Part shown: positions 1-64,000 of the stretch, piece by piece | Numbering within the stretch: the first letter of the stretch is position 1 | Layout: every line of letters begins with the position of its first letter | Assembly (NCBI GenBank): GCA_902601455.1 | Contig: CACKNC010000004.1 | Span: forward strand, 1-64,000 | DNA length: 64,000 bases | DNA from: an uncultured Alphaproteobacteria bacterium | Lineage (GTDB): Bacteria; Pseudomonadota; Alphaproteobacteria; HIMB59; GCA-002718135 | Direction: 5' to 3' | The notes under the pieces: model-generated | The model's input: only the letters and a program-made list of their open reading frames with translations | Databases searched by the model: none | What the model was told of the DNA's origin: nothing | Position numbers and translations under genes: made by a program

Positions 1-72
1 AATGAAGAAATCTTATCAATTAATAAAATTGATTTAAGGAATAAAGAAAAAGCAATTATAAGTTTTAAATAA
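1..72 (+). CDS. ftsQ: C-terminal end of cell-division protein FtsQ (partial)
   Basis: An open frame enters from the left edge and ends in TAA at 70-72, giving 23 residues that end KIDLRNKEKAIISFK. FtsQ proteins commonly end with a short IDLR-type beta strand of this kind, and ftsQ normally stands immediately before ftsA in proteobacterial dcw clusters, as here, where ftsA begins at the next base. The identification rests mainly on position, because too little protein is visible for domain evidence. Confidence 0.7.
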   Translation, partial: NEEILSINKIDLRNKEKAIISFK

Positions 73-1293
73 ATGATAAAAGTCGGACTTAATATTGGTA
101 ATTCAAAGATATCTTGTGCAGTTTCTGAGATCGTAAAAGATAAAAATATAAAACTACTATCTTATCAAAGTATTCAATCTAACATTTTAAAAAAAAATAT
201 CATAACTGACTTTGAACAGTTATCGCATGATATTAAATCTTTGATTTCGGAATCGGAAAAAACATCTCAAACTAAAATTAATTCGGTAAATTTAAATATT
301 CCTATTAATGACAGCTTATCAAGATTTTATAATTCAGAAATTGATAACTTAAAAAATCAAATAAGTGAGTTAGATATAAAAAAAGCCATTAATAATTCTG
401 AGTATTTTAATATTGATGAAGAATACTACCAAATCTTTAATAATATTAATGGATATGTTTTAGATGATAACTTGTTTTTTAACTCACCTGTTGGAAATTA
501 TGCTAACAGATTGAAAATCTTATTTTACAAAATATTGATCCCTTATAATAATCTTCAAAGATATAAAAGTATAGTTGAAAGCCAAGGTATAACTATTGAG
601 TCTTATGTGCCTTTGCCATTGTCTTCAGCTTTATCTACCCTAAGTGATGATGAAAAAAAAATTGGCACTATCTGCATTGACCTTGGTCATTCTAATACAT
701 CTGTGTCTATTTTTGAAAATGACAAATTTATATTTGGTGATAGTTTTTTAGTTGGAAGTAACAATATAACTAATGATTTAGCAAGGGGTGTGTCTACTAC
801 AATTGAGAGTGCAGAGAGATTAAAAACATTATATAGTTCTCTAATAAGTTCACCTAGTGATGAATATGAGATTATTGAAATTCCAATTATTTCAGGAGAG
901 GATGGCAAATTTATTCAAATAAATAAATTAAAAATAAACTCAATAGTCAAACCCCGTGTTGAAGAAACTTTAGAAATAGTTTGGCAGAAAATTAAACAAA
1001 ATAATTTACATAAAAAACAAATAAGAAACGTTGTAATTACTGGTGGAGGGTCTCAATTGGAAGGTATATCTCAGTATGCTGAATTTATATTTTCTAGCAA
1101 TGTCAGAATAGGGTATCCTAAAGATGATATAGTTTATGAGCAAAATCTAAAAAATCCAGGTTTTTCAGATACTTTAGGTTGTAGTTTTTTTGATTATAAA
1201 GATTTCTCATATGAAATTATTGAAAAACATGGAAAAAAACAAAAAAAGCACGGTTTTAAGGGTTTTTTCAGTTGGCTAGATCAATATATTTGA
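73..1293 (+). CDS. ftsA: Cell division protein FtsA
   Basis: Actin-fold ATPase that tethers FtsZ filaments to the inner membrane and recruits later divisome proteins. The 406-residue length is usual. The phosphate-1 motif GLNIGNSKISCAV lies near residue 5, the second nucleotide motif ICIDLGHSNTSVSIF near residue 200, and the adenosine motif VVITGGGSQLEGI near residue 320. The last about 14 residues (GFKGFFSWLDQYI) form the expected amphipathic membrane-targeting helix. The ATG directly abuts the stop codon of the ftsQ fragment, so the two genes are probably co-transcribed. It is followed after 85 bases by ftsZ, the standard dcw order. Confidence 0.95.
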   Translation: MIKVGLNIGNSKISCAVSEIVKDKNIKLLSYQSIQSNILKKNIITDFEQLSHDIKSLISESEKTSQTKINSVNLNIPINDSLSRFYNSEIDNLKNQISELDIKKAINNSEYFNIDEEYYQIFNNINGYVLDDNLFFNSPVGNYANRLKILFYKILIPYNNLQRYKSIVESQGITIESYVPLPLSSALSTLSDDEKKIGTICIDLGHSNTSVSIFENDKFIFGDSFLVGSNNITNDLARGVSTTIESAERLKTLYSSLISSPSDEYEIIEIPIISGEDGKFIQINKLKINSIVKPRVEETLEIVWQKIKQNNLHKKQIRNVVITGGGSQLEGISQYAEFIFSSNVRIGYPKDDIVYEQNLKNPGFSDTLGCSFFDYKDFSYEIIEKHGKKQKKHGFKGFFSWLDQYI

Positions 1294-1334
1294 TATAGAT
1301 ACAATATATAGATAATAGTAATTGACGATTTCGG

Positions 1335-1347
1335 TAACGAATCGTTA
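1335..1347. promoter_or_regulatory. Near-palindrome with a GANTC site upstream of ftsZ
   Basis: TAACGA-A-TCGTTA is a perfect 6-base inverted repeat around one central base, in the short ftsA-ftsZ spacer. It contains GAATC, a GANTC site of the kind methylated by CcrM, and in alphaproteobacteria such as Caulobacter ftsZ transcription depends on GANTC/GcrA control. Whether this organism has CcrM or GcrA cannot be seen here, and one GANTC could be chance. A good ribosome site (CGGCGGAG) lies downstream, just before the ftsZ start. Confidence 0.3.
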
Positions 1348-1378
1348 GAAAATAGAAATAAACGGCGGAGAATTACAA

Positions 1379-3040
1379 ATGACAATAAATATATCATTAC
1401 AAGATGTAGGAGATAACTTACATCCAAAAATAACAGTTTTAGGTGTTGGCGGATCTGGTGGAAACGCTGTTAATAATATGATTAATGCAAATCTTGAGGG
1501 AGTCGATTTCTTAATTGCAAACACTGATGCTCAAGCACTTCAGATTTCAAAATGCCCTAATAAGATACAATTAGGCTTAAATAGTACTAGAGGTCTTGGT
1601 GCTGGAATGAGACCAGATATAGGTAAGCAGGCAGCTGAGGAAGCTATTCAAGAAATTACTGAAAAGTTAGATGGCAGTCATATGTTATTCGTTGCAGCTG
1701 GAATGGGAGGAGGAACAGGAACTGGTGCAGCTCCTGTGATAGCCAAACTAGCAAGAGAAAGAGGAATTCTTACCGTTGGAGTTGTTACTAAGCCATTTCA
1801 TTTTGAAGGTTCTCAAAGAATGAAGCTTGCGGAAAAAGGTATTGATGAGTTGCAACAATATGTAGATACTCTTTTAACAATTCCTAATCAAAATTTATTT
1901 AGAATTGCTAACGAAAAAACAACTTTTTCGGACGCATTTAAAATGGCAGATGATGTGTTGTATGCTGGTGTGAGAGGTGTAACTGACCTTATGGTCCAAC
2001 CAGGAATGATAAATCTTGATTTTTCAGATGTCAAAACAGTCATGTCAGAAATGGGTAAAGCAATGATGGGCACAGGAGAAGCCTCAGGTGAGGGAAGATC
2101 TGTAGCAGCGGCTGAAGCAGCTATTGCGAACCCTCTTATAGATGATGTTTCTCTAAAAGGTGCAAAGGGATTAATAATCAATATTACAGGTGGTAAAGAT
2201 ATTACTCTTTATGAAGTGGACGAGGCAGCTAATAGAATAAAACAAGAAGTTGATGAAGAGGCTAATATTATTTATGGGACAACATGTGATGAAAGATTAG
2301 ATGGCCTTGTAAGAGTAAGCATAGTAGCTACAGGTATTGACTCAAATGTTGGTATTAGTGCAAAGCCTTTAGAAGCTTTTGCACAAATTAATATTAACAA
2401 TGATGTTTATAAATCAAATCAAATAGATGAGGAGCAAGTACTAAATGAAACTGATTCAGCAAATGCATTATCTGATAATCAATCTGCTGAAGAAGAAAAA
2501 ATTGAGCTTGAAAACCAATCTCTCTTGGAACAAAGCAGTGAAATTCAGGTAGATAATTTAGAGAGTTTTTCAACTGACCAAATATCTGAATCTTATGAGA
2601 AAAATGAAGAAAACGATGAAGAAATTGAAAGTGAACTAATATCAAATTCTGATATCGATAATATTGAAGAAGAAGTTCATTTAGGCAGTACTGATTTCGA
2701 GAATTCACCTAATGATTTTAAAAATATTGTTGAAGATCAAAAAGAACATGAAGACTCAGCAAACAAAGAAGAACCATCAGTTAGAAGGTTAAGCTTATTT
2801 GATAATATTACATCAAATATAGATGAACAATCTAATGATCATAATGAGAAAACTGAACCTGTTATTTCAGAAAATACTATAGTATCTGAAAGTGCTGAAA
2901 ATTTGGAAACAACAGAGTCAATTGAAGTAAGTGACTCTGAATTTAACGCATCAAATGATGAATTAGATGAAGAATTTAACCAGGAAAATGAAGAAGAGCT
3001 TTTAGATATTCCAACTTTCTTGAGAAGACAGGCTAATTAG
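1379..3040 (+). CDS. ftsZ: Cell division protein FtsZ
   Basis: Tubulin-like GTPase that polymerises into the cytokinetic ring. The tubulin signature [10 protein letters not shown] is present near residue 110, after the early [12 protein letters not shown] glycine motif near residue 23. The globular GTPase and C-terminal domains occupy about residues 15-320. The protein ends with the conserved tail [11 protein letters not shown] (residues 543-553) that binds FtsA and other partners. At 553 residues it is long because of an intrinsically disordered, very acidic linker of about 210 residues rich in Glu, Ser, Asn and Asp. A strong Shine-Dalgarno (GGCGGAG) precedes the ATG. A terminator follows. 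Confidence 0.97.
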
Positions 3041-3103
3041 AATTAATAAATAACTGTAATATTTTGTAATATTCAGTTAGTTGCAGATTCTCTAAAAAAA
3101 TAT

Positions 3104-3133
3104 AAAAAAAGTGCTGTATACGGCACTTTTTTT
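3104..3133 (+). terminator. Rho-independent terminator after ftsZ
   Basis: A GTGCTG/CGGCAC stem with a TATA loop is flanked by a run of A on the left and a run of T on the right. It closes the ftsA-ftsZ transcript before lpxC. The A run means it may also act on the opposite strand. Confidence 0.8.
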
Positions 3134-3136
3134 AAG

Positions 3137-4012
3137 ATGATAGATATCAACCCTAACAAACAAAATCAACAAACAATAAATGATATTATTTCAATAACAG
3201 GCATAGGTTTGCATTCAGGAAAACAAGTTAGTATGAAACTTGTCCCTTCTAAGGTTGATAGTGGAGTTAAATTCATTCGTTCTGATAAAAAAAATGATAA
3301 TATTATTGAAGCTATATGGTCAAATGTATCTGAAACCGTTTTAAGCACAACAATTTCAAATAAAAGTAAAATTAAGGTTTCTACAATAGAGCATTTAATG
3401 AGTGCTTTATCTGGTCTTCATGTTGATAATTTAACAATCTACATAAATGCTTCTGAAGTTCCGATTATGGACGGTAGTTCAAGGCCTTTCGTTGATTTAA
3501 TTGAAAAAGTAGGAATTAAAGTACAAGACAAAAAACGTAAATTACTTAATATTAAAAAAATTGTTGAAGTAAAAAGTGATAAAAGTTCTGTTAAAATTAT
3601 TCCTAACAATCAGTTTTCCATTGATTTTGAAATTGATTTTCCAAGTCAGTTAGTTTCTAGGCAGTCATGCCAATTGCAACTAATTAATGGTAACTATAAA
3701 ACTGATATAGCTGCAGCAAGAACTTTTGGATTTGAAAAAGATGTTGAAAATTTAAGATCCAATGGTTTAGCATTAGGAGGTTCATTAGAAAATGCAGTAG
3801 TAGTTGGAGAAAAACAAATCTTAAACAAGGATGGGCTTAGGTATACTGATGAATTTGTCAGGCACAAGATACTAGACTCTATTGGTGATCTCTATCTAGC
3901 TGGATCCCCTATTATTGGTTATTTTTATGGTAATAAATCTGGTCATCATCTTAATAACCAACTTCTAAGAAAGTTATTTTCTGATCAATCTAATTATGAA
4001 TATATAGTTTAG
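3137..4012 (+). CDS. lpxC: UDP-3-O-acyl-N-acetylglucosamine deacetylase LpxC
   Basis: Zinc amidase that deacetylates UDP-3-O-acyl-GlcNAc, the committed step of lipid A synthesis. It shows that this cell makes an LPS outer membrane. The zinc-binding HLMSALSGL motif (His near 86), the RHKILDSIGDLYLAG motif (His and Asp near 243 and 247) and the catalytic GHH (near 269-271) are all present. The 291-residue length is slightly short for the family but complete. The start lies only a few bases after the ftsZ terminator and lacks a clear ribosome site. Its 3' end overlaps the convergent fumC by four bases. Confidence 0.95.
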   Translation: MIDINPNKQNQQTINDIISITGIGLHSGKQVSMKLVPSKVDSGVKFIRSDKKNDNIIEAIWSNVSETVLSTTISNKSKIKVSTIEHLMSALSGLHVDNLTIYINASEVPIMDGSSRPFVDLIEKVGIKVQDKKRKLLNIKKIVEVKSDKSSVKIIPNNQFSIDFEIDFPSQLVSRQSCQLQLINGNYKTDIAAARTFGFEKDVENLRSNGLALGGSLENAVVVGEKQILNKDGLRYTDEFVRHKILDSIGDLYLAGSPIIGYFYGNKSGHHLNNQLLRKLFSDQSNYEYIV

Positions 4013-5394
4013 ATCATTTTTCTAGGATCTACAATTTTATCAAACTCTTCTTCTGATATTAACTTTAACTTTAAAGCAGCATCTTTCAAAGTAAGATTTT
4101 CTGTAAAAGCTTTTTTTGCAATTTTAGCCGCATTGTCATATCCAATATATTTATTTAGAGCGGTAACGAGCATTAATGAGTTTTTAACATGTTTATCTAT
4201 GTTTATTCTATTAATTTTTATCCCTTTTAAACAATTGTCACAAAAGCTATTTATACCATCAGATAAGAGGTTGATTGAATTTATAACATTAAAAATAATT
4301 ACAGGTTTAAAAGCATTTAACTGAAAGTGTCCTTGAAATCCTGCTTGAGATACTGATAAGTTATTTCCCATTACTTGACAACAAACCATACTAAGTGCTT
4401 CAATTTGAGTTGGATTTACTTTACCTGGCATAATTGAGGATCCAGGTTCATTTGCTGGAATATTTATTTCCCCTAGACCAGATCTTGGGCCTGAAGATAA
4501 AAATCTTATATCATTTAGGATTTTTAATAATGATATTGCTAATGTGTTTAAAGAGTTTGAAAAATTTACCAAAGAATCATGAGAAGCAATTGCTTCAAAT
4601 TTATTTTTTGCAGGTTTATATTTATTTATTGTGAATTTATTTAAGTATTTACAAAAAACTCTATCAAATTTTTTTGGAGCATTTATTCCTGAACCAACGG
4701 CTGTACCTCCTTGAGCTAGATAATTTAACTCTTTTTTTGTCAACTTAATTCTTTCAAGATTACTTTCAATCTGATGTAAGTAACCTGAAAATTCATCACC
4801 CAATGTTAAAGGTGTGGCATCCTGAGTATGAGTTCTTCCTATCTTAACAATTTTTGAATACGATTTAGTTTTCTTTTTTAATTCGTTGATTAATTTTTTT
4901 AATGCAGGAATTAATTTGTTATCTGTTAACTCATTTGCAGAAATATGCATGATAGTTGGAAAAGTATCATTTGAGGACTGTGACAAATTAACATGATCAT
5001 TTGGATGAATAGGAAATTTTGATCCAACTTTACCTTTTAAAATTTTAATTGCATAATTACTTATAACTTCATTTGCATTCATGTTTGTTTGTGTACCTGA
5101 ACCAGTTTGCCAAACTGAAAGTGGAAATTCGTCAGTTAGATTTAGATTAATAACTTGATCACATGCTTTTGCAATTGCATTTGCTAGTTTGGTGTTAATT
5201 AATCCAAAACTATGATTAGCTAAAACACATGCTTTTTTTTGCTGTCCTAAAGCTACAATAATTTCATAAGGAATTTTATTATTTCCAATTTTGAAGTTTT
5301 CTAAGGAGCGTTGAGTTTGAGCCCCCCAAAGCCTTTTAGAGTCAATTTTTTTGTTTCCCAAACTATCTGATTCTGTTCTTTTCTTATTTGACAT
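4009..5394 (-). CDS. fumC: Class II fumarate hydratase
   Basis: Iron-independent fumarase converting fumarate to malate in the TCA cycle. The fumarase/aspartase superfamily signature GSSIMPGKVNP is at about residue 316, and the substrate-loop motifs TGSGTQTNMN (near 97) and GRTHTQDATP (near 185) are intact. The 461-residue length is typical. It reads convergently into lpxC, overlapping by four bases, and lies back to back with gpmA, leaving 58 bases for both promoters. Clustering of fumC near sspB is common in alphaproteobacteria; here gpmA sits between them. Confidence 0.96.
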   Translation of the reverse strand: MSNKKRTESDSLGNKKIDSKRLWGAQTQRSLENFKIGNNKIPYEIIVALGQQKKACVLANHSFGLINTKLANAIAKACDQVINLNLTDEFPLSVWQTGSGTQTNMNANEVISNYAIKILKGKVGSKFPIHPNDHVNLSQSSNDTFPTIMHISANELTDNKLIPALKKLINELKKKTKSYSKIVKIGRTHTQDATPLTLGDEFSGYLHQIESNLERIKLTKKELNYLAQGGTAVGSGINAPKKFDRVFCKYLNKFTINKYKPAKNKFEAIASHDSLVNFSNSLNTLAISLLKILNDIRFLSSGPRSGLGEINIPANEPGSSIMPGKVNPTQIEALSMVCCQVMGNNLSVSQAGFQGHFQLNAFKPVIIFNVINSINLLSDGINSFCDNCLKGIKINRINIDKHVKNSLMLVTALNKYIGYDNAAKIAKKAFTENLTLKDAALKLKLISEEEFDKIVDPRKMI

Positions 5395-5452
5395 TGTTTG
5401 TTAATAGACTTTTTATTCTATAACATAAATAAAATACCGATTTAAACATATT

Positions 5453-6082
5453 ATGAATAAACTTATATTACTTAGGCACGGTCAGAGTCAGTGGAATCTA
5501 GAAAATAGATTCACAGGATGGAAAAATGTTCCTTTGACTGAAAAAGGCGAATTAGAGGCAAAAAAAGCAGGTGAATTAATAAAAAAACATAAAATTAAAA
5601 TCGATAAAGTATTTAGCAGTGTTCTTGAAAGAGCAAACAGAACAGCTGAAATTGCTATAAAACAGGCTGAATTAAATAATTTGTATGAAAACAGTAATTT
5701 AATAATGACTTGTAGTCAGCAACTCAATGAAAGAGACTATGGCGATTTAGTAGGCTTAAATAAACAAGAAACTTCGGATAAATTTGGAAAAGATCAAGTA
5801 CATATTTGGAGAAGATCTTTCGATACACCTCCACCAAATGGGGAAAGCCTAAAAGATGTAGTAGAGAGAGTCTCACCCTATTTCAAAGAAAATATTAAAC
5901 CTCTTATTGATAGAGGTGAAAATATTTTAATTGCAGCCCATGGAAATTCTCTACGAGCAATGATGATTGAGCTTAAGATGTATAAACCAGAAGAAATTTC
6001 TAGTATTGAGCTCCCAACAGGATCTCCTCTTTGTATAAATTTAAATCAAGGAAGAATAGAAAATTTTCAATATCTTGATTAA
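5453..6082 (+). CDS. gpmA: 2,3-bisphosphoglycerate-dependent phosphoglycerate mutase
   Basis: Interconverts 2- and 3-phosphoglycerate in glycolysis and gluconeogenesis through a phosphohistidine. The catalytic LRHGQSQWNLENRFTGW motif starts at residue 7 (phospho-acceptor His9), ERDYGDLVGLNK follows near 95, and the second catalytic His is in AAHGNSLRAMM near residue 162. At 209 residues it is the short alphaproteobacterial form, without the C-terminal extension of the 250-residue E. coli enzyme. It is convergent with sspB, whose stop codon it overlaps. Confidence 0.94.
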   Translation: MNKLILLRHGQSQWNLENRFTGWKNVPLTEKGELEAKKAGELIKKHKIKIDKVFSSVLERANRTAEIAIKQAELNNLYENSNLIMTCSQQLNERDYGDLVGLNKQETSDKFGKDQVHIWRRSFDTPPPNGESLKDVVERVSPYFKENIKPLIDRGENILIAAHGNSLRAMMIELKMYKPEEISSIELPTGSPLCINLNQGRIENFQYLD

Positions 6083-6528
6083 TTTTTCTTATAATTAGAA
6101 AAATTTATAACATTTGAAGACTCTTTCTTTTTAGAAGATTTTTTTTTCTCACTTAAATTTTTTTTTTTATTTTCAAAAAAAATTTTATTAAATGTATAAT
6201 TAAGTCCAAAATTTGATGAAGGATCTGCGAATGAAATGATTGATTCAAAAGATATTAATAAGTCACATTTTTTATTATTAAAAGATAAACCAATATTAAA
6301 ATTTTTTTTATTTACAGAAAAATTATAATATTCATGTTGAATTACGATTGTCATTTCATTAGGGTATTTAAGTAGAAGCCAATCTGGAACTAATGTTTTA
6401 GGATTATTTGTTTGAAAAGTAATGTATAAGTGATTTTCTCCACTTAATCCTTTCTTTTCAATTTCTTTTAATATTTCGATAAAAACATTTAGTAAATTTT
6501 TATTTAAAATTTTTTGATATTTAATCAT
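6079..6528 (-). CDS. sspB: SspB, ssrA-tag adaptor for ClpXP
   Basis: Alphaproteobacterial-type SspB delivers proteins carrying the tmRNA degradation tag to the ClpXP protease. The folded domain (about residues 1-115) contains the family-typical stretches GLSGENHLYITFQT, YPNEMTIVIQHEYY and ISFADPSSNFGL. A Lys/Ser-rich flexible tail follows and ends in NVINFSNYKKN, which resembles the ClpX-docking tail of alphaproteobacterial SspB. Length 149, slightly short for the family. Its substrate tag is encoded in this same window by the tmRNA at 20038-20288. Confidence 0.85.
   Translation of the reverse strand: MIKYQKILNKNLLNVFIEILKEIEKKGLSGENHLYITFQTNNPKTLVPDWLLLKYPNEMTIVIQHEYYNFSVNKKNFNIGLSFNNKKCDLLISFESIISFADPSSNFGLNYTFNKIFFENKKKNLSEKKKSSKKKESSNVINFSNYKKN
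6081..6105. terminator. Possible bidirectional AT-only terminator between gpmA and sspB
   Basis: A perfect 9-base inverted repeat, AATTTTTCT / AGAAAAATT with a 7-base loop, lies where gpmA and sspB converge. It could terminate both transcripts, but the stem is almost all A-T and overlaps the end of sspB, so it would be weak and could be chance in such AT-rich sequence. Confidence 0.35.
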
Positions 6529-6649
6529 TTTTTAAATTATTATATTTATAGTTAAGACTTAAATTAATTTATCCTTTAATAAATATTAGTTTATTATTTG
6601 CTATAAATTTCTTAATTAAGAGTATATTTAAATTATAATTAATATTAAT

Positions 6650-9094
6650 ATGATTAAAAATATCCCTAAGTCTTGTAAGGTAGTAGTAATTGGAGGAGGA
6701 GTTGCTGGTTGTTCTACGGCTTATCATTTAGCTAAATATGGCTGGACAGACACCATTTTACTTGAGAGAGATTTACTAACATCTGGCACTACTTGGCATG
6801 CCGCTGGTTTAATTGGTCAATTAGGTTCTAGTGCAACCATAACTAAGCTTAGAAACTATTCTCTAAATTTATATAAAAAATTAGAAGAAGAAACAGGTCT
6901 TTCTACAGGTTTAAAACAAAATGGATCACTTACTGTAGCAACAACATCAGAAAGATTAGAAGAGCTCAAGAGGCAGCTTACGTTTGCACAACGATTTGAA
7001 ATTGAAGCTAAACAAGTTAGTAATGAAGAAATAAAAGAAATATATCCTCTTATAAATACAGAAGATCTAGTTGGTGGTGTTTTTATTAAAAAAGATGGTC
7101 AGGCTGATCCAGTTGGAGTTGCAAACGTTATGGCAAAAGCAGCGAGACAAAATGGTGCCACAATAATTGAAAAATGCCCAGTAAATAAAATATTAATAAA
7201 AAATAACAAAATTGTTGGAGTAGAAACTAATTTTGGAAAAATAGAATGTGAATATGTTGTTTTAGCAACAGGTATGTGGTCAAGGCAAATTGCCAAAGAG
7301 ATTGATGTTAGTATACCTCTTTATCCTGATGAGCATTTTTACATATTGAGTGAGCCTATTCCAGATATAGATAGATCATTACCAGTTCTCAGAGATTATA
7401 ATAATTGTTTATATCTTAAAGAGGATGCGGGTAAATTATTAGTAGGTGTTTTTGAACCTAATGCTAAACCTGCTTTTACAAATAATTATACAGTTCCTAA
7501 TGATTTTTCTTTTGGTGAGTTACCAGAGGATTTTGATCATTTTGAGCCATATTTAATTAATGCAATGAATCGCATACCTAGTTTAGAGCAATCTGGAATA
7601 AGAAAATTTTTTAACGGCCCTGAGTCATTTACTCCTGACACAAACTATTTATTGGGTGAAACTCCAGAAGTTAAAAATTTATTTATGTGTGGAGGCTTTA
7701 ATAGTATTGGAATTGTAAGTGCTGGAGGTGCGGGAAAAGTTACGGCTGAATGGATGATGAATGGTGAAATGCAAGAAGATATCTTCTCACTTGATATTTC
7801 TAGATTTGAAAAATTTCATTCAGAATTAGATTTTATAACAGAGAGAGTTACAGAAACACTTGGTAATTTGTATGCAATGCATTGGCCTTTTAAACAACAT
7901 TTAACTTCTAGAGATCAGAAACATATGCCTTATCATGAACATTTCATAAAAAGAGGAGCTTGTTTTGGACAGGCAGCAGCTTATGAAAGGCCAATGTGGT
8001 TTGCAATAAATGGAAATGAGCCAAAATATAGGTATAGTTATGGATACCAAAATTGGTATGAATCCGCTGAATATGAAACACGTAATGCCAGAGAAAATGT
8101 AGCTTTATTTGAACTATCACCTTTTGCTAAGTTTGAATTAACAGGAGTAAATAGTCATGCTTCCTTACAATACATATGTGCGAACGATATTAAAAATCAA
8201 GTTGGAGCTATAACCTATACACAAATGCTTAACTCTAAGGGTGGAATTGAGTCAGATTTAACAGTTACATGTATTGAAGAAAATAAATTTAGAGTTGTTA
8301 CAGGATCTGGAGTGCGAACACATGATAAAAAACACATTTTAAAATACCTCGACTCAACTGTGAATTTTAAAGATATAACTGATGATTTTGCATGTTTAGG
8401 TATTTTTGGACCAAAGAGTAGGGCATTGTTAACTGAATTATTTGGGGATTATTTTGCAAATGATGATTTTAAATTTGGTACAGGTAAAAAAATTATTAAA
8501 CATAACTGTGAATTATGGTTTCAAAGAATATCTTATGTTGGAGAACTTGGCTGGGAAATTTATATACCAATCGAAAAATCAAAAGAAATTTATGAGTTAA
8601 TTACTAGTTTAGAAAATAAGTTTGGATTAGTGCATGCAGGTGCGCATGCAATGGATATAATGAGAATGGAAAAAGGTTATTTACATTGGGGGCATGATAT
8701 GTCTCCCGCAGAAAACCCTTATGAGGCAGGATTAGGATTTGCTTTAAAACTTAATAAAAAAGAAGATTTTATTGGTAAGGAATTCTTAATTAATAATAAA
8801 AATATTAGAAAAAAGAAATTATTAATGTTTGTTTTAAATGACACAACACCAGGAAATCCATTGTTACTTCATGATGAGCCAATTTATTATGATGGAAAAA
8901 TAGTTGGTGAGACAACATCAGGCAATTATTCTTTTATATATAATACAAATTTGGCTTATGGCTATGTTTATAGTAAACTTGATTATGATATATCAAATGC
9001 TTTTTTTGAAATAGAGATTGCTAAGAAAAAGTATAAAGCTTCAATATTAAACAAAATTCTACACGATTCAGAAAATAAATTTACTAAAATATAA
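6650..9094 (+). CDS. FAD-dependent oxidoreductase fused to GcvT domain (dimethylglycine/sarcosine dehydrogenase family)
   Basis: An 814-residue protein with an N-terminal DAO-type FAD domain (VIGGGVAGCSTAYHL near residue 13), then FAO_M and GCV_T domains from about residue 430 and a GCV_T C-terminal barrel to about 805. The TTWHAAGL motif near residue 48 matches the histidine that carries covalent FAD in dimethylglycine and sarcosine dehydrogenases. Members oxidise N-methylglycines and pass the one-carbon unit to tetrahydrofolate, fitting glycine-betaine breakdown in marine bacteria. The exact substrate cannot be told from sequence. It is monocistronic and is the last core gene before the island. 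Confidence 0.88.
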   Translation: MIKNIPKSCKVVVIGGGVAGCSTAYHLAKYGWTDTILLERDLLTSGTTWHAAGLIGQLGSSATITKLRNYSLNLYKKLEEETGLSTGLKQNGSLTVATTSERLEELKRQLTFAQRFEIEAKQVSNEEIKEIYPLINTEDLVGGVFIKKDGQADPVGVANVMAKAARQNGATIIEKCPVNKILIKNNKIVGVETNFGKIECEYVVLATGMWSRQIAKEIDVSIPLYPDEHFYILSEPIPDIDRSLPVLRDYNNCLYLKEDAGKLLVGVFEPNAKPAFTNNYTVPNDFSFGELPEDFDHFEPYLINAMNRIPSLEQSGIRKFFNGPESFTPDTNYLLGETPEVKNLFMCGGFNSIGIVSAGGAGKVTAEWMMNGEMQEDIFSLDISRFEKFHSELDFITERVTETLGNLYAMHWPFKQHLTSRDQKHMPYHEHFIKRGACFGQAAAYERPMWFAINGNEPKYRYSYGYQNWYESAEYETRNARENVALFELSPFAKFELTGVNSHASLQYICANDIKNQVGAITYTQMLNSKGGIESDLTVTCIEENKFRVVTGSGVRTHDKKHILKYLDSTVNFKDITDDFACLGIFGPKSRALLTELFGDYFANDDFKFGTGKKIIKHNCELWFQRISYVGELGWEIYIPIEKSKEIYELITSLENKFGLVHAGAHAMDIMRMEKGYLHWGHDMSPAENPYEAGLGFALKLNKKEDFIGKEFLINNKNIRKKKLLMFVLNDTTPGNPLLLHDEPIYYDGKIVGETTSGNYSFIYNTNLAYGYVYSKLDYDISNAFFEIEIAKKKYKASILNKILHDSENKFTKI

Positions 9095-9164
9095 ATATTA
9101 ATAATTATATTGAATTTAGTATTGTATCAAAATATCGATACAAAGATATATATGTCTCAATTTA

Positions 9165-9362
9165 TGAGTGTGAAGTAAAGTGTTAAGTTAACAAAAATAA
9201 AAAACAAGAGTAAGCAAATGGAAATTATAAAAGTGGGGCGTTCTGTTTCCCAACACATCTTCCCCAAGTCGCAGTATACATATATTTTTAAAAATTGTGT
9301 GCAAAAAGTGTGTGCATTGATTTGTAGTTTTTGATGAATTTGCGACCTCAGAGTGTGTGCAA
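9165..9362 (+). repeat. Cassette junction 1 (core 9235-9246), left edge of the array
   Basis: Left of the core are a degenerate arm pair (GTGTGAAGTAAAGTG) and the conserved AACAAGAGTAAGCAAATGG spacer, as at other right ends, so a lost unit probably once lay further left. Right of the core is the long left-end block, with GTGTGCA repeats and the conserved TTGATGAATTTGCGACCTCA, ending with another GTGTGTGC near 9360. The 9095-9422 gap holds nothing else convincing. Confidence 0.75.
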
Positions 9363-9422
9363 TCTCGCAAAAAGGCATTTAAAAAACTAGAATTTTTCTT
9401 TTTTTTAGGTTATTTTTATTTG

Positions 9423-9917
9423 ATGAAAAATTGTCCTGATTGTGCAGAAGAAATACAAGATGAAGCAATTAAATGTAAACATTGTGGATCATATTTTAAT
9501 CAAAATGAAAAAGAAGAACAAAAAAATAAAATTGAAACAAGTATATATGTTCCTCAATCTTCTTTAAGTTTTACTGAAGCGATTAAAACTTGTTTTAATA
9601 AATATGCAAATTTTTCTGGAAGAGCAAGGCGATCAGAATATTGGTATTGGATTTTATTTGCCGTTTTAGTTGGAATTGTTGCTTCAATTTTAGATGTAAT
9701 AATTCTTAATAGTGTTTTTGCTGGAGGTCCATTATATTGGTTAACAGCAGCAGGACTTTTTATCCCTCATATTGCAGTAGCAACAAGAAGACTACATGAC
9801 ACTGAAAGATCTGGGTGGAGGCAATTATGGTCCTTAACTGGAATTGGCGCTTTTTTTATTTTATATTGGTTAATTATAGAAGGTAATAGTAATAAAAATT
9901 TTTATGATAATAATTAA
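9423..9917 (+). CDS. Zinc-ribbon plus DUF805 membrane protein
   Basis: A 164-residue protein. Residues 1-25 form a zinc ribbon with two CxxC pairs (CPDC and CKHC) and the shared core AEEIQDEAIKCKHCG. After a charged linker comes a DUF805-like membrane body with SGRARRSEYWYW near residue 61, about three membrane helices, and the ATRRLHDTERSGW loop. I start at ATG 9423, where the zinc ribbon begins and paralogues start; an upstream ATG at 9357 would add residues coded by the junction repeat. First gene of unit 1, three bases before the next gene. DUF805 function is unknown. Confidence 0.82.
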   Translation: MKNCPDCAEEIQDEAIKCKHCGSYFNQNEKEEQKNKIETSIYVPQSSLSFTEAIKTCFNKYANFSGRARRSEYWYWILFAVLVGIVASILDVIILNSVFAGGPLYWLTAAGLFIPHIAVATRRLHDTERSGWRQLWSLTGIGAFFILYWLIIEGNSNKNFYDNN

Positions 9918-9920
9918 TTA

Positions 9921-10271
9921 ATGAAAAACTGCCCTTATTGCGCTGAATTAATTAAAGATGAAGCAATTAAATGTAAACATTGTGGAGAAAATCTCAATAA
10001 TAATAGTAGCATTAATGAACTGCCACCTGAAGTAACTAAGAATTTAACTCTATTAAGATTAGAAAAAATTAAAAATCCTGAAAATTATGGAGGTTGGTCT
10101 AAGGGTCAATATTATCTTTATTTTTTTTTAGGACTTATAATTGGAATTTTAGGAGTAATTATAGGAATTGTAGGAATGACTAGTAAGAATGAAATTAAAA
10201 AACTTCAAGGGAGAGTGGTCTTCTTAATTGGTATTTTAGGAGTTTTTATTGGTATAGGTTTTTTAATTTAA
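9921..10271 (+). CDS. Zinc-ribbon two-helix membrane protein
   Basis: A 116-residue protein with an N-terminal double-CxxC zinc ribbon (CPYC, CKHC), a PPEV...KIKNPENYGGWS linker and two hydrophobic helices joined by a short basic loop (MTSKNEIKKLQGR). The body is clearly paralogous to the gene at 18206-18577, including PP(E/D)V, KIKN.ENYGGWS and the loop. It follows the DUF805 gene by three bases and is probably translated from the same message. Function unknown; a small membrane-anchored zinc-binding regulator or scaffold is only a guess. Confidence 0.78.
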   Translation: MKNCPYCAELIKDEAIKCKHCGENLNNNSSINELPPEVTKNLTLLRLEKIKNPENYGGWSKGQYYLYFFLGLIIGILGVIIGIVGMTSKNEIKKLQGRVVFLIGILGVFIGIGFLI

Positions 10272-10305
10272 TATAATGAACTATTGTATTTAAGTTTTTG
10301 ATTTT

Positions 10306-10821
10306 ATGAGTGATTATAAAAAATGTCTGTATTGTGCAGAAGAAATACTTCAAGCAGCAAATAAATGTAAACACTGTGGAGAATATATAATAAAGAAAGA
10401 AGAAAATAATAATAATTTTTCAAACTTAGATAATTCAAAAAACCAAGTCAAAAAAAATACATATGTTGTAGAAAAATCAAATGCTCTTAATAAATTTTTT
10501 ATTTTTATTGGAGTTATTGCTATTATTGTATTTTTTTATTCCATATTTATCTCTGATCAAAACTTTTCATCTTATAGTAGTATTTCGGATGCTAACTGTA
10601 ATGAAGTTGCAAAAGATTCTGTTGGAAATAAACTTAAAAATTTGTTTGGTGCTGAATTTGAAATTTTACAAGTTAAAAATTCTAAAGAGATATCTAGAAC
10701 AACAAATAAATTAGTATGTTTAGGAGATGTAATGTTAGATAATGGTATTGACGGTCAAAAGTTAAGAACAGAATTAACAACAAAAGATGGGCAGTTTTGG
10801 TATAAATGGTCAATTGAATAA
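10306..10821 (+). CDS. Zinc-ribbon membrane protein with C-terminal domain shared with 18596-19789
   Basis: A 171-residue protein. The zinc ribbon (CLYC, CKHC) occupies about residues 6-26, one membrane helix about 62-80, and a globular extracytoplasmic domain the last about 85 residues. That domain (CNEVAKDSVGNKLKNLFGAE, then FEILQVKNSKEISRTTNKL) is nearly the same as residues about 25-100 of the secreted protein at 18596, so one domain is presented on two different N-terminal modules. Third gene of unit 1. Function unknown. Confidence 0.78.
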   Translation: MSDYKKCLYCAEEILQAANKCKHCGEYIIKKEENNNNFSNLDNSKNQVKKNTYVVEKSNALNKFFIFIGVIAIIVFFYSIFISDQNFSSYSSISDANCNEVAKDSVGNKLKNLFGAEFEILQVKNSKEISRTTNKLVCLGDVMLDNGIDGQKLRTELTTKDGQFWYKWSIE

Positions 10822-10837
10822 ATTAAACTATTCTAGT

Positions 10838-11083
10838 TGATCTATCGCCTAGAATAAAACTTTAGAGTGTGTGCATTAGTGTGTGAAACTTAATTTTACA
10901 AAAACAAGAGAAAGCAAAGGGAATTTAAATAAATGGGGCGTTCTGTTACTCAACCCTAGTTAAATATGCGAGAGAAACCAACACTTTTCCAGAACGTTCG
11001 TGCAAAACTTCGTGCAGACTTTTTGACTTTTTGATGATTTCTTGACTTTGACCTTCGAGCAAATATACAAATAAGGAGATTTC
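10838..11083 (+). repeat. Cassette junction 2 (core 10935-10946) with conserved leader
   Basis: The right end of unit 1 (10838-10934) has the GATCTATCGCCTAGAAT block, then GTGTGTGCAttaGTGTGTG arms and an ACAAGAGAAAGCAAAGGG spacer. After the core, unit 2 begins with a different arm type (TTCGTGCAaaacTTCGTGCA). It ends with TATACAAATAAGGAGATTTC at 11064-11083, a leader also found at 13396. The 300-base gap between genes holds only these elements. Confidence 0.78.
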
Positions 11084-11122
11084 AAAGTATCATAATTGTC
11101 TTTGATGGGGTAAATTTAAATT

Positions 11123-11527
11123 ATGAAAAAATGTCCATTCTGTGCAGAAGAAATTCAAGATGCGGCAATTAGATGCCGTCATTGTAATCAAGATATCGAA
11201 AAAATAGAAAAAAAAGAACCTGATAAAATTTTAGAATATAGAGTTTCAACACCTTTGCAAAAGACACACAGTTTAGGAGTAGTTGCTTTTATCATTACTT
11301 TGATTGGATTATTTACTTCTTTTTTTATTCCATTCTTTTTTCAAATAGTTGGTATAATTTTAGGTCATATTGCTTTAGGTGATTACAATAGAAATGAAGA
11401 AAAATACTCAGGCAAAGGTTTAATAATTGCTAGTTTAATTATAAATTATATAATTCTTGGACTTGCAATATTGATTGTTTTTGTTCTTGGTGTTGGCATT
11501 GCTGCTTTTATTAGTTCATTGAGTTAA
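11123..11527 (+). CDS. Zinc-ribbon plus DUF4190-like membrane protein
   Basis: A 134-residue protein. The N-terminal zinc ribbon (CPFC, CRHC) again carries the AEEIQDAAIRC core. A charged linker leads to a DUF4190-like body with two long hydrophobic segments around IGHIALGDYNRNEEKYSGKG, a loop typical of that family. First gene of unit 2, behind the conserved leader at 11064-11083. DUF4190 proteins are uncharacterised membrane proteins that often follow a zinc ribbon, so the fusion itself is not unique. Confidence 0.8.
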   Translation: MKKCPFCAEEIQDAAIRCRHCNQDIEKIEKKEPDKILEYRVSTPLQKTHSLGVVAFIITLIGLFTSFFIPFFFQIVGIILGHIALGDYNRNEEKYSGKGLIIASLIINYIILGLAILIVFVLGVGIAAFISSLS

Positions 11528-11529
11528 TT

Positions 11530-11562
11530 ATGAAAACCCTTCTCACACTCTTCGTTTTGTAG
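11530..11562 (+). pseudogene. Cut-off signal-peptide module (10 codons)
   Basis: ATG at 11530 begins the same DNA as the repeated signal-peptide module of neighbouring genes and encodes MKTLLTLFVL, but stops in TAG at 11560-11562, where the sequence diverges. The convergent gene at 11566-12051 ends three bases later. It looks like a breakpoint: the mature half of a secreted-protein gene was lost or replaced by an oppositely oriented gene. Too short to be a useful protein. Confidence 0.7.
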
Positions 11563-11565
11563 TTT

Positions 11566-12051
11566 TTAATTTTCTTTTATACTTTTATTTAAAAATTTAA
11601 TAAAATCTTCAACATTTTCTGTGTTAGTAGTTTTTAATTCAATCTGAAGTTTTTGTTTTGATATGGTATTAATTTCAAATGTTAGTTTCCTTGATATAAA
11701 CCAAATTATAAAAAAAACTAAACCAATTAAACCTGAAATAATCAAAAGGGTATTTCTTTCTATATCAATTGGAACCCAATTATAAATTTGATTAAGAAAA
11801 ATAACGACTGGTAAAATTAATATAAATAAAACCGAATAAAGAAAATATTTTCTTTCCTGGAAAACTTCAATTCCATATGAGTCAATTCTATTTTGGGGAA
11901 ATATTTTTGTACCACTATTTCTTCCTTGAGCAATTTCTTTATAAACAAATTTATCAGTAGCACCAATTGTTACATTTGTTTTAGAGAACAAAGAACCAAA
12001 ACTTCCAGATACTTTTACTTTAATATCTTCATTATTAATTACATTGCTCAT
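11566..12051 (-). CDS. Unknown membrane protein with two helices
   Basis: A 161-residue protein. An N-terminal polar part of about 70 residues (SGSFGSLFSKTNVTIGATDK) precedes two membrane helices (about 73-90 and 98-118) and a cytoplasmic C-terminal tail. The arrangement resembles small bacterial PH-like or DUF-type membrane proteins, but I do not recognise a family. It is one of the few minus-strand genes of the array and ends right against the truncated signal-peptide module. Its ATG is at 12051. Confidence 0.6.
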   Translation of the reverse strand: MSNVINNEDIKVKVSGSFGSLFSKTNVTIGATDKFVYKEIAQGRNSGTKIFPQNRIDSYGIEVFQERKYFLYSVLFILILPVVIFLNQIYNWVPIDIERNTLLIISGLIGLVFFIIWFISRKLTFEINTISKQKLQIELKTTNTENVEDFIKFLNKSIKEN

Positions 12052-12110
12052 TTATTATATTTTCTATTATTATAATTTATAAAAACATTAACTAATTTTA
12101 ATGTCAATAT

Positions 12111-12233
12111 TCTCTTTGATTTATCACCTAGAACGAAACTTCAGACTGTATGCAAAACTGTATGCAACTAAATTTTATAAAAACAAGAGGAAGCAACGGA
12201 AATATATAAAAGTGGGGCGTTCTGTTGCCCGGT
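12111..12233 (+). repeat. Cassette junction 3 (core 12214-12225), closest to the tmRNA end
   Basis: The right end of unit 2 has a GATTTATCACCTAGAAC block, CTGTATGCAaaaCTGTATGCA arms and an ACAAGAGGAAGCAACGG spacer. The core and its extension, GGGGCGTTCTGTTGCCCGGT, match the tmRNA 3' end over 20 bases, the longest match in the array. No left-end arms follow; a minus-strand gene ends 10 bases further on. Confidence 0.78.
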
Positions 12234-12243
12234 AACCTACATA

Positions 12244-12540
12244 TTAATAACAACGAAATTTCTTTATTTGTTTTTTTGTATATCCATTCCAAAATGTAAT
12301 AGTGTAACCTTTTGAAACACCAAAATTTGATACACCTCCATTACATATCATATATCCCAATTCATCAAAATCATGACCAGCATTAGGATTTGACATAACA
12401 ATCCACAAAGAAATATCTTGCGCCCAAGAAGAATCTGCAATCCCAGGAATATCATTTAATGCCAAAATCATATCTTTTTTACCAGCACTAGCACTAAACG
12501 AAAAAAGAGTTAGAAATAATAATAATAATAATTTTTTCAT
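12244..12540 (-). CDS. Small secreted protein of unknown function (sole gene of a 371-base unit)
   Basis: A 98-residue protein with a signal peptide (MKKLLLLLFLTLFSFSASAG, cleavage likely after ASA at about residue 19). The mature part of about 79 residues has two cysteines (MICNGG and the near-terminal RC) that could form a disulfide, and an aromatic/glycine-rich C-terminal half. This signal peptide is not the repeated MKTLLTLFVL module. The gene nearly fills the smallest unit of the array and runs opposite to most cargo. No family recognised. Confidence 0.62.
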   Translation of the reverse strand: MKKLLLLLFLTLFSFSASAGKKDMILALNDIPGIADSSWAQDISLWIVMSNPNAGHDFDELGYMICNGGVSNFGVSKGYTITFWNGYTKKQIKKFRCY

Positions 12541-12584
12541 ACAATTAACTTAACACAATCAAAATTTTTTTAAAATAAATAAAT

Positions 12585-12670
12585 GGGGCGTTCTGTGTCT
12601 TGTCGCCCAAATATTCTTTATATCCACCTTAGAAAATAACTCAATATTAAAGTAAGTGTGTAGTAATTTG
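12585..12670 (+). repeat. Cassette junction 4 (core 12585-12596)
   Basis: Left of the core there are no clear arms. Right of it a distinct left-end type (GTCTTGTCGCCC, then TATTCTTTATATCCAC) is shared with junction 6, followed by an AAGTGTGTAGTAA arm at about 12654. The GTGTGTAGT type matches the right end of the same unit at 13175-13240. Confidence 0.75.
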
Positions 12671-12704
12671 TTGAGTTTATTATTATATAATTGTACACTA
12701 AATT

Positions 12705-13142
12705 ATGAAAATTATATTTTCTATCATATTTTTACTCATATCTTTTAATGTCAATGCAGGTCCTTATCAAGATAGATACACATCATGTATTTTAGAAAAC
12801 ACTTCCGAGAGAGATAAAATTATTTTAGTTAAGTGGTTATTTGTTTTATTGGCAGAGCATCCAAGTTTGAAATATGATTTTCCTACAACTGAGGATGATA
12901 AAATTTCTAATGATAGAGCAGTCGCAGATTATATTTCTTATGTCATGGGAGTAAAATGTTTAAATGAAACTAAAGAAGTTTTAAAATATGAGGGTGAAGA
13001 AGCATTCTTAAAAGCGTTCGAATTATTAGGAGAAGTGGCATTCATGCAACTTGTAGAAAATGATGATGTTGCTATAGGTTTTGAGAGATACATTGAATAC
13101 ATAGACCCTTCTCTTTTTGAAAAAATTGCCGATTTAAATTAG
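12705..13142 (+). CDS. Secreted protein of unknown function
   Basis: A 145-residue protein with a signal peptide (MKIIFSIIFLLISFNVNAG, cleavage likely after NA-G at 18-19), then an acidic, mainly helical mature part with two cysteines (SCILEN near 29, VKCLNE near 86). The only gene of unit 4, with arms of the GTGTGTAGT type on both sides. Its signal peptide is not the repeated MKTLL module. No family recognised; periplasmic location is the only supported claim. Confidence 0.65.
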   Translation: MKIIFSIIFLLISFNVNAGPYQDRYTSCILENTSERDKIILVKWLFVLLAEHPSLKYDFPTTEDDKISNDRAVADYISYVMGVKCLNETKEVLKYEGEEAFLKAFELLGEVAFMQLVENDDVAIGFERYIEYIDPSLFEKIADLN

Positions 13143-13174
13143 TTTATTAATTAAAATATCATTTTAACTAATCA

Positions 13175-13415
13175 GGTGTGTAGTGTGTAGTCGCATTTTC
13201 TCAAAATAAGAGTGTGTAGTAAAGTGTGTAGTGATTTGAAAATTAAAATGACAGAAATAAAAGGGAATTAATTCAAATGGGGCGTTCTGTTGCCCAACAC
13301 ATCTTCCCCAAGTCGCAGTATACATATGTTTTTTAAAAGTGTGTGCATTGATTTGTTGTTTTTGATGAATTTGTGACCTCAGAGTGTGTGCTACCTATAC
13401 AAATAGGGAGATTTC
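13175..13415 (+). repeat. Cassette junction 5 (core 13279-13290) with conserved leader
   Basis: The right end of unit 4 carries four GTGTGTAGT copies (13177-13235). After the core, the left-end block (CCCAACACATCTTCCCCAAG, TTGATGAATTTGTGACCTCA, GTGTGTGCA arms) is almost identical to junction 1. It ends with TATACAAATAGGGAGATTTC at 13396-13415. The 310-base gap between genes contains only this. An ACTATAATT stretch at about 13417 could be a -10 box for unit 5. Confidence 0.78.
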
Positions 13416-13453
13416 TGACTATAATTTTTCTGATTATTGGGATAAAATAAATT

Positions 13454-13732
13454 ATGAATGAATTAAGAGAAGTGATCATATCGTTATTAGGTTATGTTGT
13501 AATGATTTCATTTATTCTTACTACTCTCTTCATTGCATATACCGTAGGTCGTTTTGGTTATAATTATTTTATTGGTGGTATTATTGGTGTTCTTATTTCA
13601 ACACTTAGTCATGGAGTAATTTTTCTGGCAATTCAAAATAATGAATACTTAAAAGAAATTAGAGATACTAGAAAGATTGCAAAAATGAATAACGATCTAC
13701 TAAAAGAGATTAGGGATAATACAAAAAAGTAA
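13454..13732 (+). CDS. Small two-helix membrane protein with charged tail
   Basis: A 92-residue protein with two membrane helices (about 10-32 and 37-58) and a charged, coiled-coil-like C-terminal tail containing an imperfect repeat (LKEIRDTRKIAKMNND, then LLKEIRDNTKK). First gene of unit 5, directly behind the conserved leader at 13396-13415. The pattern of a small membrane anchor with a helical tail fits an oligomerising accessory protein, but no family is recognised. Confidence 0.6.
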   Translation: MNELREVIISLLGYVVMISFILTTLFIAYTVGRFGYNYFIGGIIGVLISTLSHGVIFLAIQNNEYLKEIRDTRKIAKMNNDLLKEIRDNTKK

Positions 13733-13761
13733 ATTGTTAAAATATCAAAAGATAATAAATA

Positions 13762-14214
13762 ATGAAAACACTTCTCACACTCTTCGTTTTGTTTTTTTCG
13801 TCTTCGGTGGTTGCGGAGGATAAAGTTTTACATTGTCTCGTTACCAAATATGTTGGTTTAACAAATTCAAATAATGAAATTCATGATTACTTTTCTCAAC
13901 TTGAAAATAATTTCTTTGTTTTATCAATCAATAAAAACAAAAAAACATTAACTTTTTCTGATAAATGGATAAATCAATTTGAGTATTATTCTATTTATTC
14001 TAAACCCTTTAAAATATTAAGTATTGATGAAATTTATCTTGATGAAAATTCTTCTGCAATAGATGAATTAAGTGATGAAAGCACAATAAGTGCAATAGAT
14101 AGTATTTGGAGAAACACAATTTTAATTTTAGATATTGATGAAGGTGAATTAAGAACAGTTGGTGTAAGGTTTGGTGACACTACAATGTTAGATGCAAATT
14201 GTGATACCATTTAA
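13762..14214 (+). CDS. Secreted protein with the shared MKTLLTLFVL signal-peptide module
   Basis: A 150-residue protein. Residues 1-18 (MKTLLTLFVLFFSSSVVA) are the repeated signal peptide, with cleavage likely after VVA. The mature part of about 130 residues has cysteines near each end (LHCLVTKY, DANCDTI), which may pair. Its sequence is unrelated to the mature parts of the other module carriers. Second gene of unit 5, 29 bases after the two-helix membrane protein. Function unknown. Confidence 0.66.
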   Translation: MKTLLTLFVLFFSSSVVAEDKVLHCLVTKYVGLTNSNNEIHDYFSQLENNFFVLSINKNKKTLTFSDKWINQFEYYSIYSKPFKILSIDEIYLDENSSAIDELSDESTISAIDSIWRNTILILDIDEGELRTVGVRFGDTTMLDANCDTI

Positions 14215-14247
14215 AGAACTAAAGAGTTTGATTAAAGATCACATTCA

Positions 14248-14459
14248 TTCTCTTTGATTCATCGCCTAGAATGAAACTTTAGAGTGTGTGCAAAGTGTGT
14301 GCAATAGTGTGTGCATCTTAAATTTACAAAAATAAGAGGAAGCAACGGGAAATTAAAATAATGGGGCGTTCTGTGTCTTGTCACCCATTTATTCTTTATA
14401 TCCACTAACGAAAATAAGTCAAAATCAAAGTAAGTGTGAAGTAAGTGTGAAGTAAATTG
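14248..14459 (+). repeat. Cassette junction 6 (core 14363-14374)
   Basis: The right end of unit 5 has TCTTTGATTCATCGCCTAGA, then three GTGTGTGCA arms (14284-14315) and an ATAAGAGGAAGCAACGGGAA spacer. After the core, the left end is of the GTCTTGTC type shared with junction 4, followed by two GTGTGAAGT arms at about 14433-14454. The 312-base gap between genes contains only this. Confidence 0.78.
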
Positions 14460-14527
14460 AAGATTTTAGGACAATTCAGTTTGAATTGATGCTTTAAGAT
14501 AAGGTTTTTCAATGTTAATTTAGTCTA

Positions 14528-14986
14528 ATGAATAAATTATCAATAGAAACAATAAATAAGATAAATGACGCCAAGGAAGAGGCAAGACAAACTGGATACT
14601 TTTGGATGATAGTAGTTCAGTTTCATATTGTAGGAACGCTAATGTTTTCTCCAGGGTTTTTGTCTGAAGATAAATACAATTTATTTGTTAATATTTTTAT
14701 TATTATTATTGAGTTGATATTTATCTATTTATCTTTTTTTAAATTTAGTCGACTTATAAGCGTAATCTCACCAATTATAATTTTATCGATGTTAGTTGTT
14801 AGTTATTTTTCAATTAAATTACCAATTGATTTCTATTTATCATCTTATTTAAATTTAATTGAAAAAAATGTAGGTAAAGTGACAATGTTTTTTTTTATAG
14901 TATTACCTTTCTTACCTATAATGTTTTTTTATAGAGGAATTAAAGGTTCATTTAAATATCATGAATTAATGAAGGAAAGTAATTAA
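14528..14986 (+). CDS. Four-helix membrane protein of unknown function
   Basis: A 152-residue protein. A charged N-terminus (KINDAKEEARQTG) is followed by about four hydrophobic helices, roughly 24-42, 50-68, 75-97 and 115-137, and a short polar tail. First gene of unit 6. Its stop directly abuts the ATG of the next gene (14987), so the pair is probably translated together. No family recognised. Confidence 0.58.
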   Translation: MNKLSIETINKINDAKEEARQTGYFWMIVVQFHIVGTLMFSPGFLSEDKYNLFVNIFIIIIELIFIYLSFFKFSRLISVISPIIILSMLVVSYFSIKLPIDFYLSSYLNLIEKNVGKVTMFFFIVLPFLPIMFFYRGIKGSFKYHELMKESN

Positions 14987-15382
14987 ATGAAAACCCTTCT
15001 CACATTCTTCGTTTTGTTGTTTTCATCTTCGGTGTTGGCAGAGGGAATTAATATTACCTGTTTTGCTGATTGGAATTATGATTCTAAAAAGAATGAAACA
15101 ACAACTATAGTAAACCGAGTTAGATTTACTGTAAAACAGGGTGAAAATATTAATGACAATTGGTATTATTTTGATGTCAATGACATGTGCAAAAAGTATA
15201 AAATGTCAGTTACTGATTTTTCATTAGAGGGTATGTGTGTAAAAGAAAAAGCAACTAAAAAAATAACATGGCAACTTCGTATAGACAGATATACTGGTGA
15301 GATGACAAATTTAGAGACAGTTAATGGTGAACAAAACAGACTATGGGGTGGTAGTTGTAAAAAAAATGAAAAGTTATTCTAA
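14987..15382 (+). CDS. Secreted protein with the shared signal-peptide module
   Basis: A 131-residue protein. The signal peptide MKTLLTFFVLLFSSSVLA is a one-residue variant of the repeated module, followed by a mature part of about 113 residues with four cysteines (ITCFADW, DMCKKY, GMCVKE, GSCKKN), plausibly two disulfides, and a beta-rich, polar composition. The mature part is unlike those of the other carriers. It starts immediately at the stop of the preceding gene, and the next module-bearing gene begins one base after its stop. Confidence 0.65.
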   Translation: MKTLLTFFVLLFSSSVLAEGINITCFADWNYDSKKNETTTIVNRVRFTVKQGENINDNWYYFDVNDMCKKYKMSVTDFSLEGMCVKEKATKKITWQLRIDRYTGEMTNLETVNGEQNRLWGGSCKKNEKLF

Positions 15383-15383
15383 A

Positions 15384-15614
15384 ATGAAAACCCTTCTCAC
15401 ACTCTTCGTTTTGTTGTTTTCATCTTCGGTGTTTGGAAAAGCAACTGACTTTGATATTTTTCATTTTTTAAAAGAAGGATATAAAATTATATCAGTAGCA
15501 GAATTTAATAAGGGTGTTTTGTATTCTCTCCAATATAAAGATAAACATCTTGTTAATTGTATTTATTATGTAACAGGAGAAAAAGCACAATGTTATATTG
15601 TTGAAAAAGAATAA
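15384..15614 (+). CDS. Short secreted protein with the shared signal-peptide module
   Basis: A 76-residue protein starting at ATG 15384, where the repeated module MKTLLTLFVLLFSSSVFG begins; an upstream in-frame ATG at 15324 lies inside the previous gene and would bury the signal peptide. The mature part is about 58 residues with two cysteines (VNCIYY, QCYIV). The gene follows its neighbour by one base and precedes the next by one base, giving three consecutive short genes that all begin with the same segment. Confidence 0.6.
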   Translation: MKTLLTLFVLLFSSSVFGKATDFDIFHFLKEGYKIISVAEFNKGVLYSLQYKDKHLVNCIYYVTGEKAQCYIVEKE

Positions 15615-15615
15615 T

Positions 15616-16041
15616 ATGAAAATCCTACTCACACTCTTCGTTTTCCTTACTTTAGTATTCCCAACGAATGTATTTTCTTATGATTCTACTGAACCAGTAT
15701 GGGATCAAGTTAAAACACTTAATTGTACACAAACAGTAGATAGTGAATGTATCGATCATTTTTGCATGGATAAAGATCGTCCTGATTACAAATTTGTTAT
15801 AGATTTTAATGAGGATCAGATAATTTTTCCACCAAACGATTTAGCAAGTGGCAGATCAACAACCATAATGCACAAGGAATATTTAAAAGGAGTTAGCATG
15901 AGTAGCACAATGTCAACATCAGAAGAAATATTAAATGTAATTTTAATTAATAATAAATGGAACTTTTTTAGAACTTCTGCTTTATATGCATTTGAACAAT
16001 CTTATGTTGTTTTTTCTTCAGGTCTTTGTGTTGAAGATTAA
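15616..16041 (+). CDS. Secreted protein with a diverged signal-peptide module
   Basis: A 141-residue protein starting at ATG 15616. MKILLTLFVFLTLVFPTNVFS keeps the repeated start at DNA level (CTCACACTCTTCGTTTT) and then diverges, showing where the shared block ends. The mature part has four cysteines (LNCTQT, SECIDHFCMD, GLCVED). An upstream in-frame start at 15598 lies within the previous gene and is unlikely. No family recognised. Confidence 0.62.
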   Translation: MKILLTLFVFLTLVFPTNVFSYDSTEPVWDQVKTLNCTQTVDSECIDHFCMDKDRPDYKFVIDFNEDQIIFPPNDLASGRSTTIMHKEYLKGVSMSSTMSTSEEILNVILINNKWNFFRTSALYAFEQSYVVFSSGLCVED

Positions 16042-16052
16042 ATAAAATCTAA

Positions 16053-17087
16053 ATGAAAACCCTTCTTACACTTTTCGTTTTGTTTTTTTCGTCTGCAGGG
16101 GTTACGGAAGTTACTTTACATCCCAAAGACTTTCTAAATGGATTCCCAATTTGTAGTTTTGAAAGTAGTCTTGGACAAATTTGTAAAGAAAATCCCAGTC
16201 TTCTATTTTCAGATTATAAAAATGATTCAACGATTGAAATCAAAGATGAAAAACTCCTAATTGAAACTGACAACTGGTACTATTCTTTTGAAATTATCAA
16301 TAGAAAAAAAAATGAAGTAATTGTTGAGTTTGTTGATGATGGAAAAATAGTTACTTATCTTTCAGTATCCCACTATAAAATTAATTTTGATAAGGATTCA
16401 AATGAATGGAAAATTACTGCTAAAAAAATTATCTCACCTGAAGAAGAAAAAACAGGAAAGTTTAGAGAATTTAAGGAATCAATAACTTTTAACAATGTAG
16501 ATTTGTTAGAGGAAGGTGAAGTAAATAAGGAAAGTTTAATTTCAGAATTAGATAATAAAGATACTGCTAAGAATACTGCATCTAAAGAGAATGATTCAAA
16601 TTCTTTTGTAATAAATTTTTCAAAAATAATTAAAATTATTTTAATTGAATCAACTTCATTTTGGTTGTTTGTTTGTATTGTGACTACACTTTCTATTGTA
16701 AGTATTTCATTTAAATTTAGTTTTAAGGAATTTATTAATAGAAGGTACTCACGCTTATTAATTTACTTTTTTCTTTTAAGTTTGTTTATATTTTCAGCAA
16801 ATACCTCTGAAAGTTATTTAATGACATATACTCTTTCAGCAATTGCTGCTTTTATCCATGATCCAGGATTAATTTTTATAGGTATTATTATTGGGTCTAT
16901 TTTTTATAAACATGTAATACTTTTACCTGCACTAATTTTAATTGGTTTTATTGCTGTAAATATAATTTCAAGTCTTACAGTAATTGATAGTTATAATACT
17001 CCCCTTTTAAATCTTATTAGAACAGTTGTTATTTTTTATACTGGATATTTAATAAGTTCTGTCAGACAATTAATATTTAATAAATAA
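16053..17087 (+). CDS. Membrane protein: signal-peptide module, soluble domain and C-terminal helix bundle
   Basis: A 344-residue protein. It begins with the repeated module (MKTLLTLFVLFFSSAGVTE), followed by a soluble region to about residue 185 with two early cysteines (PICSFES, QICKEN), a linker, and about five C-terminal membrane helices from about residue 197 to the end. The signal-peptide module here heads a large polytopic protein rather than a secreted one. It is the last plus-strand gene of unit 6 and converges on a small minus-strand operon. Function unknown. Confidence 0.6.
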   Translation: MKTLLTLFVLFFSSAGVTEVTLHPKDFLNGFPICSFESSLGQICKENPSLLFSDYKNDSTIEIKDEKLLIETDNWYYSFEIINRKKNEVIVEFVDDGKIVTYLSVSHYKINFDKDSNEWKITAKKIISPEEEKTGKFREFKESITFNNVDLLEEGEVNKESLISELDNKDTAKNTASKENDSNSFVINFSKIIKIILIESTSFWLFVCIVTTLSIVSISFKFSFKEFINRRYSRLLIYFFLLSLFIFSANTSESYLMTYTLSAIAAFIHDPGLIFIGIIIGSIFYKHVILLPALILIGFIAVNIISSLTVIDSYNTPLLNLIRTVVIFYTGYLISSVRQLIFNK

Positions 17088-17097
17088 AAAACCCCAC

Positions 17098-17229
17098 TCA
17101 CCTATAATTCCTTGCTAATTCGTTTCTCACTTTAGTTACTTCTGTCAGTAGTTCGTCTGCAATCACTATTCTTTTAATGGGATCTTTCTCTTGTTCTAAT
17201 CGTCTGATGATATCTTTGACTTTATTCAT
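17098..17229 (-). CDS. 43-aa helical protein overlapping the RHH gene
   Basis: ATG at 17229 overlaps the RHH stop (TAATG), and the frame runs to TGA at 17098-17100. The product begins MNKVKDIIRRLEQEKDPIKR and contains IVIADELLTEVTKVRNELAR. It is strongly helical and charged, and resembles the dimerising N-terminal part of small DNA-binding proteins found beside regulators in mobile elements. The overlap and codon quality support a real gene. It could be a partner of the RHH protein, such as a toxin-antitoxin or recombination accessory, but this is inference. Confidence 0.55.
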   Translation of the reverse strand: MNKVKDIIRRLEQEKDPIKRIVIADELLTEVTKVRNELARNYR

Positions 17230-17384
17230 TAGATACTTGCTTGAACGAACTTCTCTAAACTTTGATGAATGATACTAGAGATTATTCTTCCCTTTTTATC
17301 AGCACACTTCTTCACTTCTTCATAAAGTTTAGGATCAATAGTGTAAGTTCTTATTATTTTGTTTTCACTTGGTCTTAATTGCAT
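17229..17384 (-). CDS. Ribbon-helix-helix (Arc/CopG-type) DNA-binding protein
   Basis: A 51-residue protein from ATG 17384, preceded by AAAGGAA as ribosome site; an in-frame ATG at 17402 would add six residues. The sequence has a short beta strand (KIIRTYTIDPKL), helix 1 (YEEVKKCADKKG) and helix 2 after RIISSIIHQSLEKFV, the pattern of RHH repressors. It is the only recognisable DNA-binding protein in the array and sits near the right end of unit 6, a natural place for a copy-control, antitoxin or excision-control protein. Confidence 0.68.
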   Translation of the reverse strand: MQLRPSENKIIRTYTIDPKLYEEVKKCADKKGRIISSIIHQSLEKFVQASI

Positions 17385-17437
17385 GGTTTGGTTTCCTTTC
17401 ATAAGTTGTTACTTATATTTATTTAATCCACCTGTTC

Positions 17438-17671
17438 TTAATTGATGTTTCTAGTAGTTTTCGCTTCGCTCAAATTGATTACTTCGTAATCAAGGTCTTC
17501 TGGAGGATTATTAATACTGAAACTTTGAACTCTGGACATACCTCTTGCTACGACAGCAAGAGGTTTTTGTCTTACCGAAATCTGAAACTTCGTTACCCTA
17601 GACTTACATTCTGATTTACAACGACACTCGGTTTTGCGGTAATGCCTAATCAGTTCTCTATAAAAACGCAT
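17438..17671 (-). CDS. 77-aa basic Cys-containing protein, unknown
   Basis: The frame starts MRFYRELIRHYRKTECRCKS and includes a CRCKSEC cluster, then RVTKFQISVRQKPLAVVARG and a C-terminal PPEDLDYEVINLSEA. GC content is clearly higher than in its neighbours, which fits a foreign origin. It lies upstream of the RHH gene on the same strand. No good ribosome site is visible and no family is recognised, so it may be a real phage- or plasmid-derived gene or a remnant. Confidence 0.42.
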   Translation of the reverse strand: MRFYRELIRHYRKTECRCKSECKSRVTKFQISVRQKPLAVVARGMSRVQSFSINNPPEDLDYEVINLSEAKTTRNIN

Positions 17672-17900
17672 GACATTAAATCCAATGTAATAGATTTAAT
17701 GTTCATTGAATGATGACAGGAAGGTCAGAGCATTCACGATTATCACTTTCGTTCATAAAAATCCCACGACCTTTTTATCAGTCGTTTCGGTTGGTCTATA
17801 TTTGTCCCAATCAAACTTGATATGTTGCAGACTTTAATAACAAGGGAGGTCGTTAAATGCCTGCATTCAATTGTATCTTAATAATTATATATAAAATTAT
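17672..17900 (-). other. Chain of tiny overlapping frames, probably mobile-element remnant
   Basis: Upstream of the 77-aa gene on the minus strand are short frames linked by ATGA overlaps: one ending FDWDKYRPTETTDKKVVGFL, then a 17-codon frame (MNESDNRECSDLPVIIQ), then an 18-codon frame. The tight packing is phage- or plasmid-like, but each piece is too short to trust. Base composition is richer in GC than the array average. I treat the stretch as decayed element DNA. Confidence 0.3.
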
Positions 17901-17949
17901 TTATAAGAGTTTGGGTCTTGCGACACATTACAAATAAGAATTAAAGTTG

Positions 17950-18180
17950 GCGCAAAGTAGTGTCTGCAAAGTGTATGCAAAAGTGTCTGCATCTTAAATT
18001 TATAAAAATAAGAGGAAGCAAAGGGAAATTATAAAAATGGGGCGTTCTGTTTCCTTATCAGTCTGCCCTATGCATTGTATTATATACATTTTTTAAAAGT
18101 GTGTGCAAAAAGTGTGTGCACTAATTCGCACTTTTTGATGAATTTGCGACCTCAGAGTATGTGCAAACTATACGAATAAG
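17950..18180 (+). repeat. Cassette junction 7 (core 18039-18050)
   Basis: The right end of unit 6 has GTGTCTGCA, GTGTATGCA and GTGTCTGCA arms (17960-17992) and an ATAAGAGGAAGCAAAGGGAA spacer. After the core come GTGTGTGCAaaaaGTGTGTGCA arms and the TTGATGAATTTGCGACCTCA block shared with junctions 1 and 5. A diverged leader (TATACGAATAAG at 18169) follows, with TATGCTATAGT downstream as a possible -10 region. Confidence 0.78.
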
Positions 18181-18205
18181 AATTTATTTATGCTATAGTT
18201 TTCAA

Positions 18206-18577
18206 ATGAAAAAATGTCCTTACTGTGCAGAAGAAATACAAGATGAAGCAGTTAAGTGTAAGCACTGTGGTGAGTTTGTTAATGAAGAGGTTGCATCAAA
18301 TGACTATCAAAAACAAAACTCGTTGCCACCTGATGTCTTGGAAAATTTAGGATGGAAAAAAATCCATAAGATCAAAAATATAGAAAATTATGGAGGTTGG
18401 TCACAAAGAACTTTTAGCGTTTTTGCTATATTAAGTATTCTAATAGGAATTTTTGGTTTAATCATTGGAATAGTAGCAATGAATAGTGACAATATAGTTA
18501 AAAAGAAACAGGGAAATATTTTGCTAGTTGTAGGATTAATAAGTATGTTTGTAGGGGCAATGTCTTTGCTTACATAG
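18206..18577 (+). CDS. Zinc-ribbon two-helix membrane protein (paralogue of 9921-10271)
   Basis: A 123-residue protein. I start at ATG 18206, where MKKCPYCAEEIQDEAVKCKH begins; the upstream ATG at 18161 falls in the junction repeat. The zinc ribbon (two CxxC pairs) is followed by a PPDV...KIKNIENYGGWS linker and two membrane helices with a basic loop, matching the gene at 9921 throughout. So the same whole gene type occurs in units 1 and 7, at opposite ends of the array. Function unknown. Confidence 0.78.
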   Translation: MKKCPYCAEEIQDEAVKCKHCGEFVNEEVASNDYQKQNSLPPDVLENLGWKKIHKIKNIENYGGWSQRTFSVFAILSILIGIFGLIIGIVAMNSDNIVKKKQGNILLVVGLISMFVGAMSLLT

Positions 18578-18595
18578 GTTTAAAAAGAAACAATT

Positions 18596-19789
18596 ATGAA
18601 AACCCTTCTCACACTCTTCGTTTTATTTTTTTCTTCACAATCATTTGCTTTTTTATTTGGAATTACATCAGTTGAAAACGCAACATGTGAAGATGTTGAA
18701 AAAGAGGCAAAAGGACAAGTTCTTAAAAATCTTTTTGGTGCAGAGTTTACTATATTACAAGTAAAAAATTCTAAAGAATTATCTCGCACTAAAGACAAAC
18801 TAATATGTTTAGGAGATTTAAAATTAGATAATGGTGTGGAGTCAAAATTAAAAATGGAAGTATATGAAGAAGATGGTCAATTATGGTTTAAATACGAACA
18901 AGAAACAGGTTATTCAATAAATAACAATACAGTTGATGAAGAATATCTAGTATCACGTTCAACTTTAAAAGAAAAAATTTTAAATTGTAAAAATATACCA
19001 AACAACAATGATAGATTACTTTGTTTTGATGAAATGAGTGAAAACATTAAAACTGCCGATGCTATTATGATTCCGAATATAGAAAAATTATTTGCAGAAA
19101 ATACTTTACAGATTGGGTATCTTGGTAAACCTTTTTATGGTTGCTTGATAGATATTAAATATAATGAAGAACAAAGAGATGCTTTAACGGATGAGATAGT
19201 CGTGCCAGGTTCAATTTATGAAGTTTCAATTGGAGATGTTGAAAACTATTTATCAGCATACATTGAAGATTTTGCTTCTTTTTCTAAAAACGATAAGAAT
19301 GCCCCAAAGATTGGAGATTGTTTCGCGTTTATTCTTGATTACCCAATAACTGACCAATACATGTGGGGTTGGGCAAATGGTTGGGGAAAGATTTATCAAG
19401 GCAATGATTTTGTTGTTGATGAAGAAGTTAACAAAATTAAACCTCTTCTTGATGAGATAAGTGTTGAAAAATTTTTAAATGATAATGTTAGTTATGGTAC
19501 AAAAAAAATAAAACTTACTGGAATTGTTACAGCAATTAACACACGTAAAAATAATTTTATATCAGAACATTTTCAGTTGCAATTATCCTCACCAAGTCAT
19601 GAAAATAATAGTGTTAATTCATATATAGTGATCGCAGTTTATTATGCTGAAAAATGGCAAAACAACGACGTGATTAAAAATAGATTAAAATCAATTCAAA
19701 TAGGAGACACTATAACCGTTAGTGGATTTTTTAGTAAAGAACTCGGTGCAACTCACGGTTTTAACGTTATAGAAATCATTGATGATTAA
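18596..19789 (+). CDS. Large secreted protein: signal-peptide module, shared domain and C-terminal region
   Basis: A 397-residue protein. Residues 1-18 are the repeated module (MKTLLTLFVLFFSSQSFA). Residues about 27-100 repeat the globular domain of the gene at 10306 (NLFGAEFTILQVKNSKE). Next comes a cysteine motif, LNCKNIPNNNDRLLCFDEM, of a kind seen in several periplasmic protein families. The last about 270 residues are acidic, with a beta-rich end (KIKLTGIVTAINT, IQIGDTITVSGFF) that suggests an OB-like fold. Second gene of unit 7. Function unknown. Confidence 0.68.
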   Translation: MKTLLTLFVLFFSSQSFAFLFGITSVENATCEDVEKEAKGQVLKNLFGAEFTILQVKNSKELSRTKDKLICLGDLKLDNGVESKLKMEVYEEDGQLWFKYEQETGYSINNNTVDEEYLVSRSTLKEKILNCKNIPNNNDRLLCFDEMSENIKTADAIMIPNIEKLFAENTLQIGYLGKPFYGCLIDIKYNEEQRDALTDEIVVPGSIYEVSIGDVENYLSAYIEDFASFSKNDKNAPKIGDCFAFILDYPITDQYMWGWANGWGKIYQGNDFVVDEEVNKIKPLLDEISVEKFLNDNVSYGTKKIKLTGIVTAINTRKNNFISEHFQLQLSSPSHENNSVNSYIVIAVYYAEKWQNNDVIKNRLKSIQIGDTITVSGFFSKELGATHGFNVIEIIDD

Positions 19790-20037
19790 GTTAAGCATTA
19801 AATTAATTGAAAAATTAATTTAGAATAAAGAAATAATTGCCAGATTTAGATCTTATTTTCATTTTTTTATACAGATATTTTAAAAAAAAATAAAATTAGA
19901 AAGTCAAATTAGTTCATTCTTATTCTCTTTGATCTATCGCCTAGAATGAAACTTCAAAGTGTGTGCAAAGTGTGTGCAATAGTGTGTGCAGATTGTTTTT
20001 CAAAAAGTGAGAGGAAATAATAACTTTTTAATTAAAA
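19790..20037 (+). repeat. Right end of unit 7, arm repeats adjoining the tmRNA
   Basis: This gap contains AT-rich sequence, then TTCTCTTTGATCTATCGCCT and three GTGTGTGCA arms (19959-19990). A GAGAGGAAATAA spacer then runs into the tmRNA core at 20038. The arms match those at the left end of the same unit (18105-18120). Confidence 0.78.
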
Positions 20038-20288
20038 GGGGCGTTCTGTTGCCCGGTGCCCCAAACCGCGCTAGCCTAGAATCTAGGCAGCGATAGCTAA
20101 TCTATTATCGTTAGCGTTTATAAAAATAACCCGATAACGGTGGTATAATGCCGAGCAAAGTCTTTATCTTTTAGTCAACGTCAAACCTATTTCGCCCCCA
20201 TATTTTTATGGTGGAGGCGCCGGGTACCGCCCCCGGGTCCGCACAACCTATTACATAAAGCATTTATCGCTATAGTTGATAAATCAAC
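20038..20288 (-). ncRNA. ssrA: Circularly permuted two-piece tmRNA
   Basis: tmRNA rescues stalled ribosomes, acting first as tRNA-Ala and then as a short message. Reading the minus strand, the acceptor piece comes first and ends CGCCTCCACCA with an encoded CCA (20209-20211). After a nine-base intervening segment (20200-20208), the coding piece begins at 20199 with GGGGGCG. GGGGGCG pairs with CGCCTCC over seven base pairs, including the G3-U pair that marks alanine acceptors. The coding piece holds the tag frame and a perfect GCCTAGA/TCTAGGC hairpin at the stop. Its 3' end GGGGC...GCCCC-TTTT serves as terminator and attachment site. A possible -10 (TATAAA, 20295-20300) lies upstream. Confidence 0.95.
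20083..20115 (-). other. tmRNA tag reading frame
   Basis: GCT AAC GAT AAT AGA TTA GCT ATC GCT GCC TAG encodes ANDNRLAIAA. With the alanine carried on the tmRNA, the full degradation tag would be AANDNRLAIAA. The AANDN start is the part contacted by SspB, and the hydrophobic AIAA end is what ClpX recognises. The tag is short for an alphaproteobacterium (Caulobacter uses AANDNFAEEFAVAA). Confidence 0.93.
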
Positions 20289-20398
20289 AATCCTTTTATA
20301 AACCAAAGTTAACAATCTAGAAAGTTTTGAATTATTAAATATAAATTTGTCTAAAAACCTGTTGTTTACATAAGGTTTTAGTGAAATAAGATTTTTTG
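20289..20398. promoter_or_regulatory. Divergent promoter region for tmRNA and folA
   Basis: This spacer separates the minus-strand tmRNA from the plus-strand folA. On the minus strand TATAAA at 20295-20300 is well placed for a start near 20288, where a small GTTGA/TCAAC hairpin begins the transcript. No clear -35 box is seen. Nothing distinctive marks the folA promoter. Confidence 0.4.
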
Positions 20399-20887
20399 AT
20401 GATTAAAGCAATAATGGCAGTAGATGATAAAGGAGGCATTAGCAAAGGTAGCAGTATGCCTTGGCCAAAGAATTCAAATGACCTTCAATGGTTTAAGAAA
20501 AATACTTTAGATCAAGTCGTTATAATGGGTAGTAAAACCTGGGAAGACCCTTTTATGCCAACACCTCTAAAAAATAGAGAGAATATTCTAATTACAACTA
20601 AAGATCATTCTTATTATCCAGGAGCAAATAAATATTTGAAAGGAGATATTGTTAAAGAAATCTTAAAATTAGAAAGCCAATATTTAGACAAAGATATTTA
20701 TATAATAGGAGGTCCAGAAATTATAATTCAAACATTCGATTTATTTAATGAGTTTTATTTAACAAGAATCTACGGTAATTTTAATTGTGATAAATTTATT
20801 GATATTAAAAAAATTGCTAATAAAATGAATTTGATAGAAAAAATTGATTGTGATGACACTTGTCATTTTGAAATTTGGAGAAAATGA
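20399..20887 (+). CDS. folA: Dihydrofolate reductase
   Basis: Reduces dihydrofolate to tetrahydrofolate, regenerating the cofactor consumed by the adjacent thymidylate synthase. The 162-residue protein shows the N-terminal strand MIKAIMAVDDKGGISKG, the MPWP segment, the VIMGSKTWE NADPH-binding region near residue 44 and IYIIGGPEII near residue 100. I start at ATG 20399, although an overlapping TTG at 20396 is possible. Its TGA overlaps the thyA ATG (ATGA), so the two are translationally coupled. Confidence 0.92.
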   Translation: MIKAIMAVDDKGGISKGSSMPWPKNSNDLQWFKKNTLDQVVIMGSKTWEDPFMPTPLKNRENILITTKDHSYYPGANKYLKGDIVKEILKLESQYLDKDIYIIGGPEIIIQTFDLFNEFYLTRIYGNFNCDKFIDIKKIANKMNLIEKIDCDDTCHFEIWRK

Positions 20888-21714
20888 AAAATTATTTAAG
20901 TGCGCTAAAATATTGTTATGAAAATGGAGATTTTGTTCAAAGTCGCGCTGGTAATGTAAAGAAAGCATTTGGTTATCAGATGCGATTTGATTTAAAAAAA
21001 GGATTTCCTGCAGTAACAACAAAAAAATTAGCATGGAAAGCAATGGTTTCTGAATTATTATGGTTCTTGGAGGGGTCTAATGACGAAAGAAGACTTGCTG
21101 AAATATTGTATGAGGATGATAGAAAAAATTTAATAGATAAAAAAACTATTTGGACTCAAAACGCTAAAGCTGATTACTGGAAGCGAAAATCAAACTTTGA
21201 GGGTGATGTAGGAAAAATATATGGAGTTCAATGGAGAGATTTTAACGGCGTTGATCAAATAGAAAATTTAATCAAAGGCTTGAAAGAAAATCCTAACAGC
21301 AGAAGACATGTTCTTACTGCTTGGAATCCTCCTGAACTTGAAGAGATGTCACTTCCTCCTTGCCATGCATTTTCTCAGTTTTACGTATCAAATAACAAAC
21401 TTAGTTGTCAATTATATCAACGATCATGTGATATGTTTTTGGGTGTTCCATTTAATATAGCTAGCTATAGTGTTTTAATTCATATTCTTGCTAAAGAATG
21501 TGGATATGAAGTTGGAGAATTTGTTCACTCTTTAGGGGATTTTCATATTTATGAAGAGCACTTTGAACAGGTAAAAATACAATTATCCAGAGAGCCAAAA
21601 AAACTGCCAATTTTAAAATTCAATAAAAAAAATATTAATGAATATAAAACGTCAGATTTTGAATTAATTGATTATGATCATCATCCTAAAATTGTGGCAC
21701 CAATGAATGTTTAA
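20884..21714 (+). CDS. thyA: Thymidylate synthase (ThyA type)
   Basis: Converts dUMP to dTMP with methylene-tetrahydrofolate, yielding dihydrofolate that FolA recycles. The 276-residue protein carries the catalytic LPPCHAFSQFYV motif (Cys near residue 160), the QRSCDMFLGVPFNIASY segment near 180, and a NSRRHVLTAWNP phosphate-binding loop. ATG 20884 overlaps the folA stop and gives the family-typical start MKNYLSALKY; a TTG at 20875 is less likely. Having ThyA plus FolA, rather than flavin-dependent ThyX, is informative for this lineage. Confidence 0.96.
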   Translation: MKNYLSALKYCYENGDFVQSRAGNVKKAFGYQMRFDLKKGFPAVTTKKLAWKAMVSELLWFLEGSNDERRLAEILYEDDRKNLIDKKTIWTQNAKADYWKRKSNFEGDVGKIYGVQWRDFNGVDQIENLIKGLKENPNSRRHVLTAWNPPELEEMSLPPCHAFSQFYVSNNKLSCQLYQRSCDMFLGVPFNIASYSVLIHILAKECGYEVGEFVHSLGDFHIYEEHFEQVKIQLSREPKKLPILKFNKKNINEYKTSDFELIDYDHHPKIVAPMNV

Positions 21715-21720
21715 TAAAAA

Positions 21721-22749
21721 CTAAAATATTGATTTAGCTATTTCTAAATATTTTTTTGCAATATCGCCTTCAGGTTTATCAATACAAGCAGGTCTACCTT
21801 CATCTGATTGAATTCTCAATTCTTTATCTATTGGAAGAGATCCAAGAAATGGAATCTGAAATTTTTCAGCTTCTTTTTTTGCACCTTCATGAGAAAAAAT
21901 ATAATGTTTTTCGTCACAATTATCACAAATAAAATAACTCATATTTTCTACTAAGCCTATTACTGGAACATCAACTCTTTTAAACATATTAATTCCTTTG
22001 CGTGCATCATTCAGTGCCACATCTTGAGGAGTTGAAACAATAATAGATCCAGATAATTTTGAACTTTGCGCAAGAGTCAACTGTGCATCTCCAGTTCCAG
22101 GGGGTAAGTCTATAATAAGGTAATCTAATTGACCCCATTCAACTCCATTAAACATTTGTTCAAGCGCTTTCATTACCATCGGTCCACGCCAGATTGTTGG
22201 AGTATCAACACTGACAAGAAAACCAATCGACATACATTTAATGCCGTAACTCTCTAAAGGAATTAATTTTTTATTTTGACTAGCTTCTGGTCTTCCAGAT
22301 ATTCCCATCATTCTTGGAACACTTGGTCCATAAATGTCGGCATCTAATATGCCAACTTTTTTTCCTAATTGACTCATTGCAACGGCTAAATTGACAGCAA
22401 AAGTTGATTTACCAACTCCTCCTTTGCCACTTGCAATAGCGATAATGTCTGTTGCATCAATTTGAAATCTACTTTCATTTTTTTCAGAGGTGCTTGTTTG
22501 ATTTTCTGAGGTGAGTGCAACATTTACTGACAAGACTCCATCTAATTTGCTAAGGCCTTCCTTGAAAATGCTTGTTAATTTTTCATATTTATCAAGATGC
22601 TGTTTAGTAACGGATAAAATTACATTAACATTGCCATTTTTTTCAACTACTTGAATATTGGAATTTTTTCGGTTGAAACTATTATTATTCTCTGGATCTT
22701 TATAATCTTTAAGAAATTCGAATATTGATGATAAAATTTTATCTGACAT
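21721..22749 (-). CDS. mrp: Iron-sulfur cluster carrier protein Mrp/ApbC (NBP35 family)
   Basis: P-loop ATPase that assembles and transfers Fe-S clusters to apoproteins. An N-terminal DUF59-like region of about 90 residues precedes the deviant Walker A motif GKGGVGKST near residue 109. Later come LIIDLPPGTGDAQL and the cluster-binding CDNC pair near residue 275. The 342-residue length is normal. It converges on thyA with six bases between them and is divergent from hflK. Confidence 0.94.
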   Translation of the reverse strand: MSDKILSSIFEFLKDYKDPENNNSFNRKNSNIQVVEKNGNVNVILSVTKQHLDKYEKLTSIFKEGLSKLDGVLSVNVALTSENQTSTSEKNESRFQIDATDIIAIASGKGGVGKSTFAVNLAVAMSQLGKKVGILDADIYGPSVPRMMGISGRPEASQNKKLIPLESYGIKCMSIGFLVSVDTPTIWRGPMVMKALEQMFNGVEWGQLDYLIIDLPPGTGDAQLTLAQSSKLSGSIIVSTPQDVALNDARKGINMFKRVDVPVIGLVENMSYFICDNCDEKHYIFSHEGAKKEAEKFQIPFLGSLPIDKELRIQSDEGRPACIDKPEGDIAKKYLEIAKSIF

Positions 22750-22833
22750 ACTTGATTTTTAATAATTTACCCAAATATAAGTTAGTAATTAGTTTAAATA
22801 ATGTTAGTAGCTTAAATCATAATATCAAACAAT

Positions 22834-23931
22834 ATGAATTGGAACAAAAACAATAACGACAACAATCCTTGGGGATCAGGTGGTAATGGAAATAACCCAT
22901 GGGGAAGTAATGGTTCTAATAATAACATGGATTTTGAAGACTCAATCAAAAAAGCTCGTGATAAATTTGGAAAATTTAAAATTGGGGGCCCTAGAAATAT
23001 TTTATTCTTATTAATAATCGCACTAATTTTATGGCTTGCAACAGGTTTTTATAGGGTTGAGCCAGATGAGCAGGGTGTAGAACTTCTATTTGGTAAGTGG
23101 AATAACAAAACCACAGAGCCTGGTTTACATTATTTCTTTCCAACTCCTATTGGTCAAACTATCACTCCTAAAGTAGAAGTTATTCGTAAAATCAATATCG
23201 GTTTTAGAAGTGCTAGTGATCTAGGCTTTTCTTCTAATACCAATGCTGAGAGAAAAGTTATTGAAGAGTCATTGATGTTAACAGGAGATCAAAATATCGC
23301 TGATGTTGCATTCACGGTCTTGTATAGAATTAAAGACGCTGGAAATTTTCTATTTAAATTAAGAAATCCTGAACTTACTGTTAAAGATATGGCAGAGAGT
23401 GTCGTTAGAGAAGTTGTGGGACAGCGCGATTTACAATTTTTATTAACTGAGGGAAGACAGGAAGTTGAGCAAGTAGTTAGAAATGGTCTTCAAGATGTTC
23501 TCGATAGTTATGAAAGCGGTGTTCTTATCCAGTCAGTTCAGCTACAAAGTGTTGAGCCACCCTCTCAAGTTATAGATGCTTTTGATGAAGTCCAAAGAGC
23601 AAGACAAGATAAAGAAAGATTAGTTAACGAAGCTAATTCATATTTAAATAGAATTGTTCCAAATGCACGTGGTGAAGCTGCCAAATTAATTGAGGGTGCA
23701 AGAGCATATAAAGAACAAGTTGTTAAACAAGCTGAAGGTGTCGCTCAAAATTTTGTAGATGTTTATAATAGTTACAAAGATAATAAAGAAGTTACTAGAC
23801 GAAGAATATATCTTGAAACATTAAGAGAGGTCCTAGAAGGCGAAAATAAAATTATTCTAGATGATGCTGGAGGTCAAGGTGTTGTTCCTTACCTACCATT
23901 AAATGAACTAAAAAAAGGAAGCAATAACTGA
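22834..23931 (+). CDS. hflK: HflK, SPFH-domain modulator of FtsH
   Basis: Inner-membrane band-7/SPFH protein that forms a cage with HflC around the FtsH protease. The 365-residue protein has a Gly/Asn-rich cytoplasmic N-terminus (about 1-45), one membrane helix (about 53-70), the SPFH domain starting FYRVEPDEQGVELLFGKW, and a long helical region ending near residue 350. It heads an operon: its stop overlaps the hflC start, followed by DUF2065 and a DegP-type protease, a common envelope-quality-control cluster in proteobacteria. Confidence 0.94.
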   Translation: MNWNKNNNDNNPWGSGGNGNNPWGSNGSNNNMDFEDSIKKARDKFGKFKIGGPRNILFLLIIALILWLATGFYRVEPDEQGVELLFGKWNNKTTEPGLHYFFPTPIGQTITPKVEVIRKINIGFRSASDLGFSSNTNAERKVIEESLMLTGDQNIADVAFTVLYRIKDAGNFLFKLRNPELTVKDMAESVVREVVGQRDLQFLLTEGRQEVEQVVRNGLQDVLDSYESGVLIQSVQLQSVEPPSQVIDAFDEVQRARQDKERLVNEANSYLNRIVPNARGEAAKLIEGARAYKEQVVKQAEGVAQNFVDVYNSYKDNKEVTRRRIYLETLREVLEGENKIILDDAGGQGVVPYLPLNELKKGSNN

Positions 23932-24806
23932 TGAGATTTAGCTTAAAAAATATAATTGTTGTATTGGCACTTTTTGTTGGTTTTTTAACATTTACTGGCG
24001 CATTTTTTATTGTTAATGAAACTAAGCAAGCAATTGTGCTTCAGTTTGGAGACCCTAGAAAGGTTATCACTGAACCAGGTTTGCAATTCAAAATCCCTTT
24101 CATTCAAGATGCTGTTTTTTTAGACTCAAGACTTCTAAACCTTGATCCTCAACCTGAAGAAATGATTTTATCAGACCAAAAGAGAATTATAGTTGACTCT
24201 TTTGCAAGGTATAAAATAGTAAATCCCTTAAAGTTTTTTCAAACAGTTCGAAATGAAGCAACTTTCTCAGATAGATTTGGCAGAATTATAAATGCATCTG
24301 TTAGAGGGGTAATAGCACAATATTCTCTTGCTTCTCTTCTCAGTGATAATAGAATAAATATCATGAATGAAATCCAGGATCAAATACTAGAAAACGAAGA
24401 CTCTTTTGGTGTGGAAATAATAGATATCAGAATTGGAAGAACTGATTTAACTGAACAAGTATCAAATAATGTTTATCAACGTATGCGTTCTGAAAGGGAA
24501 AAAGAAGCAAACCTTTTAAGAGCTGAAGGAGAAGAACTTTCTAAAGAAATTGTTGCGTCTGCAGATAGACAACAAACTGTAATCATTGCTGAGGCAGAGA
24601 GAACTTCTTCAATCCTACGTGGTGAAGGTGATGCACAAAAAAATACAATTCTTGCTGATGCTTACGGACTTGATGAGGAATTTTTCGACTTTTTAAGAAC
24701 TATGCAAGCATGCAGAGATACTTTTGGTGACACAGAAATGTCTATGGTCATTGCGCCAGGCCAAGTTTGTGAAAAGTTTTTTGGAGAACTTGAAATAGAT
24801 AACTAA
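23931..24806 (+). CDS. hflC: HflC, SPFH-domain partner of HflK
   Basis: Forms the HflKC complex that regulates FtsH proteolysis in the inner membrane. The 291-residue protein has a single N-terminal membrane helix (about 8-28), then the SPFH domain starting ETKQAIVLQFGDP, and a Glu/Ala-rich helix around MRSEREKEANLLRAEGEE. The length is typical. Its start overlaps the last base of the hflK stop and its stop overlaps the next start, so it is translationally coupled on both sides. Confidence 0.94.
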   Translation: MRFSLKNIIVVLALFVGFLTFTGAFFIVNETKQAIVLQFGDPRKVITEPGLQFKIPFIQDAVFLDSRLLNLDPQPEEMILSDQKRIIVDSFARYKIVNPLKFFQTVRNEATFSDRFGRIINASVRGVIAQYSLASLLSDNRINIMNEIQDQILENEDSFGVEIIDIRIGRTDLTEQVSNNVYQRMRSEREKEANLLRAEGEELSKEIVASADRQQTVIIAEAERTSSILRGEGDAQKNTILADAYGLDEEFFDFLRTMQACRDTFGDTEMSMVIAPGQVCEKFFGELEIDN

Positions 24807-25009
24807 TGCTAAAGCTATTACTTTTAGGTACTGGCTTACTTCTTTTTTTCGAAGGTATCCTCTATTTTTTTTTAGCCCGGAATATAAATTACTTTTTAGA
24901 GCAACTCACCAAGGTTGATCCTCAAAAAATAAAGACTATATCCCTATTTATGACAATTATCGGAGCATGCCTTATTTATTTCACTTTCCGTTTTTATGGA
25001 GATCTCTAA
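24806..25009 (+). CDS. DUF2065 (YjeT-type) small membrane protein
   Basis: A 67-residue inner-membrane protein with two hydrophobic helices (about 3-23 and 44-62) joined by a polar loop, matching the DUF2065/YjeT family that is widely found next to hflKC. One-base overlaps with hflC upstream and with the protease gene downstream show tight operon packing. No biochemical function is known for the family. Confidence 0.8.
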   Translation: MLKLLLLGTGLLLFFEGILYFFLARNINYFLEQLTKVDPQKIKTISLFMTIIGACLIYFTFRFYGDL

Positions 25010-26400
25010 TGCGTAAAATATTAATAAATTTTACTTTTTTTCTCATAATTCCTTTTTCTACTAATCTACAATCTCACCCAAGCAGTTTTGCTGACTTGGT
25101 TGAAAATCTTTCTCCAGCTGTCGTAAGTATTGCTTCAACAACAATTGTAAAAGATAATAATTCTCAAAATCAAATGCCCCGTTTTCCTGAAGGTTCTCCA
25201 TTTGATGAATTTTTTAAAGAATATTTTGATAATGAGAGAAGAAATTCTCCATCTCAAAGGCCAATGACAGGCTTAGGCTCAGGCTTTATTATTGAGAAAG
25301 AAGGGATAATAGTAACTAACAATCACGTAATAGAAGGTGCTGATGAAATAACAGTCATTATGTCAAATCAGCAAGAGTTTACAGCTGAGTTACTTGGAAG
25401 AGATCCAAAAGCTGACTTAGCTGTTCTAAAAATAGACCCAGGTTCGACTGAACTCGTTGCAGTTCCATGGGGTGACTCAGAAGCAATGCGCGTTGGAGAT
25501 TGGTCAATAGCTATTGGAAATCCTTTGGGTTTAGGTGGAACAGTTACTGCAGGTATTATATCAGCTATCTCTAGAGATCTTGGTAGCGGTCCTTATGTAA
25601 AATTTTTACAAACCGATGCATCAATTAATCGTGGAAATTCTGGTGGTCCACTTTTTAATATTGATGGTGAGGTCATAGGAATAAATTCAGCAATCATTTC
25701 TCAAACGGGTGGAAGTATTGGCTTAGGTTTTGCCATCCCTTCAAATAGCGCAAAAAAAATTGTTCAACAATTAAAAGATTTTGGCAGAACTAAGAGAGGT
25801 TGGCTTGGAGTTCAAATACAGCCGGTCTCAAAAGACTTCGCTGAAAGTTTAGGTTTAGAAAATGAAAAAGGTGCATTTGTGTCTAATGTCAATCCCAAAG
25901 GGCCTTCAAAGACCGCAGGTATTGAGGCAGGTGACGTTATTCTAAAATTTAATAATACTGAAATAATTAAAATGACTGACTTGCCAAGAGTTGTTGCTGA
26001 GTCTGATGTAGGTTCTATTGCAACTGTTGAGATATGGAGAAAAAATAAAAAAATTATTATTGAAGTTGAGCTTGGTGAATTACCTGAGCAAACTTATGTT
26101 ACATCTAAATCTTCTAAAAAAGAAAATAAAATTAATGATAAAAAAATTAAAACTCTTGGTATTACAGTTAAAGAAAATGATCAATCTGAGGGTGTTACCG
26201 TTACAAAAGTTGATAATAATGAAATTAAATTGAATAATGGTGACATAATTTTAGAAGTAAATAGGGAGATAGTTGAATCAATTGTTTCATTTACATCTTT
26301 AGTCGAGAAATATAGAGAGACTGGAAGATCTTCTCTATTATTAAAAATACAACGTGGCGAAGAAACTAGTTGGGTAACAATTAAGTTCGTCGATAATTGA
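25009..26400 (+). CDS. Periplasmic serine protease DegP/DegQ (HtrA family)
   Basis: Periplasmic trypsin-like protease and chaperone for damaged envelope proteins. From ATG 25009 the protein is 463 residues, with a signal peptide of about 22 residues. The catalytic triad is visible: His in VTNNHVIEGADE, Asp in DPKADLAVLKI and Ser in GNSGGPLFN. Two C-terminal PDZ domains follow, the first after RGWLGVQIQPV. An upstream in-frame start (24967) lies inside the previous gene and would hide the signal peptide. DegP versus DegQ cannot be settled. The miaA start overlaps its stop. Confidence 0.93.
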   Translation: MRKILINFTFFLIIPFSTNLQSHPSSFADLVENLSPAVVSIASTTIVKDNNSQNQMPRFPEGSPFDEFFKEYFDNERRNSPSQRPMTGLGSGFIIEKEGIIVTNNHVIEGADEITVIMSNQQEFTAELLGRDPKADLAVLKIDPGSTELVAVPWGDSEAMRVGDWSIAIGNPLGLGGTVTAGIISAISRDLGSGPYVKFLQTDASINRGNSGGPLFNIDGEVIGINSAIISQTGGSIGLGFAIPSNSAKKIVQQLKDFGRTKRGWLGVQIQPVSKDFAESLGLENEKGAFVSNVNPKGPSKTAGIEAGDVILKFNNTEIIKMTDLPRVVAESDVGSIATVEIWRKNKKIIIEVELGELPEQTYVTSKSSKKENKINDKKIKTLGITVKENDQSEGVTVTKVDNNEIKLNNGDIILEVNREIVESIVSFTSLVEKYRETGRSSLLLKIQRGEETSWVTIKFVDN

Positions 26401-27314
26401 TAAAAACAGTTTACGTAATAGCTGGTCCAACAGCTACAGGAAAATCAGAATTAGCAATTTCTCTTGGAAAAATAATTAACGGCGCTGTTATCAATTCTGA
26501 TAGCATGCAAGTGTATAAAAATTTAGAGATATTAACTGCACGACCCTCATCAAGTGAAATGAAAAATATAGATCATCATTTATATGGTTTTGTTAACGGC
26601 AGTGAGAGATATAATGTTGAGAGATGGTGTAATGATGCAACAGAAATTATAAAAAAAATAAGTGCGAATAATTTAACTCCAATTTTAGTTGGGGGAACAG
26701 GTTTGTATATTAATACATTGATTAATGGCCTAATTGATTTACCTCCTATACCAGAAAAAATTAAAATAGAATCTGAAAAAATATTTCAAGAATTTGGTAA
26801 AGACTTTTTGATTAATCAAATTAAAAATGTTGATCCTGACTCACTTAAAGAGATAAACCATAATGACATTGTTCGTTTAAGAAGAATTTGGGAGGTTTTT
26901 GAATCAACTGGAAAAAAATTTAGTGAATGGAAGTTAAGTGAAAATAAAAAATTTATTACAAACTATAAATTTAAAATTTTATTATTTTTACCTGATAGAG
27001 AAAAAAACTATCAACTAGTTAATTCTAGATTTGTAAGTATGATGAAAAGTGGAGCTGTAGAAGAAGTAAAAAAATTATTAGAATTAGATTTACATGATTC
27101 ATTGCCTGTTATGAGAGCGCATGGTGTTCCCGAAATTAAAAAATATTTAGTAAATGAAAGCAGCTTAGAGGAGTGTATTAGTAAGGGGCAACAAGTTACA
27201 AGAAACTATGTTAAACGCCAACATACATGGTGGAATTCATCAAATTTAGATATTTTTCAAAAATTTGATAAATTTCCATCTGAAATTGATCTAAATTCTA
27301 TTAAAATTGACTGA
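26397..27314 (+). CDS. miaA: tRNA dimethylallyltransferase MiaA
   Basis: Adds a dimethylallyl group to A37 of tRNAs that read UNN codons. The 305-residue protein has the P-loop GPTATGKSELA near residue 9, the DSMQVYK motif near residue 37, and the LVGGTGLYI motif near residue 100. The start is TTG at 26397, overlapping the stop of the protease gene (TTGA). No later start keeps the P-loop, so TTG is required, and translational coupling is likely. Confidence 0.94.
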   Translation: MIKTVYVIAGPTATGKSELAISLGKIINGAVINSDSMQVYKNLEILTARPSSSEMKNIDHHLYGFVNGSERYNVERWCNDATEIIKKISANNLTPILVGGTGLYINTLINGLIDLPPIPEKIKIESEKIFQEFGKDFLINQIKNVDPDSLKEINHNDIVRLRRIWEVFESTGKKFSEWKLSENKKFITNYKFKILLFLPDREKNYQLVNSRFVSMMKSGAVEEVKKLLELDLHDSLPVMRAHGVPEIKKYLVNESSLEECISKGQQVTRNYVKRQHTWWNSSNLDIFQKFDKFPSEIDLNSIKID

Positions 27315-27367
27315 TTTTAAACTAAATTATTGATTTTATTTTATCCACAGCCTAAGAGATCTTGGCA

Positions 27368-29133
27368 ATGAATCAAGAAATGACAGGTGCGGAAGTTGTA
27401 TTGCAATCCCTTGTGGATCAAGGGGTTGAGGTAGTATTTGGTTACCCAGGTGGTGCAGTTTTGCCCATCTATGATACTTTATTTAAACAGAATTCTATTA
27501 AACATGTTTTGGTTCGCCAAGAAGGTGGTGCAATACATGCAGCTGAAGGATATGCACGCTCTACTGGAAAAGTTGGTGTAGTGCTAGTAACATCTGGTCC
27601 TGGTGCAACAAATGTCGTTACAGGTTTAACAGATGCCATGATGGATAGTATTCCTATAGTTTGTATCACAGGTCAGGTACCGCAACATTTAATTGGTAGC
27701 GATGCATTTCAAGAATGTGACACAACCGGTATTACAAGACCTTGCACAAAACATAACTATCTAGTTAAAGATCCAAATAAATTGTCACCTGTTTTTCATG
27801 AGGCCTTTACAATAGCTCAAGATGGTAGACCTGGACCTGTGTTAATTGACATTCCTAAAGATGTTCAATTTGCTAATGGGACCTATACAAAAAAAGAAAA
27901 TATTATTATTCCTCCTCATAGATTGTTTGAGCCAGAAATTTTTAAGAATGATAAAAAAATAGATGAAGTTGTTAATTTAATTTCAAAAGCAAAAAAACCT
28001 ATTTTCTATATTGGTGGTGGATGTATCAATTCTGGACCTAAGGCTGCTGAATTAGTTTCACAGTTAGTAGAGTTAACAGGTGCTCCAGCAACAATGACGT
28101 TAATGGGTTTAGGTGTTCTTGGATCTTCTCATCCCAATTCGCTAGGAATGCTTGGGATGCACGGGATGTATGAAGCTAATATGGCAATGCATGATTGTGA
28201 TGTTATGATTAATATTGGAGCACGTTTTGATGATAGAGTTACTGGAAGACTTGATGCATTTTCTCCAAATTCTAAAAAAATTCATATTGATATAGATGAA
28301 AGTAACATAAACAAAACGATTAAAGTTGATGTGCCGGTTGTTGGGGATGTGACTAGTGTGTTAAAGAGAGTTATAAAAGTTTGGAATGATAATAATTTAA
28401 AAACTAATCAGTCTGATTTAAAATTATGGTGGGATAAAATTAATGATTGGAAAAAAATAGATTGTTTACATTTTACGAATAATGAAAAAGAAATAAAACC
28501 CCAATATGCAATCCAAAGATTATATGAATTAACAAAAAATAAGAAAACATTTATTACTACAGAAGTTGGTCAGCATCAAATGTGGGCGGCTCAGTATTAT
28601 AAATTTGAAAAACCAAATAGATGGCTTACTTCTGGTGGATTAGGAACTATGGGTTATGGATTTCCAGCAGCTATTGGTGCTCAGGTTGCAAATCCAGATG
28701 CTTTAGTTATTGATGTAGCCGGTGACGCATCAATTCTAATGAACATTCAAGAAATGAGTACCGCTGTTCAATATAGATTACCTGTAAAAATCTTTATTCT
28801 TAATAATGAGTATATGGGTATGGTAAGACAATGGCAGGAACTTTTACATGGAGGACGTTATTCAGAGAGCTATACTGATAGTTTGCCTGATTTTGTCAAG
28901 TTAGCGGAGAGTTATAAAGCTATTGGTCTTAGAGCAAAAAAACCAGAGGAACTTGATGATGTTATTAATGAAATGATTAATACAGATAAAACAGTAATTG
29001 CTGATATTTGGGTTAGTAAGGAAGAAAATTGTTTCCCTATGATTCAAAGTGGCTCTGCTCATAATGAAATGGTTCTTAGTAAGGATCAAAAACAAGATAA
29101 GCTTTCAGCAGAAAAAGGTAAGATTTTAGTTTA

Positions 29134-29134
<1 letters not shown>
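27368..29134 (+). CDS. ilvB: Acetolactate synthase large (catalytic) subunit
   Basis: ThDP enzyme making acetolactate or acetohydroxybutyrate, the first common step of Val, Leu and Ile synthesis. The 588-residue protein shows the N-terminal GYPGGAVLPIYD motif, the catalytic Glu region VRQEGGAIHAAEGYAR, the central FAD-binding domain, and the ThDP motif GDASILMNIQEM near residue 455. I use ATG 27368; a TTG two codons earlier is possible. Its stop overlaps the ilvH start, beginning the ilvB-ilvH-ilvC operon. No leader-peptide attenuator is evident in the short gap from miaA. Confidence 0.96.
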
Positions 29135-30695
<1,561 letters not shown>

Positions 30696-30767
30696 AAAAT
30701 AGGAGTTATCTTTGATTAAAAAGTCATTAATTTAAAAATAGGGTATTTTAGTATATAGACTGAATTT

Positions 30768-32324
30768 ATGAGTGATAGAGTATATATTTTTGACACTACA
30801 TTGAGAGATGGTGAGCAGTCTCCTGGAGCGACGATGAATCTTGATGAAAAGATGCAAATAGCGCAACTTTTAGAAGAGATGCAAGTTGATATTATTGAAG
30901 CTGGTTTTCCTATTGCGTCAAATGGAGATTTTGAAGCCGTATCTGAAATAAGTAAAAATATTAAAAATTCAACTATCGCTGGCCTATCTAGAGCAAAAAT
31001 TGCTGATATCGACCGTGCCTGGGAAGCGGTCAAGCATGCTAAATCACCACGTATTCACACCTTTATCGCAACAAGCCCTATTCATATGAAATATAAGTTG
31101 ATGAAAACAGAGGAAGAAGTTTTAGAAGCAATTAAACACACTGTTACTCATGCAAGAAATTTATGTGATAATATTGAATGGAGCTGTGAGGACGGCGGGA
31201 GATCAAATTTAGAGTTTTTATACAAATGTATTGAACTTGCTATTTCTTCAGGGGCTTCTACTATTAATATTCCAGACACTGTCGGTTTTACTCTACCCTC
31301 TGAGTTTGGCTCAATCTTCAAAGCTGTAAGAAATAATGTAACTAATATTGATAAAGCAATACTATCTTCACACACACATAATGATTTAGGTCTAGCTGTA
31401 GCAAATAGTGTAGCTGCAATTCAAGAAGGTGCAAGACAAGTAGAATGCACTATAAATGGATTGGGGGAACGCGCAGGTAATGCTGCTCTTGAAGAAGTAG
31501 TGATGACATTAAAAGTAAAAAAAGATTTAATGCCATTTCATACTAATATTAAATCTGAATATATTACTAAAGCTTCTAGATTAGTATCTTCCATTACAGG
31601 ATTCACAGTACAACCTAATAAAGCAATCGTTGGTGCCAATGCTTTTGCTCATGAAGCGGGTATTCATCAAGATGGTATGTTAAAAAATGCTGAAACTTAT
31701 GAAATTATGACACCTGAATCCATTGGTTTGAATAAATCATCATTAGTACTAGGTAAACACTCTGGAAAACATGCTTTTTCTGAAAAATTAAAAGAGCTAG
31801 GTTACGACTTTGGTGACAATACTTTAATGGAGCTATTTGGAAGATTTAAAGATTTAGCTGATAAGAAAAAAGAAATATTCGAAGAAGATTTAATAGCATT
31901 AGCGGGTGAAAGAACATTGACATATGATGAACATATTAAGTTTGTATCATTAGAAGTAAATGCAGGATCATTATCGAAACATCAAGCTAAATTAACTTTA
32001 ATCATGGATGACAAAAATCAATCAAATACAAGTGAAGGTAATGGACCTGTTGATGCTACTTTCAACGCCATAAAAAAAATTACACAAACTGATTTTCGTT
32101 TAAAGCTTTATCAAGTTCAAGCCATTACAGCAGGCACTGATGCTCAAGGTGAAGTGACTGTTCGTTTAGAGGATGATGATTTATCATCTCAGGCTAAGGG
32201 AAGTGACCCAGACATTATTGTCGCTTCAGCGAAAGCTTATATTAGCGCTTTAAATAGGTTGATATTTAAAAAAACTAAGTCAATAGTAAAAAAATCTGCC
32301 GAATTTAAAATAGAAGGGGTATAG
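30768..32324 (+). CDS. leuA: 2-isopropylmalate synthase
   Basis: Condenses acetyl-CoA with 2-ketoisovalerate, the committed step of leucine synthesis. The 518-residue protein has the DTTLRDGEQSPGATM metal- and substrate-binding motif at residue 9, the HTHNDLGLAVANS metal-binding pair near 202, and a C-terminal regulatory domain from about 390. It lies 72 bases after ilvC, suggesting a shared or closely spaced transcript, and six bases before mreB. Confidence 0.96.
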   Translation: MSDRVYIFDTTLRDGEQSPGATMNLDEKMQIAQLLEEMQVDIIEAGFPIASNGDFEAVSEISKNIKNSTIAGLSRAKIADIDRAWEAVKHAKSPRIHTFIATSPIHMKYKLMKTEEEVLEAIKHTVTHARNLCDNIEWSCEDGGRSNLEFLYKCIELAISSGASTINIPDTVGFTLPSEFGSIFKAVRNNVTNIDKAILSSHTHNDLGLAVANSVAAIQEGARQVECTINGLGERAGNAALEEVVMTLKVKKDLMPFHTNIKSEYITKASRLVSSITGFTVQPNKAIVGANAFAHEAGIHQDGMLKNAETYEIMTPESIGLNKSSLVLGKHSGKHAFSEKLKELGYDFGDNTLMELFGRFKDLADKKKEIFEEDLIALAGERTLTYDEHIKFVSLEVNAGSLSKHQAKLTLIMDDKNQSNTSEGNGPVDATFNAIKKITQTDFRLKLYQVQAITAGTDAQGEVTVRLEDDDLSSQAKGSDPDIIVASAKAYISALNRLIFKKTKSIVKKSAEFKIEGV

Positions 32325-33371
<1,047 letters not shown>

Positions 33372-33376
33372 AGCGT

Positions 33377-34198
33377 ATGGCTCTATCCTTTAAAGTTAAA
33401 GCAATTTCACGTTCTCGATTTTTAAAGAATTTTTTAGTATCAATTATTTTTTTCTTATCTTTTTTTTTAATTTTTTTTTCAAAATCAGAATATTTTTTAG
33501 TTAACAAATTTAAATCAATTTCTAATAATTATCTTTATCCAATCACTTCTTTTTTTGTGGCTCCAGTAAAAGTTATTTCCTACATTCAAACTGAATTATA
33601 TGAATTTAGAAACTTAAAATTTGAAAATAATATATTAAAAGAAGAAGTCATACGTTTAAAAAAATGGCAAGCCTTGGCTATTCACAATAATTCTGAAAAT
33701 AAAGTACTTAAAAAATTACTTAATTCTACTGATAGCTCTCTTACGCTTATAAAAACTGCCTCTCTGATAAGTAGAAATGATTTTATGTTTAGTAAAATGA
33801 TTAATATCAATGCTGGTATTAAAGATGGAGTTTTAAATGATATGGCTGTTGTCAACTACAGAGGATTAGTTGGTAGAACAATAGATACATCAATTGGAAA
33901 CTCAAGAGTATTATTATTAACTGATCCAAATTCCTCTATTGCAGTAAAAACAATTTCTAATTCCAATTATTCCCTTCTTCAAGGATCTGATGATGGAATA
34001 CATCTAGTAAGCACTTTTAATAAGGATGAAAAACTTCCTAGAGTTGGAGATTTAGTTATTACTAGTGGAAGTGCTCAAGTATTTCCTTCTAATATTTTGG
34101 TTGGTAAAATTGTTAAAGTTACAAAAGAAATTTTTTATGTATTACCTTTTGTAGATTTTAAGAATATTGACTATGTGCAAGTTGTTGAAAATAAATAA
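33377..34198 (+). CDS. mreC: Rod-shape-determining protein MreC
   Basis: Periplasmic scaffold of the elongasome, anchored by one membrane helix. The 273-residue protein has a membrane segment at about 18-36, a coiled coil around residues 70-100 (FENNILKEEVIRLKKW), and the beta-barrel core with VNYRGLVGRTIDTS and RVLLLTDPNSSIAV. The length is normal for the family. It overlaps mreD by one base. Confidence 0.92.
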   Translation: MALSFKVKAISRSRFLKNFLVSIIFFLSFFLIFFSKSEYFLVNKFKSISNNYLYPITSFFVAPVKVISYIQTELYEFRNLKFENNILKEEVIRLKKWQALAIHNNSENKVLKKLLNSTDSSLTLIKTASLISRNDFMFSKMININAGIKDGVLNDMAVVNYRGLVGRTIDTSIGNSRVLLLTDPNSSIAVKTISNSNYSLLQGSDDGIHLVSTFNKDEKLPRVGDLVITSGSAQVFPSNILVGKIVKVTKEIFYVLPFVDFKNIDYVQVVENK

Positions 34199-34686
34199 TG
34201 TTTCGACAGCTACTTAGTAGTCAAATTATAATATATCATCTTATCCTTTTTCTTTCCTTTTCTTTAAGTGTAAATTATTTCGTAGATCTAGTATTTATTA
34301 ATTATTTATCATATGTATTATTTCACTTAACCTTAATTTATTTAGTGTTTTATTTTCTACATTTTTCTATTGTTCCAATATCTTTTTTGTATGGAATTTT
34401 TTTTGATATATTTCTAATCGATTATATTTCTCCTCATCTAATTTGTTTTTTAGTTTTTGTATTTTTATTTTACTATAGTAAAAAATATCTTCTAAATTTT
34501 TCTGCAAAAACAATTTCTTATATTATGCTAGGATTGACATTACTAATGTTTATATCAGAAGCATTATTAGCCAATATTTTTTTTAATTATCCAATTAATT
34601 ATCAAAACTTAAGCTGGTTATTATTTACTTTGTTAATTGTTTTTTTTCCTTCTTTATTCATATTTTCTAAAATAGATAAATTATAA
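34198..34686 (+). CDS. mreD: Rod-shape-determining protein MreD
   Basis: Inner-membrane elongasome component. The 162-residue protein is hydrophobic throughout, with about five membrane helices, as expected for MreD, which is poorly conserved in sequence. The assignment rests on topology, size and its position between mreC and mrdA, overlapping both genes by one base. Confidence 0.85.
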   Translation: MFRQLLSSQIIIYHLILFLSFSLSVNYFVDLVFINYLSYVLFHLTLIYLVFYFLHFSIVPISFLYGIFFDIFLIDYISPHLICFLVFVFLFYYSKKYLLNFSAKTISYIMLGLTLLMFISEALLANIFFNYPINYQNLSWLLFTLLIVFFPSLFIFSKIDKL

Positions 34687-36485
34687 TGTTTTATTCTGAT
34701 CAAAAAAAACAAGTGAAATTATTAAATAGGCGTACTTTTTTTTTATTTCTAATAAAACTATCTCTTTTTTCGGTAGTCGGATGGCGTTTATATAATATTC
34801 AAATCTTAGACTCTTCAAAATATAAAACAATGTCAAAAAAAAATCAAATCGATCTAGAAATTTTATTCCCAATTCGAGGAGAGATATTTGACAGAAATAA
34901 AGTTTTAATTGCAAAAAATGATAAAGTATATGATGTATACATAATTCCTGAGAATACAAAATCAATAAACAATACATTAAATGCATTGTCTCAGTTTATT
35001 GATATTGATTTTGTCAAAAGACGAAAAGTAATCGAATTGAGTAAAAAAGTTAAAAAATTTGAAAAAATAAAAATATTTGAGAATATCCCTTGGTCAACAT
35101 TAGAGAAAATAGAAACAAATAAATATAGTTTACAAGGAGTATTTATTGCTGAGGATTATTTACGTGTATACCCATACAAAGATAATTTTTCACATTTACT
35201 TGGTTATATTAGTAAGCCAAATCAGCAAGAATTATCTCTCCCATTTATATCAAAAATGCCTAACCTCGATATAGGGAAAGAAGGATTAGAAAAATCTTTT
35301 AATCCAATTCTTGTCGGCAAAGCTGGGCAAAGAGAAATAGAAGTCAACTCTAATGGAAGAATAATAAGAGAAATTTCTAAAATAGACAGTATTAAAGGAG
35401 AGGAAGTGTCACTTTCTATAGATCTTCGCATCCAAGAATACGCAATTAATTTACTCAAATCGCATAGAGCTGGCTCTATAAATGTTTTAAATATTAAGAA
35501 TGGCGAAATACTATGTATGGCATCTACACCAACATATGATCCAAATAAAATAATTCAAAAACCAAACAAAGAATATTGGGAAAGCATTTTGGCAAATACT
35601 TTATCACCTCTAACAAACAGAAGTATTCAAGGTTTATACTCTCCAGGCTCTACATTTAAAATGATTGTTGCTATCGCTGCATTAAAATACGGTATTATTA
35701 ACACTGATACTACACATTCCTGTTCTGGCAAAATTGAATTTGGAGATAGATTATATCATTGTTGGAAAACAAATGGTCACGGTAAGATGAATGTGACTGA
35801 AGCCATTAAACAATCCTGCGATGTCTTTTTTTATGAAATTTCAAAAAAATTAGGTATAGATAAAATAGCTGAAGTTGCAAAGGATTTTGGTCTTGGTCAA
35901 TCTTACGGTATCTCGATGCCTAATCAAAAGACAGGAATTGTTCCAAATAAAAAATGGAAAAAAGAAAAAATGGGTGAAAGTTGGTATGCAGGAGAGACAT
36001 TAATTTCTGCTATTGGTCAAGGTTTTGTTTTAACTAACCCTTTTCAATTAGCTGTAATGACATCAATCATTGCTTCTAATGGTAAAATTATTGAGCCCAC
36101 GATTATCAAAAGTAGTGGTGTGAGTTTTAAAACCAATGATAAATATTATGAAGAAATTAAAATAATAAAAAAAGCTATGTATAAGGTGGTAAATGAGAAT
36201 AAAGGTACTGCCTTTAAGTCAAGACTCCAAAGTATTAAATTTGCTGGCAAAACAGGAACTTCTCAAGTTAGAAGAATATCTTTATCTGAAAGAGAAAGTG
36301 ATGATTTTAGAGAAAAAGAACAAGAATGGAAGAATAGAGATCACGCATTATTTGTCGGATACATGCCTCATGATGATCCTAAATATGCTATCTCCGTGAT
36401 TATTGAACACGGTGGCTCGGGAGCATCTACTGCTGCCCCTATTGCGAAACAAATTTTTAATTATATTAATGAGCTAGAAGCATGA
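34686..36485 (+). CDS. mrdA: Penicillin-binding protein 2 (elongation transpeptidase)
   Basis: Class B PBP that cross-links peptidoglycan during side-wall growth with RodA. The 599-residue protein has an N-terminal membrane anchor (about 16-35), a dimerisation/pedestal domain, and a transpeptidase domain with the SxxK motif STFK (Ser near 322), an SCD-type SxN box (KQSCDVFFYEI near 377) and KTGT near residue 522. It overlaps mreD by one base and rodA by four (ATGA). Confidence 0.96.
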   Translation: MFYSDQKKQVKLLNRRTFFLFLIKLSLFSVVGWRLYNIQILDSSKYKTMSKKNQIDLEILFPIRGEIFDRNKVLIAKNDKVYDVYIIPENTKSINNTLNALSQFIDIDFVKRRKVIELSKKVKKFEKIKIFENIPWSTLEKIETNKYSLQGVFIAEDYLRVYPYKDNFSHLLGYISKPNQQELSLPFISKMPNLDIGKEGLEKSFNPILVGKAGQREIEVNSNGRIIREISKIDSIKGEEVSLSIDLRIQEYAINLLKSHRAGSINVLNIKNGEILCMASTPTYDPNKIIQKPNKEYWESILANTLSPLTNRSIQGLYSPGSTFKMIVAIAALKYGIINTDTTHSCSGKIEFGDRLYHCWKTNGHGKMNVTEAIKQSCDVFFYEISKKLGIDKIAEVAKDFGLGQSYGISMPNQKTGIVPNKKWKKEKMGESWYAGETLISAIGQGFVLTNPFQLAVMTSIIASNGKIIEPTIIKSSGVSFKTNDKYYEEIKIIKKAMYKVVNENKGTAFKSRLQSIKFAGKTGTSQVRRISLSERESDDFREKEQEWKNRDHALFVGYMPHDDPKYAISVIIEHGGSGASTAAPIAKQIFNYINELEA

Positions 36486-37582
36486 ATTTAGAAAAGATAA
36501 AAAATTTAAATTATTTGCTTATTTTTCTTCTTATTCTTATTTCGTTTATTGGTGCTGCAGGATTGTATTCAGCTGCTGATGGATCATATCAACCATGGGC
36601 TTCAAAACATTTGTTAAGGTTCTATGTATTTTTATTAATGGCAATTGTAATTAGTTTAATAGATATAAAAATTATTTATAAATATTCCTATGCTTTATTT
36701 GGTTTATCATTACTTTTATTAATTTCTGTAGAAATTATTGGTGTACTTGGAAAAGGAGCAACAAGGTGGATTAGAGTTTTTGGATTCAGTATACAACCTT
36801 CCGAACTCGTCAAGATTACAATTATATTAGCTTTGGCAAAATTTTATCATGATATTAAATTTGAAAATATTAAAAAAACTATTTACCTTTTTTTTCCTTT
36901 CTTAATTTTAAGTGTCCCCTTTGGTTTCGTTGTAATTCAGCCAGATTTAGGGACATCTCTAAGTATCTTAATATTGGGTACTTTCATTCTTTTTCTAGTA
37001 GGCATTAGATTATGGAAGTTTATCCTTGGTTTAATTTTATCTATTGTCTCTATCCCAATATTTTTACAATCTATTAAACCTTATCAACGAGATCGTATTA
37101 TTTCATTTCTTAATCCAGAGTCTGATCCTTTGGGAAAGGGTTATCAGTTGATTCAGTCCAAAATTGCCCTGGGCTCAGGTGGAGCAACAGGAAAAGGTTT
37201 TTTGCAAGGAACTCAATCCTATCTTGAATATCTTCCTGAAAAACAAACAGATTTTATATTCACTCTTATTGGTGAGGAATTTGGATTTCTTGGAACGATT
37301 TTTATTATTTTTCTTTTTATTCTGTTAATTGGTGTTTGTTACTTTATTAGCATAAAATGTTTTCACACCTATGGAAGAATATTGGCTTTGGGTGTTGCAT
37401 CCAATATTTTTATTTATGTTTTTATGAATATCGCCATGGTATCAGGTCTTATGCCAGTTGTGGGGATTCCGCTCCCTTTGATTTCTTATGGGGGATCAGT
37501 CATGTTATCCATAATGATATCGATAGGATTAGTATTAAATGTTGAACTTAATTATAATTACAAAAAATTAGATAATGCTTAA
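36482..37582 (+). CDS. rodA: RodA, peptidoglycan glycosyltransferase (SEDS family)
   Basis: SEDS-family glycan polymerase that works with PBP2. The 366-residue protein has about ten membrane helices, and signature stretches GKGATRWIRV (near 96), IQPSELVKI (near 106), VVIQPDLGTSL and the C-terminal GIPLPLISYGGS. It overlaps PBP2 by four bases and the following livG gene by eight, so the shape cluster runs straight into an amino-acid transport operon. Confidence 0.96.
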   Translation: MNLEKIKNLNYLLIFLLILISFIGAAGLYSAADGSYQPWASKHLLRFYVFLLMAIVISLIDIKIIYKYSYALFGLSLLLLISVEIIGVLGKGATRWIRVFGFSIQPSELVKITIILALAKFYHDIKFENIKKTIYLFFPFLILSVPFGFVVIQPDLGTSLSILILGTFILFLVGIRLWKFILGLILSIVSIPIFLQSIKPYQRDRIISFLNPESDPLGKGYQLIQSKIALGSGGATGKGFLQGTQSYLEYLPEKQTDFIFTLIGEEFGFLGTIFIIFLFILLIGVCYFISIKCFHTYGRILALGVASNIFIYVFMNIAMVSGLMPVVGIPLPLISYGGSVMLSIMISIGLVLNVELNYNYKKLDNA

Positions 37583-38345
37583 AATAAAACATCTCAACAA
37601 AAGCTTCGGTGGTCTAAAAGCCGTTAATAATGTTAATTTAGAGATAGATAAAGGATCTATAACAGGATTAATTGGACCCAATGGCGCAGGTAAAACAACT
37701 TTATTTAATACAATTGCAGGTTTGTATGCTCCAGATAACGGTGAAGTTTATCTTGAAAAAAAAAATATAGCGGGATTAAAACCTCATGAGTTATTTAGTA
37801 TGGGGGTATTACGTACTTTTCAAATTGCTCATGAATTTTCTTCTCTTACAGTTTTGGAAAATTTAATGATGGTTCCTGGAAATCAACGTGGAGAGAAATT
37901 AATATATGCACTCTTTAGTGATAAGGCGGTTAAAAAAGAAGAGGAAGAAATACGTGCTAAAGCAATTGAAGTTATAGAATTCCTTAACTTAAAACATTTA
38001 ACGCAGGAGATTGCTGGCAATCTATCAGGGGGTCAAAAAAAATTACTTGAACTTGGTAGAACTATGATGGTGGAAGCAAATTTAGTTTTATTGGATGAGG
38101 TTGGAGCAGGTGTAAATAGAACTCTCTTGAATGAAATTTCTGATGCTATTCTAAGGCTTAATAAAGAGAGAAATTATACGTTTTTTGTTATCGAGCATGA
38201 TATGGATTTAATAGAAAAAATTTGTGATCCAGTCATCGTTATGGCAGAAGGAAGTGTCTTATTTGAAGGTAAATTTTCTGATGTTAAATCCAATGAAGAA
38301 GTCATTGAAGCTTATCTAGGTAGAGGATTAAAAAATAAAAAATAA
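37575..38345 (+). CDS. livG: Branched-chain amino acid-type ABC transporter ATPase LivG
   Basis: One of the two ATPases of a hydrophobic/branched-chain amino acid importer. The 256-residue protein has Walker A GPNGAGKTT near residue 34, the LSGGQKKLLELGR signature near 150, Walker B LVLLDEVGAGV and the switch His in VIEHDMDLI. It starts inside the rodA stop region and overlaps livF by one base. The true substrate class could also be urea, amides or other small polar solutes. Confidence 0.93.
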   Translation: MLKIKHLNKSFGGLKAVNNVNLEIDKGSITGLIGPNGAGKTTLFNTIAGLYAPDNGEVYLEKKNIAGLKPHELFSMGVLRTFQIAHEFSSLTVLENLMMVPGNQRGEKLIYALFSDKAVKKEEEEIRAKAIEVIEFLNLKHLTQEIAGNLSGGQKKLLELGRTMMVEANLVLLDEVGAGVNRTLLNEISDAILRLNKERNYTFFVIEHDMDLIEKICDPVIVMAEGSVLFEGKFSDVKSNEEVIEAYLGRGLKNKK

Positions 38346-39049
38346 TGATTAGTTTGATTGGTAATAACTTAACAGCAGGATATGGGGGTGTTGATATAAT
38401 AAAAAATATTACACTTGAGGTTAAGCAAGGAGAGATTGCAGTTATAGTTGGGCCAAATGGTGCAGGTAAATCAACTGCGATGAAAGCTTTATTAGGTATG
38501 TTAAAATTAACTGATGGATCGGTTAGCTTTGCTGAAGATGATATTTCTAGTATGTTGCCCCAAGATCGTGTTAATTTAGGAATCGCTTTTGTTCCTCAAA
38601 CAAATAATGTTTTTACAGGTATGAGCGTGGAAGAAAATTTAGAAATGGGTGGATTTATAAGGACAGATGATATTAATCACACAATTGAAGATATTTATAA
38701 TCTTTTTCCAGTTCTTAAAGAAAAAAGAAATCAAAATGCTGGAGAATTATCGGGTGGTCAACGTCAACAAGTGGCTTTTGGTAGAGCCTTAATGACAAAA
38801 CCAAAAATTTTAATGCTTGATGAGCCAACAGCTGGTGTATCACCTATTGTCATGGATGAATTATTTGCACGCATAATTGAAGTGGGAAAAACAGGTGTAG
38901 GAATTTTAATGGTAGAGCAGAATGCTAAACAAGCTTTAAGCATTGCTGATAGAGGTTATGTTTTGGTAAATGGAAAAAATAGTAGAGAAGGTAGTGGGCA
39001 AGATCTACTCAATAATCCTGAAGTAAGAAAATCATTTTTAGGAGGTTAA
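38345..39049 (+). CDS. livF: Branched-chain amino acid-type ABC transporter ATPase LivF
   Basis: Second ATPase of the Liv-type importer. The 234-residue protein has Walker A VGPNGAGKST near residue 35, the signature LSGGQRQQVAFGRAL near 136, Walker B ILMLDEPTAGVSP and MVEQNAKQAL. It is the shorter LivF form, lies directly after livG with a one-base overlap, and is separated from livH by one base. Confidence 0.94.
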   Translation: MISLIGNNLTAGYGGVDIIKNITLEVKQGEIAVIVGPNGAGKSTAMKALLGMLKLTDGSVSFAEDDISSMLPQDRVNLGIAFVPQTNNVFTGMSVEENLEMGGFIRTDDINHTIEDIYNLFPVLKEKRNQNAGELSGGQRQQVAFGRALMTKPKILMLDEPTAGVSPIVMDELFARIIEVGKTGVGILMVEQNAKQALSIADRGYVLVNGKNSREGSGQDLLNNPEVRKSFLGG

Positions 39050-39050
39050 T

Positions 39051-40064
39051 ATGACAGATATTATAAACTCTATTGTTGTCCTTCTTAATTTTGTGATTAT
39101 TCCGGGATTATCATATGGCTCTCAATTAGCTCTAGGTGCTCTTGGTGTTACTTTCGTTTATGCTATACTTCGATTTGCAAACTTTGCGCACGGTGAACTG
39201 ATGTCTTTTGGTGCGATGATTACTATTCTATTTACCTGGTTTTTCCAATCACAAAATATTGGATTAGGTATCTTACCTACAGCACTTATTGCATTGCCAT
39301 TTGGAATTTTAGCTACCATTATATTAGGTTTACTCTCTGATAAATTTGTTTTTAAATATTATCGAAAACAAAAAAGTGTTCCAGTTGTTTTGGCTATGGT
39401 TTCTATTGGTGTTATGTTTGTTGTTAATGCGATTATTAGGATTATTGTTGGTACGGAAACGATAAAGTTCTCTGACGGTCAAAAATTCATTATGAAAGCA
39501 AAACAATTTAAAGTGATGACGGGGTTAAATGAAGGATTAGCTTTAAAATCTTCACAAGTTATTACTATTCTCATTACAATAGCACTCTTAATATTCACTT
39601 TCTGGTTTTTACAAAAAACAAAAACAGGAAAATCTATGCGTGCTTTTTCAGATAATGAAGATTTAGCATTATTATCAGGAATAAATCCCGACCGAGTTGT
39701 ATTTATTACATGGCTAATTGTTGGAACATTAGCGTGTGTTGCTGGAACTTTATACGGCTTGGATAAAAGTTACAAACCCATCATTTATTTAAATCTAGTG
39801 CTACCAATATTTGCTTCTGCTATTGTTGGCGGAATTGGCAGCCCTTTTGGAGCAGTGCTAGGTGGGTATGTCATTGCCTTTTCAGAAATCATGGTCACCT
39901 ATGCATATAAAAAATTTTTTAAATATTTATTACCCGAAAATTTAGAGCCATCAAGTTTGATACAATTACTATCTACTGATTATAAGTTTGCTGTCTCATT
40001 TACTATTCTTGTTATTGTTTTATTAATTAGGCCATCAGGAATCTTTAGAGGAAAGGTATTGTAA
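39051..40064 (+). CDS. livH: Liv-type ABC transporter permease LivH
   Basis: Inner-membrane permease of the Liv-type importer. The 337-residue protein has about eight hydrophobic segments. The conserved permease stretches GALGVTFVYAILRFANFAHG (near residue 29) and FASAIVGGIGSPFGAVLGGY (near 253) are typical of LivH. An AGGAGG ribosome site lies just upstream of the ATG, inside the end of livF. It overlaps livM by one base. Confidence 0.93.
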   Translation: MTDIINSIVVLLNFVIIPGLSYGSQLALGALGVTFVYAILRFANFAHGELMSFGAMITILFTWFFQSQNIGLGILPTALIALPFGILATIILGLLSDKFVFKYYRKQKSVPVVLAMVSIGVMFVVNAIIRIIVGTETIKFSDGQKFIMKAKQFKVMTGLNEGLALKSSQVITILITIALLIFTFWFLQKTKTGKSMRAFSDNEDLALLSGINPDRVVFITWLIVGTLACVAGTLYGLDKSYKPIIYLNLVLPIFASAIVGGIGSPFGAVLGGYVIAFSEIMVTYAYKKFFKYLLPENLEPSSLIQLLSTDYKFAVSFTILVIVLLIRPSGIFRGKVL

Positions 40065-41434
40065 TGAGATTTGATAAGTACGAATGGACTGCAATATCTA
40101 TTATGATTTCTTTATTTATTTTAGTTGGTTTTATTCAAGGTTGGTCTGTTAGTTTAGTAATTCTGAATATGTGTATTATCTCCGCTATAATGACCATGGG
40201 TGTAAATATTTCATGGGGGTACGCGGGTGTTATTAATTTTGGTGTAATGGGTTTTTTAGCGATGGGCGGTTTAGCAGCTGTTCTTGTATCATATCCACCG
40301 ATTAAAGAAGCTTGGCACGTTGGTGGATCAGGACTTGGAATAAGTTTTGTTTTATTAATTTGTTTGGTTACGGCGGTATATTTTATAAGTAAGGTAGTTG
40401 AAAAAAAATCTTATAAATATTGGTTAAACGGTTTAGTTATTTTTTTTGGTATTATCATAATTAGGTATTTTTTCTTAAACGCTACAAGTAGAATTGAAGA
40501 AGTTGACCCTGCTTTAGCAGGATTTTTAGGAGGAGCTAACTTACCGATTATCTTTTCTTGGGCTGTTGGTGGTTTCTTTGCGGGTGGTGTGGCATTTTTA
40601 ATTGGAAAAGTAGCTCTTGGTTTACGCTCTGATTATTTAGCCATTGTGACACTTGGGATTTCGGAAATAGTCGTTAGTGTTCTAAAACACGAAGAGTGGT
40701 TGTCACGTGGAGTTAAAAACGTTATCGGTCTTAAAAGACCTGTACCTTATGAGATTAATCTGCAAGCGTCTGATTGGTTTATTAATATTGTTACATGGTT
40801 CAATTCATCAAAACTAAACAAAATTATTGATACTGATCAAAAACAAGAAATGCTAAATGATTTAATAATTAATAGCTCAAGCTTGTTTGTTAAACTAAAT
40901 TACGCAATATTATTTTTTGTTGTGATGATCGTTATTTACTATTTTGCTAACAAAGCTCAGATTTCTCCTTGGGGGAGAATGATGCGCGCAATTCGTGATA
41001 ATGAAGTCTCCGCAAATGCGATGGGAAAAGATATTGTAAAGCAACATTTGATTATTTTTGTGATCGGTGCAGCAATTGTAGGTGTAGCAGGGGCGATGCT
41101 TGTAACATTAGATGGTTTATTTACTCCTTCTGGTTACAGACCACTTCGATTTACTTTTATTATATGGATAATGGTTATTGTTGGTGGGAGTGGTAATAAT
41201 CTTGGTGCTATCTTTGGAGGATTTGTTATTTGGTTTGCTTGGATTGAAGTAGCGCCTTTGACAACATTTTTAATTAATATTTTTACTTCAGGATTAGATC
41301 CTCAAAATGCTATTCGTTTACATTTATTAGATAGTGTGCCTTATTTTAGATATTTATTAATGGGTATGGTATTACTTCTTATATTAAGATACCGACCAAA
41401 AGGTATTATTCCTGAAAAAGTCAGACACTCATAA
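40064..41434 (+). CDS. livM: Liv-type ABC transporter permease LivM
   Basis: Second permease of the importer. The 456-residue protein is long for LivM (usually 320-430) because of a loop between helices around residues 230-285. It has an N-terminal MGVNISWGYAGVINFGVMGF segment near residue 46, LGLRSDYLAIVTLGISEI near 184, the EAA-like loop GRMMRAIRDNEVSANAMGKD near 305 and a C-terminal GSGNNLGAIFGGF. It is the last gene of the plus-strand operon and ends at a strong terminator. Confidence 0.93.
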   Translation: MRFDKYEWTAISIMISLFILVGFIQGWSVSLVILNMCIISAIMTMGVNISWGYAGVINFGVMGFLAMGGLAAVLVSYPPIKEAWHVGGSGLGISFVLLICLVTAVYFISKVVEKKSYKYWLNGLVIFFGIIIIRYFFLNATSRIEEVDPALAGFLGGANLPIIFSWAVGGFFAGGVAFLIGKVALGLRSDYLAIVTLGISEIVVSVLKHEEWLSRGVKNVIGLKRPVPYEINLQASDWFINIVTWFNSSKLNKIIDTDQKQEMLNDLIINSSSLFVKLNYAILFFVVMIVIYYFANKAQISPWGRMMRAIRDNEVSANAMGKDIVKQHLIIFVIGAAIVGVAGAMLVTLDGLFTPSGYRPLRFTFIIWIMVIVGGSGNNLGAIFGGFVIWFAWIEVAPLTTFLINIFTSGLDPQNAIRLHLLDSVPYFRYLLMGMVLLLILRYRPKGIIPEKVRHS

Positions 41435-41448
41435 TAATTCTTTTTAAT

Positions 41449-41480
41449 AAAAAAACCCAGCTCATTAAGCTGGGTTTTTA
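41449..41480. terminator. Bidirectional terminator between livM and livJ
   Basis: A perfect 8-bp stem ACCCAGCT/AGCTGGGT with a 5-base loop is flanked by A and T runs on both sides, so it can end both the plus-strand liv operon and the minus-strand livJ message. Confidence 0.92.
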
Positions 41481-41505
41481 TATATAAGTTATTTATTAAA
41501 TAATA

Positions 41506-42687
41506 TTATAACGCACCTACAGTTACAAAAGTACCACCAGAAACCTCTAGTTCCTTAAAGGCACCTGCAGCATCTCCAAATACGTTAAATTCAACATCAG
41601 TTGCACCTTGATAATCAATATCTTTACCAGCTGCAAGCATTTGCAAACCATAAGCTAATTGACCTGGATTTATAACAACTCCAGGAGCATTAGATACTTT
41701 ACTAATATTACTCAAGATAGATTTTCTATCAGCTGAACCACCTGCTTGAATTGCTAGAGCAATAATTGCAGCAGCATCATAAGACTCACCCACATATGGA
41801 GCACTTCCATCCATGCCATTAGCAGCAGCTAGCTCACCAAATTTAGCAGAACCTTTAGAAATTGCACCTGGCATAGAACCAAATGATCCTTCAAGATCAG
41901 CACCAATATTATCAACAATTGATTGTCCAATCATACCATCAGAAAGTACAAATGTATCAAAAGCACCAGAATCAAGAGATGCCTCAATCATACCTTTTCC
42001 ACCATCATCAATATAACCGATAACTAGTAAAGCATCACCACCAGCAGATGCTAAAACACCTACTTCTGATGAATAATCTGCTTTTCCATCTTCATGTGAA
42101 GCAGAAGCTGTAATAGTTCCTCCACCTGAAGCAAAAGCAGCTTCAAATACTTCTGCCAGACCTTTACCATAGTCATTGTTTGTGTAAGTTACAGCAATAC
42201 TTTCAATACCTCTCTTAAGAGCTAAATTAGCTAGAACTTTACCACCCATTGCATCAGAAGGAGCAGTTCTCCAGAACGTTCCATTATCAGCAATTTTACT
42301 TAAACCAGGTGAAGTTGCAGAAGGAGATACCATAAGCACTCCATTTGGTACAGCTACGTTAGCATTGATAGCTCCAGTTACACCAGAACAGTCAGCACCC
42401 ATGATAGCAGATACACCATCAGCAACTAGTTGTTCAGCAGCAGCCGTCGCTGCAGCAGAGTCAACACAAGTTGAGTCAGCTTCAAGTATTGTGAAAGTCT
42501 CACCACCAAGTAAATTTCCAGAATTTGAAGCTTCTAGAAATGCCAATTTTGCTCCATCTTTCATAGCAGGAGTTAGAGATTCAATTGGACCGGTGAAACC
42601 TAAAATAATACCAACTTTAATTTCAGCTAAAGCAGCAGTCGAAATAGACGACAAACTAATAATAGCTGCAACAAGTAATTTTTTCAT
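41506..42687 (-). CDS. livJ: Liv-type ABC transporter substrate-binding protein
   Basis: Periplasmic receptor of the importer. The 393-residue protein has a signal peptide (MKKLLVAAIISLSSISTAALA, cleavage after ALA at about 21), then the type I periplasmic-binding fold with VGIILGFTGPIESLTPAMKD near residue 25. The mature part is acidic and low in basic residues. It is transcribed separately from the permease genes and toward them, with a very strong ribosome site (CGGAGGA), fitting the large excess of receptor such importers need. Confidence 0.92.
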   Translation of the reverse strand: MKKLLVAAIISLSSISTAALAEIKVGIILGFTGPIESLTPAMKDGAKLAFLEASNSGNLLGGETFTILEADSTCVDSAAATAAAEQLVADGVSAIMGADCSGVTGAINANVAVPNGVLMVSPSATSPGLSKIADNGTFWRTAPSDAMGGKVLANLALKRGIESIAVTYTNNDYGKGLAEVFEAAFASGGGTITASASHEDGKADYSSEVGVLASAGGDALLVIGYIDDGGKGMIEASLDSGAFDTFVLSDGMIGQSIVDNIGADLEGSFGSMPGAISKGSAKFGELAAANGMDGSAPYVGESYDAAAIIALAIQAGGSADRKSILSNISKVSNAPGVVINPGQLAYGLQMLAAGKDIDYQGATDVEFNVFGDAAGAFKELEVSGGTFVTVGAL

Positions 42688-42690
42688 ATT

Positions 42691-42702
42691 TCCTCCGAGA
42701 AA
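42691..42702 (-). promoter_or_regulatory. livJ: Strong ribosome-binding site of the receptor gene
   Basis: On the minus strand TCGGAGGAAAT stands just before the ATG at 42687. It is one of the best Shine-Dalgarno matches in a window where most genes have none, consistent with high receptor expression. Confidence 0.75.
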
Positions 42703-42789
42703 TTATTTTTTTTATATAGATCAAATTAATTCCAAGGTACAGAAATCAATGATATTGAAAAGCTAAAATTAGCAATAAAATTGATAAAA

Positions 42790-43902
42790 ATGGAAGAATT
42801 TCAAGCAAACACTGTAGTTATTGGTGCTGGAGTTGTCGGTTTAGCAATTGGAAAAGAGATTGCTGCCAAAAATAATGAAGTAATTATTATAGAAAAAGAA
42901 AGAAAAATTGGTCAAATTACAAGTTCTCGAAACTCAGGCGTCATTCATGCTGGTATGTATTATAAATCAGATACATTAAAGGCAAAATTATGTGTTGAGG
43001 GTAATCAATTACTCTATTCGTATGCAAAAAAATTTAATGTTCCTTTCATTAATACTAAAAAAATTATTGTCGCTAATAATGAAACACAAATGGATCAAGT
43101 TTTAGAAATAAAAAATCAAGCAGAACTAAACGGAGTTGAGAATTTAGAAATACTAGATGAAAAACAAGTCAATCAATTAGAACCTCTAATTAAATCATTT
43201 GGAGGTTTATTAGTACCTTCTACAGGAGTAGTTGATCAACATAGTTTGATGCAATCCTATTTGGGTGAGTTTGAAAATAATGCAGGCATGATTTCTTATA
43301 ATTCTAAGGTAAAAAAAATATCAATCGTAGATAATAGATTTGTAATTGACGTAAGAGATAATAAAAATAATCAAACGATAATATCATGTGATTATCTTAT
43401 TAATGCAGCAGGTATATTTGCCTCAGATGTTGCCAATGCAATTGAAGGTCTTGAGAAGAAATATGTACCCAATACATATTTAGTAAAAGGCAATTATTTT
43501 TCTTTAAATAAAAAAATACCAATCTCTCATCTAATTTATCCTGTTCCAGAAAAAATAAGTCTTGGCATTCACTTAACTTTGGAGATTGATCATTCTATCA
43601 AATTTGGTCCTGACGCTGAATGGGTTGATGATCCTTACGATTATTTGGTTAATGAGAATTTAAAATCTAAGTTTATTCAATCTATAAATAAATACCTACC
43701 TGATATAAATGAAAATATGCTTTCTCCAGCCTATGCTGGCCTTCGACCAATAACAAGTAAAGAGGATAGGGTGAAGCGAGATTTTATAATTAGTACGGTT
43801 GAAAATCATCAAATACAAAATCTCATAAATTTATATGGTATAGAGTCACCTGGATTAACGTCATCTTTAGCAATAGCAAAGTATGTGACAGAAAGAATAT
43901 AA
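42790..43902 (+). CDS. lhgO: FAD-dependent L-2-hydroxyglutarate oxidase-like protein
   Basis: DAO-superfamily flavoenzyme closest to LhgO, which oxidises L-2-hydroxyglutarate to 2-oxoglutarate at the membrane. The 370-residue protein has the FAD motif VVIGAGVVGLAIGKEIA near residue 9, and the family-typical SSRNSGVIHAGMYY and STGVVDQHSLMQSY. A TTG three codons upstream (42781) is an alternative start. It abuts gpsA with no spacer, so the two may form a unit. A glycerol-3-phosphate or other 2-hydroxyacid substrate is possible. Confidence 0.8.
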   Translation: MEEFQANTVVIGAGVVGLAIGKEIAAKNNEVIIIEKERKIGQITSSRNSGVIHAGMYYKSDTLKAKLCVEGNQLLYSYAKKFNVPFINTKKIIVANNETQMDQVLEIKNQAELNGVENLEILDEKQVNQLEPLIKSFGGLLVPSTGVVDQHSLMQSYLGEFENNAGMISYNSKVKKISIVDNRFVIDVRDNKNNQTIISCDYLINAAGIFASDVANAIEGLEKKYVPNTYLVKGNYFSLNKKIPISHLIYPVPEKISLGIHLTLEIDHSIKFGPDAEWVDDPYDYLVNENLKSKFIQSINKYLPDINENMLSPAYAGLRPITSKEDRVKRDFIISTVENHQIQNLINLYGIESPGLTSSLAIAKYVTERI

Positions 43903-44886
43903 ATGGCAATTGGTATTTTAGGAGGTGGTGTTTGGGGGAGTGCTCTTGCAAAACTTTTTAGTAATCAAGATTTGTTAATTTATACAAGAGATAAAAAAGT
44001 AATTAATTCTATAAATGATCATCATTTTAATCCTAAACTTAAATATGCTATTTTTAATGATAATGTTAAAGCTACTGATGATTTAGAAGAAATTGCAAAA
44101 AAAAACATAATTTTTATTGCTCTTCCAAGTCAGAGTATCCGAGAAGTTTTATCCAAATCTTATTTTCAAAATTTAGATGCTGATATTATTATTGCCTCAA
44201 AAGGTATTGAAATTTCTTCATCAATGTTTTTATCGAATGTAGTTGAAAGTTTAATAAAACCAAAAACTTTAAGTGTAATGTCTGGCCCCTGTTTTTCAGA
44301 TGAGGTTGCTCAGGATTTACCGACTGCAGCAACATTTGCTTCAGCAGATACTGCTATTTTTGAAACTATTTCAGGAATGTTAAAGAGTAAAAAGTTTCGT
44401 ATTTATTATTCGGATGATGTTATTGGTTGTCAGATAGGAGGAGCCTTAAAAAATATATACGCTATTGCTGCTGGTATTTCGGATGGTTTAAATTTAGGTG
44501 AAAATGCAAGAAGCGCTCTTATAACACGTTCATTTGTTGAAATTTCTCGATTTGCCCTATTCTTTAAATCAAAAAAAGAAACGGTTTTTGGCTTATCTGG
44601 TTTAGGTGATTTGATGTTAACGTGTAACTCATCGAAGTCACGAAATACAAAATTTGGGATCAAAATAGCAAATATAAAACATAAGAATTTCGAGAAAGAG
44701 CTTGATAAAAATGCTATTACAGAAGGGTATTTTACAGCTAAAGCAGCTATTAAAATTGCCTTAGAAAATCGTATTGAAATGCCAATTTTAGAGTCTGTTT
44801 TTAATATTCTCTATAATGGATTTGATATAGAAGACGAAATTAATAAATTAATGTCACGACCGTTAACTATAGAAAATATTAATTAA
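43903..44886 (+). CDS. gpsA: Glycerol-3-phosphate dehydrogenase [NAD(P)+]
   Basis: Makes sn-glycerol-3-phosphate from DHAP for phospholipid synthesis. The 327-residue protein has the dinucleotide motif GILGGGVWGSALAKLF at residue 3, LSVMSGPCFSDEVAQ near 124, catalytic-Lys and helix region GGALKNIYAIAAGISDG near 184, and GLSGLGDLMLTC near 229. Length is normal. It starts at the base after the stop of the LhgO-like gene, and deoC follows four bases after its stop. Confidence 0.94.
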   Translation: MAIGILGGGVWGSALAKLFSNQDLLIYTRDKKVINSINDHHFNPKLKYAIFNDNVKATDDLEEIAKKNIIFIALPSQSIREVLSKSYFQNLDADIIIASKGIEISSSMFLSNVVESLIKPKTLSVMSGPCFSDEVAQDLPTAATFASADTAIFETISGMLKSKKFRIYYSDDVIGCQIGGALKNIYAIAAGISDGLNLGENARSALITRSFVEISRFALFFKSKKETVFGLSGLGDLMLTCNSSKSRNTKFGIKIANIKHKNFEKELDKNAITEGYFTAKAAIKIALENRIEMPILESVFNILYNGFDIEDEINKLMSRPLTIENIN

Positions 44887-44890
44887 ACAA

Positions 44891-45817
44891 ATGAACCTAG
44901 ATACTGATTTAGTAAGTAATATTAGAATTAATCTCAGTGCTATTGAAAGAAGAACGTCAACATTAACAAAAAGACGCTCTGTCAAAAAAGAGTATCAAGC
45001 TGCTTGGTTATTAAAAGCAATCTCATTAATTGATTTAACTACGTTAAGTGGTGATGATACTGCAGGAAAAGTAGAGCGGCTATGTGAAAAAGCAAAACGA
45101 CCTATCTCTCTTGATTTGCTTCAACAATTAGGATTACAGCAAGGAGATATTCAAGTGGGCGCAGTATGTGTTTATCATCATCTAATTAAAGAAGCAAAAA
45201 AAAATTTACCTAAGAATATTCCAGTAGCGGCAGTTTCTACTGGTTTTCCAGCTGGATTGTCATCCTTTAAGACAAGGAAACTTGAAATTAAAGAGTCAAT
45301 TAAAAATGGCGCTGATGAAATTGACATTGTTATTAATAGAGGCTTTGTTTTGCAAAATAATTGGAAAAAATTGTATGAAGAAGTAGTAGATTTTAAAAAA
45401 GCTGCAAAAAATAAACACATCAAAGCTATTTTAGGTGTTGGTGATTTAGAAACTCTTAGAAATGTCGCAAAGGCATCTATGGTTTGTATGATGGCAGGAG
45501 CTGATTTTATTAAAACTTCTACAGGTAAAGAGTCTGTAAATGCAAATCTTAATAACAGTCTTGTAATGCTACGTATGATCAGAGAATTTTATCAAATGAC
45601 AGGTAAAAAAATTGGTTTTAAACCCGCAGGTGGTATTTCTACAGCAAAAACTGTAATTGAGTTCTTAATTTTAGTGATGGAAGAATTAGGTCATGATTGG
45701 GTTAATCCAAAATATCTTCGTATCGGCGCATCGAGTCTTCTTATTGATATTGAGAGACAACTCTATCACTTTGCTTTAGGTAGATATGCGAATAAAGAAA
45801 AGTTGGCGATTGGATAA
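44891..45817 (+). CDS. deoC: Deoxyribose-phosphate aldolase
   Basis: Cleaves 2-deoxyribose-5-phosphate to acetaldehyde and glyceraldehyde-3-phosphate. The 308-residue length is the long form common in alphaproteobacteria. The Schiff-base lysine is in DFIKTSTGK (Lys near 208), with IDLTTLSGDD near residue 47 and GFKPAGGIST near 238. It overlaps the aldehyde dehydrogenase gene by one base, which fits disposal of the acetaldehyde produced. Confidence 0.94.
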   Translation: MNLDTDLVSNIRINLSAIERRTSTLTKRRSVKKEYQAAWLLKAISLIDLTTLSGDDTAGKVERLCEKAKRPISLDLLQQLGLQQGDIQVGAVCVYHHLIKEAKKNLPKNIPVAAVSTGFPAGLSSFKTRKLEIKESIKNGADEIDIVINRGFVLQNNWKKLYEEVVDFKKAAKNKHIKAILGVGDLETLRNVAKASMVCMMAGADFIKTSTGKESVNANLNNSLVMLRMIREFYQMTGKKIGFKPAGGISTAKTVIEFLILVMEELGHDWVNPKYLRIGASSLLIDIERQLYHFALGRYANKEKLAIG

Positions 45818-48177
45818 TGAGTAAAATTATACAAAATTTTAAAAATATATCGTATGGTCCTGCACCAGAGGATAATAAGGATGTAATGTCTTGGATTAAT
45901 TCACTGCATAATCCAAATCATTTATTTATAAATGGGTCATGGGTAAAATCAAAATCATCAAAAAAAATTCAAGTTATCAATCCAGCTACAAATAAAAAAT
46001 TAACCTCACTTTCGATGGCTAATAAAGCCGATGTAAATGCAGCTGTTGGGGCAGCAAAAAAAGCCTATACTTCTTGGTCCAAAACATCATCAGATACCAG
46101 AGCAAAATATCTATATGCGCTAGCAAGATTAATTCAAAAACATTCTCGTTTTTTATCTGTTTTAGAGACTATTGATAATGGAAAACCAATAAGAGAGACT
46201 AGAGACATTGATATTCCATTAGTGGCAAGACACTTTTATTATCATGCTGGTTGGGCAAAAAAAATTGATACAAAAACTCATACACCTATAGGTGTTATTG
46301 GTCAGATTATTCCTTGGAATTTTCCTTTATTAATGATGGCGTGGAAAATTGCTCCAGCGATTGCTGCTGGTAACACTGTTGTCTTAAAACCTGCTGAATT
46401 TACTTCGCTAACTGCTTTATATTTTGCTGAGTTGTGCCAAAAAGCTAGAATACCAAAAGGTGTAATTAATATTATTACAGGAGACGGCAGTACAGGAGAA
46501 TTAATTACATCACATGTTGATACAAAAAAAATTGCTTTCACGGGATCAACAGAAGTTGGAAAGAAAATAATTCAATCGACCGCAATACAAGAAAAAAAAT
46601 TAACAATGGAGTTAGGCGGTAAGTCACCTTTTATTGTTTTTGAAGATGCTGATCTTGATAGTTCTGTTGAGGGTGTAGTTGACGCAATTTGGTTTAATCA
46701 AGGGCAAGTGTGTTGTGCTGGCTCTCGCTTATTAGTCCAAGAAAGTGTTGAAAAAATATTTATTAAAAAATTAAAAGCTCGCATGGAAAAATTACGTGTA
46801 GGTAATCCACTTGATAAATCTATTGATATTGGCGCTATTGTTGCTCCGGTTCAATTAAAAAAAATTCAATCAATTGTAAAAAAGGGAGAGAAGGAAGGAT
46901 CCAAATTATGGCAACCTAGTTGGGCTTGTCCAACTGATGGATTGTTTTATCCTCCTTCAATCTTTACTAATGTTTCACCATCTTCATTTATTGCACAAGT
47001 TGAGATTTTTGGACCAGTTTTATCTGTTCTAAGTTTTAGAACCCCTAGTGAAGCAGTGACTATTGCTAATAATACTCCCTATGGGTTAGCGGCAAGTATT
47101 TGGTCAGAAAACATTAATCTTGCTCTTGATATTGCGCCTAAAATAAAAGCAGGAGTTATATGGATTAATTCAACTAATTTATTTGACGCTGCATGTGGCT
47201 TTGGAGGATATAAAGAGAGTGGTTTTGGCAGGGAAGGTGGTATTGAAGGTATAAGAGCGTATCAAGATAGTACGCTCCCTGAAGCTTCAACTGTTTCTAA
47301 AAAAGTTTTTAAAAATAAAATCGAGATTCCATCCATTGATACAACACCCAAATTATATGTTGGAGGTAAACAAAAAAGACCTGATAGTGGATATTCTTTT
47401 AATCAACTTTCAGCGCAAAAAGAATTTATTTGTGATATTGCAAGAGCAAATAGAAAAGATGTAAGAGATACGGTTGAAGCAGCTTCAAAGTCAAAGATAG
47501 CAAGTTTAAATAATTTTAATCGTTCGCAGATTTTATTTTATTTAGCAGAGAATTTATCACAAAGAAAAGAAACGTTTGTTAATTTATTAATGATTATTAC
47601 TGGGGTAAATAAAAATGAAGCAGTAAAAGAATTTGAACAATCTTGTGAAAGAGTGTTTTATTATGCTTCGATGGCAGATAAGTTTGAAGGAAATATTCAT
47701 AATCCTCCAATGCGTGGATTAACTTTAGCTGTTAAAGAGTCAATTGGTGTTGTGGCAAGCATCATGAATGATCATCAACCACTGCTTAGTTTATCAACAA
47801 TTATCTCTTCTCTTTTTGCAAATGGCAATGCGAGTATTATTGTTCCTTCAGAAAAAACATCATTAATTGCAACATCCTTGTATCAAGTTTTTGAAACCTC
47901 TGACATTCCAGCAGGTTCAATAAATATTTTAACAACAAAAACTAATGAACTTAATGACACTTTAACCCAACATGAAAATGTTCATGGTATATGGGCTTTT
48001 TCTGGAAATGCGAAAGTTCGATCATCTATTATTCATGGTACTGTCTTCAATTTGAAGCGTTATTGGTGTCCAAAGAATACTAATATAGATTGGGCAAATA
48101 CCTCTGAAGAATTTCTTAATGAATTTCTTTACGAAGGATCCCAAGTAAAAAATATTTGGATCCCATACGGAGAATAA
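45817..48177 (+). CDS. Double-domain aldehyde dehydrogenase
   Basis: A 786-residue protein. Residues about 35-495 are a full NAD-dependent aldehyde dehydrogenase with QIIPWNFPLLM, FTGSTEVGKKI, the general-base Glu in MELGGKSP and the catalytic NQGQVCCAG cysteine (near 299). The second part (about 510-786) repeats an aldehyde-dehydrogenase-like fold but lacks the catalytic cysteine motif, so it is probably structural. Such double proteins sit next to deoC in many alphaproteobacteria. The inferred job is oxidising acetaldehyde from DeoC. Confidence 0.9.
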   Translation: MSKIIQNFKNISYGPAPEDNKDVMSWINSLHNPNHLFINGSWVKSKSSKKIQVINPATNKKLTSLSMANKADVNAAVGAAKKAYTSWSKTSSDTRAKYLYALARLIQKHSRFLSVLETIDNGKPIRETRDIDIPLVARHFYYHAGWAKKIDTKTHTPIGVIGQIIPWNFPLLMMAWKIAPAIAAGNTVVLKPAEFTSLTALYFAELCQKARIPKGVINIITGDGSTGELITSHVDTKKIAFTGSTEVGKKIIQSTAIQEKKLTMELGGKSPFIVFEDADLDSSVEGVVDAIWFNQGQVCCAGSRLLVQESVEKIFIKKLKARMEKLRVGNPLDKSIDIGAIVAPVQLKKIQSIVKKGEKEGSKLWQPSWACPTDGLFYPPSIFTNVSPSSFIAQVEIFGPVLSVLSFRTPSEAVTIANNTPYGLAASIWSENINLALDIAPKIKAGVIWINSTNLFDAACGFGGYKESGFGREGGIEGIRAYQDSTLPEASTVSKKVFKNKIEIPSIDTTPKLYVGGKQKRPDSGYSFNQLSAQKEFICDIARANRKDVRDTVEAASKSKIASLNNFNRSQILFYLAENLSQRKETFVNLLMIITGVNKNEAVKEFEQSCERVFYYASMADKFEGNIHNPPMRGLTLAVKESIGVVASIMNDHQPLLSLSTIISSLFANGNASIIVPSEKTSLIATSLYQVFETSDIPAGSINILTTKTNELNDTLTQHENVHGIWAFSGNAKVRSSIIHGTVFNLKRYWCPKNTNIDWANTSEEFLNEFLYEGSQVKNIWIPYGE

Positions 48178-48191
48178 GTTATAAAATTACT

Positions 48192-48650
48192 ATGTTAATC
48201 AATATAGATCCAATTTTAAGTCCAGAAATTTTAAAAACAATGCGGGAAATGGGTCATGGTGATCGCTTAGTTATCTCTGATATTAATTTTCCTGCTCATT
48301 CGAATAGCAACCGGGTACACCGACTTGATGGTTTAGACATGGCAACAGTTATGCGTGCTGTTCTTTCAGCTTTTCCTTTAGATAGTTTTGTTCCTGCAGC
48401 AGTTCACCGAATGGAAATAGATGATAGTCCCGATCAAATCAATGAAGCTAACCAGGAAGTTTTTGATGTGATCAAAGAGGTTTCAGGAGATCATTGGACC
48501 ATTGGTTCATTTGAGCGTCAGCAATTCTATAAAGAGTCAAAAAATACTTATGCGTTTATTACGACAAGTGAACGTCGACCTTTTTGTAATTTTATTTTAA
48601 CAAAAGGTGTAATTAAACCAGATGGAACGGTTTGGGTTTTAGATAAATAA
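48192..48650 (+). CDS. RbsD/FucU-family sugar mutarotase
   Basis: Members interconvert the anomers of ribose or fucose so that a kinase or isomerase can use them. The 152-residue protein has the N-terminal SPEILKTMREMGHGDRLV with its catalytic His, and a C-terminal FITTSERRPFCNFILTKGV. I start at ATG 48192, just after the aldehyde-dehydrogenase stop; an earlier in-frame ATG (48156) would extend into that gene. Given the ribokinase that overlaps it, a pentose is the likely substrate. Confidence 0.85.
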   Translation: MLINIDPILSPEILKTMREMGHGDRLVISDINFPAHSNSNRVHRLDGLDMATVMRAVLSAFPLDSFVPAAVHRMEIDDSPDQINEANQEVFDVIKEVSGDHWTIGSFERQQFYKESKNTYAFITTSERRPFCNFILTKGVIKPDGTVWVLDK

Positions 48651-49564
48651 TGAGCATTAGTGTTCTAGGTATTTATGTTGCTGATCTTGTTTTTTTTGGA
48701 AAAAAAATTCCTGTAGAGGGAGAAACAATATTAGGAAATAATTTTCTGATTGGTCCTGGTGGTAAAGGATCTAATCAAGCAGTTGCCGCCGCTAAAGCGG
48801 GAGCGAAAACATATTTTATTTCAAAGATTGGTGATGATCAATTTGGTGAAATGGCAACAAAGATATATGATGAAGAAAAAGTTGATTACTCGAATGTTAT
48901 TATTTCTAAAGAACATTCAACGGGTGCAGCCGCTATAATGGTAAATGAGCAATCTGGAGCTAACGCCATCAATGTATTTCCAGGAGCAGCAGGGGCTATT
49001 ACCAATAGTGATATTGATAATGCTGAAGAGGCGATCAAAAATTCAAAAATTTTTCTCACGCAGTTAGAGGCACCAAAAGATACGGTGATGTATGCGATTA
49101 AAAAAGCAAAAGATTTACGGGTTGATACAATACTTAATCCAGCACCCGCAGCTGACATTGATAAAAGTATTTTTCCTTTTATTGATTATTTTACTCCTAA
49201 TGAAACTGAAGCAAGTTTTTATGTTAATCATCCAGTTGAAACATATGAAGACGCAAGTAAAGCTGCAAACACATTACTTGGTATGGGAATTAAAAATGTT
49301 ATCATAACTCTTGGAGAAAAAGGAGCATACTTTGCAAATACGAATGAAAATTTTTTATCTCCCATCGCAAACTTATCAAATCCAGTTGTGGACACTACAG
49401 GCGCTGGCGATGCGTTTAATGCAGGTTTAGCAGTGGCATTAACAGAAGGTCAAAATATTAAAGATGCAATTGCATTTGCAAGTGCTACAGCTGGATTATC
49501 AACAACTAAAATTGGTACCTCAAATTCTATGCCTAATCGCAAGGAAATTGATAATATCCTTTAA
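48650..49564 (+). CDS. rbsK: Ribokinase (PfkB family)
   Basis: Phosphorylates ribose, or possibly 2-deoxyribose, with ATP. The 304-residue protein has the PfkB signatures GPGGKGSNQAVAAAKAGA near residue 32 and DTTGAGDAFNAGLAVAL near 247 with the catalytic Asp. It overlaps the RbsD/FucU gene by one base and ends the deoC-aldehyde dehydrogenase-mutarotase-kinase set. No sugar transporter is in the window, so the pathway may serve salvaged nucleosides; deoxyribokinase activity would join the set into one pathway. Confidence 0.9.
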   Translation: MSISVLGIYVADLVFFGKKIPVEGETILGNNFLIGPGGKGSNQAVAAAKAGAKTYFISKIGDDQFGEMATKIYDEEKVDYSNVIISKEHSTGAAAIMVNEQSGANAINVFPGAAGAITNSDIDNAEEAIKNSKIFLTQLEAPKDTVMYAIKKAKDLRVDTILNPAPAADIDKSIFPFIDYFTPNETEASFYVNHPVETYEDASKAANTLLGMGIKNVIITLGEKGAYFANTNENFLSPIANLSNPVVDTTGAGDAFNAGLAVALTEGQNIKDAIAFASATAGLSTTKIGTSNSMPNRKEIDNIL

Positions 49565-49582
49565 TTAGTATAGAATGAAGTT

Positions 49583-49762
49583 ATGCAAGAATATTTAGAG
49601 AAATTATTGTATTTTTGGGCTGGAATTACAGGTATTGGATTAGTTTTAGTCATTATTTATTGGGCTATATCAACAATAATCTATGTTGCCTTTGTCTCTT
49701 TGTTTATAGCTATTGTTGCTGCAGCTTTTTATCAATTTTATTGGTCAAAAAGAAATCGCTAA
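49583..49762 (+). CDS. Small two-helix membrane protein
   Basis: A 59-residue frame from ATG 49583, starting MQEYLEKLLYFWAGITGIGL, with two hydrophobic helices (about 10-31 and 34-51) and a basic C-terminus (YWSKRNR) that points to the cytoplasm by the positive-inside rule. It fills the gap between rbsK and sbcB. The composition is coding-like, but I recognise no family. Confidence 0.55.
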   Translation: MQEYLEKLLYFWAGITGIGLVLVIIYWAISTIIYVAFVSLFIAIVAAAFYQFYWSKRNR

Positions 49763-49799
49763 CATTTTCCAAATCCAAAAATTAGTGTAGTTAACTCAT

Positions 49800-51314
49800 A
49801 TGTCTGTAAAGTATATATTTTATGATTTAGAGACAACTGGAAGAGGGAAGAAAGAGAGTCCAAATGCATTTGGTACTACTCCTAAATGGGAGCAAATTAT
49901 GCAAATTGCAGCGATTGTCACTGATGAAAATTTTCAAGAAACAAACCAAAATATAAATGAATTTTGCAGACCACGTACATCAATTATATCCCAACCAGGA
50001 GCGCTACTAACAACGCAAAATGGTATTAGGGAGGCGCTTCACGCAACGCAATCTTCATATGAATTGATGAAAAAAATAAATACAACTTTTGATGAATGGA
50101 AAAAAGATGCTGATGAACCAATATTTATTGGACATAACATTATTGATTTTGATGAGTCTGTTTTAGAATATAATTTATTTAATAATTTATTTTTTCCTTA
50201 CATCACAAGAAAGAGTAGGGGGGACACGTTAAGTTTAGCAAGAGCATTATATGCGCTTAATCCTAGTAGTATGAAGACACCTTTAACGGCAAGAGGTAAT
50301 CCAAGTTTTAAATTAGAAAAATTAGCTGAATTAAATAATTTACCAATTGAATTTGCTCATGATGCCTTAAGTGATGTCAGGACATCTATTGCTTTAACTA
50401 AATTTATACAAGAAAGTGATAAGCAAAATTGGTCCCAACTACAAATGTCCATGAACAAAGAAAGGGCTATTGAATATGTAACATCCAATAAAGGATTTTG
50501 TTACATGACTAGTTTTGCTGGCAGAGTAAAGTTGCAAGCATTATCGATGGTCTGTGAATCCCAGTACAGTGGCTGGTTTCATACAATTGATTTAGCACAT
50601 GATCCAGAACCTCTAATTGAATGTAATGCAGAAGAATTTAAGAAATTAATAAAAAAGAAAAATCGCTACGTGATATGCAATCAACACCCAATCTTATTGC
50701 CTGGTAAAATTGCTTCAAATTATAAACCTTACAATGAAATTGGAGCTGATGTACTCAATGAACGAGCAAAGATGGTGTATAAAAATAAATCTCTTGCTGA
50801 TAAATTTAAATTAATGGAAATAGATAGACAGATAGAAAAAGAAGAAGAGTCTTCTCAAGATAACATTTTTCCAGAGAGTAAAGCAAATATGTTTACACAA
50901 TTTGGTCAAGCAACTGATCTAGCTCAATTCCATGAAAAAGATACGTGGGAGGAAAAGTACAAAATTGCACTTGGTATAAAAGATCCGCGAGCTAATTTTA
51001 TGTTAAAACGTCTTATTTTTGATGAAAGTCCTAAAACTTTATCTGTAGAAGATTTTAAAATGGTTCACCATGAACTTCATGATCGATTAGTGATTAATCA
51101 GGAGAGACCTTTTACAACAATACCAGAGGCAATGAATTATGTTGATACGGAGTTCACTAAATTAGAAGAAAACGATGATGAGGATAAGGAGAAAAAATTA
51201 ATTATTCTAAAAGATTATAATAAATATTTGCAGTTTTTAGAAAAATATTTCTCCAATAAAAATGCTGAACCTCTTCCTACAGGTCCTGACTTAGCCAAAA
51301 TAATTTATGATTAA
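49800..51314 (+). CDS. sbcB: Exodeoxyribonuclease I
   Basis: Processive 3'-5' single-strand DNA exonuclease used in recombination and mismatch repair. The 504-residue protein has the DEDDh motifs YDLETTGRGKKESPNAF at residue 8, GHNIIDFDESVLEYN near 118, and the third motif HDALSDVRTSIAL near 188, followed by the SH3-like and C-terminal helical domains. The length matches the family. It overlaps uppP by one base. Confidence 0.93.
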   Translation: MSVKYIFYDLETTGRGKKESPNAFGTTPKWEQIMQIAAIVTDENFQETNQNINEFCRPRTSIISQPGALLTTQNGIREALHATQSSYELMKKINTTFDEWKKDADEPIFIGHNIIDFDESVLEYNLFNNLFFPYITRKSRGDTLSLARALYALNPSSMKTPLTARGNPSFKLEKLAELNNLPIEFAHDALSDVRTSIALTKFIQESDKQNWSQLQMSMNKERAIEYVTSNKGFCYMTSFAGRVKLQALSMVCESQYSGWFHTIDLAHDPEPLIECNAEEFKKLIKKKNRYVICNQHPILLPGKIASNYKPYNEIGADVLNERAKMVYKNKSLADKFKLMEIDRQIEKEEESSQDNIFPESKANMFTQFGQATDLAQFHEKDTWEEKYKIALGIKDPRANFMLKRLIFDESPKTLSVEDFKMVHHELHDRLVINQERPFTTIPEAMNYVDTEFTKLEENDDEDKEKKLIILKDYNKYLQFLEKYFSNKNAEPLPTGPDLAKIIYD

Positions 51315-52099
51315 TGTTTGAGTTACAATTCTTTTTAATTGGAATTATTCAGGGAGTAACAGAGTTTTTACCCATTAGTTCCTCTGGTCATTTAGTTTTA
51401 TTTGCAAAATTGACTAATTGGGAAGATCAAGGATTGTTTACTGATATTTCAGTCCACTTCGGAACTTTGTTTGCTGTTGTGATGTATTTAAGAAAGGACA
51501 TTTATTATTTCTTAACCAATATTTTTCAATTTAAACTCTTTGAGGACCAAATAATTTTTAAAATTATTTTAGCAACACTTCCAGCAATTATATTAGGTTA
51601 TTTTATTTATGATTACGTCAGTTTATATTTTAGAAGTATTCAATTGATTGCTTTATCAAGTATTGTATTTGCCATTATTTTATTTTTTGCTGATAGAGTC
51701 AAAATGGAAAGTAAAAGCTGGAATAAAATCACTTACATAGAAGCCGTTGTTGTAGGATTATTTCAAGTACTAGCATTTATTCCAGGTGCTAGTAGGGCAG
51801 GAGTAACTATTACAGGTGCACGGTTATTAGGGTATGATAGATTAAACGCGGCAAGATTTTCTATGATATTATCAATTCCTATTATTCTTGCATCAATGAC
51901 ATTATCTTTGATCAATATATTTAAAGAACAGTATGTCGCAGTTAATTTTTATCAATCATTTTCTGCATCCTTAGTGGCCTTTATTACAGCTTTATTATCA
52001 ATCATATTTCTTATGAGGTTTATAAAAAAAGCAAATTTTAATATTTTTATAATATATAGAATTCTTCTCGGAATTATTCTATTGGTTATATATGTTTAA
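51314..52099 (+). CDS. uppP: Undecaprenyl-diphosphatase UppP (BacA)
   Basis: Integral membrane phosphatase that recycles undecaprenyl pyrophosphate for cell-wall synthesis and sets bacitracin resistance. The 261-residue protein has the E-rich motif GVTEFLPISSSGHLVL near residue 14 and the PGASRAGVTITGARLLG motif near residue 156, both catalytic. About eight membrane helices. It overlaps the next gene by eight bases. Confidence 0.95.
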   Translation: MFELQFFLIGIIQGVTEFLPISSSGHLVLFAKLTNWEDQGLFTDISVHFGTLFAVVMYLRKDIYYFLTNIFQFKLFEDQIIFKIILATLPAIILGYFIYDYVSLYFRSIQLIALSSIVFAIILFFADRVKMESKSWNKITYIEAVVVGLFQVLAFIPGASRAGVTITGARLLGYDRLNAARFSMILSIPIILASMTLSLINIFKEQYVAVNFYQSFSASLVAFITALLSIIFLMRFIKKANFNIFIIYRILLGIILLVIYV

Positions 52100-53024
52100 A
52101 ATCTCAGGTGCCTATTGCGCAGTATTAACACCGCTTAATAATAATCTTTCAATAAACAACAATCTTCATCTCCGCCATTGCCAATCTTTAATGCAAAAAG
52201 GTTTAGATGGCTTAACTATTTTTGGGACAAATGGTGAGGCTAGTAGTTTTTCAGTCAGCCAAAAAATTCAAAGTATAGAATTCTTATTAGAAAATCAAAT
52301 AGATGTCAGTAATTTGTTAATAGGTAGCGGATCATCATCTTTAGAAGATGCAATTACATTAACAAAATTTAGTGCGAAAATCGGAGTAAAGGCATCGCTT
52401 CTTATACCTCCATTTTATTTTAAAAACGTAGCTGATGATGGAGTAATCGCATATTATCGAAATGTTATAGAGAGTTCTTGCGATAATGAATTTAAATTTT
52501 TATTGTATAATATTCCTCAGCACTCAGGCGTTACAATTAATTTCAATATTATTGAAAATTTACTTAAATTATATCCTAATAACGTCGTTGGTCTTAAGGA
52601 CTCAACAGGTAATATGGATAATATGCTCAAAACAATAAAATATTTTTATAATTTTGCTGTTTTTTGTGGCAATGGAGCAATGGCTCTTCACACATTAAGA
52701 CGAGGAGGGGCAGGAGCAATAACTGGTGATGCTAATATTACGTCTAAATTATTAAGTTTTATTATTCATAATTTTAAGAGAGAAAAAGAAATAGATAATT
52801 TTAATGATATCCAGGTTTTAATGGAAAATATTCGCAATGTATTAAGCAGTCATGAACAAATAAGTTTATTAAAAGCTTATTATTCCATTGCTGATAGAAT
52901 GGAAGAATGGAATAATCTTATGCCACCGCTTAAAAAGATTGAAAACCCTTCAAATAATAAACAAGTAACTGCTCTATTAGACTTAGTAGAACAAATAGAT
53001 ATTTTAGTACCTTCTAGTTCTTGA
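52092..53024 (+). CDS. DHDPS/N-acetylneuraminate lyase-family aldolase
   Basis: A 310-residue TIM-barrel class I aldolase. The GTNGEASSFS motif (near residue 45), the catalytic Tyr in FLLYNIPQHSG (near 141) and the Schiff-base Lys in VVGLKDSTGNMDNM (near 167) are all present. It could be dihydrodipicolinate synthase (DapA), but the sequence diverges from typical DapA and its neighbours are not lysine genes, so a keto-sugar-acid or other aldolase is as likely. It is convergent with fxsA, overlapping by 21 bases. Confidence 0.82.
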   Translation: MFKISGAYCAVLTPLNNNLSINNNLHLRHCQSLMQKGLDGLTIFGTNGEASSFSVSQKIQSIEFLLENQIDVSNLLIGSGSSSLEDAITLTKFSAKIGVKASLLIPPFYFKNVADDGVIAYYRNVIESSCDNEFKFLLYNIPQHSGVTINFNIIENLLKLYPNNVVGLKDSTGNMDNMLKTIKYFYNFAVFCGNGAMALHTLRRGGAGAITGDANITSKLLSFIIHNFKREKEIDNFNDIQVLMENIRNVLSSHEQISLLKAYYSIADRMEEWNNLMPPLKKIENPSNNKQVTALLDLVEQIDILVPSSS

Positions 53025-53366
53025 GACAAAATAATTTTTTGCTCTAAGGGCAATAAAATCTTGAACAGGTTTTAAGAAAACGGCAAAACCAACACAATCA
53101 GTAAAAAAACCAGGTGTAATTAGTAATAATCCTGAAATTAGTAAAAAAATGCCACCTTTAATTTCCTCAGTTGGCATTATACCCTCTGACATATTTTGAC
53201 GGGCATTAAATAAAAGGCTTAACCCTTTTTTTCTTATTAAAAAAATACCAATCAAAGCAGTTATTAAAATTATAGCAATAGTATTAAGGATTCCAATATT
53301 TGAACCAACAGTAATAAAAATAGTAATCTCAAGAATAGGGATAATGATAAAAATTAAAAATATCAT
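53004..53366 (-). CDS. fxsA: FxsA family membrane protein
   Basis: A 120-residue inner-membrane protein with FxsA features: several hydrophobic segments, PILEITIFITVGSNIG near residue 10, the MPTEEIKGGIFLLISGLLLI segment near 64 and LLITPGFFTDCVGF near 77. FxsA overproduction relieves F-exclusion of phage T7 in E. coli; the natural role is unknown. It overlaps the downstream-strand SbmA-like gene by four bases, so the pair is probably one operon. Confidence 0.85.
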   Translation of the reverse strand: MIFLIFIIIPILEITIFITVGSNIGILNTIAIILITALIGIFLIRKKGLSLLFNARQNMSEGIMPTEEIKGGIFLLISGLLLITPGFFTDCVGFAVFLKPVQDFIALRAKNYFVSRTRRY

Positions 53367-54367
53367 TCAGTCGAATTCTCTACGTTATCCTGTTGAATAT
53401 TGATTTCAATTTTTGTTTCAAATTCTCTAAGTCTTTTATACACACTTGCTAGTTCAATAATTGTTGGCCAAGCCCTAAAGAGATATTGTAAAGATCCTTC
53501 TACTCTTCCAAATGCACGAATAATTTGTTGCATCACTCCTAAAGTCATGACGCCTGCAACAATAGCAGGAGCTAGAAAGATGTAAGCTGCTAATACATTG
53601 GCTTGCAGATATGCTAATCTTCCTATGCTAAAGTAAAGATAATACAAGTAGCTTTTGAAATGGATTGATCTAACACCATCAAAAAGTTCATCAAGTGTCT
53701 TAGGTCTTACGCCACCATCATCTTCCGCGATGACTAATATTTTTCTGTAAGCAGCTTCTTTTTTTTGAAGATCATATTCAATTCCAACCAATCGAAGAAC
53801 CCATGCTAAGATGATCATAAGTATTGTTCCACCCACGGCCCAAATAAAAGCTCCAGAAACTAGACCGTATTGCCAATCACCAAACCACAAAATTGGGATT
53901 CCAATAGAAAGTGTCATTAATAATGGGAAAAATTCAACAAGGACCAAAACAGACTCAATTAGACTTGTACCTAATCCCTCCATTATTCTACTAAATTTTA
54001 TTGTATCTTCCTGTACCCTTTGACTCGCACCTTCTATAGTGCGAGCTTTATCATAAACGCTGTGATACCATTCAACCATTGCCGTTCTCCAGCGAAACAA
54101 AAAATGTGATGTAAGAAAAGATATTGCCAGACCAAGAACAATCGATAAAACTGCCAGTTTAGCAAAGCTGGCAAGAGAACTCATATATTCTTGCATTGTA
54201 ACTGCATTAGGAGTCCCCAATGCTTTTTGGATCATATCATAAAACTCACCAAACCATTCATTGATTAGGACATCTATTTGTACTTGAACCCATATTGATG
54301 TAAGTATAACTATAGAGCCTATATATGCCCAAGCATACCATTTAGGATTAGTGAAGAATTTAAACAT
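53363..54367 (-). CDS. SbmA/BacA-family peptide transporter
   Basis: A 334-residue inner-membrane protein of the SbmA/BacA-like family, a proton-driven ABC-exporter-fold transporter without an ATPase domain. WYAWAYIGSIVILTSIWVQV near residue 9, the QRVQEDTIKFSRIME coupling segment near 115 and a C-terminal LRAFGRVEGSLQYLFRAW-like segment are typical. SbmA imports peptide antibiotics such as microcins; BacA also affects very-long-chain fatty acids in symbionts. The native substrate here cannot be told. Confidence 0.87.
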   Translation of the reverse strand: MFKFFTNPKWYAWAYIGSIVILTSIWVQVQIDVLINEWFGEFYDMIQKALGTPNAVTMQEYMSSLASFAKLAVLSIVLGLAISFLTSHFLFRWRTAMVEWYHSVYDKARTIEGASQRVQEDTIKFSRIMEGLGTSLIESVLVLVEFFPLLMTLSIGIPILWFGDWQYGLVSGAFIWAVGGTILMIILAWVLRLVGIEYDLQKKEAAYRKILVIAEDDGGVRPKTLDELFDGVRSIHFKSYLYYLYFSIGRLAYLQANVLAAYIFLAPAIVAGVMTLGVMQQIIRAFGRVEGSLQYLFRAWPTIIELASVYKRLREFETKIEINIQQDNVENSTE

Positions 54368-54413
54368 TGTTATTTATATATGGTCAATTTCAATAAATTA
54401 AAGAATCTTTACA

Positions 54414-54806
54414 TTACTTCAGAAAGTCATCAACCTCAACCTGATAGGACTCAACAAGTCTATTTGTTTCATTTGCCATACCCACTATAGCAATTAATTC
54501 TTTTAACATTTTATCTGACATTCCTTTTTTCTTAGCAGCCGCTGTGTGTGATCTTATGCAGTATTCACAGCTATTTGTCATTGACACCGCTATGTAGAGC
54601 ATTTCTTTTGTTAGTGGATCTAAAGCTCCTTTTTTCATAATATCTTTTAGTGAATTCCAAGTTCTTTCTAGAGTATCTGGATCATTGGCAATGGTTTTCC
54701 AGAAATTTGGAATTTCCTTAATTTTTCTTTCTTTTTTTATGTTGTCAAAAACCTTCTTTACTTTACTTTTAGCCTTAGTTTCTTCAATTGGGGTAAAAAT
54801 TGTCAT
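54414..54806 (-). CDS. Carboxymuconolactone decarboxylase/AhpD-family protein
   Basis: A 130-residue all-helical protein of the AhpD-like fold. The redox CxxC is in NSCEYCIRSHTAAAKKKGM (near residue 74), with the downstream His expected for the alkylhydroperoxidase proton relay, and the upstream EMLYIAVSMTN segment carries the family Glu. Probably a peroxidase-like or decarboxylase-like enzyme of unknown substrate. A good ribosome site (AAGGAGGAT) precedes its ATG. Confidence 0.85.
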   Translation of the reverse strand: MTIFTPIEETKAKSKVKKVFDNIKKERKIKEIPNFWKTIANDPDTLERTWNSLKDIMKKGALDPLTKEMLYIAVSMTNSCEYCIRSHTAAAKKKGMSDKMLKELIAIVGMANETNRLVESYQVEVDDFLK

Positions 54807-54862
54807 TTATCCTCCTTATTTGGAGGCTATCATAAATTAGAAAAGGTAAAGATTAAAGCTGG

Positions 54863-54946
54863 TTATTTTTTCTTTTGGCGTCTTTTGTTACGTCTGTATT
54901 TGGAACCTCTTTTACGACGACCACGATGTTTTTTTGGATAACCCAT
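54863..54946 (-). CDS. 27-aa very basic protein
   Basis: A 28-codon frame (ATG 54946, stop 54863-54865) encodes MGYPKKHRGRRKRGSKYRRN followed by KRRQKKK. 18 of its 27 residues are Lys, Arg or His. The length and charge resemble small ribosome-associated or RNA-binding proteins, but I do not recognise a family. It fills most of the gap between the AhpD-like gene and the LysR gene, and its relatively high GC content contrasts with the flanks, which argues it is a conserved gene rather than chance. Confidence 0.5.
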   Translation of the reverse strand: MGYPKKHRGRRKRGSKYRRNKRRQKKK

Positions 54947-54988
54947 ATTTATTGAGGTTTATACAAATTCTTTGAAGTAAGTCAAAGA

Positions 54989-55876
54989 CTAATAATGCCA
55001 ATCTTTAGCTTCATTAAACAAAAAATCTTTAAAAACCTCTAATCTACGATCATTTTTAAAAGCTTCTGTATATACAAAGTAAGTTTGATAGGAAGGACCT
55101 TCAACATTAGGAAGAACTCTAACTAAATGAGGCTTATCTGCTACCATATAGTCTGGAAGAGAAGCAAGACCAGCACCTTTTTCAACAGCCAATGACATGC
55201 CATAAATACTATTTACTCTAAATTTTGGTTTTCTTTTTGTACCTTCTTTTCCTAGCTTTAATATCCAATCTATATTCGAGATAGGTGATGGTAAACCAGA
55301 ACCGAAACAAATAAGGCTATGTTTATCTAAATCACCTATATTCCTGGGAATACCTGCAGATTGCAAGTAATCTGAAGAGCCATAAATATGATTATGAAAG
55401 TTTACAAATTTCTTAAATATTAAATTTGCTTGAGTAGGTTTTTTGACACGTACAGCGACATCAGCAATTCTGCTTGATAAGTCAACTTCCTCATCTGACA
55501 TAATTATACTAACCTCCATTTCAGGAAATTGATTTGTAAATTTATTTATTCTAGGGGTAAGCCATGTAGAACCAAAACCTACTGTGGTACTTATTGTAAA
55601 TCTACCTGCTGGTTTAGTTTTCTTATCAATTAGCTTTTTTTCAAAACTAGAAACAGATGTATTAATTTGGCTAACTGTATTAAATAAATTTTCTCCTTGT
55701 TCAGTTAATCGCACACCTTTTTGATGACGAATAAATAAAGGTGTTTTTAAATCATATTCAAGATCTTGAATTTGTCTACTAAGAGCAGACTGACTGATAT
55801 TTAATTTTGCACTAGCTTTGGATATACTTTTGGAGATAGCAATTTCATAAAAAGATTTTAATTTATCCCAGTCCAT
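54989..55876 (-). CDS. LysR-family transcriptional regulator
   Basis: A 295-residue LysR regulator. The N-terminal winged helix-turn-helix (residues about 4-60) includes SISKASAKLNISQSALSRQI. A linker helix follows, then the effector-binding domain from about residue 90. It overlaps rpe by one base (both minus strand). No divergently transcribed target is obvious, so its regulon is unknown. Confidence 0.92.
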   Translation of the reverse strand: MDWDKLKSFYEIAISKSISKASAKLNISQSALSRQIQDLEYDLKTPLFIRHQKGVRLTEQGENLFNTVSQINTSVSSFEKKLIDKKTKPAGRFTISTTVGFGSTWLTPRINKFTNQFPEMEVSIIMSDEEVDLSSRIADVAVRVKKPTQANLIFKKFVNFHNHIYGSSDYLQSAGIPRNIGDLDKHSLICFGSGLPSPISNIDWILKLGKEGTKRKPKFRVNSIYGMSLAVEKGAGLASLPDYMVADKPHLVRVLPNVEGPSYQTYFVYTEAFKNDRRLEVFKDFLFNEAKDWHY

Positions 55877-56523
55877 TATCTCAAAGAATCGATCAATGTT
55901 TTATAATTGTCTTTATTGCCAGAAAAAATGTAGGATCCAGCAACCAATACGTCTGCACCACTATTTTTGCATATTTGAGAAGTTTCTTTATTGACTCCAC
56001 CGTCAATTTCAATTTCAAAATTTAGTTTTTGTTGATCTCTTATACTTTTTAATTCAATAATTTTTGATACCTCTGAGTCCATAAATTTTTGACCGCCAGC
56101 TCCAGGAACGACAGTCATTACAACAACTAAATCTATGAGCTCTAAATATTTAGTGACATTTGCTATTGTAATATTTGGATGAATAGCTATTCCTGCTTTG
56201 CAGTTTTTATTTTTAATATTTTTTATTATTTCAAGAGCTTTATCATCTGCTTCTGGGTGAAAGCTTATTATATCTGCTCCCGCTTCAATGAAATTATTTA
56301 TATATTTTTCAACTGGACTAATCATAAGGTGAACATCGAGTATCTTATTTGTAACAGGCCTTAAAGATTTTACAATATTAGGTCCAAATGTAATATTGGG
56401 CACATAATGCCCATCCATTATGTCAATATGTATATATTCTGCTCCATTAGCATCAACTAATTTTACTTCATCTTTTAAATTAATTAAATCGACCGCTAAT
56501 ATTGATGGAGCAATTTTAATCAT
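55876..56523 (-). CDS. rpe: Ribulose-phosphate 3-epimerase
   Basis: Interconverts ribulose-5-phosphate and xylulose-5-phosphate in the pentose phosphate pathway. The 215-residue TIM barrel has IKIAPSILAVDLINL at residue 2, HIDIMDGHYVPNITFGP (metal-binding His and Asp near 32-37), MTVVPGAGGQKFM near 136, and EIDGGVNKET near 172. It is the first gene of a two-gene minus-strand unit with the LysR gene. Confidence 0.95.
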   Translation of the reverse strand: MIKIAPSILAVDLINLKDEVKLVDANGAEYIHIDIMDGHYVPNITFGPNIVKSLRPVTNKILDVHLMISPVEKYINNFIEAGADIISFHPEADDKALEIIKNIKNKNCKAGIAIHPNITIANVTKYLELIDLVVVMTVVPGAGGQKFMDSEVSKIIELKSIRDQQKLNFEIEIDGGVNKETSQICKNSGADVLVAGSYIFSGNKDNYKTLIDSLR

Positions 56524-56561
56524 CTTGAATCTATTTATATAATATATATTAAACTTTCATA

Positions 56562-56894
56562 ATGAAAAATTTCGTTAAAAAAAAATGGGGCTCTTACGAG
56601 GTCATTAATGCAGGTAAAAATTACAAAGTTAAAAAATTAATAGTTCAGCCAGACGGTCAACTTTCATTACAAAGCCATAAAGGTCGCTCTGAACATTGGC
56701 TTGTAGCTCAGGGAGAAGCAGAAGTAATTATTAATGATGAAACTTTTAATTTAACTGAAAATCAACATATTTTTATTCCTCAAGGAGCAAAACATCGATT
56801 AGCGAATAGGGGAGATCAAACCTTAATTGTTATTGAAATGTGGTTTGGAGAGCTTCTTGATGAAAATGATATTAAGCGATATGAGGATATATGA
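56562..56894 (+). CDS. Cupin, mannose-6-phosphate isomerase type II-like
   Basis: A 110-residue protein consisting only of the cupin domain found at the C-terminus of bifunctional mannose-1-phosphate guanylyltransferase/isomerase enzymes: KKWGSYEVINAGKNYKVK, SLQSHKGRSEHW (metal-binding His) and IPQGAKHRLAN. It probably isomerises mannose-6-phosphate and fructose-6-phosphate for GDP-sugar or polysaccharide synthesis. It overlaps the next gene by four bases. Confidence 0.85.
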   Translation: MKNFVKKKWGSYEVINAGKNYKVKKLIVQPDGQLSLQSHKGRSEHWLVAQGEAEVIINDETFNLTENQHIFIPQGAKHRLANRGDQTLIVIEMWFGELLDENDIKRYEDI

Positions 56895-57274
56895 TTATAA
56901 GTACACCAATTTCATTAGGTGAGTTAGTTGATAAAATATCAATTTTGCACATCAAAAATATTAATATTAAAGATGATGAAAAATTAAAACTCATTAGAGA
57001 AGAGCTAGAGTTACTTAATAAAACTCTCAATAAACATATTAAGAAAAATGATATTCAAAATCATTTAGACTCGCTAATTGAAATTAACTCAAAATTGTGG
57101 GTAATTGAAGATGATATACGCGATTGTGAAAGAAACAAAAAATTTGATCAAACTTTTATTGATCTTGCAAGATCTGTATATTTTACTAATGACAAAAGAT
57201 CTGAGATAAAATTAGAAATAAATAAAAAATTTGGATCAAAAATTATTGAAGTAAAATCCTACGAAGAATATTAA
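56891..57274 (+). CDS. DUF6165 family protein
   Basis: A 127-residue, charged, mainly helical protein with the N-terminal family motif ISTPISLGELVDKISILHIK. It has no membrane segment or signal peptide. The ATGA overlap with the mannose isomerase-type cupin suggests a role in surface-sugar metabolism, where members of this family are often found, but the function is unknown. It converges on the polyprenyl synthase gene with no spacer. Confidence 0.78.
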   Translation: MIISTPISLGELVDKISILHIKNINIKDDEKLKLIREELELLNKTLNKHIKKNDIQNHLDSLIEINSKLWVIEDDIRDCERNKKFDQTFIDLARSVYFTNDKRSEIKLEINKKFGSKIIEVKSYEEY

Positions 57275-58303
57275 TTAAGCCAGCCTCTTCACACTAGTCT
57301 CAATTAATTTAATCATTGCTTCTTTATATTCATTATCATTGAATATAGTTAGTGAGTCAATTGCAATATCAGCAAAATGATTAGCTCTAATTAAAGTATC
57401 CTCTATACATTTGTATTTTATTAGTAATTCTTTAGTTAATTTAAAATTATTTTGATCTTCTTTTGGATTTGATATTACATTTTGTAGAAACTTTTTTTCT
57501 TCATTGTTTGATCTTCCATAAGCAAGAATAATAGGCAAAGTTATTTTACCTTCTTTGAAATCGTCTCCAATATTTTTACCCATTGTTTTAGAGCTTGATG
57601 AGTAATCTATTGCATCATCAATTAATTGAAATGCCATTCCAAAATTTGTTCCAAATGATTTAAGTGCTTGATGCTCATTATCTTTTGCACCTCCACTGAT
57701 ACCTCCAACTTGACATGCTGCACTAAATAATGATGCAGTTTTTCCATTGATTACTTGAAAATAGGTATCTTGACTCATTTCTAAATTTTTATCGTTACTA
57801 ATTTCAAGAACTTCACCCTCAGAAATTACAACACTAGTATCTGATAAAATTTTTAAAGTTTCCATATTTCCATACTTAGTCATTAATTGAAATGATCTGC
57901 TAAAAAGAAAATCACCTACTAAAACACTTGTTTTATTCCCCCAAACTTCATTAGCAGTTAAATTACCTCTTCTGTCTTTACTTAAATCTACAACATCATC
58001 ATGTAATAGAGTTGCTGCATGAATAAACTCTACAGCTGCAGCTAAACCTATATGATTAATGCTTTTTAAAGATTGATTATTTAATATATTATAGCATGAG
58101 GTAGTTAATAAGGGCCTTAGTCTTTTGCCACCCGATAAGATTAGGTATTTGCCAATCTCATGAATTAAGGGAACGGAACTGTCTAATTTTTCTAAAATTA
58201 ATGTGTTGATAGATTGTAAATCTTCCTTGCATAAATTGGATAAACTTTTAACTGCTTCGTTAAAGTTTTCTTTGTTTTTATGTATAGGTATGATCTTAGC
58301 CAT
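57275..58303 (-). CDS. Trans-polyprenyl diphosphate synthase
   Basis: Builds the long isoprenoid side chain of ubiquinone from IPP. I start at ATG 58303 (342 residues); a TTG at 58321 would add six. Motifs: GGKRLRPLLT near residue 58, first aspartate-rich LLHDDVVDLS near 98, GDFLFSRSF near 122, and second QLIDDAIDY near 223. It is most like the octaprenyl/decaprenyl (IspB/DdsA) group, but product length cannot be read directly. Confidence 0.93.
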   Translation of the reverse strand: MAKIIPIHKNKENFNEAVKSLSNLCKEDLQSINTLILEKLDSSVPLIHEIGKYLILSGGKRLRPLLTTSCYNILNNQSLKSINHIGLAAAVEFIHAATLLHDDVVDLSKDRRGNLTANEVWGNKTSVLVGDFLFSRSFQLMTKYGNMETLKILSDTSVVISEGEVLEISNDKNLEMSQDTYFQVINGKTASLFSAACQVGGISGGAKDNEHQALKSFGTNFGMAFQLIDDAIDYSSSSKTMGKNIGDDFKEGKITLPIILAYGRSNNEEKKFLQNVISNPKEDQNNFKLTKELLIKYKCIEDTLIRANHFADIAIDSLTIFNDNEYKEAMIKLIETSVKRLA

Positions 58304-58417
58304 GATTTGGATATAGTTCAATTTTGATTAATTAATAGATATTTGTAACTTCGATAAACTTTTTTTTCAAAAATTCAATTAATTGAACACTTTTAACCTT
58401 TAAGTAAAGATTAACTT

Positions 58418-59242
58418 TTGCTATTAAGCCTTGTGTTTAAGAGGTTTTTTTCAAAAGATATCAATATACCAACATTAAGATTATCTGGTGTTATTGGGCA
58501 GGCTGGTATAGCAAGATCGGGATTAACAATTACTGGAATAGAAAAACTAATTGATAAGCTTTTCGGTGATAAAAAATCACCTGCAGTTGCTTTAATAATT
58601 AATTCTCCAGGAGGATCTCCAACACAATCTTCATTAATTGCAGAAAAAATTATTAATTTAGCAAAAGAAAAAAACAAAAAAGTATATGCCTTTGTGGAAG
58701 ATGTAGCAGCTTCAGGTGGTTATTGGTTGGCCTGCTCTGCTGATGAAATTTATTTAGATTCAAATTCTATTGTCGGATCAATAGGAGTTATTTCACCAGG
58801 ATTTGGTTTTGTAGATCTTATTAAAAAAATGGGAATTGAAAGAAGAGTTTATACTTCTGGAAAAAGTAAAAGTTTTTTAGATCCATTTAAAGAAGAAAAA
58901 AAAGAAGATATTGACCGTTTGAAAAATATCCAAGAACAAATTCATGAAAATTTTATTGATTATGTTAAAAAAAGAAGAGGAGCAAAACTTTCTAGCTCAA
59001 ATGAAGATGAAGTATTTTCTGGGTTATTTTGGGTAGGAAAAAAAGGTGTCGAACTAGGTTTAGCTGATGGAGTTGGCTCAATTAATAAGGTGATTAAAGA
59101 AAAATTTGGAAAAAAAGCTAAAATTAAAATTATTGATCAAAAAAAATCTTTTTTACAAAAACGTCTATCATCTTCTATAAATAGTGATGATATTTTTAAT
59201 AGACTGGAAGAGATAATAATGTGGTCTAAATATGGTTTATAA
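58418..59242 (+). CDS. Signal peptide peptidase-like S49 protease (SppA/SohB type)
   Basis: A 274-residue S49-family serine protease with the nucleophile in DVAASGGYWLACSADEI (near residue 98) and the catalytic-Lys segment YTSGKSKSFLDPF near 145; the INSPGGSPTQSS oxyanion region is near 65. There is only a weakly hydrophobic N-terminus, and TTG 58418 is the first available start, so the true start is uncertain. It overlaps the next small gene by one base. Confidence 0.9.
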   Translation: MLLSLVFKRFFSKDINIPTLRLSGVIGQAGIARSGLTITGIEKLIDKLFGDKKSPAVALIINSPGGSPTQSSLIAEKIINLAKEKNKKVYAFVEDVAASGGYWLACSADEIYLDSNSIVGSIGVISPGFGFVDLIKKMGIERRVYTSGKSKSFLDPFKEEKKEDIDRLKNIQEQIHENFIDYVKKRRGAKLSSSNEDEVFSGLFWVGKKGVELGLADGVGSINKVIKEKFGKKAKIKIIDQKKSFLQKRLSSSINSDDIFNRLEEIIMWSKYGL

Positions 59243-59403
59243 TGAAAATTATTGTTTTAATTGGATCAATACTATTTATTTTTCTGTTATTTAAAATTTT
59301 ATCTGAAAGAAATAAAATTAATAATGGCTCAAAGAAGCAAAATGAAACGACTATTGATTTAGAAAAAGACCCAAAAACAAAAGAGTATAAACCAAAGGAA
59401 TAA
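59242..59403 (+). CDS. 53-aa single-helix membrane protein
   Basis: A 54-codon frame starting MKIIVLIGSILFIFLLFKIL: one N-terminal membrane helix followed by a charged, Lys/Asn/Glu-rich tail ending EYKPKE. It overlaps the S49 protease stop (TAATG) and ends immediately before the glycyl-tRNA synthetase ATG. Translational coupling on both sides supports a real gene. No family recognised. Confidence 0.65.
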   Translation: MKIIVLIGSILFIFLLFKILSERNKINNGSKKQNETTIDLEKDPKTKEYKPKE

Positions 59404-60765
59404 ATGACTGCAAGCTCAATGGAGGAATTAGTCTCTTTATGTAAAAGAAGAGGATTTATATTTCAATCTAATGATATTTATGGAGGTATTAAAGGTCTGT
59501 ATGATTATGGGCCAATGGGTGTTGAATTAAAAAATAATTTAAAACAAGCTTGGTGGAAGTCGATGGTTTATGAAAGAGATGATATTGAAGGGTTAGATGC
59601 TTCGATTCTTAGTGCACCTGTCGTATTGCAACAATCAGGTCATGAAGATACTTTTACAGACCCCTTAGTTGATTGTAAAAGCTGTAAATCCAGGTGGAGA
59701 GCAGATCAATTAACTGATAATAGTTGTCCTGAATGTAAGTCTAAGGACTTAACTGATCCAAGACCCTTTAATTTGATGTTTAAAACAGCAATAGGACCTG
59801 TTGATGATGGCTCTTCTTTTGCTTACTTAAGACCGGAGACATGTCAGCAAATATTTACTAATTTTAAGAATATTACTGACTCAACGAGTAGGGTAGTGCC
59901 TTTTGGTATAGCTCAAATTGGTAAAGCTTTTAGAAATGAAATTACCCCAAGAAATTTTATTTTTAGAGTTAGAGAATTTGAACAAATGGAATTAGAATTT
60001 TTTGTAAAGCCAGGATCTGATGATGAATGGCATAAATATTGGGTCGATAAAAGAATTGATTGGTGGGAAAAACAAGGTGTAAGTAAAAAAAATTTATACC
60101 CTGTAGATGTAGAGCAGGGTGAATTATCACATTATTCAAAGGCTACAGTAGATATTATGTATGAATTTCCTCATGGCAAAGAGGAGCTTGAAGGAATTGC
60201 TAACAGAACTGATTTTGATTTAGGTTCGCATACTAAAAATCAAAAAGATTATAATATTAGTTCAGATGTTAAAAAAAATGAACATTCTACTACAAAATTA
60301 GGAGTACAAAACTTGGAAGAAAAAACTTCATATATACCCTACGTTATCGAACCTTCAGCAGGAGTTGATAGGGGACTTCTTGCTATTCTTAACGAGGCTT
60401 ATACAATAGAAGCTTTAGAAAGTGGAAATTCACGAACAGTTTTGAAATTAAAACCACACCTATCTCCTATTAAAGCAGCAGTTATTCCTTTGAAAAAAAA
60501 TAATGAAGAAATTGTTTCAAAAGCAAAAGTTATTAAAAATGAATTACAAAATCTTGGAATGGGAAGAGTAATTTTTGAAAACTCTGGAAATATTGGAAAA
60601 AATTACAGACGTCATGATGAAATTGGAACTCCAATTTGTATTACTGTAGATTTTGAAACATTAGAGGACGACTCTGTAACTGTTAGAGATCGTGACTTAA
60701 TGAGTCAAGAGAGAGTATTGATAAAAGACCTAAATCAATATTATCAAAAATATTTCATTAAATAA
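59404..60765 (+). CDS. glyS: Glycyl-tRNA synthetase, single-chain (alpha2) class IIa type
   Basis: Charges tRNA-Gly. At 453 residues it is the dimeric eukaryote/archaea-like form, not the two-gene alpha/beta (glyQ-glyS) form usual in alphaproteobacteria. It has the N-terminal [20 protein letters not shown] (near 15), motif 2 [21 protein letters not shown] near 178, motif 3 around [14 protein letters not shown] near 317 and a C-terminal anticodon-binding domain. Cysteine pairs CKSC and CPEC near residues 97 and 116 may bind zinc. Confidence 0.95.
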
Positions 60766-60777
60766 ATTTTTAGTATT

Positions 60778-61920
60778 ATGAAAATTATTAACGACATAAT
60801 GGCAACTAGGCTGCTATTTTTTATAATGGCCTTTTTTGTTGGATTATGGACTATAAGAATTCCCACAATTAAAGATCAAATTAATACTGATTATTTTGGA
60901 ATTGGTTTGGTAATGGCAACATTCGCTATTGGCTCAATTATCGCCATGGTTTTTGCTAATAATGTAATAAAAATGAGCTCAGCTCGCACAGTTCTTTTGT
61001 ATACAGGTATTTTACAAGCTGTTTTATGGTTTCCTGCAGCATTTATAACTTCTCTTTCAGCATTTATGTTTCTGTCTTTTATTTTTGGTCTTTGTTATGG
61101 AAGTTTCGAGATTGGTTGTAATCTTTATGCATCAAATCTGGAAAAAAGAGAAAAAAAATCAATGATGTCAGGCTTCCATGCTTTTTGGAGTTTAGGAGTT
61201 TTATTTGGATCATTGTCTACTGGCTTTTTTTTACAAAAAGATATTACCTTTTTAAATAATATTATTATTTTTGTAGTCATCTTATTACCATTAAATATCT
61301 TTATGGTACTAAAACTAGAGGGTGATAAAATCCAAAATGAAAATACCAAAACTAATATTTTTTTCATATGGCCTTTTATTATTTTTATATTAGCTCTAAT
61401 AGCAATGGTTAATGCATTAACAGAAGGAAGTGTAGATGCCTGGGGCGCTCTTTATATGAGAGATTTTATCCAAGTCGATGGTTTTTTAATTGGTTTAGCA
61501 TCATATAGTTTTAATATTTTCATGGTAATTGGAAGACTTAGTGGTGATTGGATACGCGATAGAATTGGTGTTTATAATTTTTTAACTATACTTTTTATAA
61601 CTTCAATTATTAGTCTATTTATATTATATTCATTTGATAGCGTTCTAGTAGCTTTATGTGGTTTTGCATTATTGGGAATTGGAACTTCAGCAATAATTCC
61701 TATCGCTTATAGCTTAGCTGGTAAGGCAGAAGGCATAGATAGTGGAGCCGCAATAGCTATTGTCTCTATTGCGGTTTATGGGACGTTTATGGGAGCTCCA
61801 GCTACATTAGGCATAATAGCGAATAACTATGGTGTAAATGCTATATTTTTTCCTATCCTGATTATTTTCTTATTTATTTTACCTATAATAATTTCATCAA
61901 AAAGACTTTTTACAAAATAA
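60778..61920 (+). CDS. MFS transporter
   Basis: A 380-residue major-facilitator membrane protein with about twelve helices. The N-terminus TRLLFFIMAFFVGLWTIRIP and the later GRLSGDWIRDRIG motif after helix 8 fit the YbjJ/FucP-like branch. Substrate unknown; a sugar or small metabolite is likely. It converges on the ygfZ gene, overlapping it by 11 bases. Confidence 0.86.
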   Translation: MKIINDIMATRLLFFIMAFFVGLWTIRIPTIKDQINTDYFGIGLVMATFAIGSIIAMVFANNVIKMSSARTVLLYTGILQAVLWFPAAFITSLSAFMFLSFIFGLCYGSFEIGCNLYASNLEKREKKSMMSGFHAFWSLGVLFGSLSTGFFLQKDITFLNNIIIFVVILLPLNIFMVLKLEGDKIQNENTKTNIFFIWPFIIFILALIAMVNALTEGSVDAWGALYMRDFIQVDGFLIGLASYSFNIFMVIGRLSGDWIRDRIGVYNFLTILFITSIISLFILYSFDSVLVALCGFALLGIGTSAIIPIAYSLAGKAEGIDSGAAIAIVSIAVYGTFMGAPATLGIIANNYGVNAIFFPILIIFLFILPIIISSKRLFTK

Positions 61921-62743
61921 ATTCTAAAACTAGACCTTCATTTGTTTTAATTTGTTTTTTTGTAATTATTTTTTTATCAGCTAATTCTATTTTTAACATA
62001 GCGAGCACAAAGTTATTTTTAATACTAATGATTTTACCAAATTCACTTTCATTATCTTTTATGAGTTGACCAATTATTGGTGAACCATCTTTAATTTCTA
62101 AAGAGTAAATTTTCTTTTTTAATAAAGCTCTATATTTCATTCTTGCTGTAATTTCTTGACCAACATAACAACCTTTGTTCCAAGAAATTGAATTAAGATT
62201 TTCAAAATTATTTTCTAATAATAAGGATTTATTTTCCTCTAAATCATAATGTGAGAGAGGAACTAGGTTTTGAATTAATATCTCATGATATTTTTCTTCA
62301 CTAATATTATTAAACTCACCTAATATTTCAGGATCCTTTTTTGTATGAATTAATTTTACACCAATATTTGCATTCCTTGGGTCAATATTAAAAATTAAAG
62401 TATTTTGATCTTTTTGTAGATCTCCAAACACAGAGTATGAATGTAGATTATATACTTCTTTTATATGTACTTTTGACCTAAGCTTATAGAGGTTTAATTT
62501 TTTTAATAATTTTTCATAAAAAAATGAGTGAGTTTCTAGTAAATACTTTTCATCTTTCTTAAAAATAAAGAAATCTGACAGAAATTTTCCCTGAGGGGTT
62601 AACAAGCATGAATAAAGAAAATTATCTTTAGAGCACTGATTAATATCATTTGTAATTAAGTTTTGAAGAAATTCATTACTATTCTCACCTTCAATTGACA
62701 GAAATCGTGAATTACTGTTTTTATAAAAGTATGGCACAGTCAT
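61910..62743 (-). CDS. ygfZ: Folate-binding Fe-S protein YgfZ (GcvT-like)
   Basis: Tetrahydrofolate-dependent protein that helps assemble or repair certain Fe-S clusters. The 277-residue protein carries the diagnostic KGCYVGQEITARM motif near residue 190 and an N-terminal GcvT-like region with GENSNEFLQNLITNDIN near 19. The length is typical of the alphaproteobacterial form. It is divergent from the glycosyltransferase gene. Confidence 0.93.
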   Translation of the reverse strand: MTVPYFYKNSNSRFLSIEGENSNEFLQNLITNDINQCSKDNFLYSCLLTPQGKFLSDFFIFKKDEKYLLETHSFFYEKLLKKLNLYKLRSKVHIKEVYNLHSYSVFGDLQKDQNTLIFNIDPRNANIGVKLIHTKKDPEILGEFNNISEEKYHEILIQNLVPLSHYDLEENKSLLLENNFENLNSISWNKGCYVGQEITARMKYRALLKKKIYSLEIKDGSPIIGQLIKDNESEFGKIISIKNNFVLAMLKIELADKKIITKKQIKTNEGLVLEFIL

Positions 62744-62788
62744 ATTATAAGATATATATGCTAATAAGAAAATTGTAATGAAATTCCT

Positions 62789-63718
62789 GTGAAAATTTTA
62801 TTTATTTGCTCAAACCTAATTGGTGATACAATCCTTTCTTCGGGAGTAATCAATCATTTTATTCATCAAAATCAAGAGGCAGAACTAACATTTGTTGTAG
62901 GCCCAACAGCAGCTCCTCTATTGAAAAACTATAAGAATATAGAAAATATAATTATTTTTAAAAAAAGGAAATTAAACCTTCATTGGTTAGATATATTCAA
63001 AAAAACTTATAGAATTAAATGGGATATAATTGTTGATTTTAGATCCTCTGTATTGTCGCTTTTACTTAAAAATAACAAAAAATATATTTTTAAAAAACTT
63101 CATAATGTTCATCATATAGAGCAATTAAATTCATCTTTTGGTTTTGAATGTTCAAACTTAATTATACCTACTAGTGATGATGAAGCAAATAAAGTAAACA
63201 ATCATTTAGATAGTTCATTTAAACATGTTGTTATTTTCCCTGGTGGTAATTGGATTCCAAAATTATGGTCCGCAGAAAACTTTAATGAAACTATGAAGCT
63301 CTTAATTGATAAATATGATAAAATTAAATTTATACTGGTAGGTTCTCTAAATGAGAAAAATAAATTTTATAATCTATTAATTAAAGGTATTAATGAAGAC
63401 TTGGTAATTGATTTATTTGGATATAATTTAACTTTAACATCTGCCTATATGAAAAAAAGCGACATTTTTATTGGCAATGACTCAGGACTTATGCATTTAG
63501 CTGTAGCAAGCAGACTTAGAGTTATATCATTATTTGGACCAACAAATGATACAGTGTATGGTCCTATTGGTGATAAGAATATTGTAATAAGAACTAAAGA
63601 AAATTATGATTATTTTAAGTCTATAAAAATTGATGAAAATAAATCATATATGATTTCGATTAAGCCAGAGATTGTATTCAAGAAATGTGAAAAAATTATA
63701 AATGACAACTTCAATTAA
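62789..63718 (+). CDS. Glycosyltransferase family 9 (heptosyltransferase-like)
   Basis: A 309-residue GT9 protein, the family of LPS inner-core heptosyltransferases. It has the N-terminal FICSNLIGDTILSSGVIN, HVVIFPGGNWIPKLW near 149, and the nucleotide-sugar site DIFIGNDSGLMHLAVA near 224. GTG 62789 is the only suitable start. Its role is probably LPS core assembly, consistent with lpxC in this window. Its 3' end overlaps pyrC by 17 bases. Confidence 0.9.
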   Translation: MKILFICSNLIGDTILSSGVINHFIHQNQEAELTFVVGPTAAPLLKNYKNIENIIIFKKRKLNLHWLDIFKKTYRIKWDIIVDFRSSVLSLLLKNNKKYIFKKLHNVHHIEQLNSSFGFECSNLIIPTSDDEANKVNNHLDSSFKHVVIFPGGNWIPKLWSAENFNETMKLLIDKYDKIKFILVGSLNEKNKFYNLLIKGINEDLVIDLFGYNLTLTSAYMKKSDIFIGNDSGLMHLAVASRLRVISLFGPTNDTVYGPIGDKNIVIRTKENYDYFKSIKIDENKSYMISIKPEIVFKKCEKIINDNFN

Positions 63719-64000
63719 CATTATACAACCTGATGACTGGCATGTTCATTTTAGAGAGGATGAAATGCTCAAGGTGGTTACAAAATACTCTGCTCGAGTA
63801 AATAGAAGGTGTATAGCAATGCCAAATACTTCAACGCCAATTACTTCATCCAATCAAGCTATTAATTATAAAAAATTAATTGAAAGCAACTCTCACAGTT
63901 TAAACTTTGAGGCTTTAATCCCATGTTATTTAACAGATAATCTTAACATTGATGATTTTATTTATGCATTACAAAACAAAATTTTTATTGGAGGAAAGTT
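63702..64000 (+). CDS. pyrC: Dihydroorotase PyrC (partial, N-terminal 99 codons)
   Basis: Zinc amidohydrolase of pyrimidine synthesis. The frame starts MTTSINIIQPDDWHVHFRED, with the metal-binding HxH in DWHVHFRE, and continues through the RCIAMPNTSTPITS segment typical of the PyrC (class II) form. It is cut by the right edge of the window. It starts inside the glycosyltransferase gene, overlapping its last 17 bases. Confidence 0.93.
   Translation, partial: MTTSINIIQPDDWHVHFREDEMLKVVTKYSARVNRRCIAMPNTSTPITSSNQAINYKKLIESNSHSLNFEALIPCYLTDNLNIDDFIYALQNKIFIGGK

Follow-up and report, generated by a model that had tools for sequence, protein, structure and literature searches.

Locus structure and the tmRNA-end units

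The stretch of DNA analysed here, 64,000 nucleotides long and called the window below, carries a permuted (two-piece) alphaproteobacterial tmRNA gene, and leftwards from its 3' end the last bases of the tmRNA, the core GGGGCGTTCTGT, are repeated in a row of eight copies (at 9235, 10935, 12214, 12585, 13279, 14363, 18039 and 20038) that bound seven units, each between 0.4 and 3.7 kb long. Such a number of core sites is far beyond chance (mean of 0.00 expected from 100 shuffles). The largest of the seven units, from 14363 to 18039, measures 3.7 kb and has a core at both borders; at its right, tmRNA-side end, just inside the core and a set of arm-type repeats, a pair of small overlapping genes reads inward from a non-coding leader (Table 1). 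Rows of cores are common in related genomes, here from single cells that carry the labels uncultured Alphaproteobacteria and Pelagibacteraceae: at least two exact cores were present in 26 of the 44 tmRNA loci fetched, some of these loci being cut by contig ends. Neither a core nor a tRNA was found when both were looked for in a further stretch of the window's own genome (L126).

Table 1. Features of the largest unit, its target gene and the homologous genes in L161 (positions in the window unless L161 is named)
Feature	Position	Strand	Basis
Left att core of the unit (copy of tmRNA 3' end)	14363..14377	+	core search
Left arm-type repeats, AGTGTGAAGT, of a different type from those at the right	14432..14455	+	repeat search
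Unit cargo, small membrane or secreted proteins	14528..17087	+	ORFs; strand opposite to the gene pair
43-aa helical partner protein	17098..17229	-	ORF and homologues; start overlaps ribbon-helix-helix stop (TAATG)
51-aa Arc/CopG-like ribbon-helix-helix protein	17229..17384	-	PHROG profile and homologues
Conserved non-coding leader between repeats and ribbon-helix-helix gene	17431..17958	-	blastn to L161; covers 17438-17671
Strong leader hairpin, GACA...CCTCTTGCT...AGCAAGAGG..TGTC	17535..17571	-	folding z-score
Three right arm-type direct repeats of about 11 bp, AGTGTCTGCAA type	17959..17993	+	repeat search
Right att core of the unit (copy of tmRNA 3' end)	18039..18053	+	core search
Permuted alphaproteobacterial tmRNA gene, integration target	20035..20327	-	Rfam alpha_tmRNA E 3.9e-66; ARAGORN
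L161 43-aa homologue	9445-9576		
L161 ribbon-helix-helix gene	9953-10123		PHROG Arc-like E 5.5e-10

The ribbon-helix-helix gene and its small partner

An earlier note on this DNA had described a 43-aa frame and a ribbon-helix-helix (RHH) frame overlapping as TAATG in the largest unit and near its end, and this arrangement was confirmed on the minus strand, at the right end of the largest of the seven. The RHH gene was read from the ATG at 17384, which has an AGGA 9 nt upstream and gives 51 aa (an alternative ATG at 17402 would give 57 aa), to a stop at 17229-17231. Its proposed identity was borne out by matches to the PHROG profiles of Arc-like repressors (PHROG 582, E 8.6e-5; PHROG 3180, E 3.5e-4); all Pfam families were below cut-off, NCBIfam gave none, and the best PDB sequence match, to CopG (1b01), was weak (E 0.18). 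The AlphaFold2 monomer model was poor (mean pLDDT 61.5), with helices at 18-30 and 37-50 and no strand, and Foldseek searches with it returned helical-pair matches only, nothing of meaning.

RHH homologues from L160, L161, L002 and L004 could be aligned, and none of 1000 shuffles scored as high as the RHH proteins of the window and L044 do against each other. The genes of the window and L161 differ at 21, 19 and 35 sites of codon positions 1, 2 and 3, and this excess at the third position is, on the aligned codons, the pattern of selection on coding. Because an ATG-initiated frame of at least 51 aa was also present in 44 of 300 shuffles, the case for the RHH gene rests on homology and not on the length of its frame.

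The 43-aa protein is a short, charged, helical peptide that matched no family in Pfam, NCBIfam, PHROGs or PADLOC, and the profile search that the earlier note had recommended for both small proteins thus placed the RHH protein in PHROG and left its partner with homologues in two elements only. These are of 42 aa in L160 and 43 aa in L161, with 29-30% identity in a three-way alignment, and 0 of 1000 shuffles reached the score of the 43-aa protein against the 42-aa protein of L044. Its codon-position differences (22/14/24) have only a slight bias. We presume a likeness to the N-terminal helix pair of some helix-turn-helix regulators, the support being sub-threshold matches to Sigma70_r3 (E 0.13) and HrcA (E 0.19). 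On these sequence comparisons we take the RHH and 43-aa genes to be real.

A conserved leader in place of an upstream gene

The leader region was found to be 61% identical to that of L161 over 659 columns (about 660 nt; blastn E 3e-29), an alignment of 113 bits compared with a maximum of 28.3 among 100 shuffles. Its hairpin is strong both in the window (z -4.97) and in L161 (z -4.81) and is absent in L160; read on the plus strand, it is intrinsic-terminator-like. Over this conserved leader lies a 77-aa Cys-containing frame (17438-17671), which the earlier note had offered as the upstream gene of the operon, and this claim fell. The length of the frame is mildly unusual (7 of 300 shuffles), but it was rejected as a protein gene because no homologue was found with the Pfam, PHROG and NCBIfam profiles or in phage records and IMG/VR, because its differences from L161 (2/7/4 at codon positions 1, 2 and 3 of 21 aligned codons) are not codon-like, and because L161 has no equivalent full-length open frame. 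A decayed copy of the 147-aa gene of L044 was likewise rejected as its origin, with 239 of 1000 shuffles scoring as well, and 16 of 100 when frameshifts were allowed. The end stretch of the frame, which begins with MSR (window) or MSK (L161) and carries 6/6/11 differences, could encode a short peptide.

The possibility that the leader is widespread was dismissed after a scan of 162 genomes of the order, in which the one strong match was the window itself (E 8.7e-13) and the other matches were short and AT-rich, with E values of 1e-5 or worse. When the window DNA was compared with 102 genomes of the genus, two matched, namely its own genome and G160, where 9099-9215 of L088 resembles the 5' part of the window leader (75%, E 4e-11) at 1.6 kb from a tmRNA that has only one core; this stretch is a probable remnant of a lost element.

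Arm repeats, cargo and the missing integrase

The repeats found in the same place in L044/L160 and in L161 have another sequence than those of the window. The commonest type in the array, GTGTGTGCA, occurs 12 times there and 0 times in the other 43.7 kb scanned, including in units that have no RHH gene, and at least ten types flank the same tmRNA core when the eight cores of the window are considered together with L047, L057, L062 and L157 (examples besides GTGTGTGCA are CTCTATGCT, GTGTGTAGT, GTGTGAAGT, GACGCGTA and AAACGGCAC). So many repeat types on one core suggest that many integrase specificities share one target. As the repeats are present at both ends of elements, beside the core and the integrase of L186 (described below), and in RHH-less units, we infer that they are candidate integrase sites.

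A tblastn search of positions 9000-20100 with four tyrosine integrases (one of them as two halves) and two resolvases gave no integrase or resolvase (best E 0.05), and matches to PF00589 in the window's own genome were on other contigs only. As neither enzyme was found in it, the unit would depend for any movement on an integrase acting in trans, and it is probably a fusion of two elements, because its two ends carry different repeats as compared with a single type in the element of AG-915-O08 (see below); as a whole it looks composite and non-autonomous. The earlier note had called the pair the only regulator-like genes in the array; profile scans within the array took in seven proteins, and the one cargo protein profiled, of 344 aa, had no confident Pfam family.

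These unlike ends, and the integrase not found between them, would fit a pair that is a decayed or chance leftover with no function in the window genome, as would the decay of other elements at the tmRNA site: in L157 (G076) a tyrosine integrase split into two frames at 10495-11510 starts 98 bp from the tmRNA core and is, to judge from this position, part of a decaying tmRNA element. We nevertheless consider such a leftover very unlikely, as the two frames of the pair are unbroken, a ribosome-binding site precedes the RHH gene, the start and stop overlap tightly, and the substitutions between the RHH genes of the window and L161 are mostly at third positions.

Apart from the gene pair, the cargo proteins of the array have modular starts. 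A 41-nt stretch occurs seven times (11518-11558, 13750-13790, 14975-15015, 15372-15412, 15604-15644, 16041-16081 and 18584-18624), and six of the seven copies open frames with a signal-peptide-like MK-[T/I]-LLT-[L/F]-FV that is followed by unrelated proteins; these gene starts are conserved or exchanged while the rest of the gene differs. Zinc-ribbon N-termini (CPYCAEEIQDEA.KCKHCG) occur five times (9401-9506, 9899-10004, 10293-10398, 11101-11206 and 18184-18289), each time fused to a membrane domain that differs from copy to copy (DUF805 in one case), and are modular like the signal-peptide starts.

Relatives of the pair adjoin tmRNA and tRNA genes

Two further single-cell genomes, AG-915-O08 (L161) and AG-337-D08 (L044/L160), carry the pair as well, again at the tmRNA end. 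AG-915-O08 is an uncultured Pelagibacteraceae, in which the tmRNA (8622-8932 of L161) is followed by three repeats of type ACTAAGAACT and then by the leader and the 43-aa, 83-aa and RHH genes. Its continuation, L186, encodes a serine resolvase (Pfam E 1.1e-27) and, at the opposite end from the RHH/43-aa module, a 400-aa tyrosine integrase (PHROG_1, E 5.8e-9) that PF00589 does not detect. The cores GGCAACAGAACGCCCC and GGAAACAGAACGCCCC are 14,772 bp apart, giving an element of 14.8 kb with CTAAGAAC repeats at both ends, and the cargo at 11344-18770 of L161 includes a type II restriction endonuclease (E 3.5e-60), a type II methyltransferase (E 3.2e-133), a D12-class methyltransferase and a 1120-aa helicase/RNase H-like protein with a Cas4-like part. 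With two cores, an integrase and an intact target gene, L161/L186 is apparently a complete tmRNA-integrated element, the module and the integrase lying at its opposite ends.

This layout bears on whether the RHH protein is an excision (recombination directionality) factor, which would bind the arm repeats or core-adjacent DNA and turn the tyrosine integrase to excision. In favour of such a role, the core and the 11-bp repeats are within a few hundred bp of the RHH gene, which in L161 lies across the element from the integrase; the repeats, however, are also found in RHH-less units (the 12 copies of GTGTGTGCA in the array), their sequences differ between elements with related RHH proteins, and the term ribbon-helix-helix does not appear in the available portions of the literature on directionality factors that was searched. 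We regard this role as unlikely, if the least so of the alternatives to a control operon.

The L161 gene order also speaks to a toxin-antitoxin pair, made up of an RHH antitoxin and a 43-aa toxin. RHH antitoxins are common, and two small overlapping genes would be in keeping with such a system. Some RHH antitoxins, moreover, have a second role in the control of plasmid copy number, as does PrpA, the DNA-binding antitoxin of the PrpT/PrpA operon of a Pseudoalteromonas conjugative plasmid, which from the part of its description available resembles the pair as a small two-gene operon on an element (PMC7848731). The window pair differs from PrpT/PrpA, as far as that same part describes it, in having no recognisable toxin: the 43-aa protein is a short charged helical peptide with no match among the toxin families of Pfam, NCBIfam, PHROGs and PADLOC, and in L161 the 83-aa gene separates it from the RHH gene. 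We give this explanation very little weight.

In AG-337-D08, L044 (G040, linked to this cell through L160) was matched by the window at 60% over 344 nt (E 1.8e-7; blastn against the tmRNA regions of related genomes) and carries, on the minus strand beside a tmRNA core at 3753, genes for proteins of 147 aa, 53 aa (an RHH protein, PHROG 3180 Arc-like, E 1e-10), 42 aa and 98 aa, with a serine recombinase (serine resolvase) further inside the element. The gene set at 9092-11644 of L123 (G151) may be a cousin of the module with a different target; it is located at a tRNA-Leu gene that has a tyrosine integrase on its 5' side and comprises a serine resolvase and genes of 38 aa, 202 aa, 174 aa and 62 aa, the last RHH-like. 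The 147-aa protein also gave matches in G169 and G062, and no such element was found on the G169 contig.

From these loci a plasmid-type copy-control operon could be envisaged, in which the RHH protein would control a small replication protein (of 147 aa in L044, of 202 aa in L123) and the hairpin would be an origin or a regulatory RNA. The 147-aa gene is directly upstream of the RHH gene, its product resembles the 202-aa protein of L123, an element elsewhere in the genus (1 of 1000 shuffles), a His-x-His stretch is, we presume, reminiscent of HUH Rep proteins, and both elements carry a serine resolvase, like L161/L186. Set against this, neither protein matches a replication family in Pfam or PHROG, the AlphaFold2 model of the 202-aa protein was useless (pLDDT 41) and too poor for a structure search, the window and L161 operons are without such a replication gene, and the 77-aa frame resembles the 147-aa protein no more than chance allows, on the shuffles given above. 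This makes copy control of the plasmid type a distinctly unlikely explanation.

When the RHH alignment was used to scan a contig collection of 84,980 species, which may leave out records near the window, 351 stretches matched the pattern and five loci were obtained, in AG-337-D08, AG-915-O08 and three AG-457 cells. The earlier note had allowed that homologues might always be housekeeping regulators unrelated to mobile DNA; what was found is that all five adjoin a tmRNA or tRNA site (two at tmRNA, two near tRNA-Gly, one at tRNA-Leu). The two tRNA-Gly relatives are near-identical copies, and in L163 copies of a 27-nt repeat lie on either side of the RHH gene, the third of them overlapping the tRNA-Gly gene. 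At the tRNA-Leu locus both the RHH gene and a tyrosine integrase lie between two tRNA-Leu copies 9,546 bp apart. The pair in company with an integrase, which that note had also recommended looking for, is seen in L161/L186. Gene order varies: RHH-43 aa in the window, 147-RHH-42-98 aa in L044 and 43-83-RHH in L161.

An RHH profile run on 162 genomes of the order recovered five full-length genes only, all of which either belong to the profile's own rows or are identical copies of such a row, together with five short weak matches. These last, an apparent degraded RHH gene in G020 and matches in G089, G127, G140 and G035, span 25-31 positions only and were not counted as evidence. A phage origin of the pair was rejected, as neither 50,697 phage records nor the IMG/VR scans gave a relevant match; one further search gave only generic serine recombinases.

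Together these loci support the assignment of the RHH/43-aa pair to mobile DNA. The earlier note had seen in it the remaining control part of an element family, of which the link to mobile DNA stands; the phrase as a whole says too much, as only one of the seven units carries the pair.

A proposed early control operon at the end of a mobile element

The reading to which we lean, with a little more confidence than doubt, is that the pair serves a tmRNA-integrating mobile element as its early control operon, with the RHH protein as an Arc/CopG-like autorepressor. Placement at the element end is observed directly, and the regulatory role we infer from it; position, strand and repeated association with att ends favour a control operon. 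Arc and CopG are established repressor families, and the window protein is like them in its profile matches (PHROG 582 and 3180; CopG 1b01), its size and its small operon near replication or mobility genes, whereas its scores are weak (as in the best PDB match).

In the proposed mechanism, the RHH protein would repress its own leader promoter and keep the operon low, and hence the early genes of the element. The 43-aa helical protein would be its partner, translationally coupled to it in the window, and the two would jointly restrain early genes for maintenance, replication or excision, with the variable neighbours (147 aa, 83 aa and 98 aa) as the controlled functions. In the window the operon would sit on a composite unit, mobile only when an integrase is supplied in trans.

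Counting for a control operon are the PHROG profiles, the conserved leader with its hairpin, the codon pattern of the RHH gene, the complete element of AG-915-O08 and the five of five site-adjoining relatives; counting against it are the variable gene order, the lack of the hairpin in L160, the poor structure model and the CopG score. Independent cases are few (three tmRNA elements and those at tRNA-Gly and tRNA-Leu), and no operator was found for the RHH protein.

A broader proposal, which we put forward as speculative and rather improbable in its entirety, is that a hitherto undescribed end module, made up of a leader (RNA or DNA) with a conserved hairpin, the 43-aa helical protein and the RHH repressor, marks out one family of tmRNA-integrating elements in marine alphaproteobacterial lineages whose tmRNA tags differ. 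In shrinking, row-forming units it would be this module that persists and not the integrase, so that units without an integrase would stay controlled and be mobilised in trans by a visiting integrase of the matching arm-repeat type.

Relation to known elements and significance

Genomic islands that tyrosine integrases have placed at tmRNA genes are reported in the consulted part of the Islander/TIGER set (PMC4383910). The elements described here are like these in having tmRNA 3'-end cores at both borders and, in the apparently complete relative L161/L186, a tyrosine integrase; the window unit departs from that part of the set in that no integrase was found in it, in its 3.7 kb, in its place in a row of seven and in its permuted two-piece tmRNA target. 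In 'Ca. Methylopumilus', the last 20 bp of tRNA-Lys are repeated (PMC10872708, in the excerpt used), and a row of units separated by copies of an RNA-gene end in a streamlined aquatic bacterium is common to both cases; the target gene and taxon are other ones, and arm repeats, a leader and an RHH operon are absent from that excerpt. Tycheposons, as the same excerpt defines them, have a tRNA at the border, a tyrosine recombinase and 4-200 kb of cargo (PMC10872708). They share with the present elements their location, as cargo elements at RNA genes of marine bacteria, and the tyrosine recombinase of complete members (PMC10872708 and PMC11389934, in the parts available), whereas the window unit is at a tmRNA, has no recombinase that was found and is 3.7 kb long, and we do not class it as a tycheposon on the definition excerpted.

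No description of a module of leader, RHH gene and 43-aa gene was recognised in the literature searched. To our knowledge, few mobile elements are recognised in streamlined ocean bacteria, and their islands are usually read as lists of cargo. Here an anonymous operon of small genes is tied to a defined element end, with a core, arm repeats, a leader, an RHH gene and a 43-aa protein, and an apparently complete relative that has both an integrase and a resolvase can now be named. The end module may thus serve as a sequence signature for recognising integrase-less copies, and the control and movement of such units becomes a testable question.
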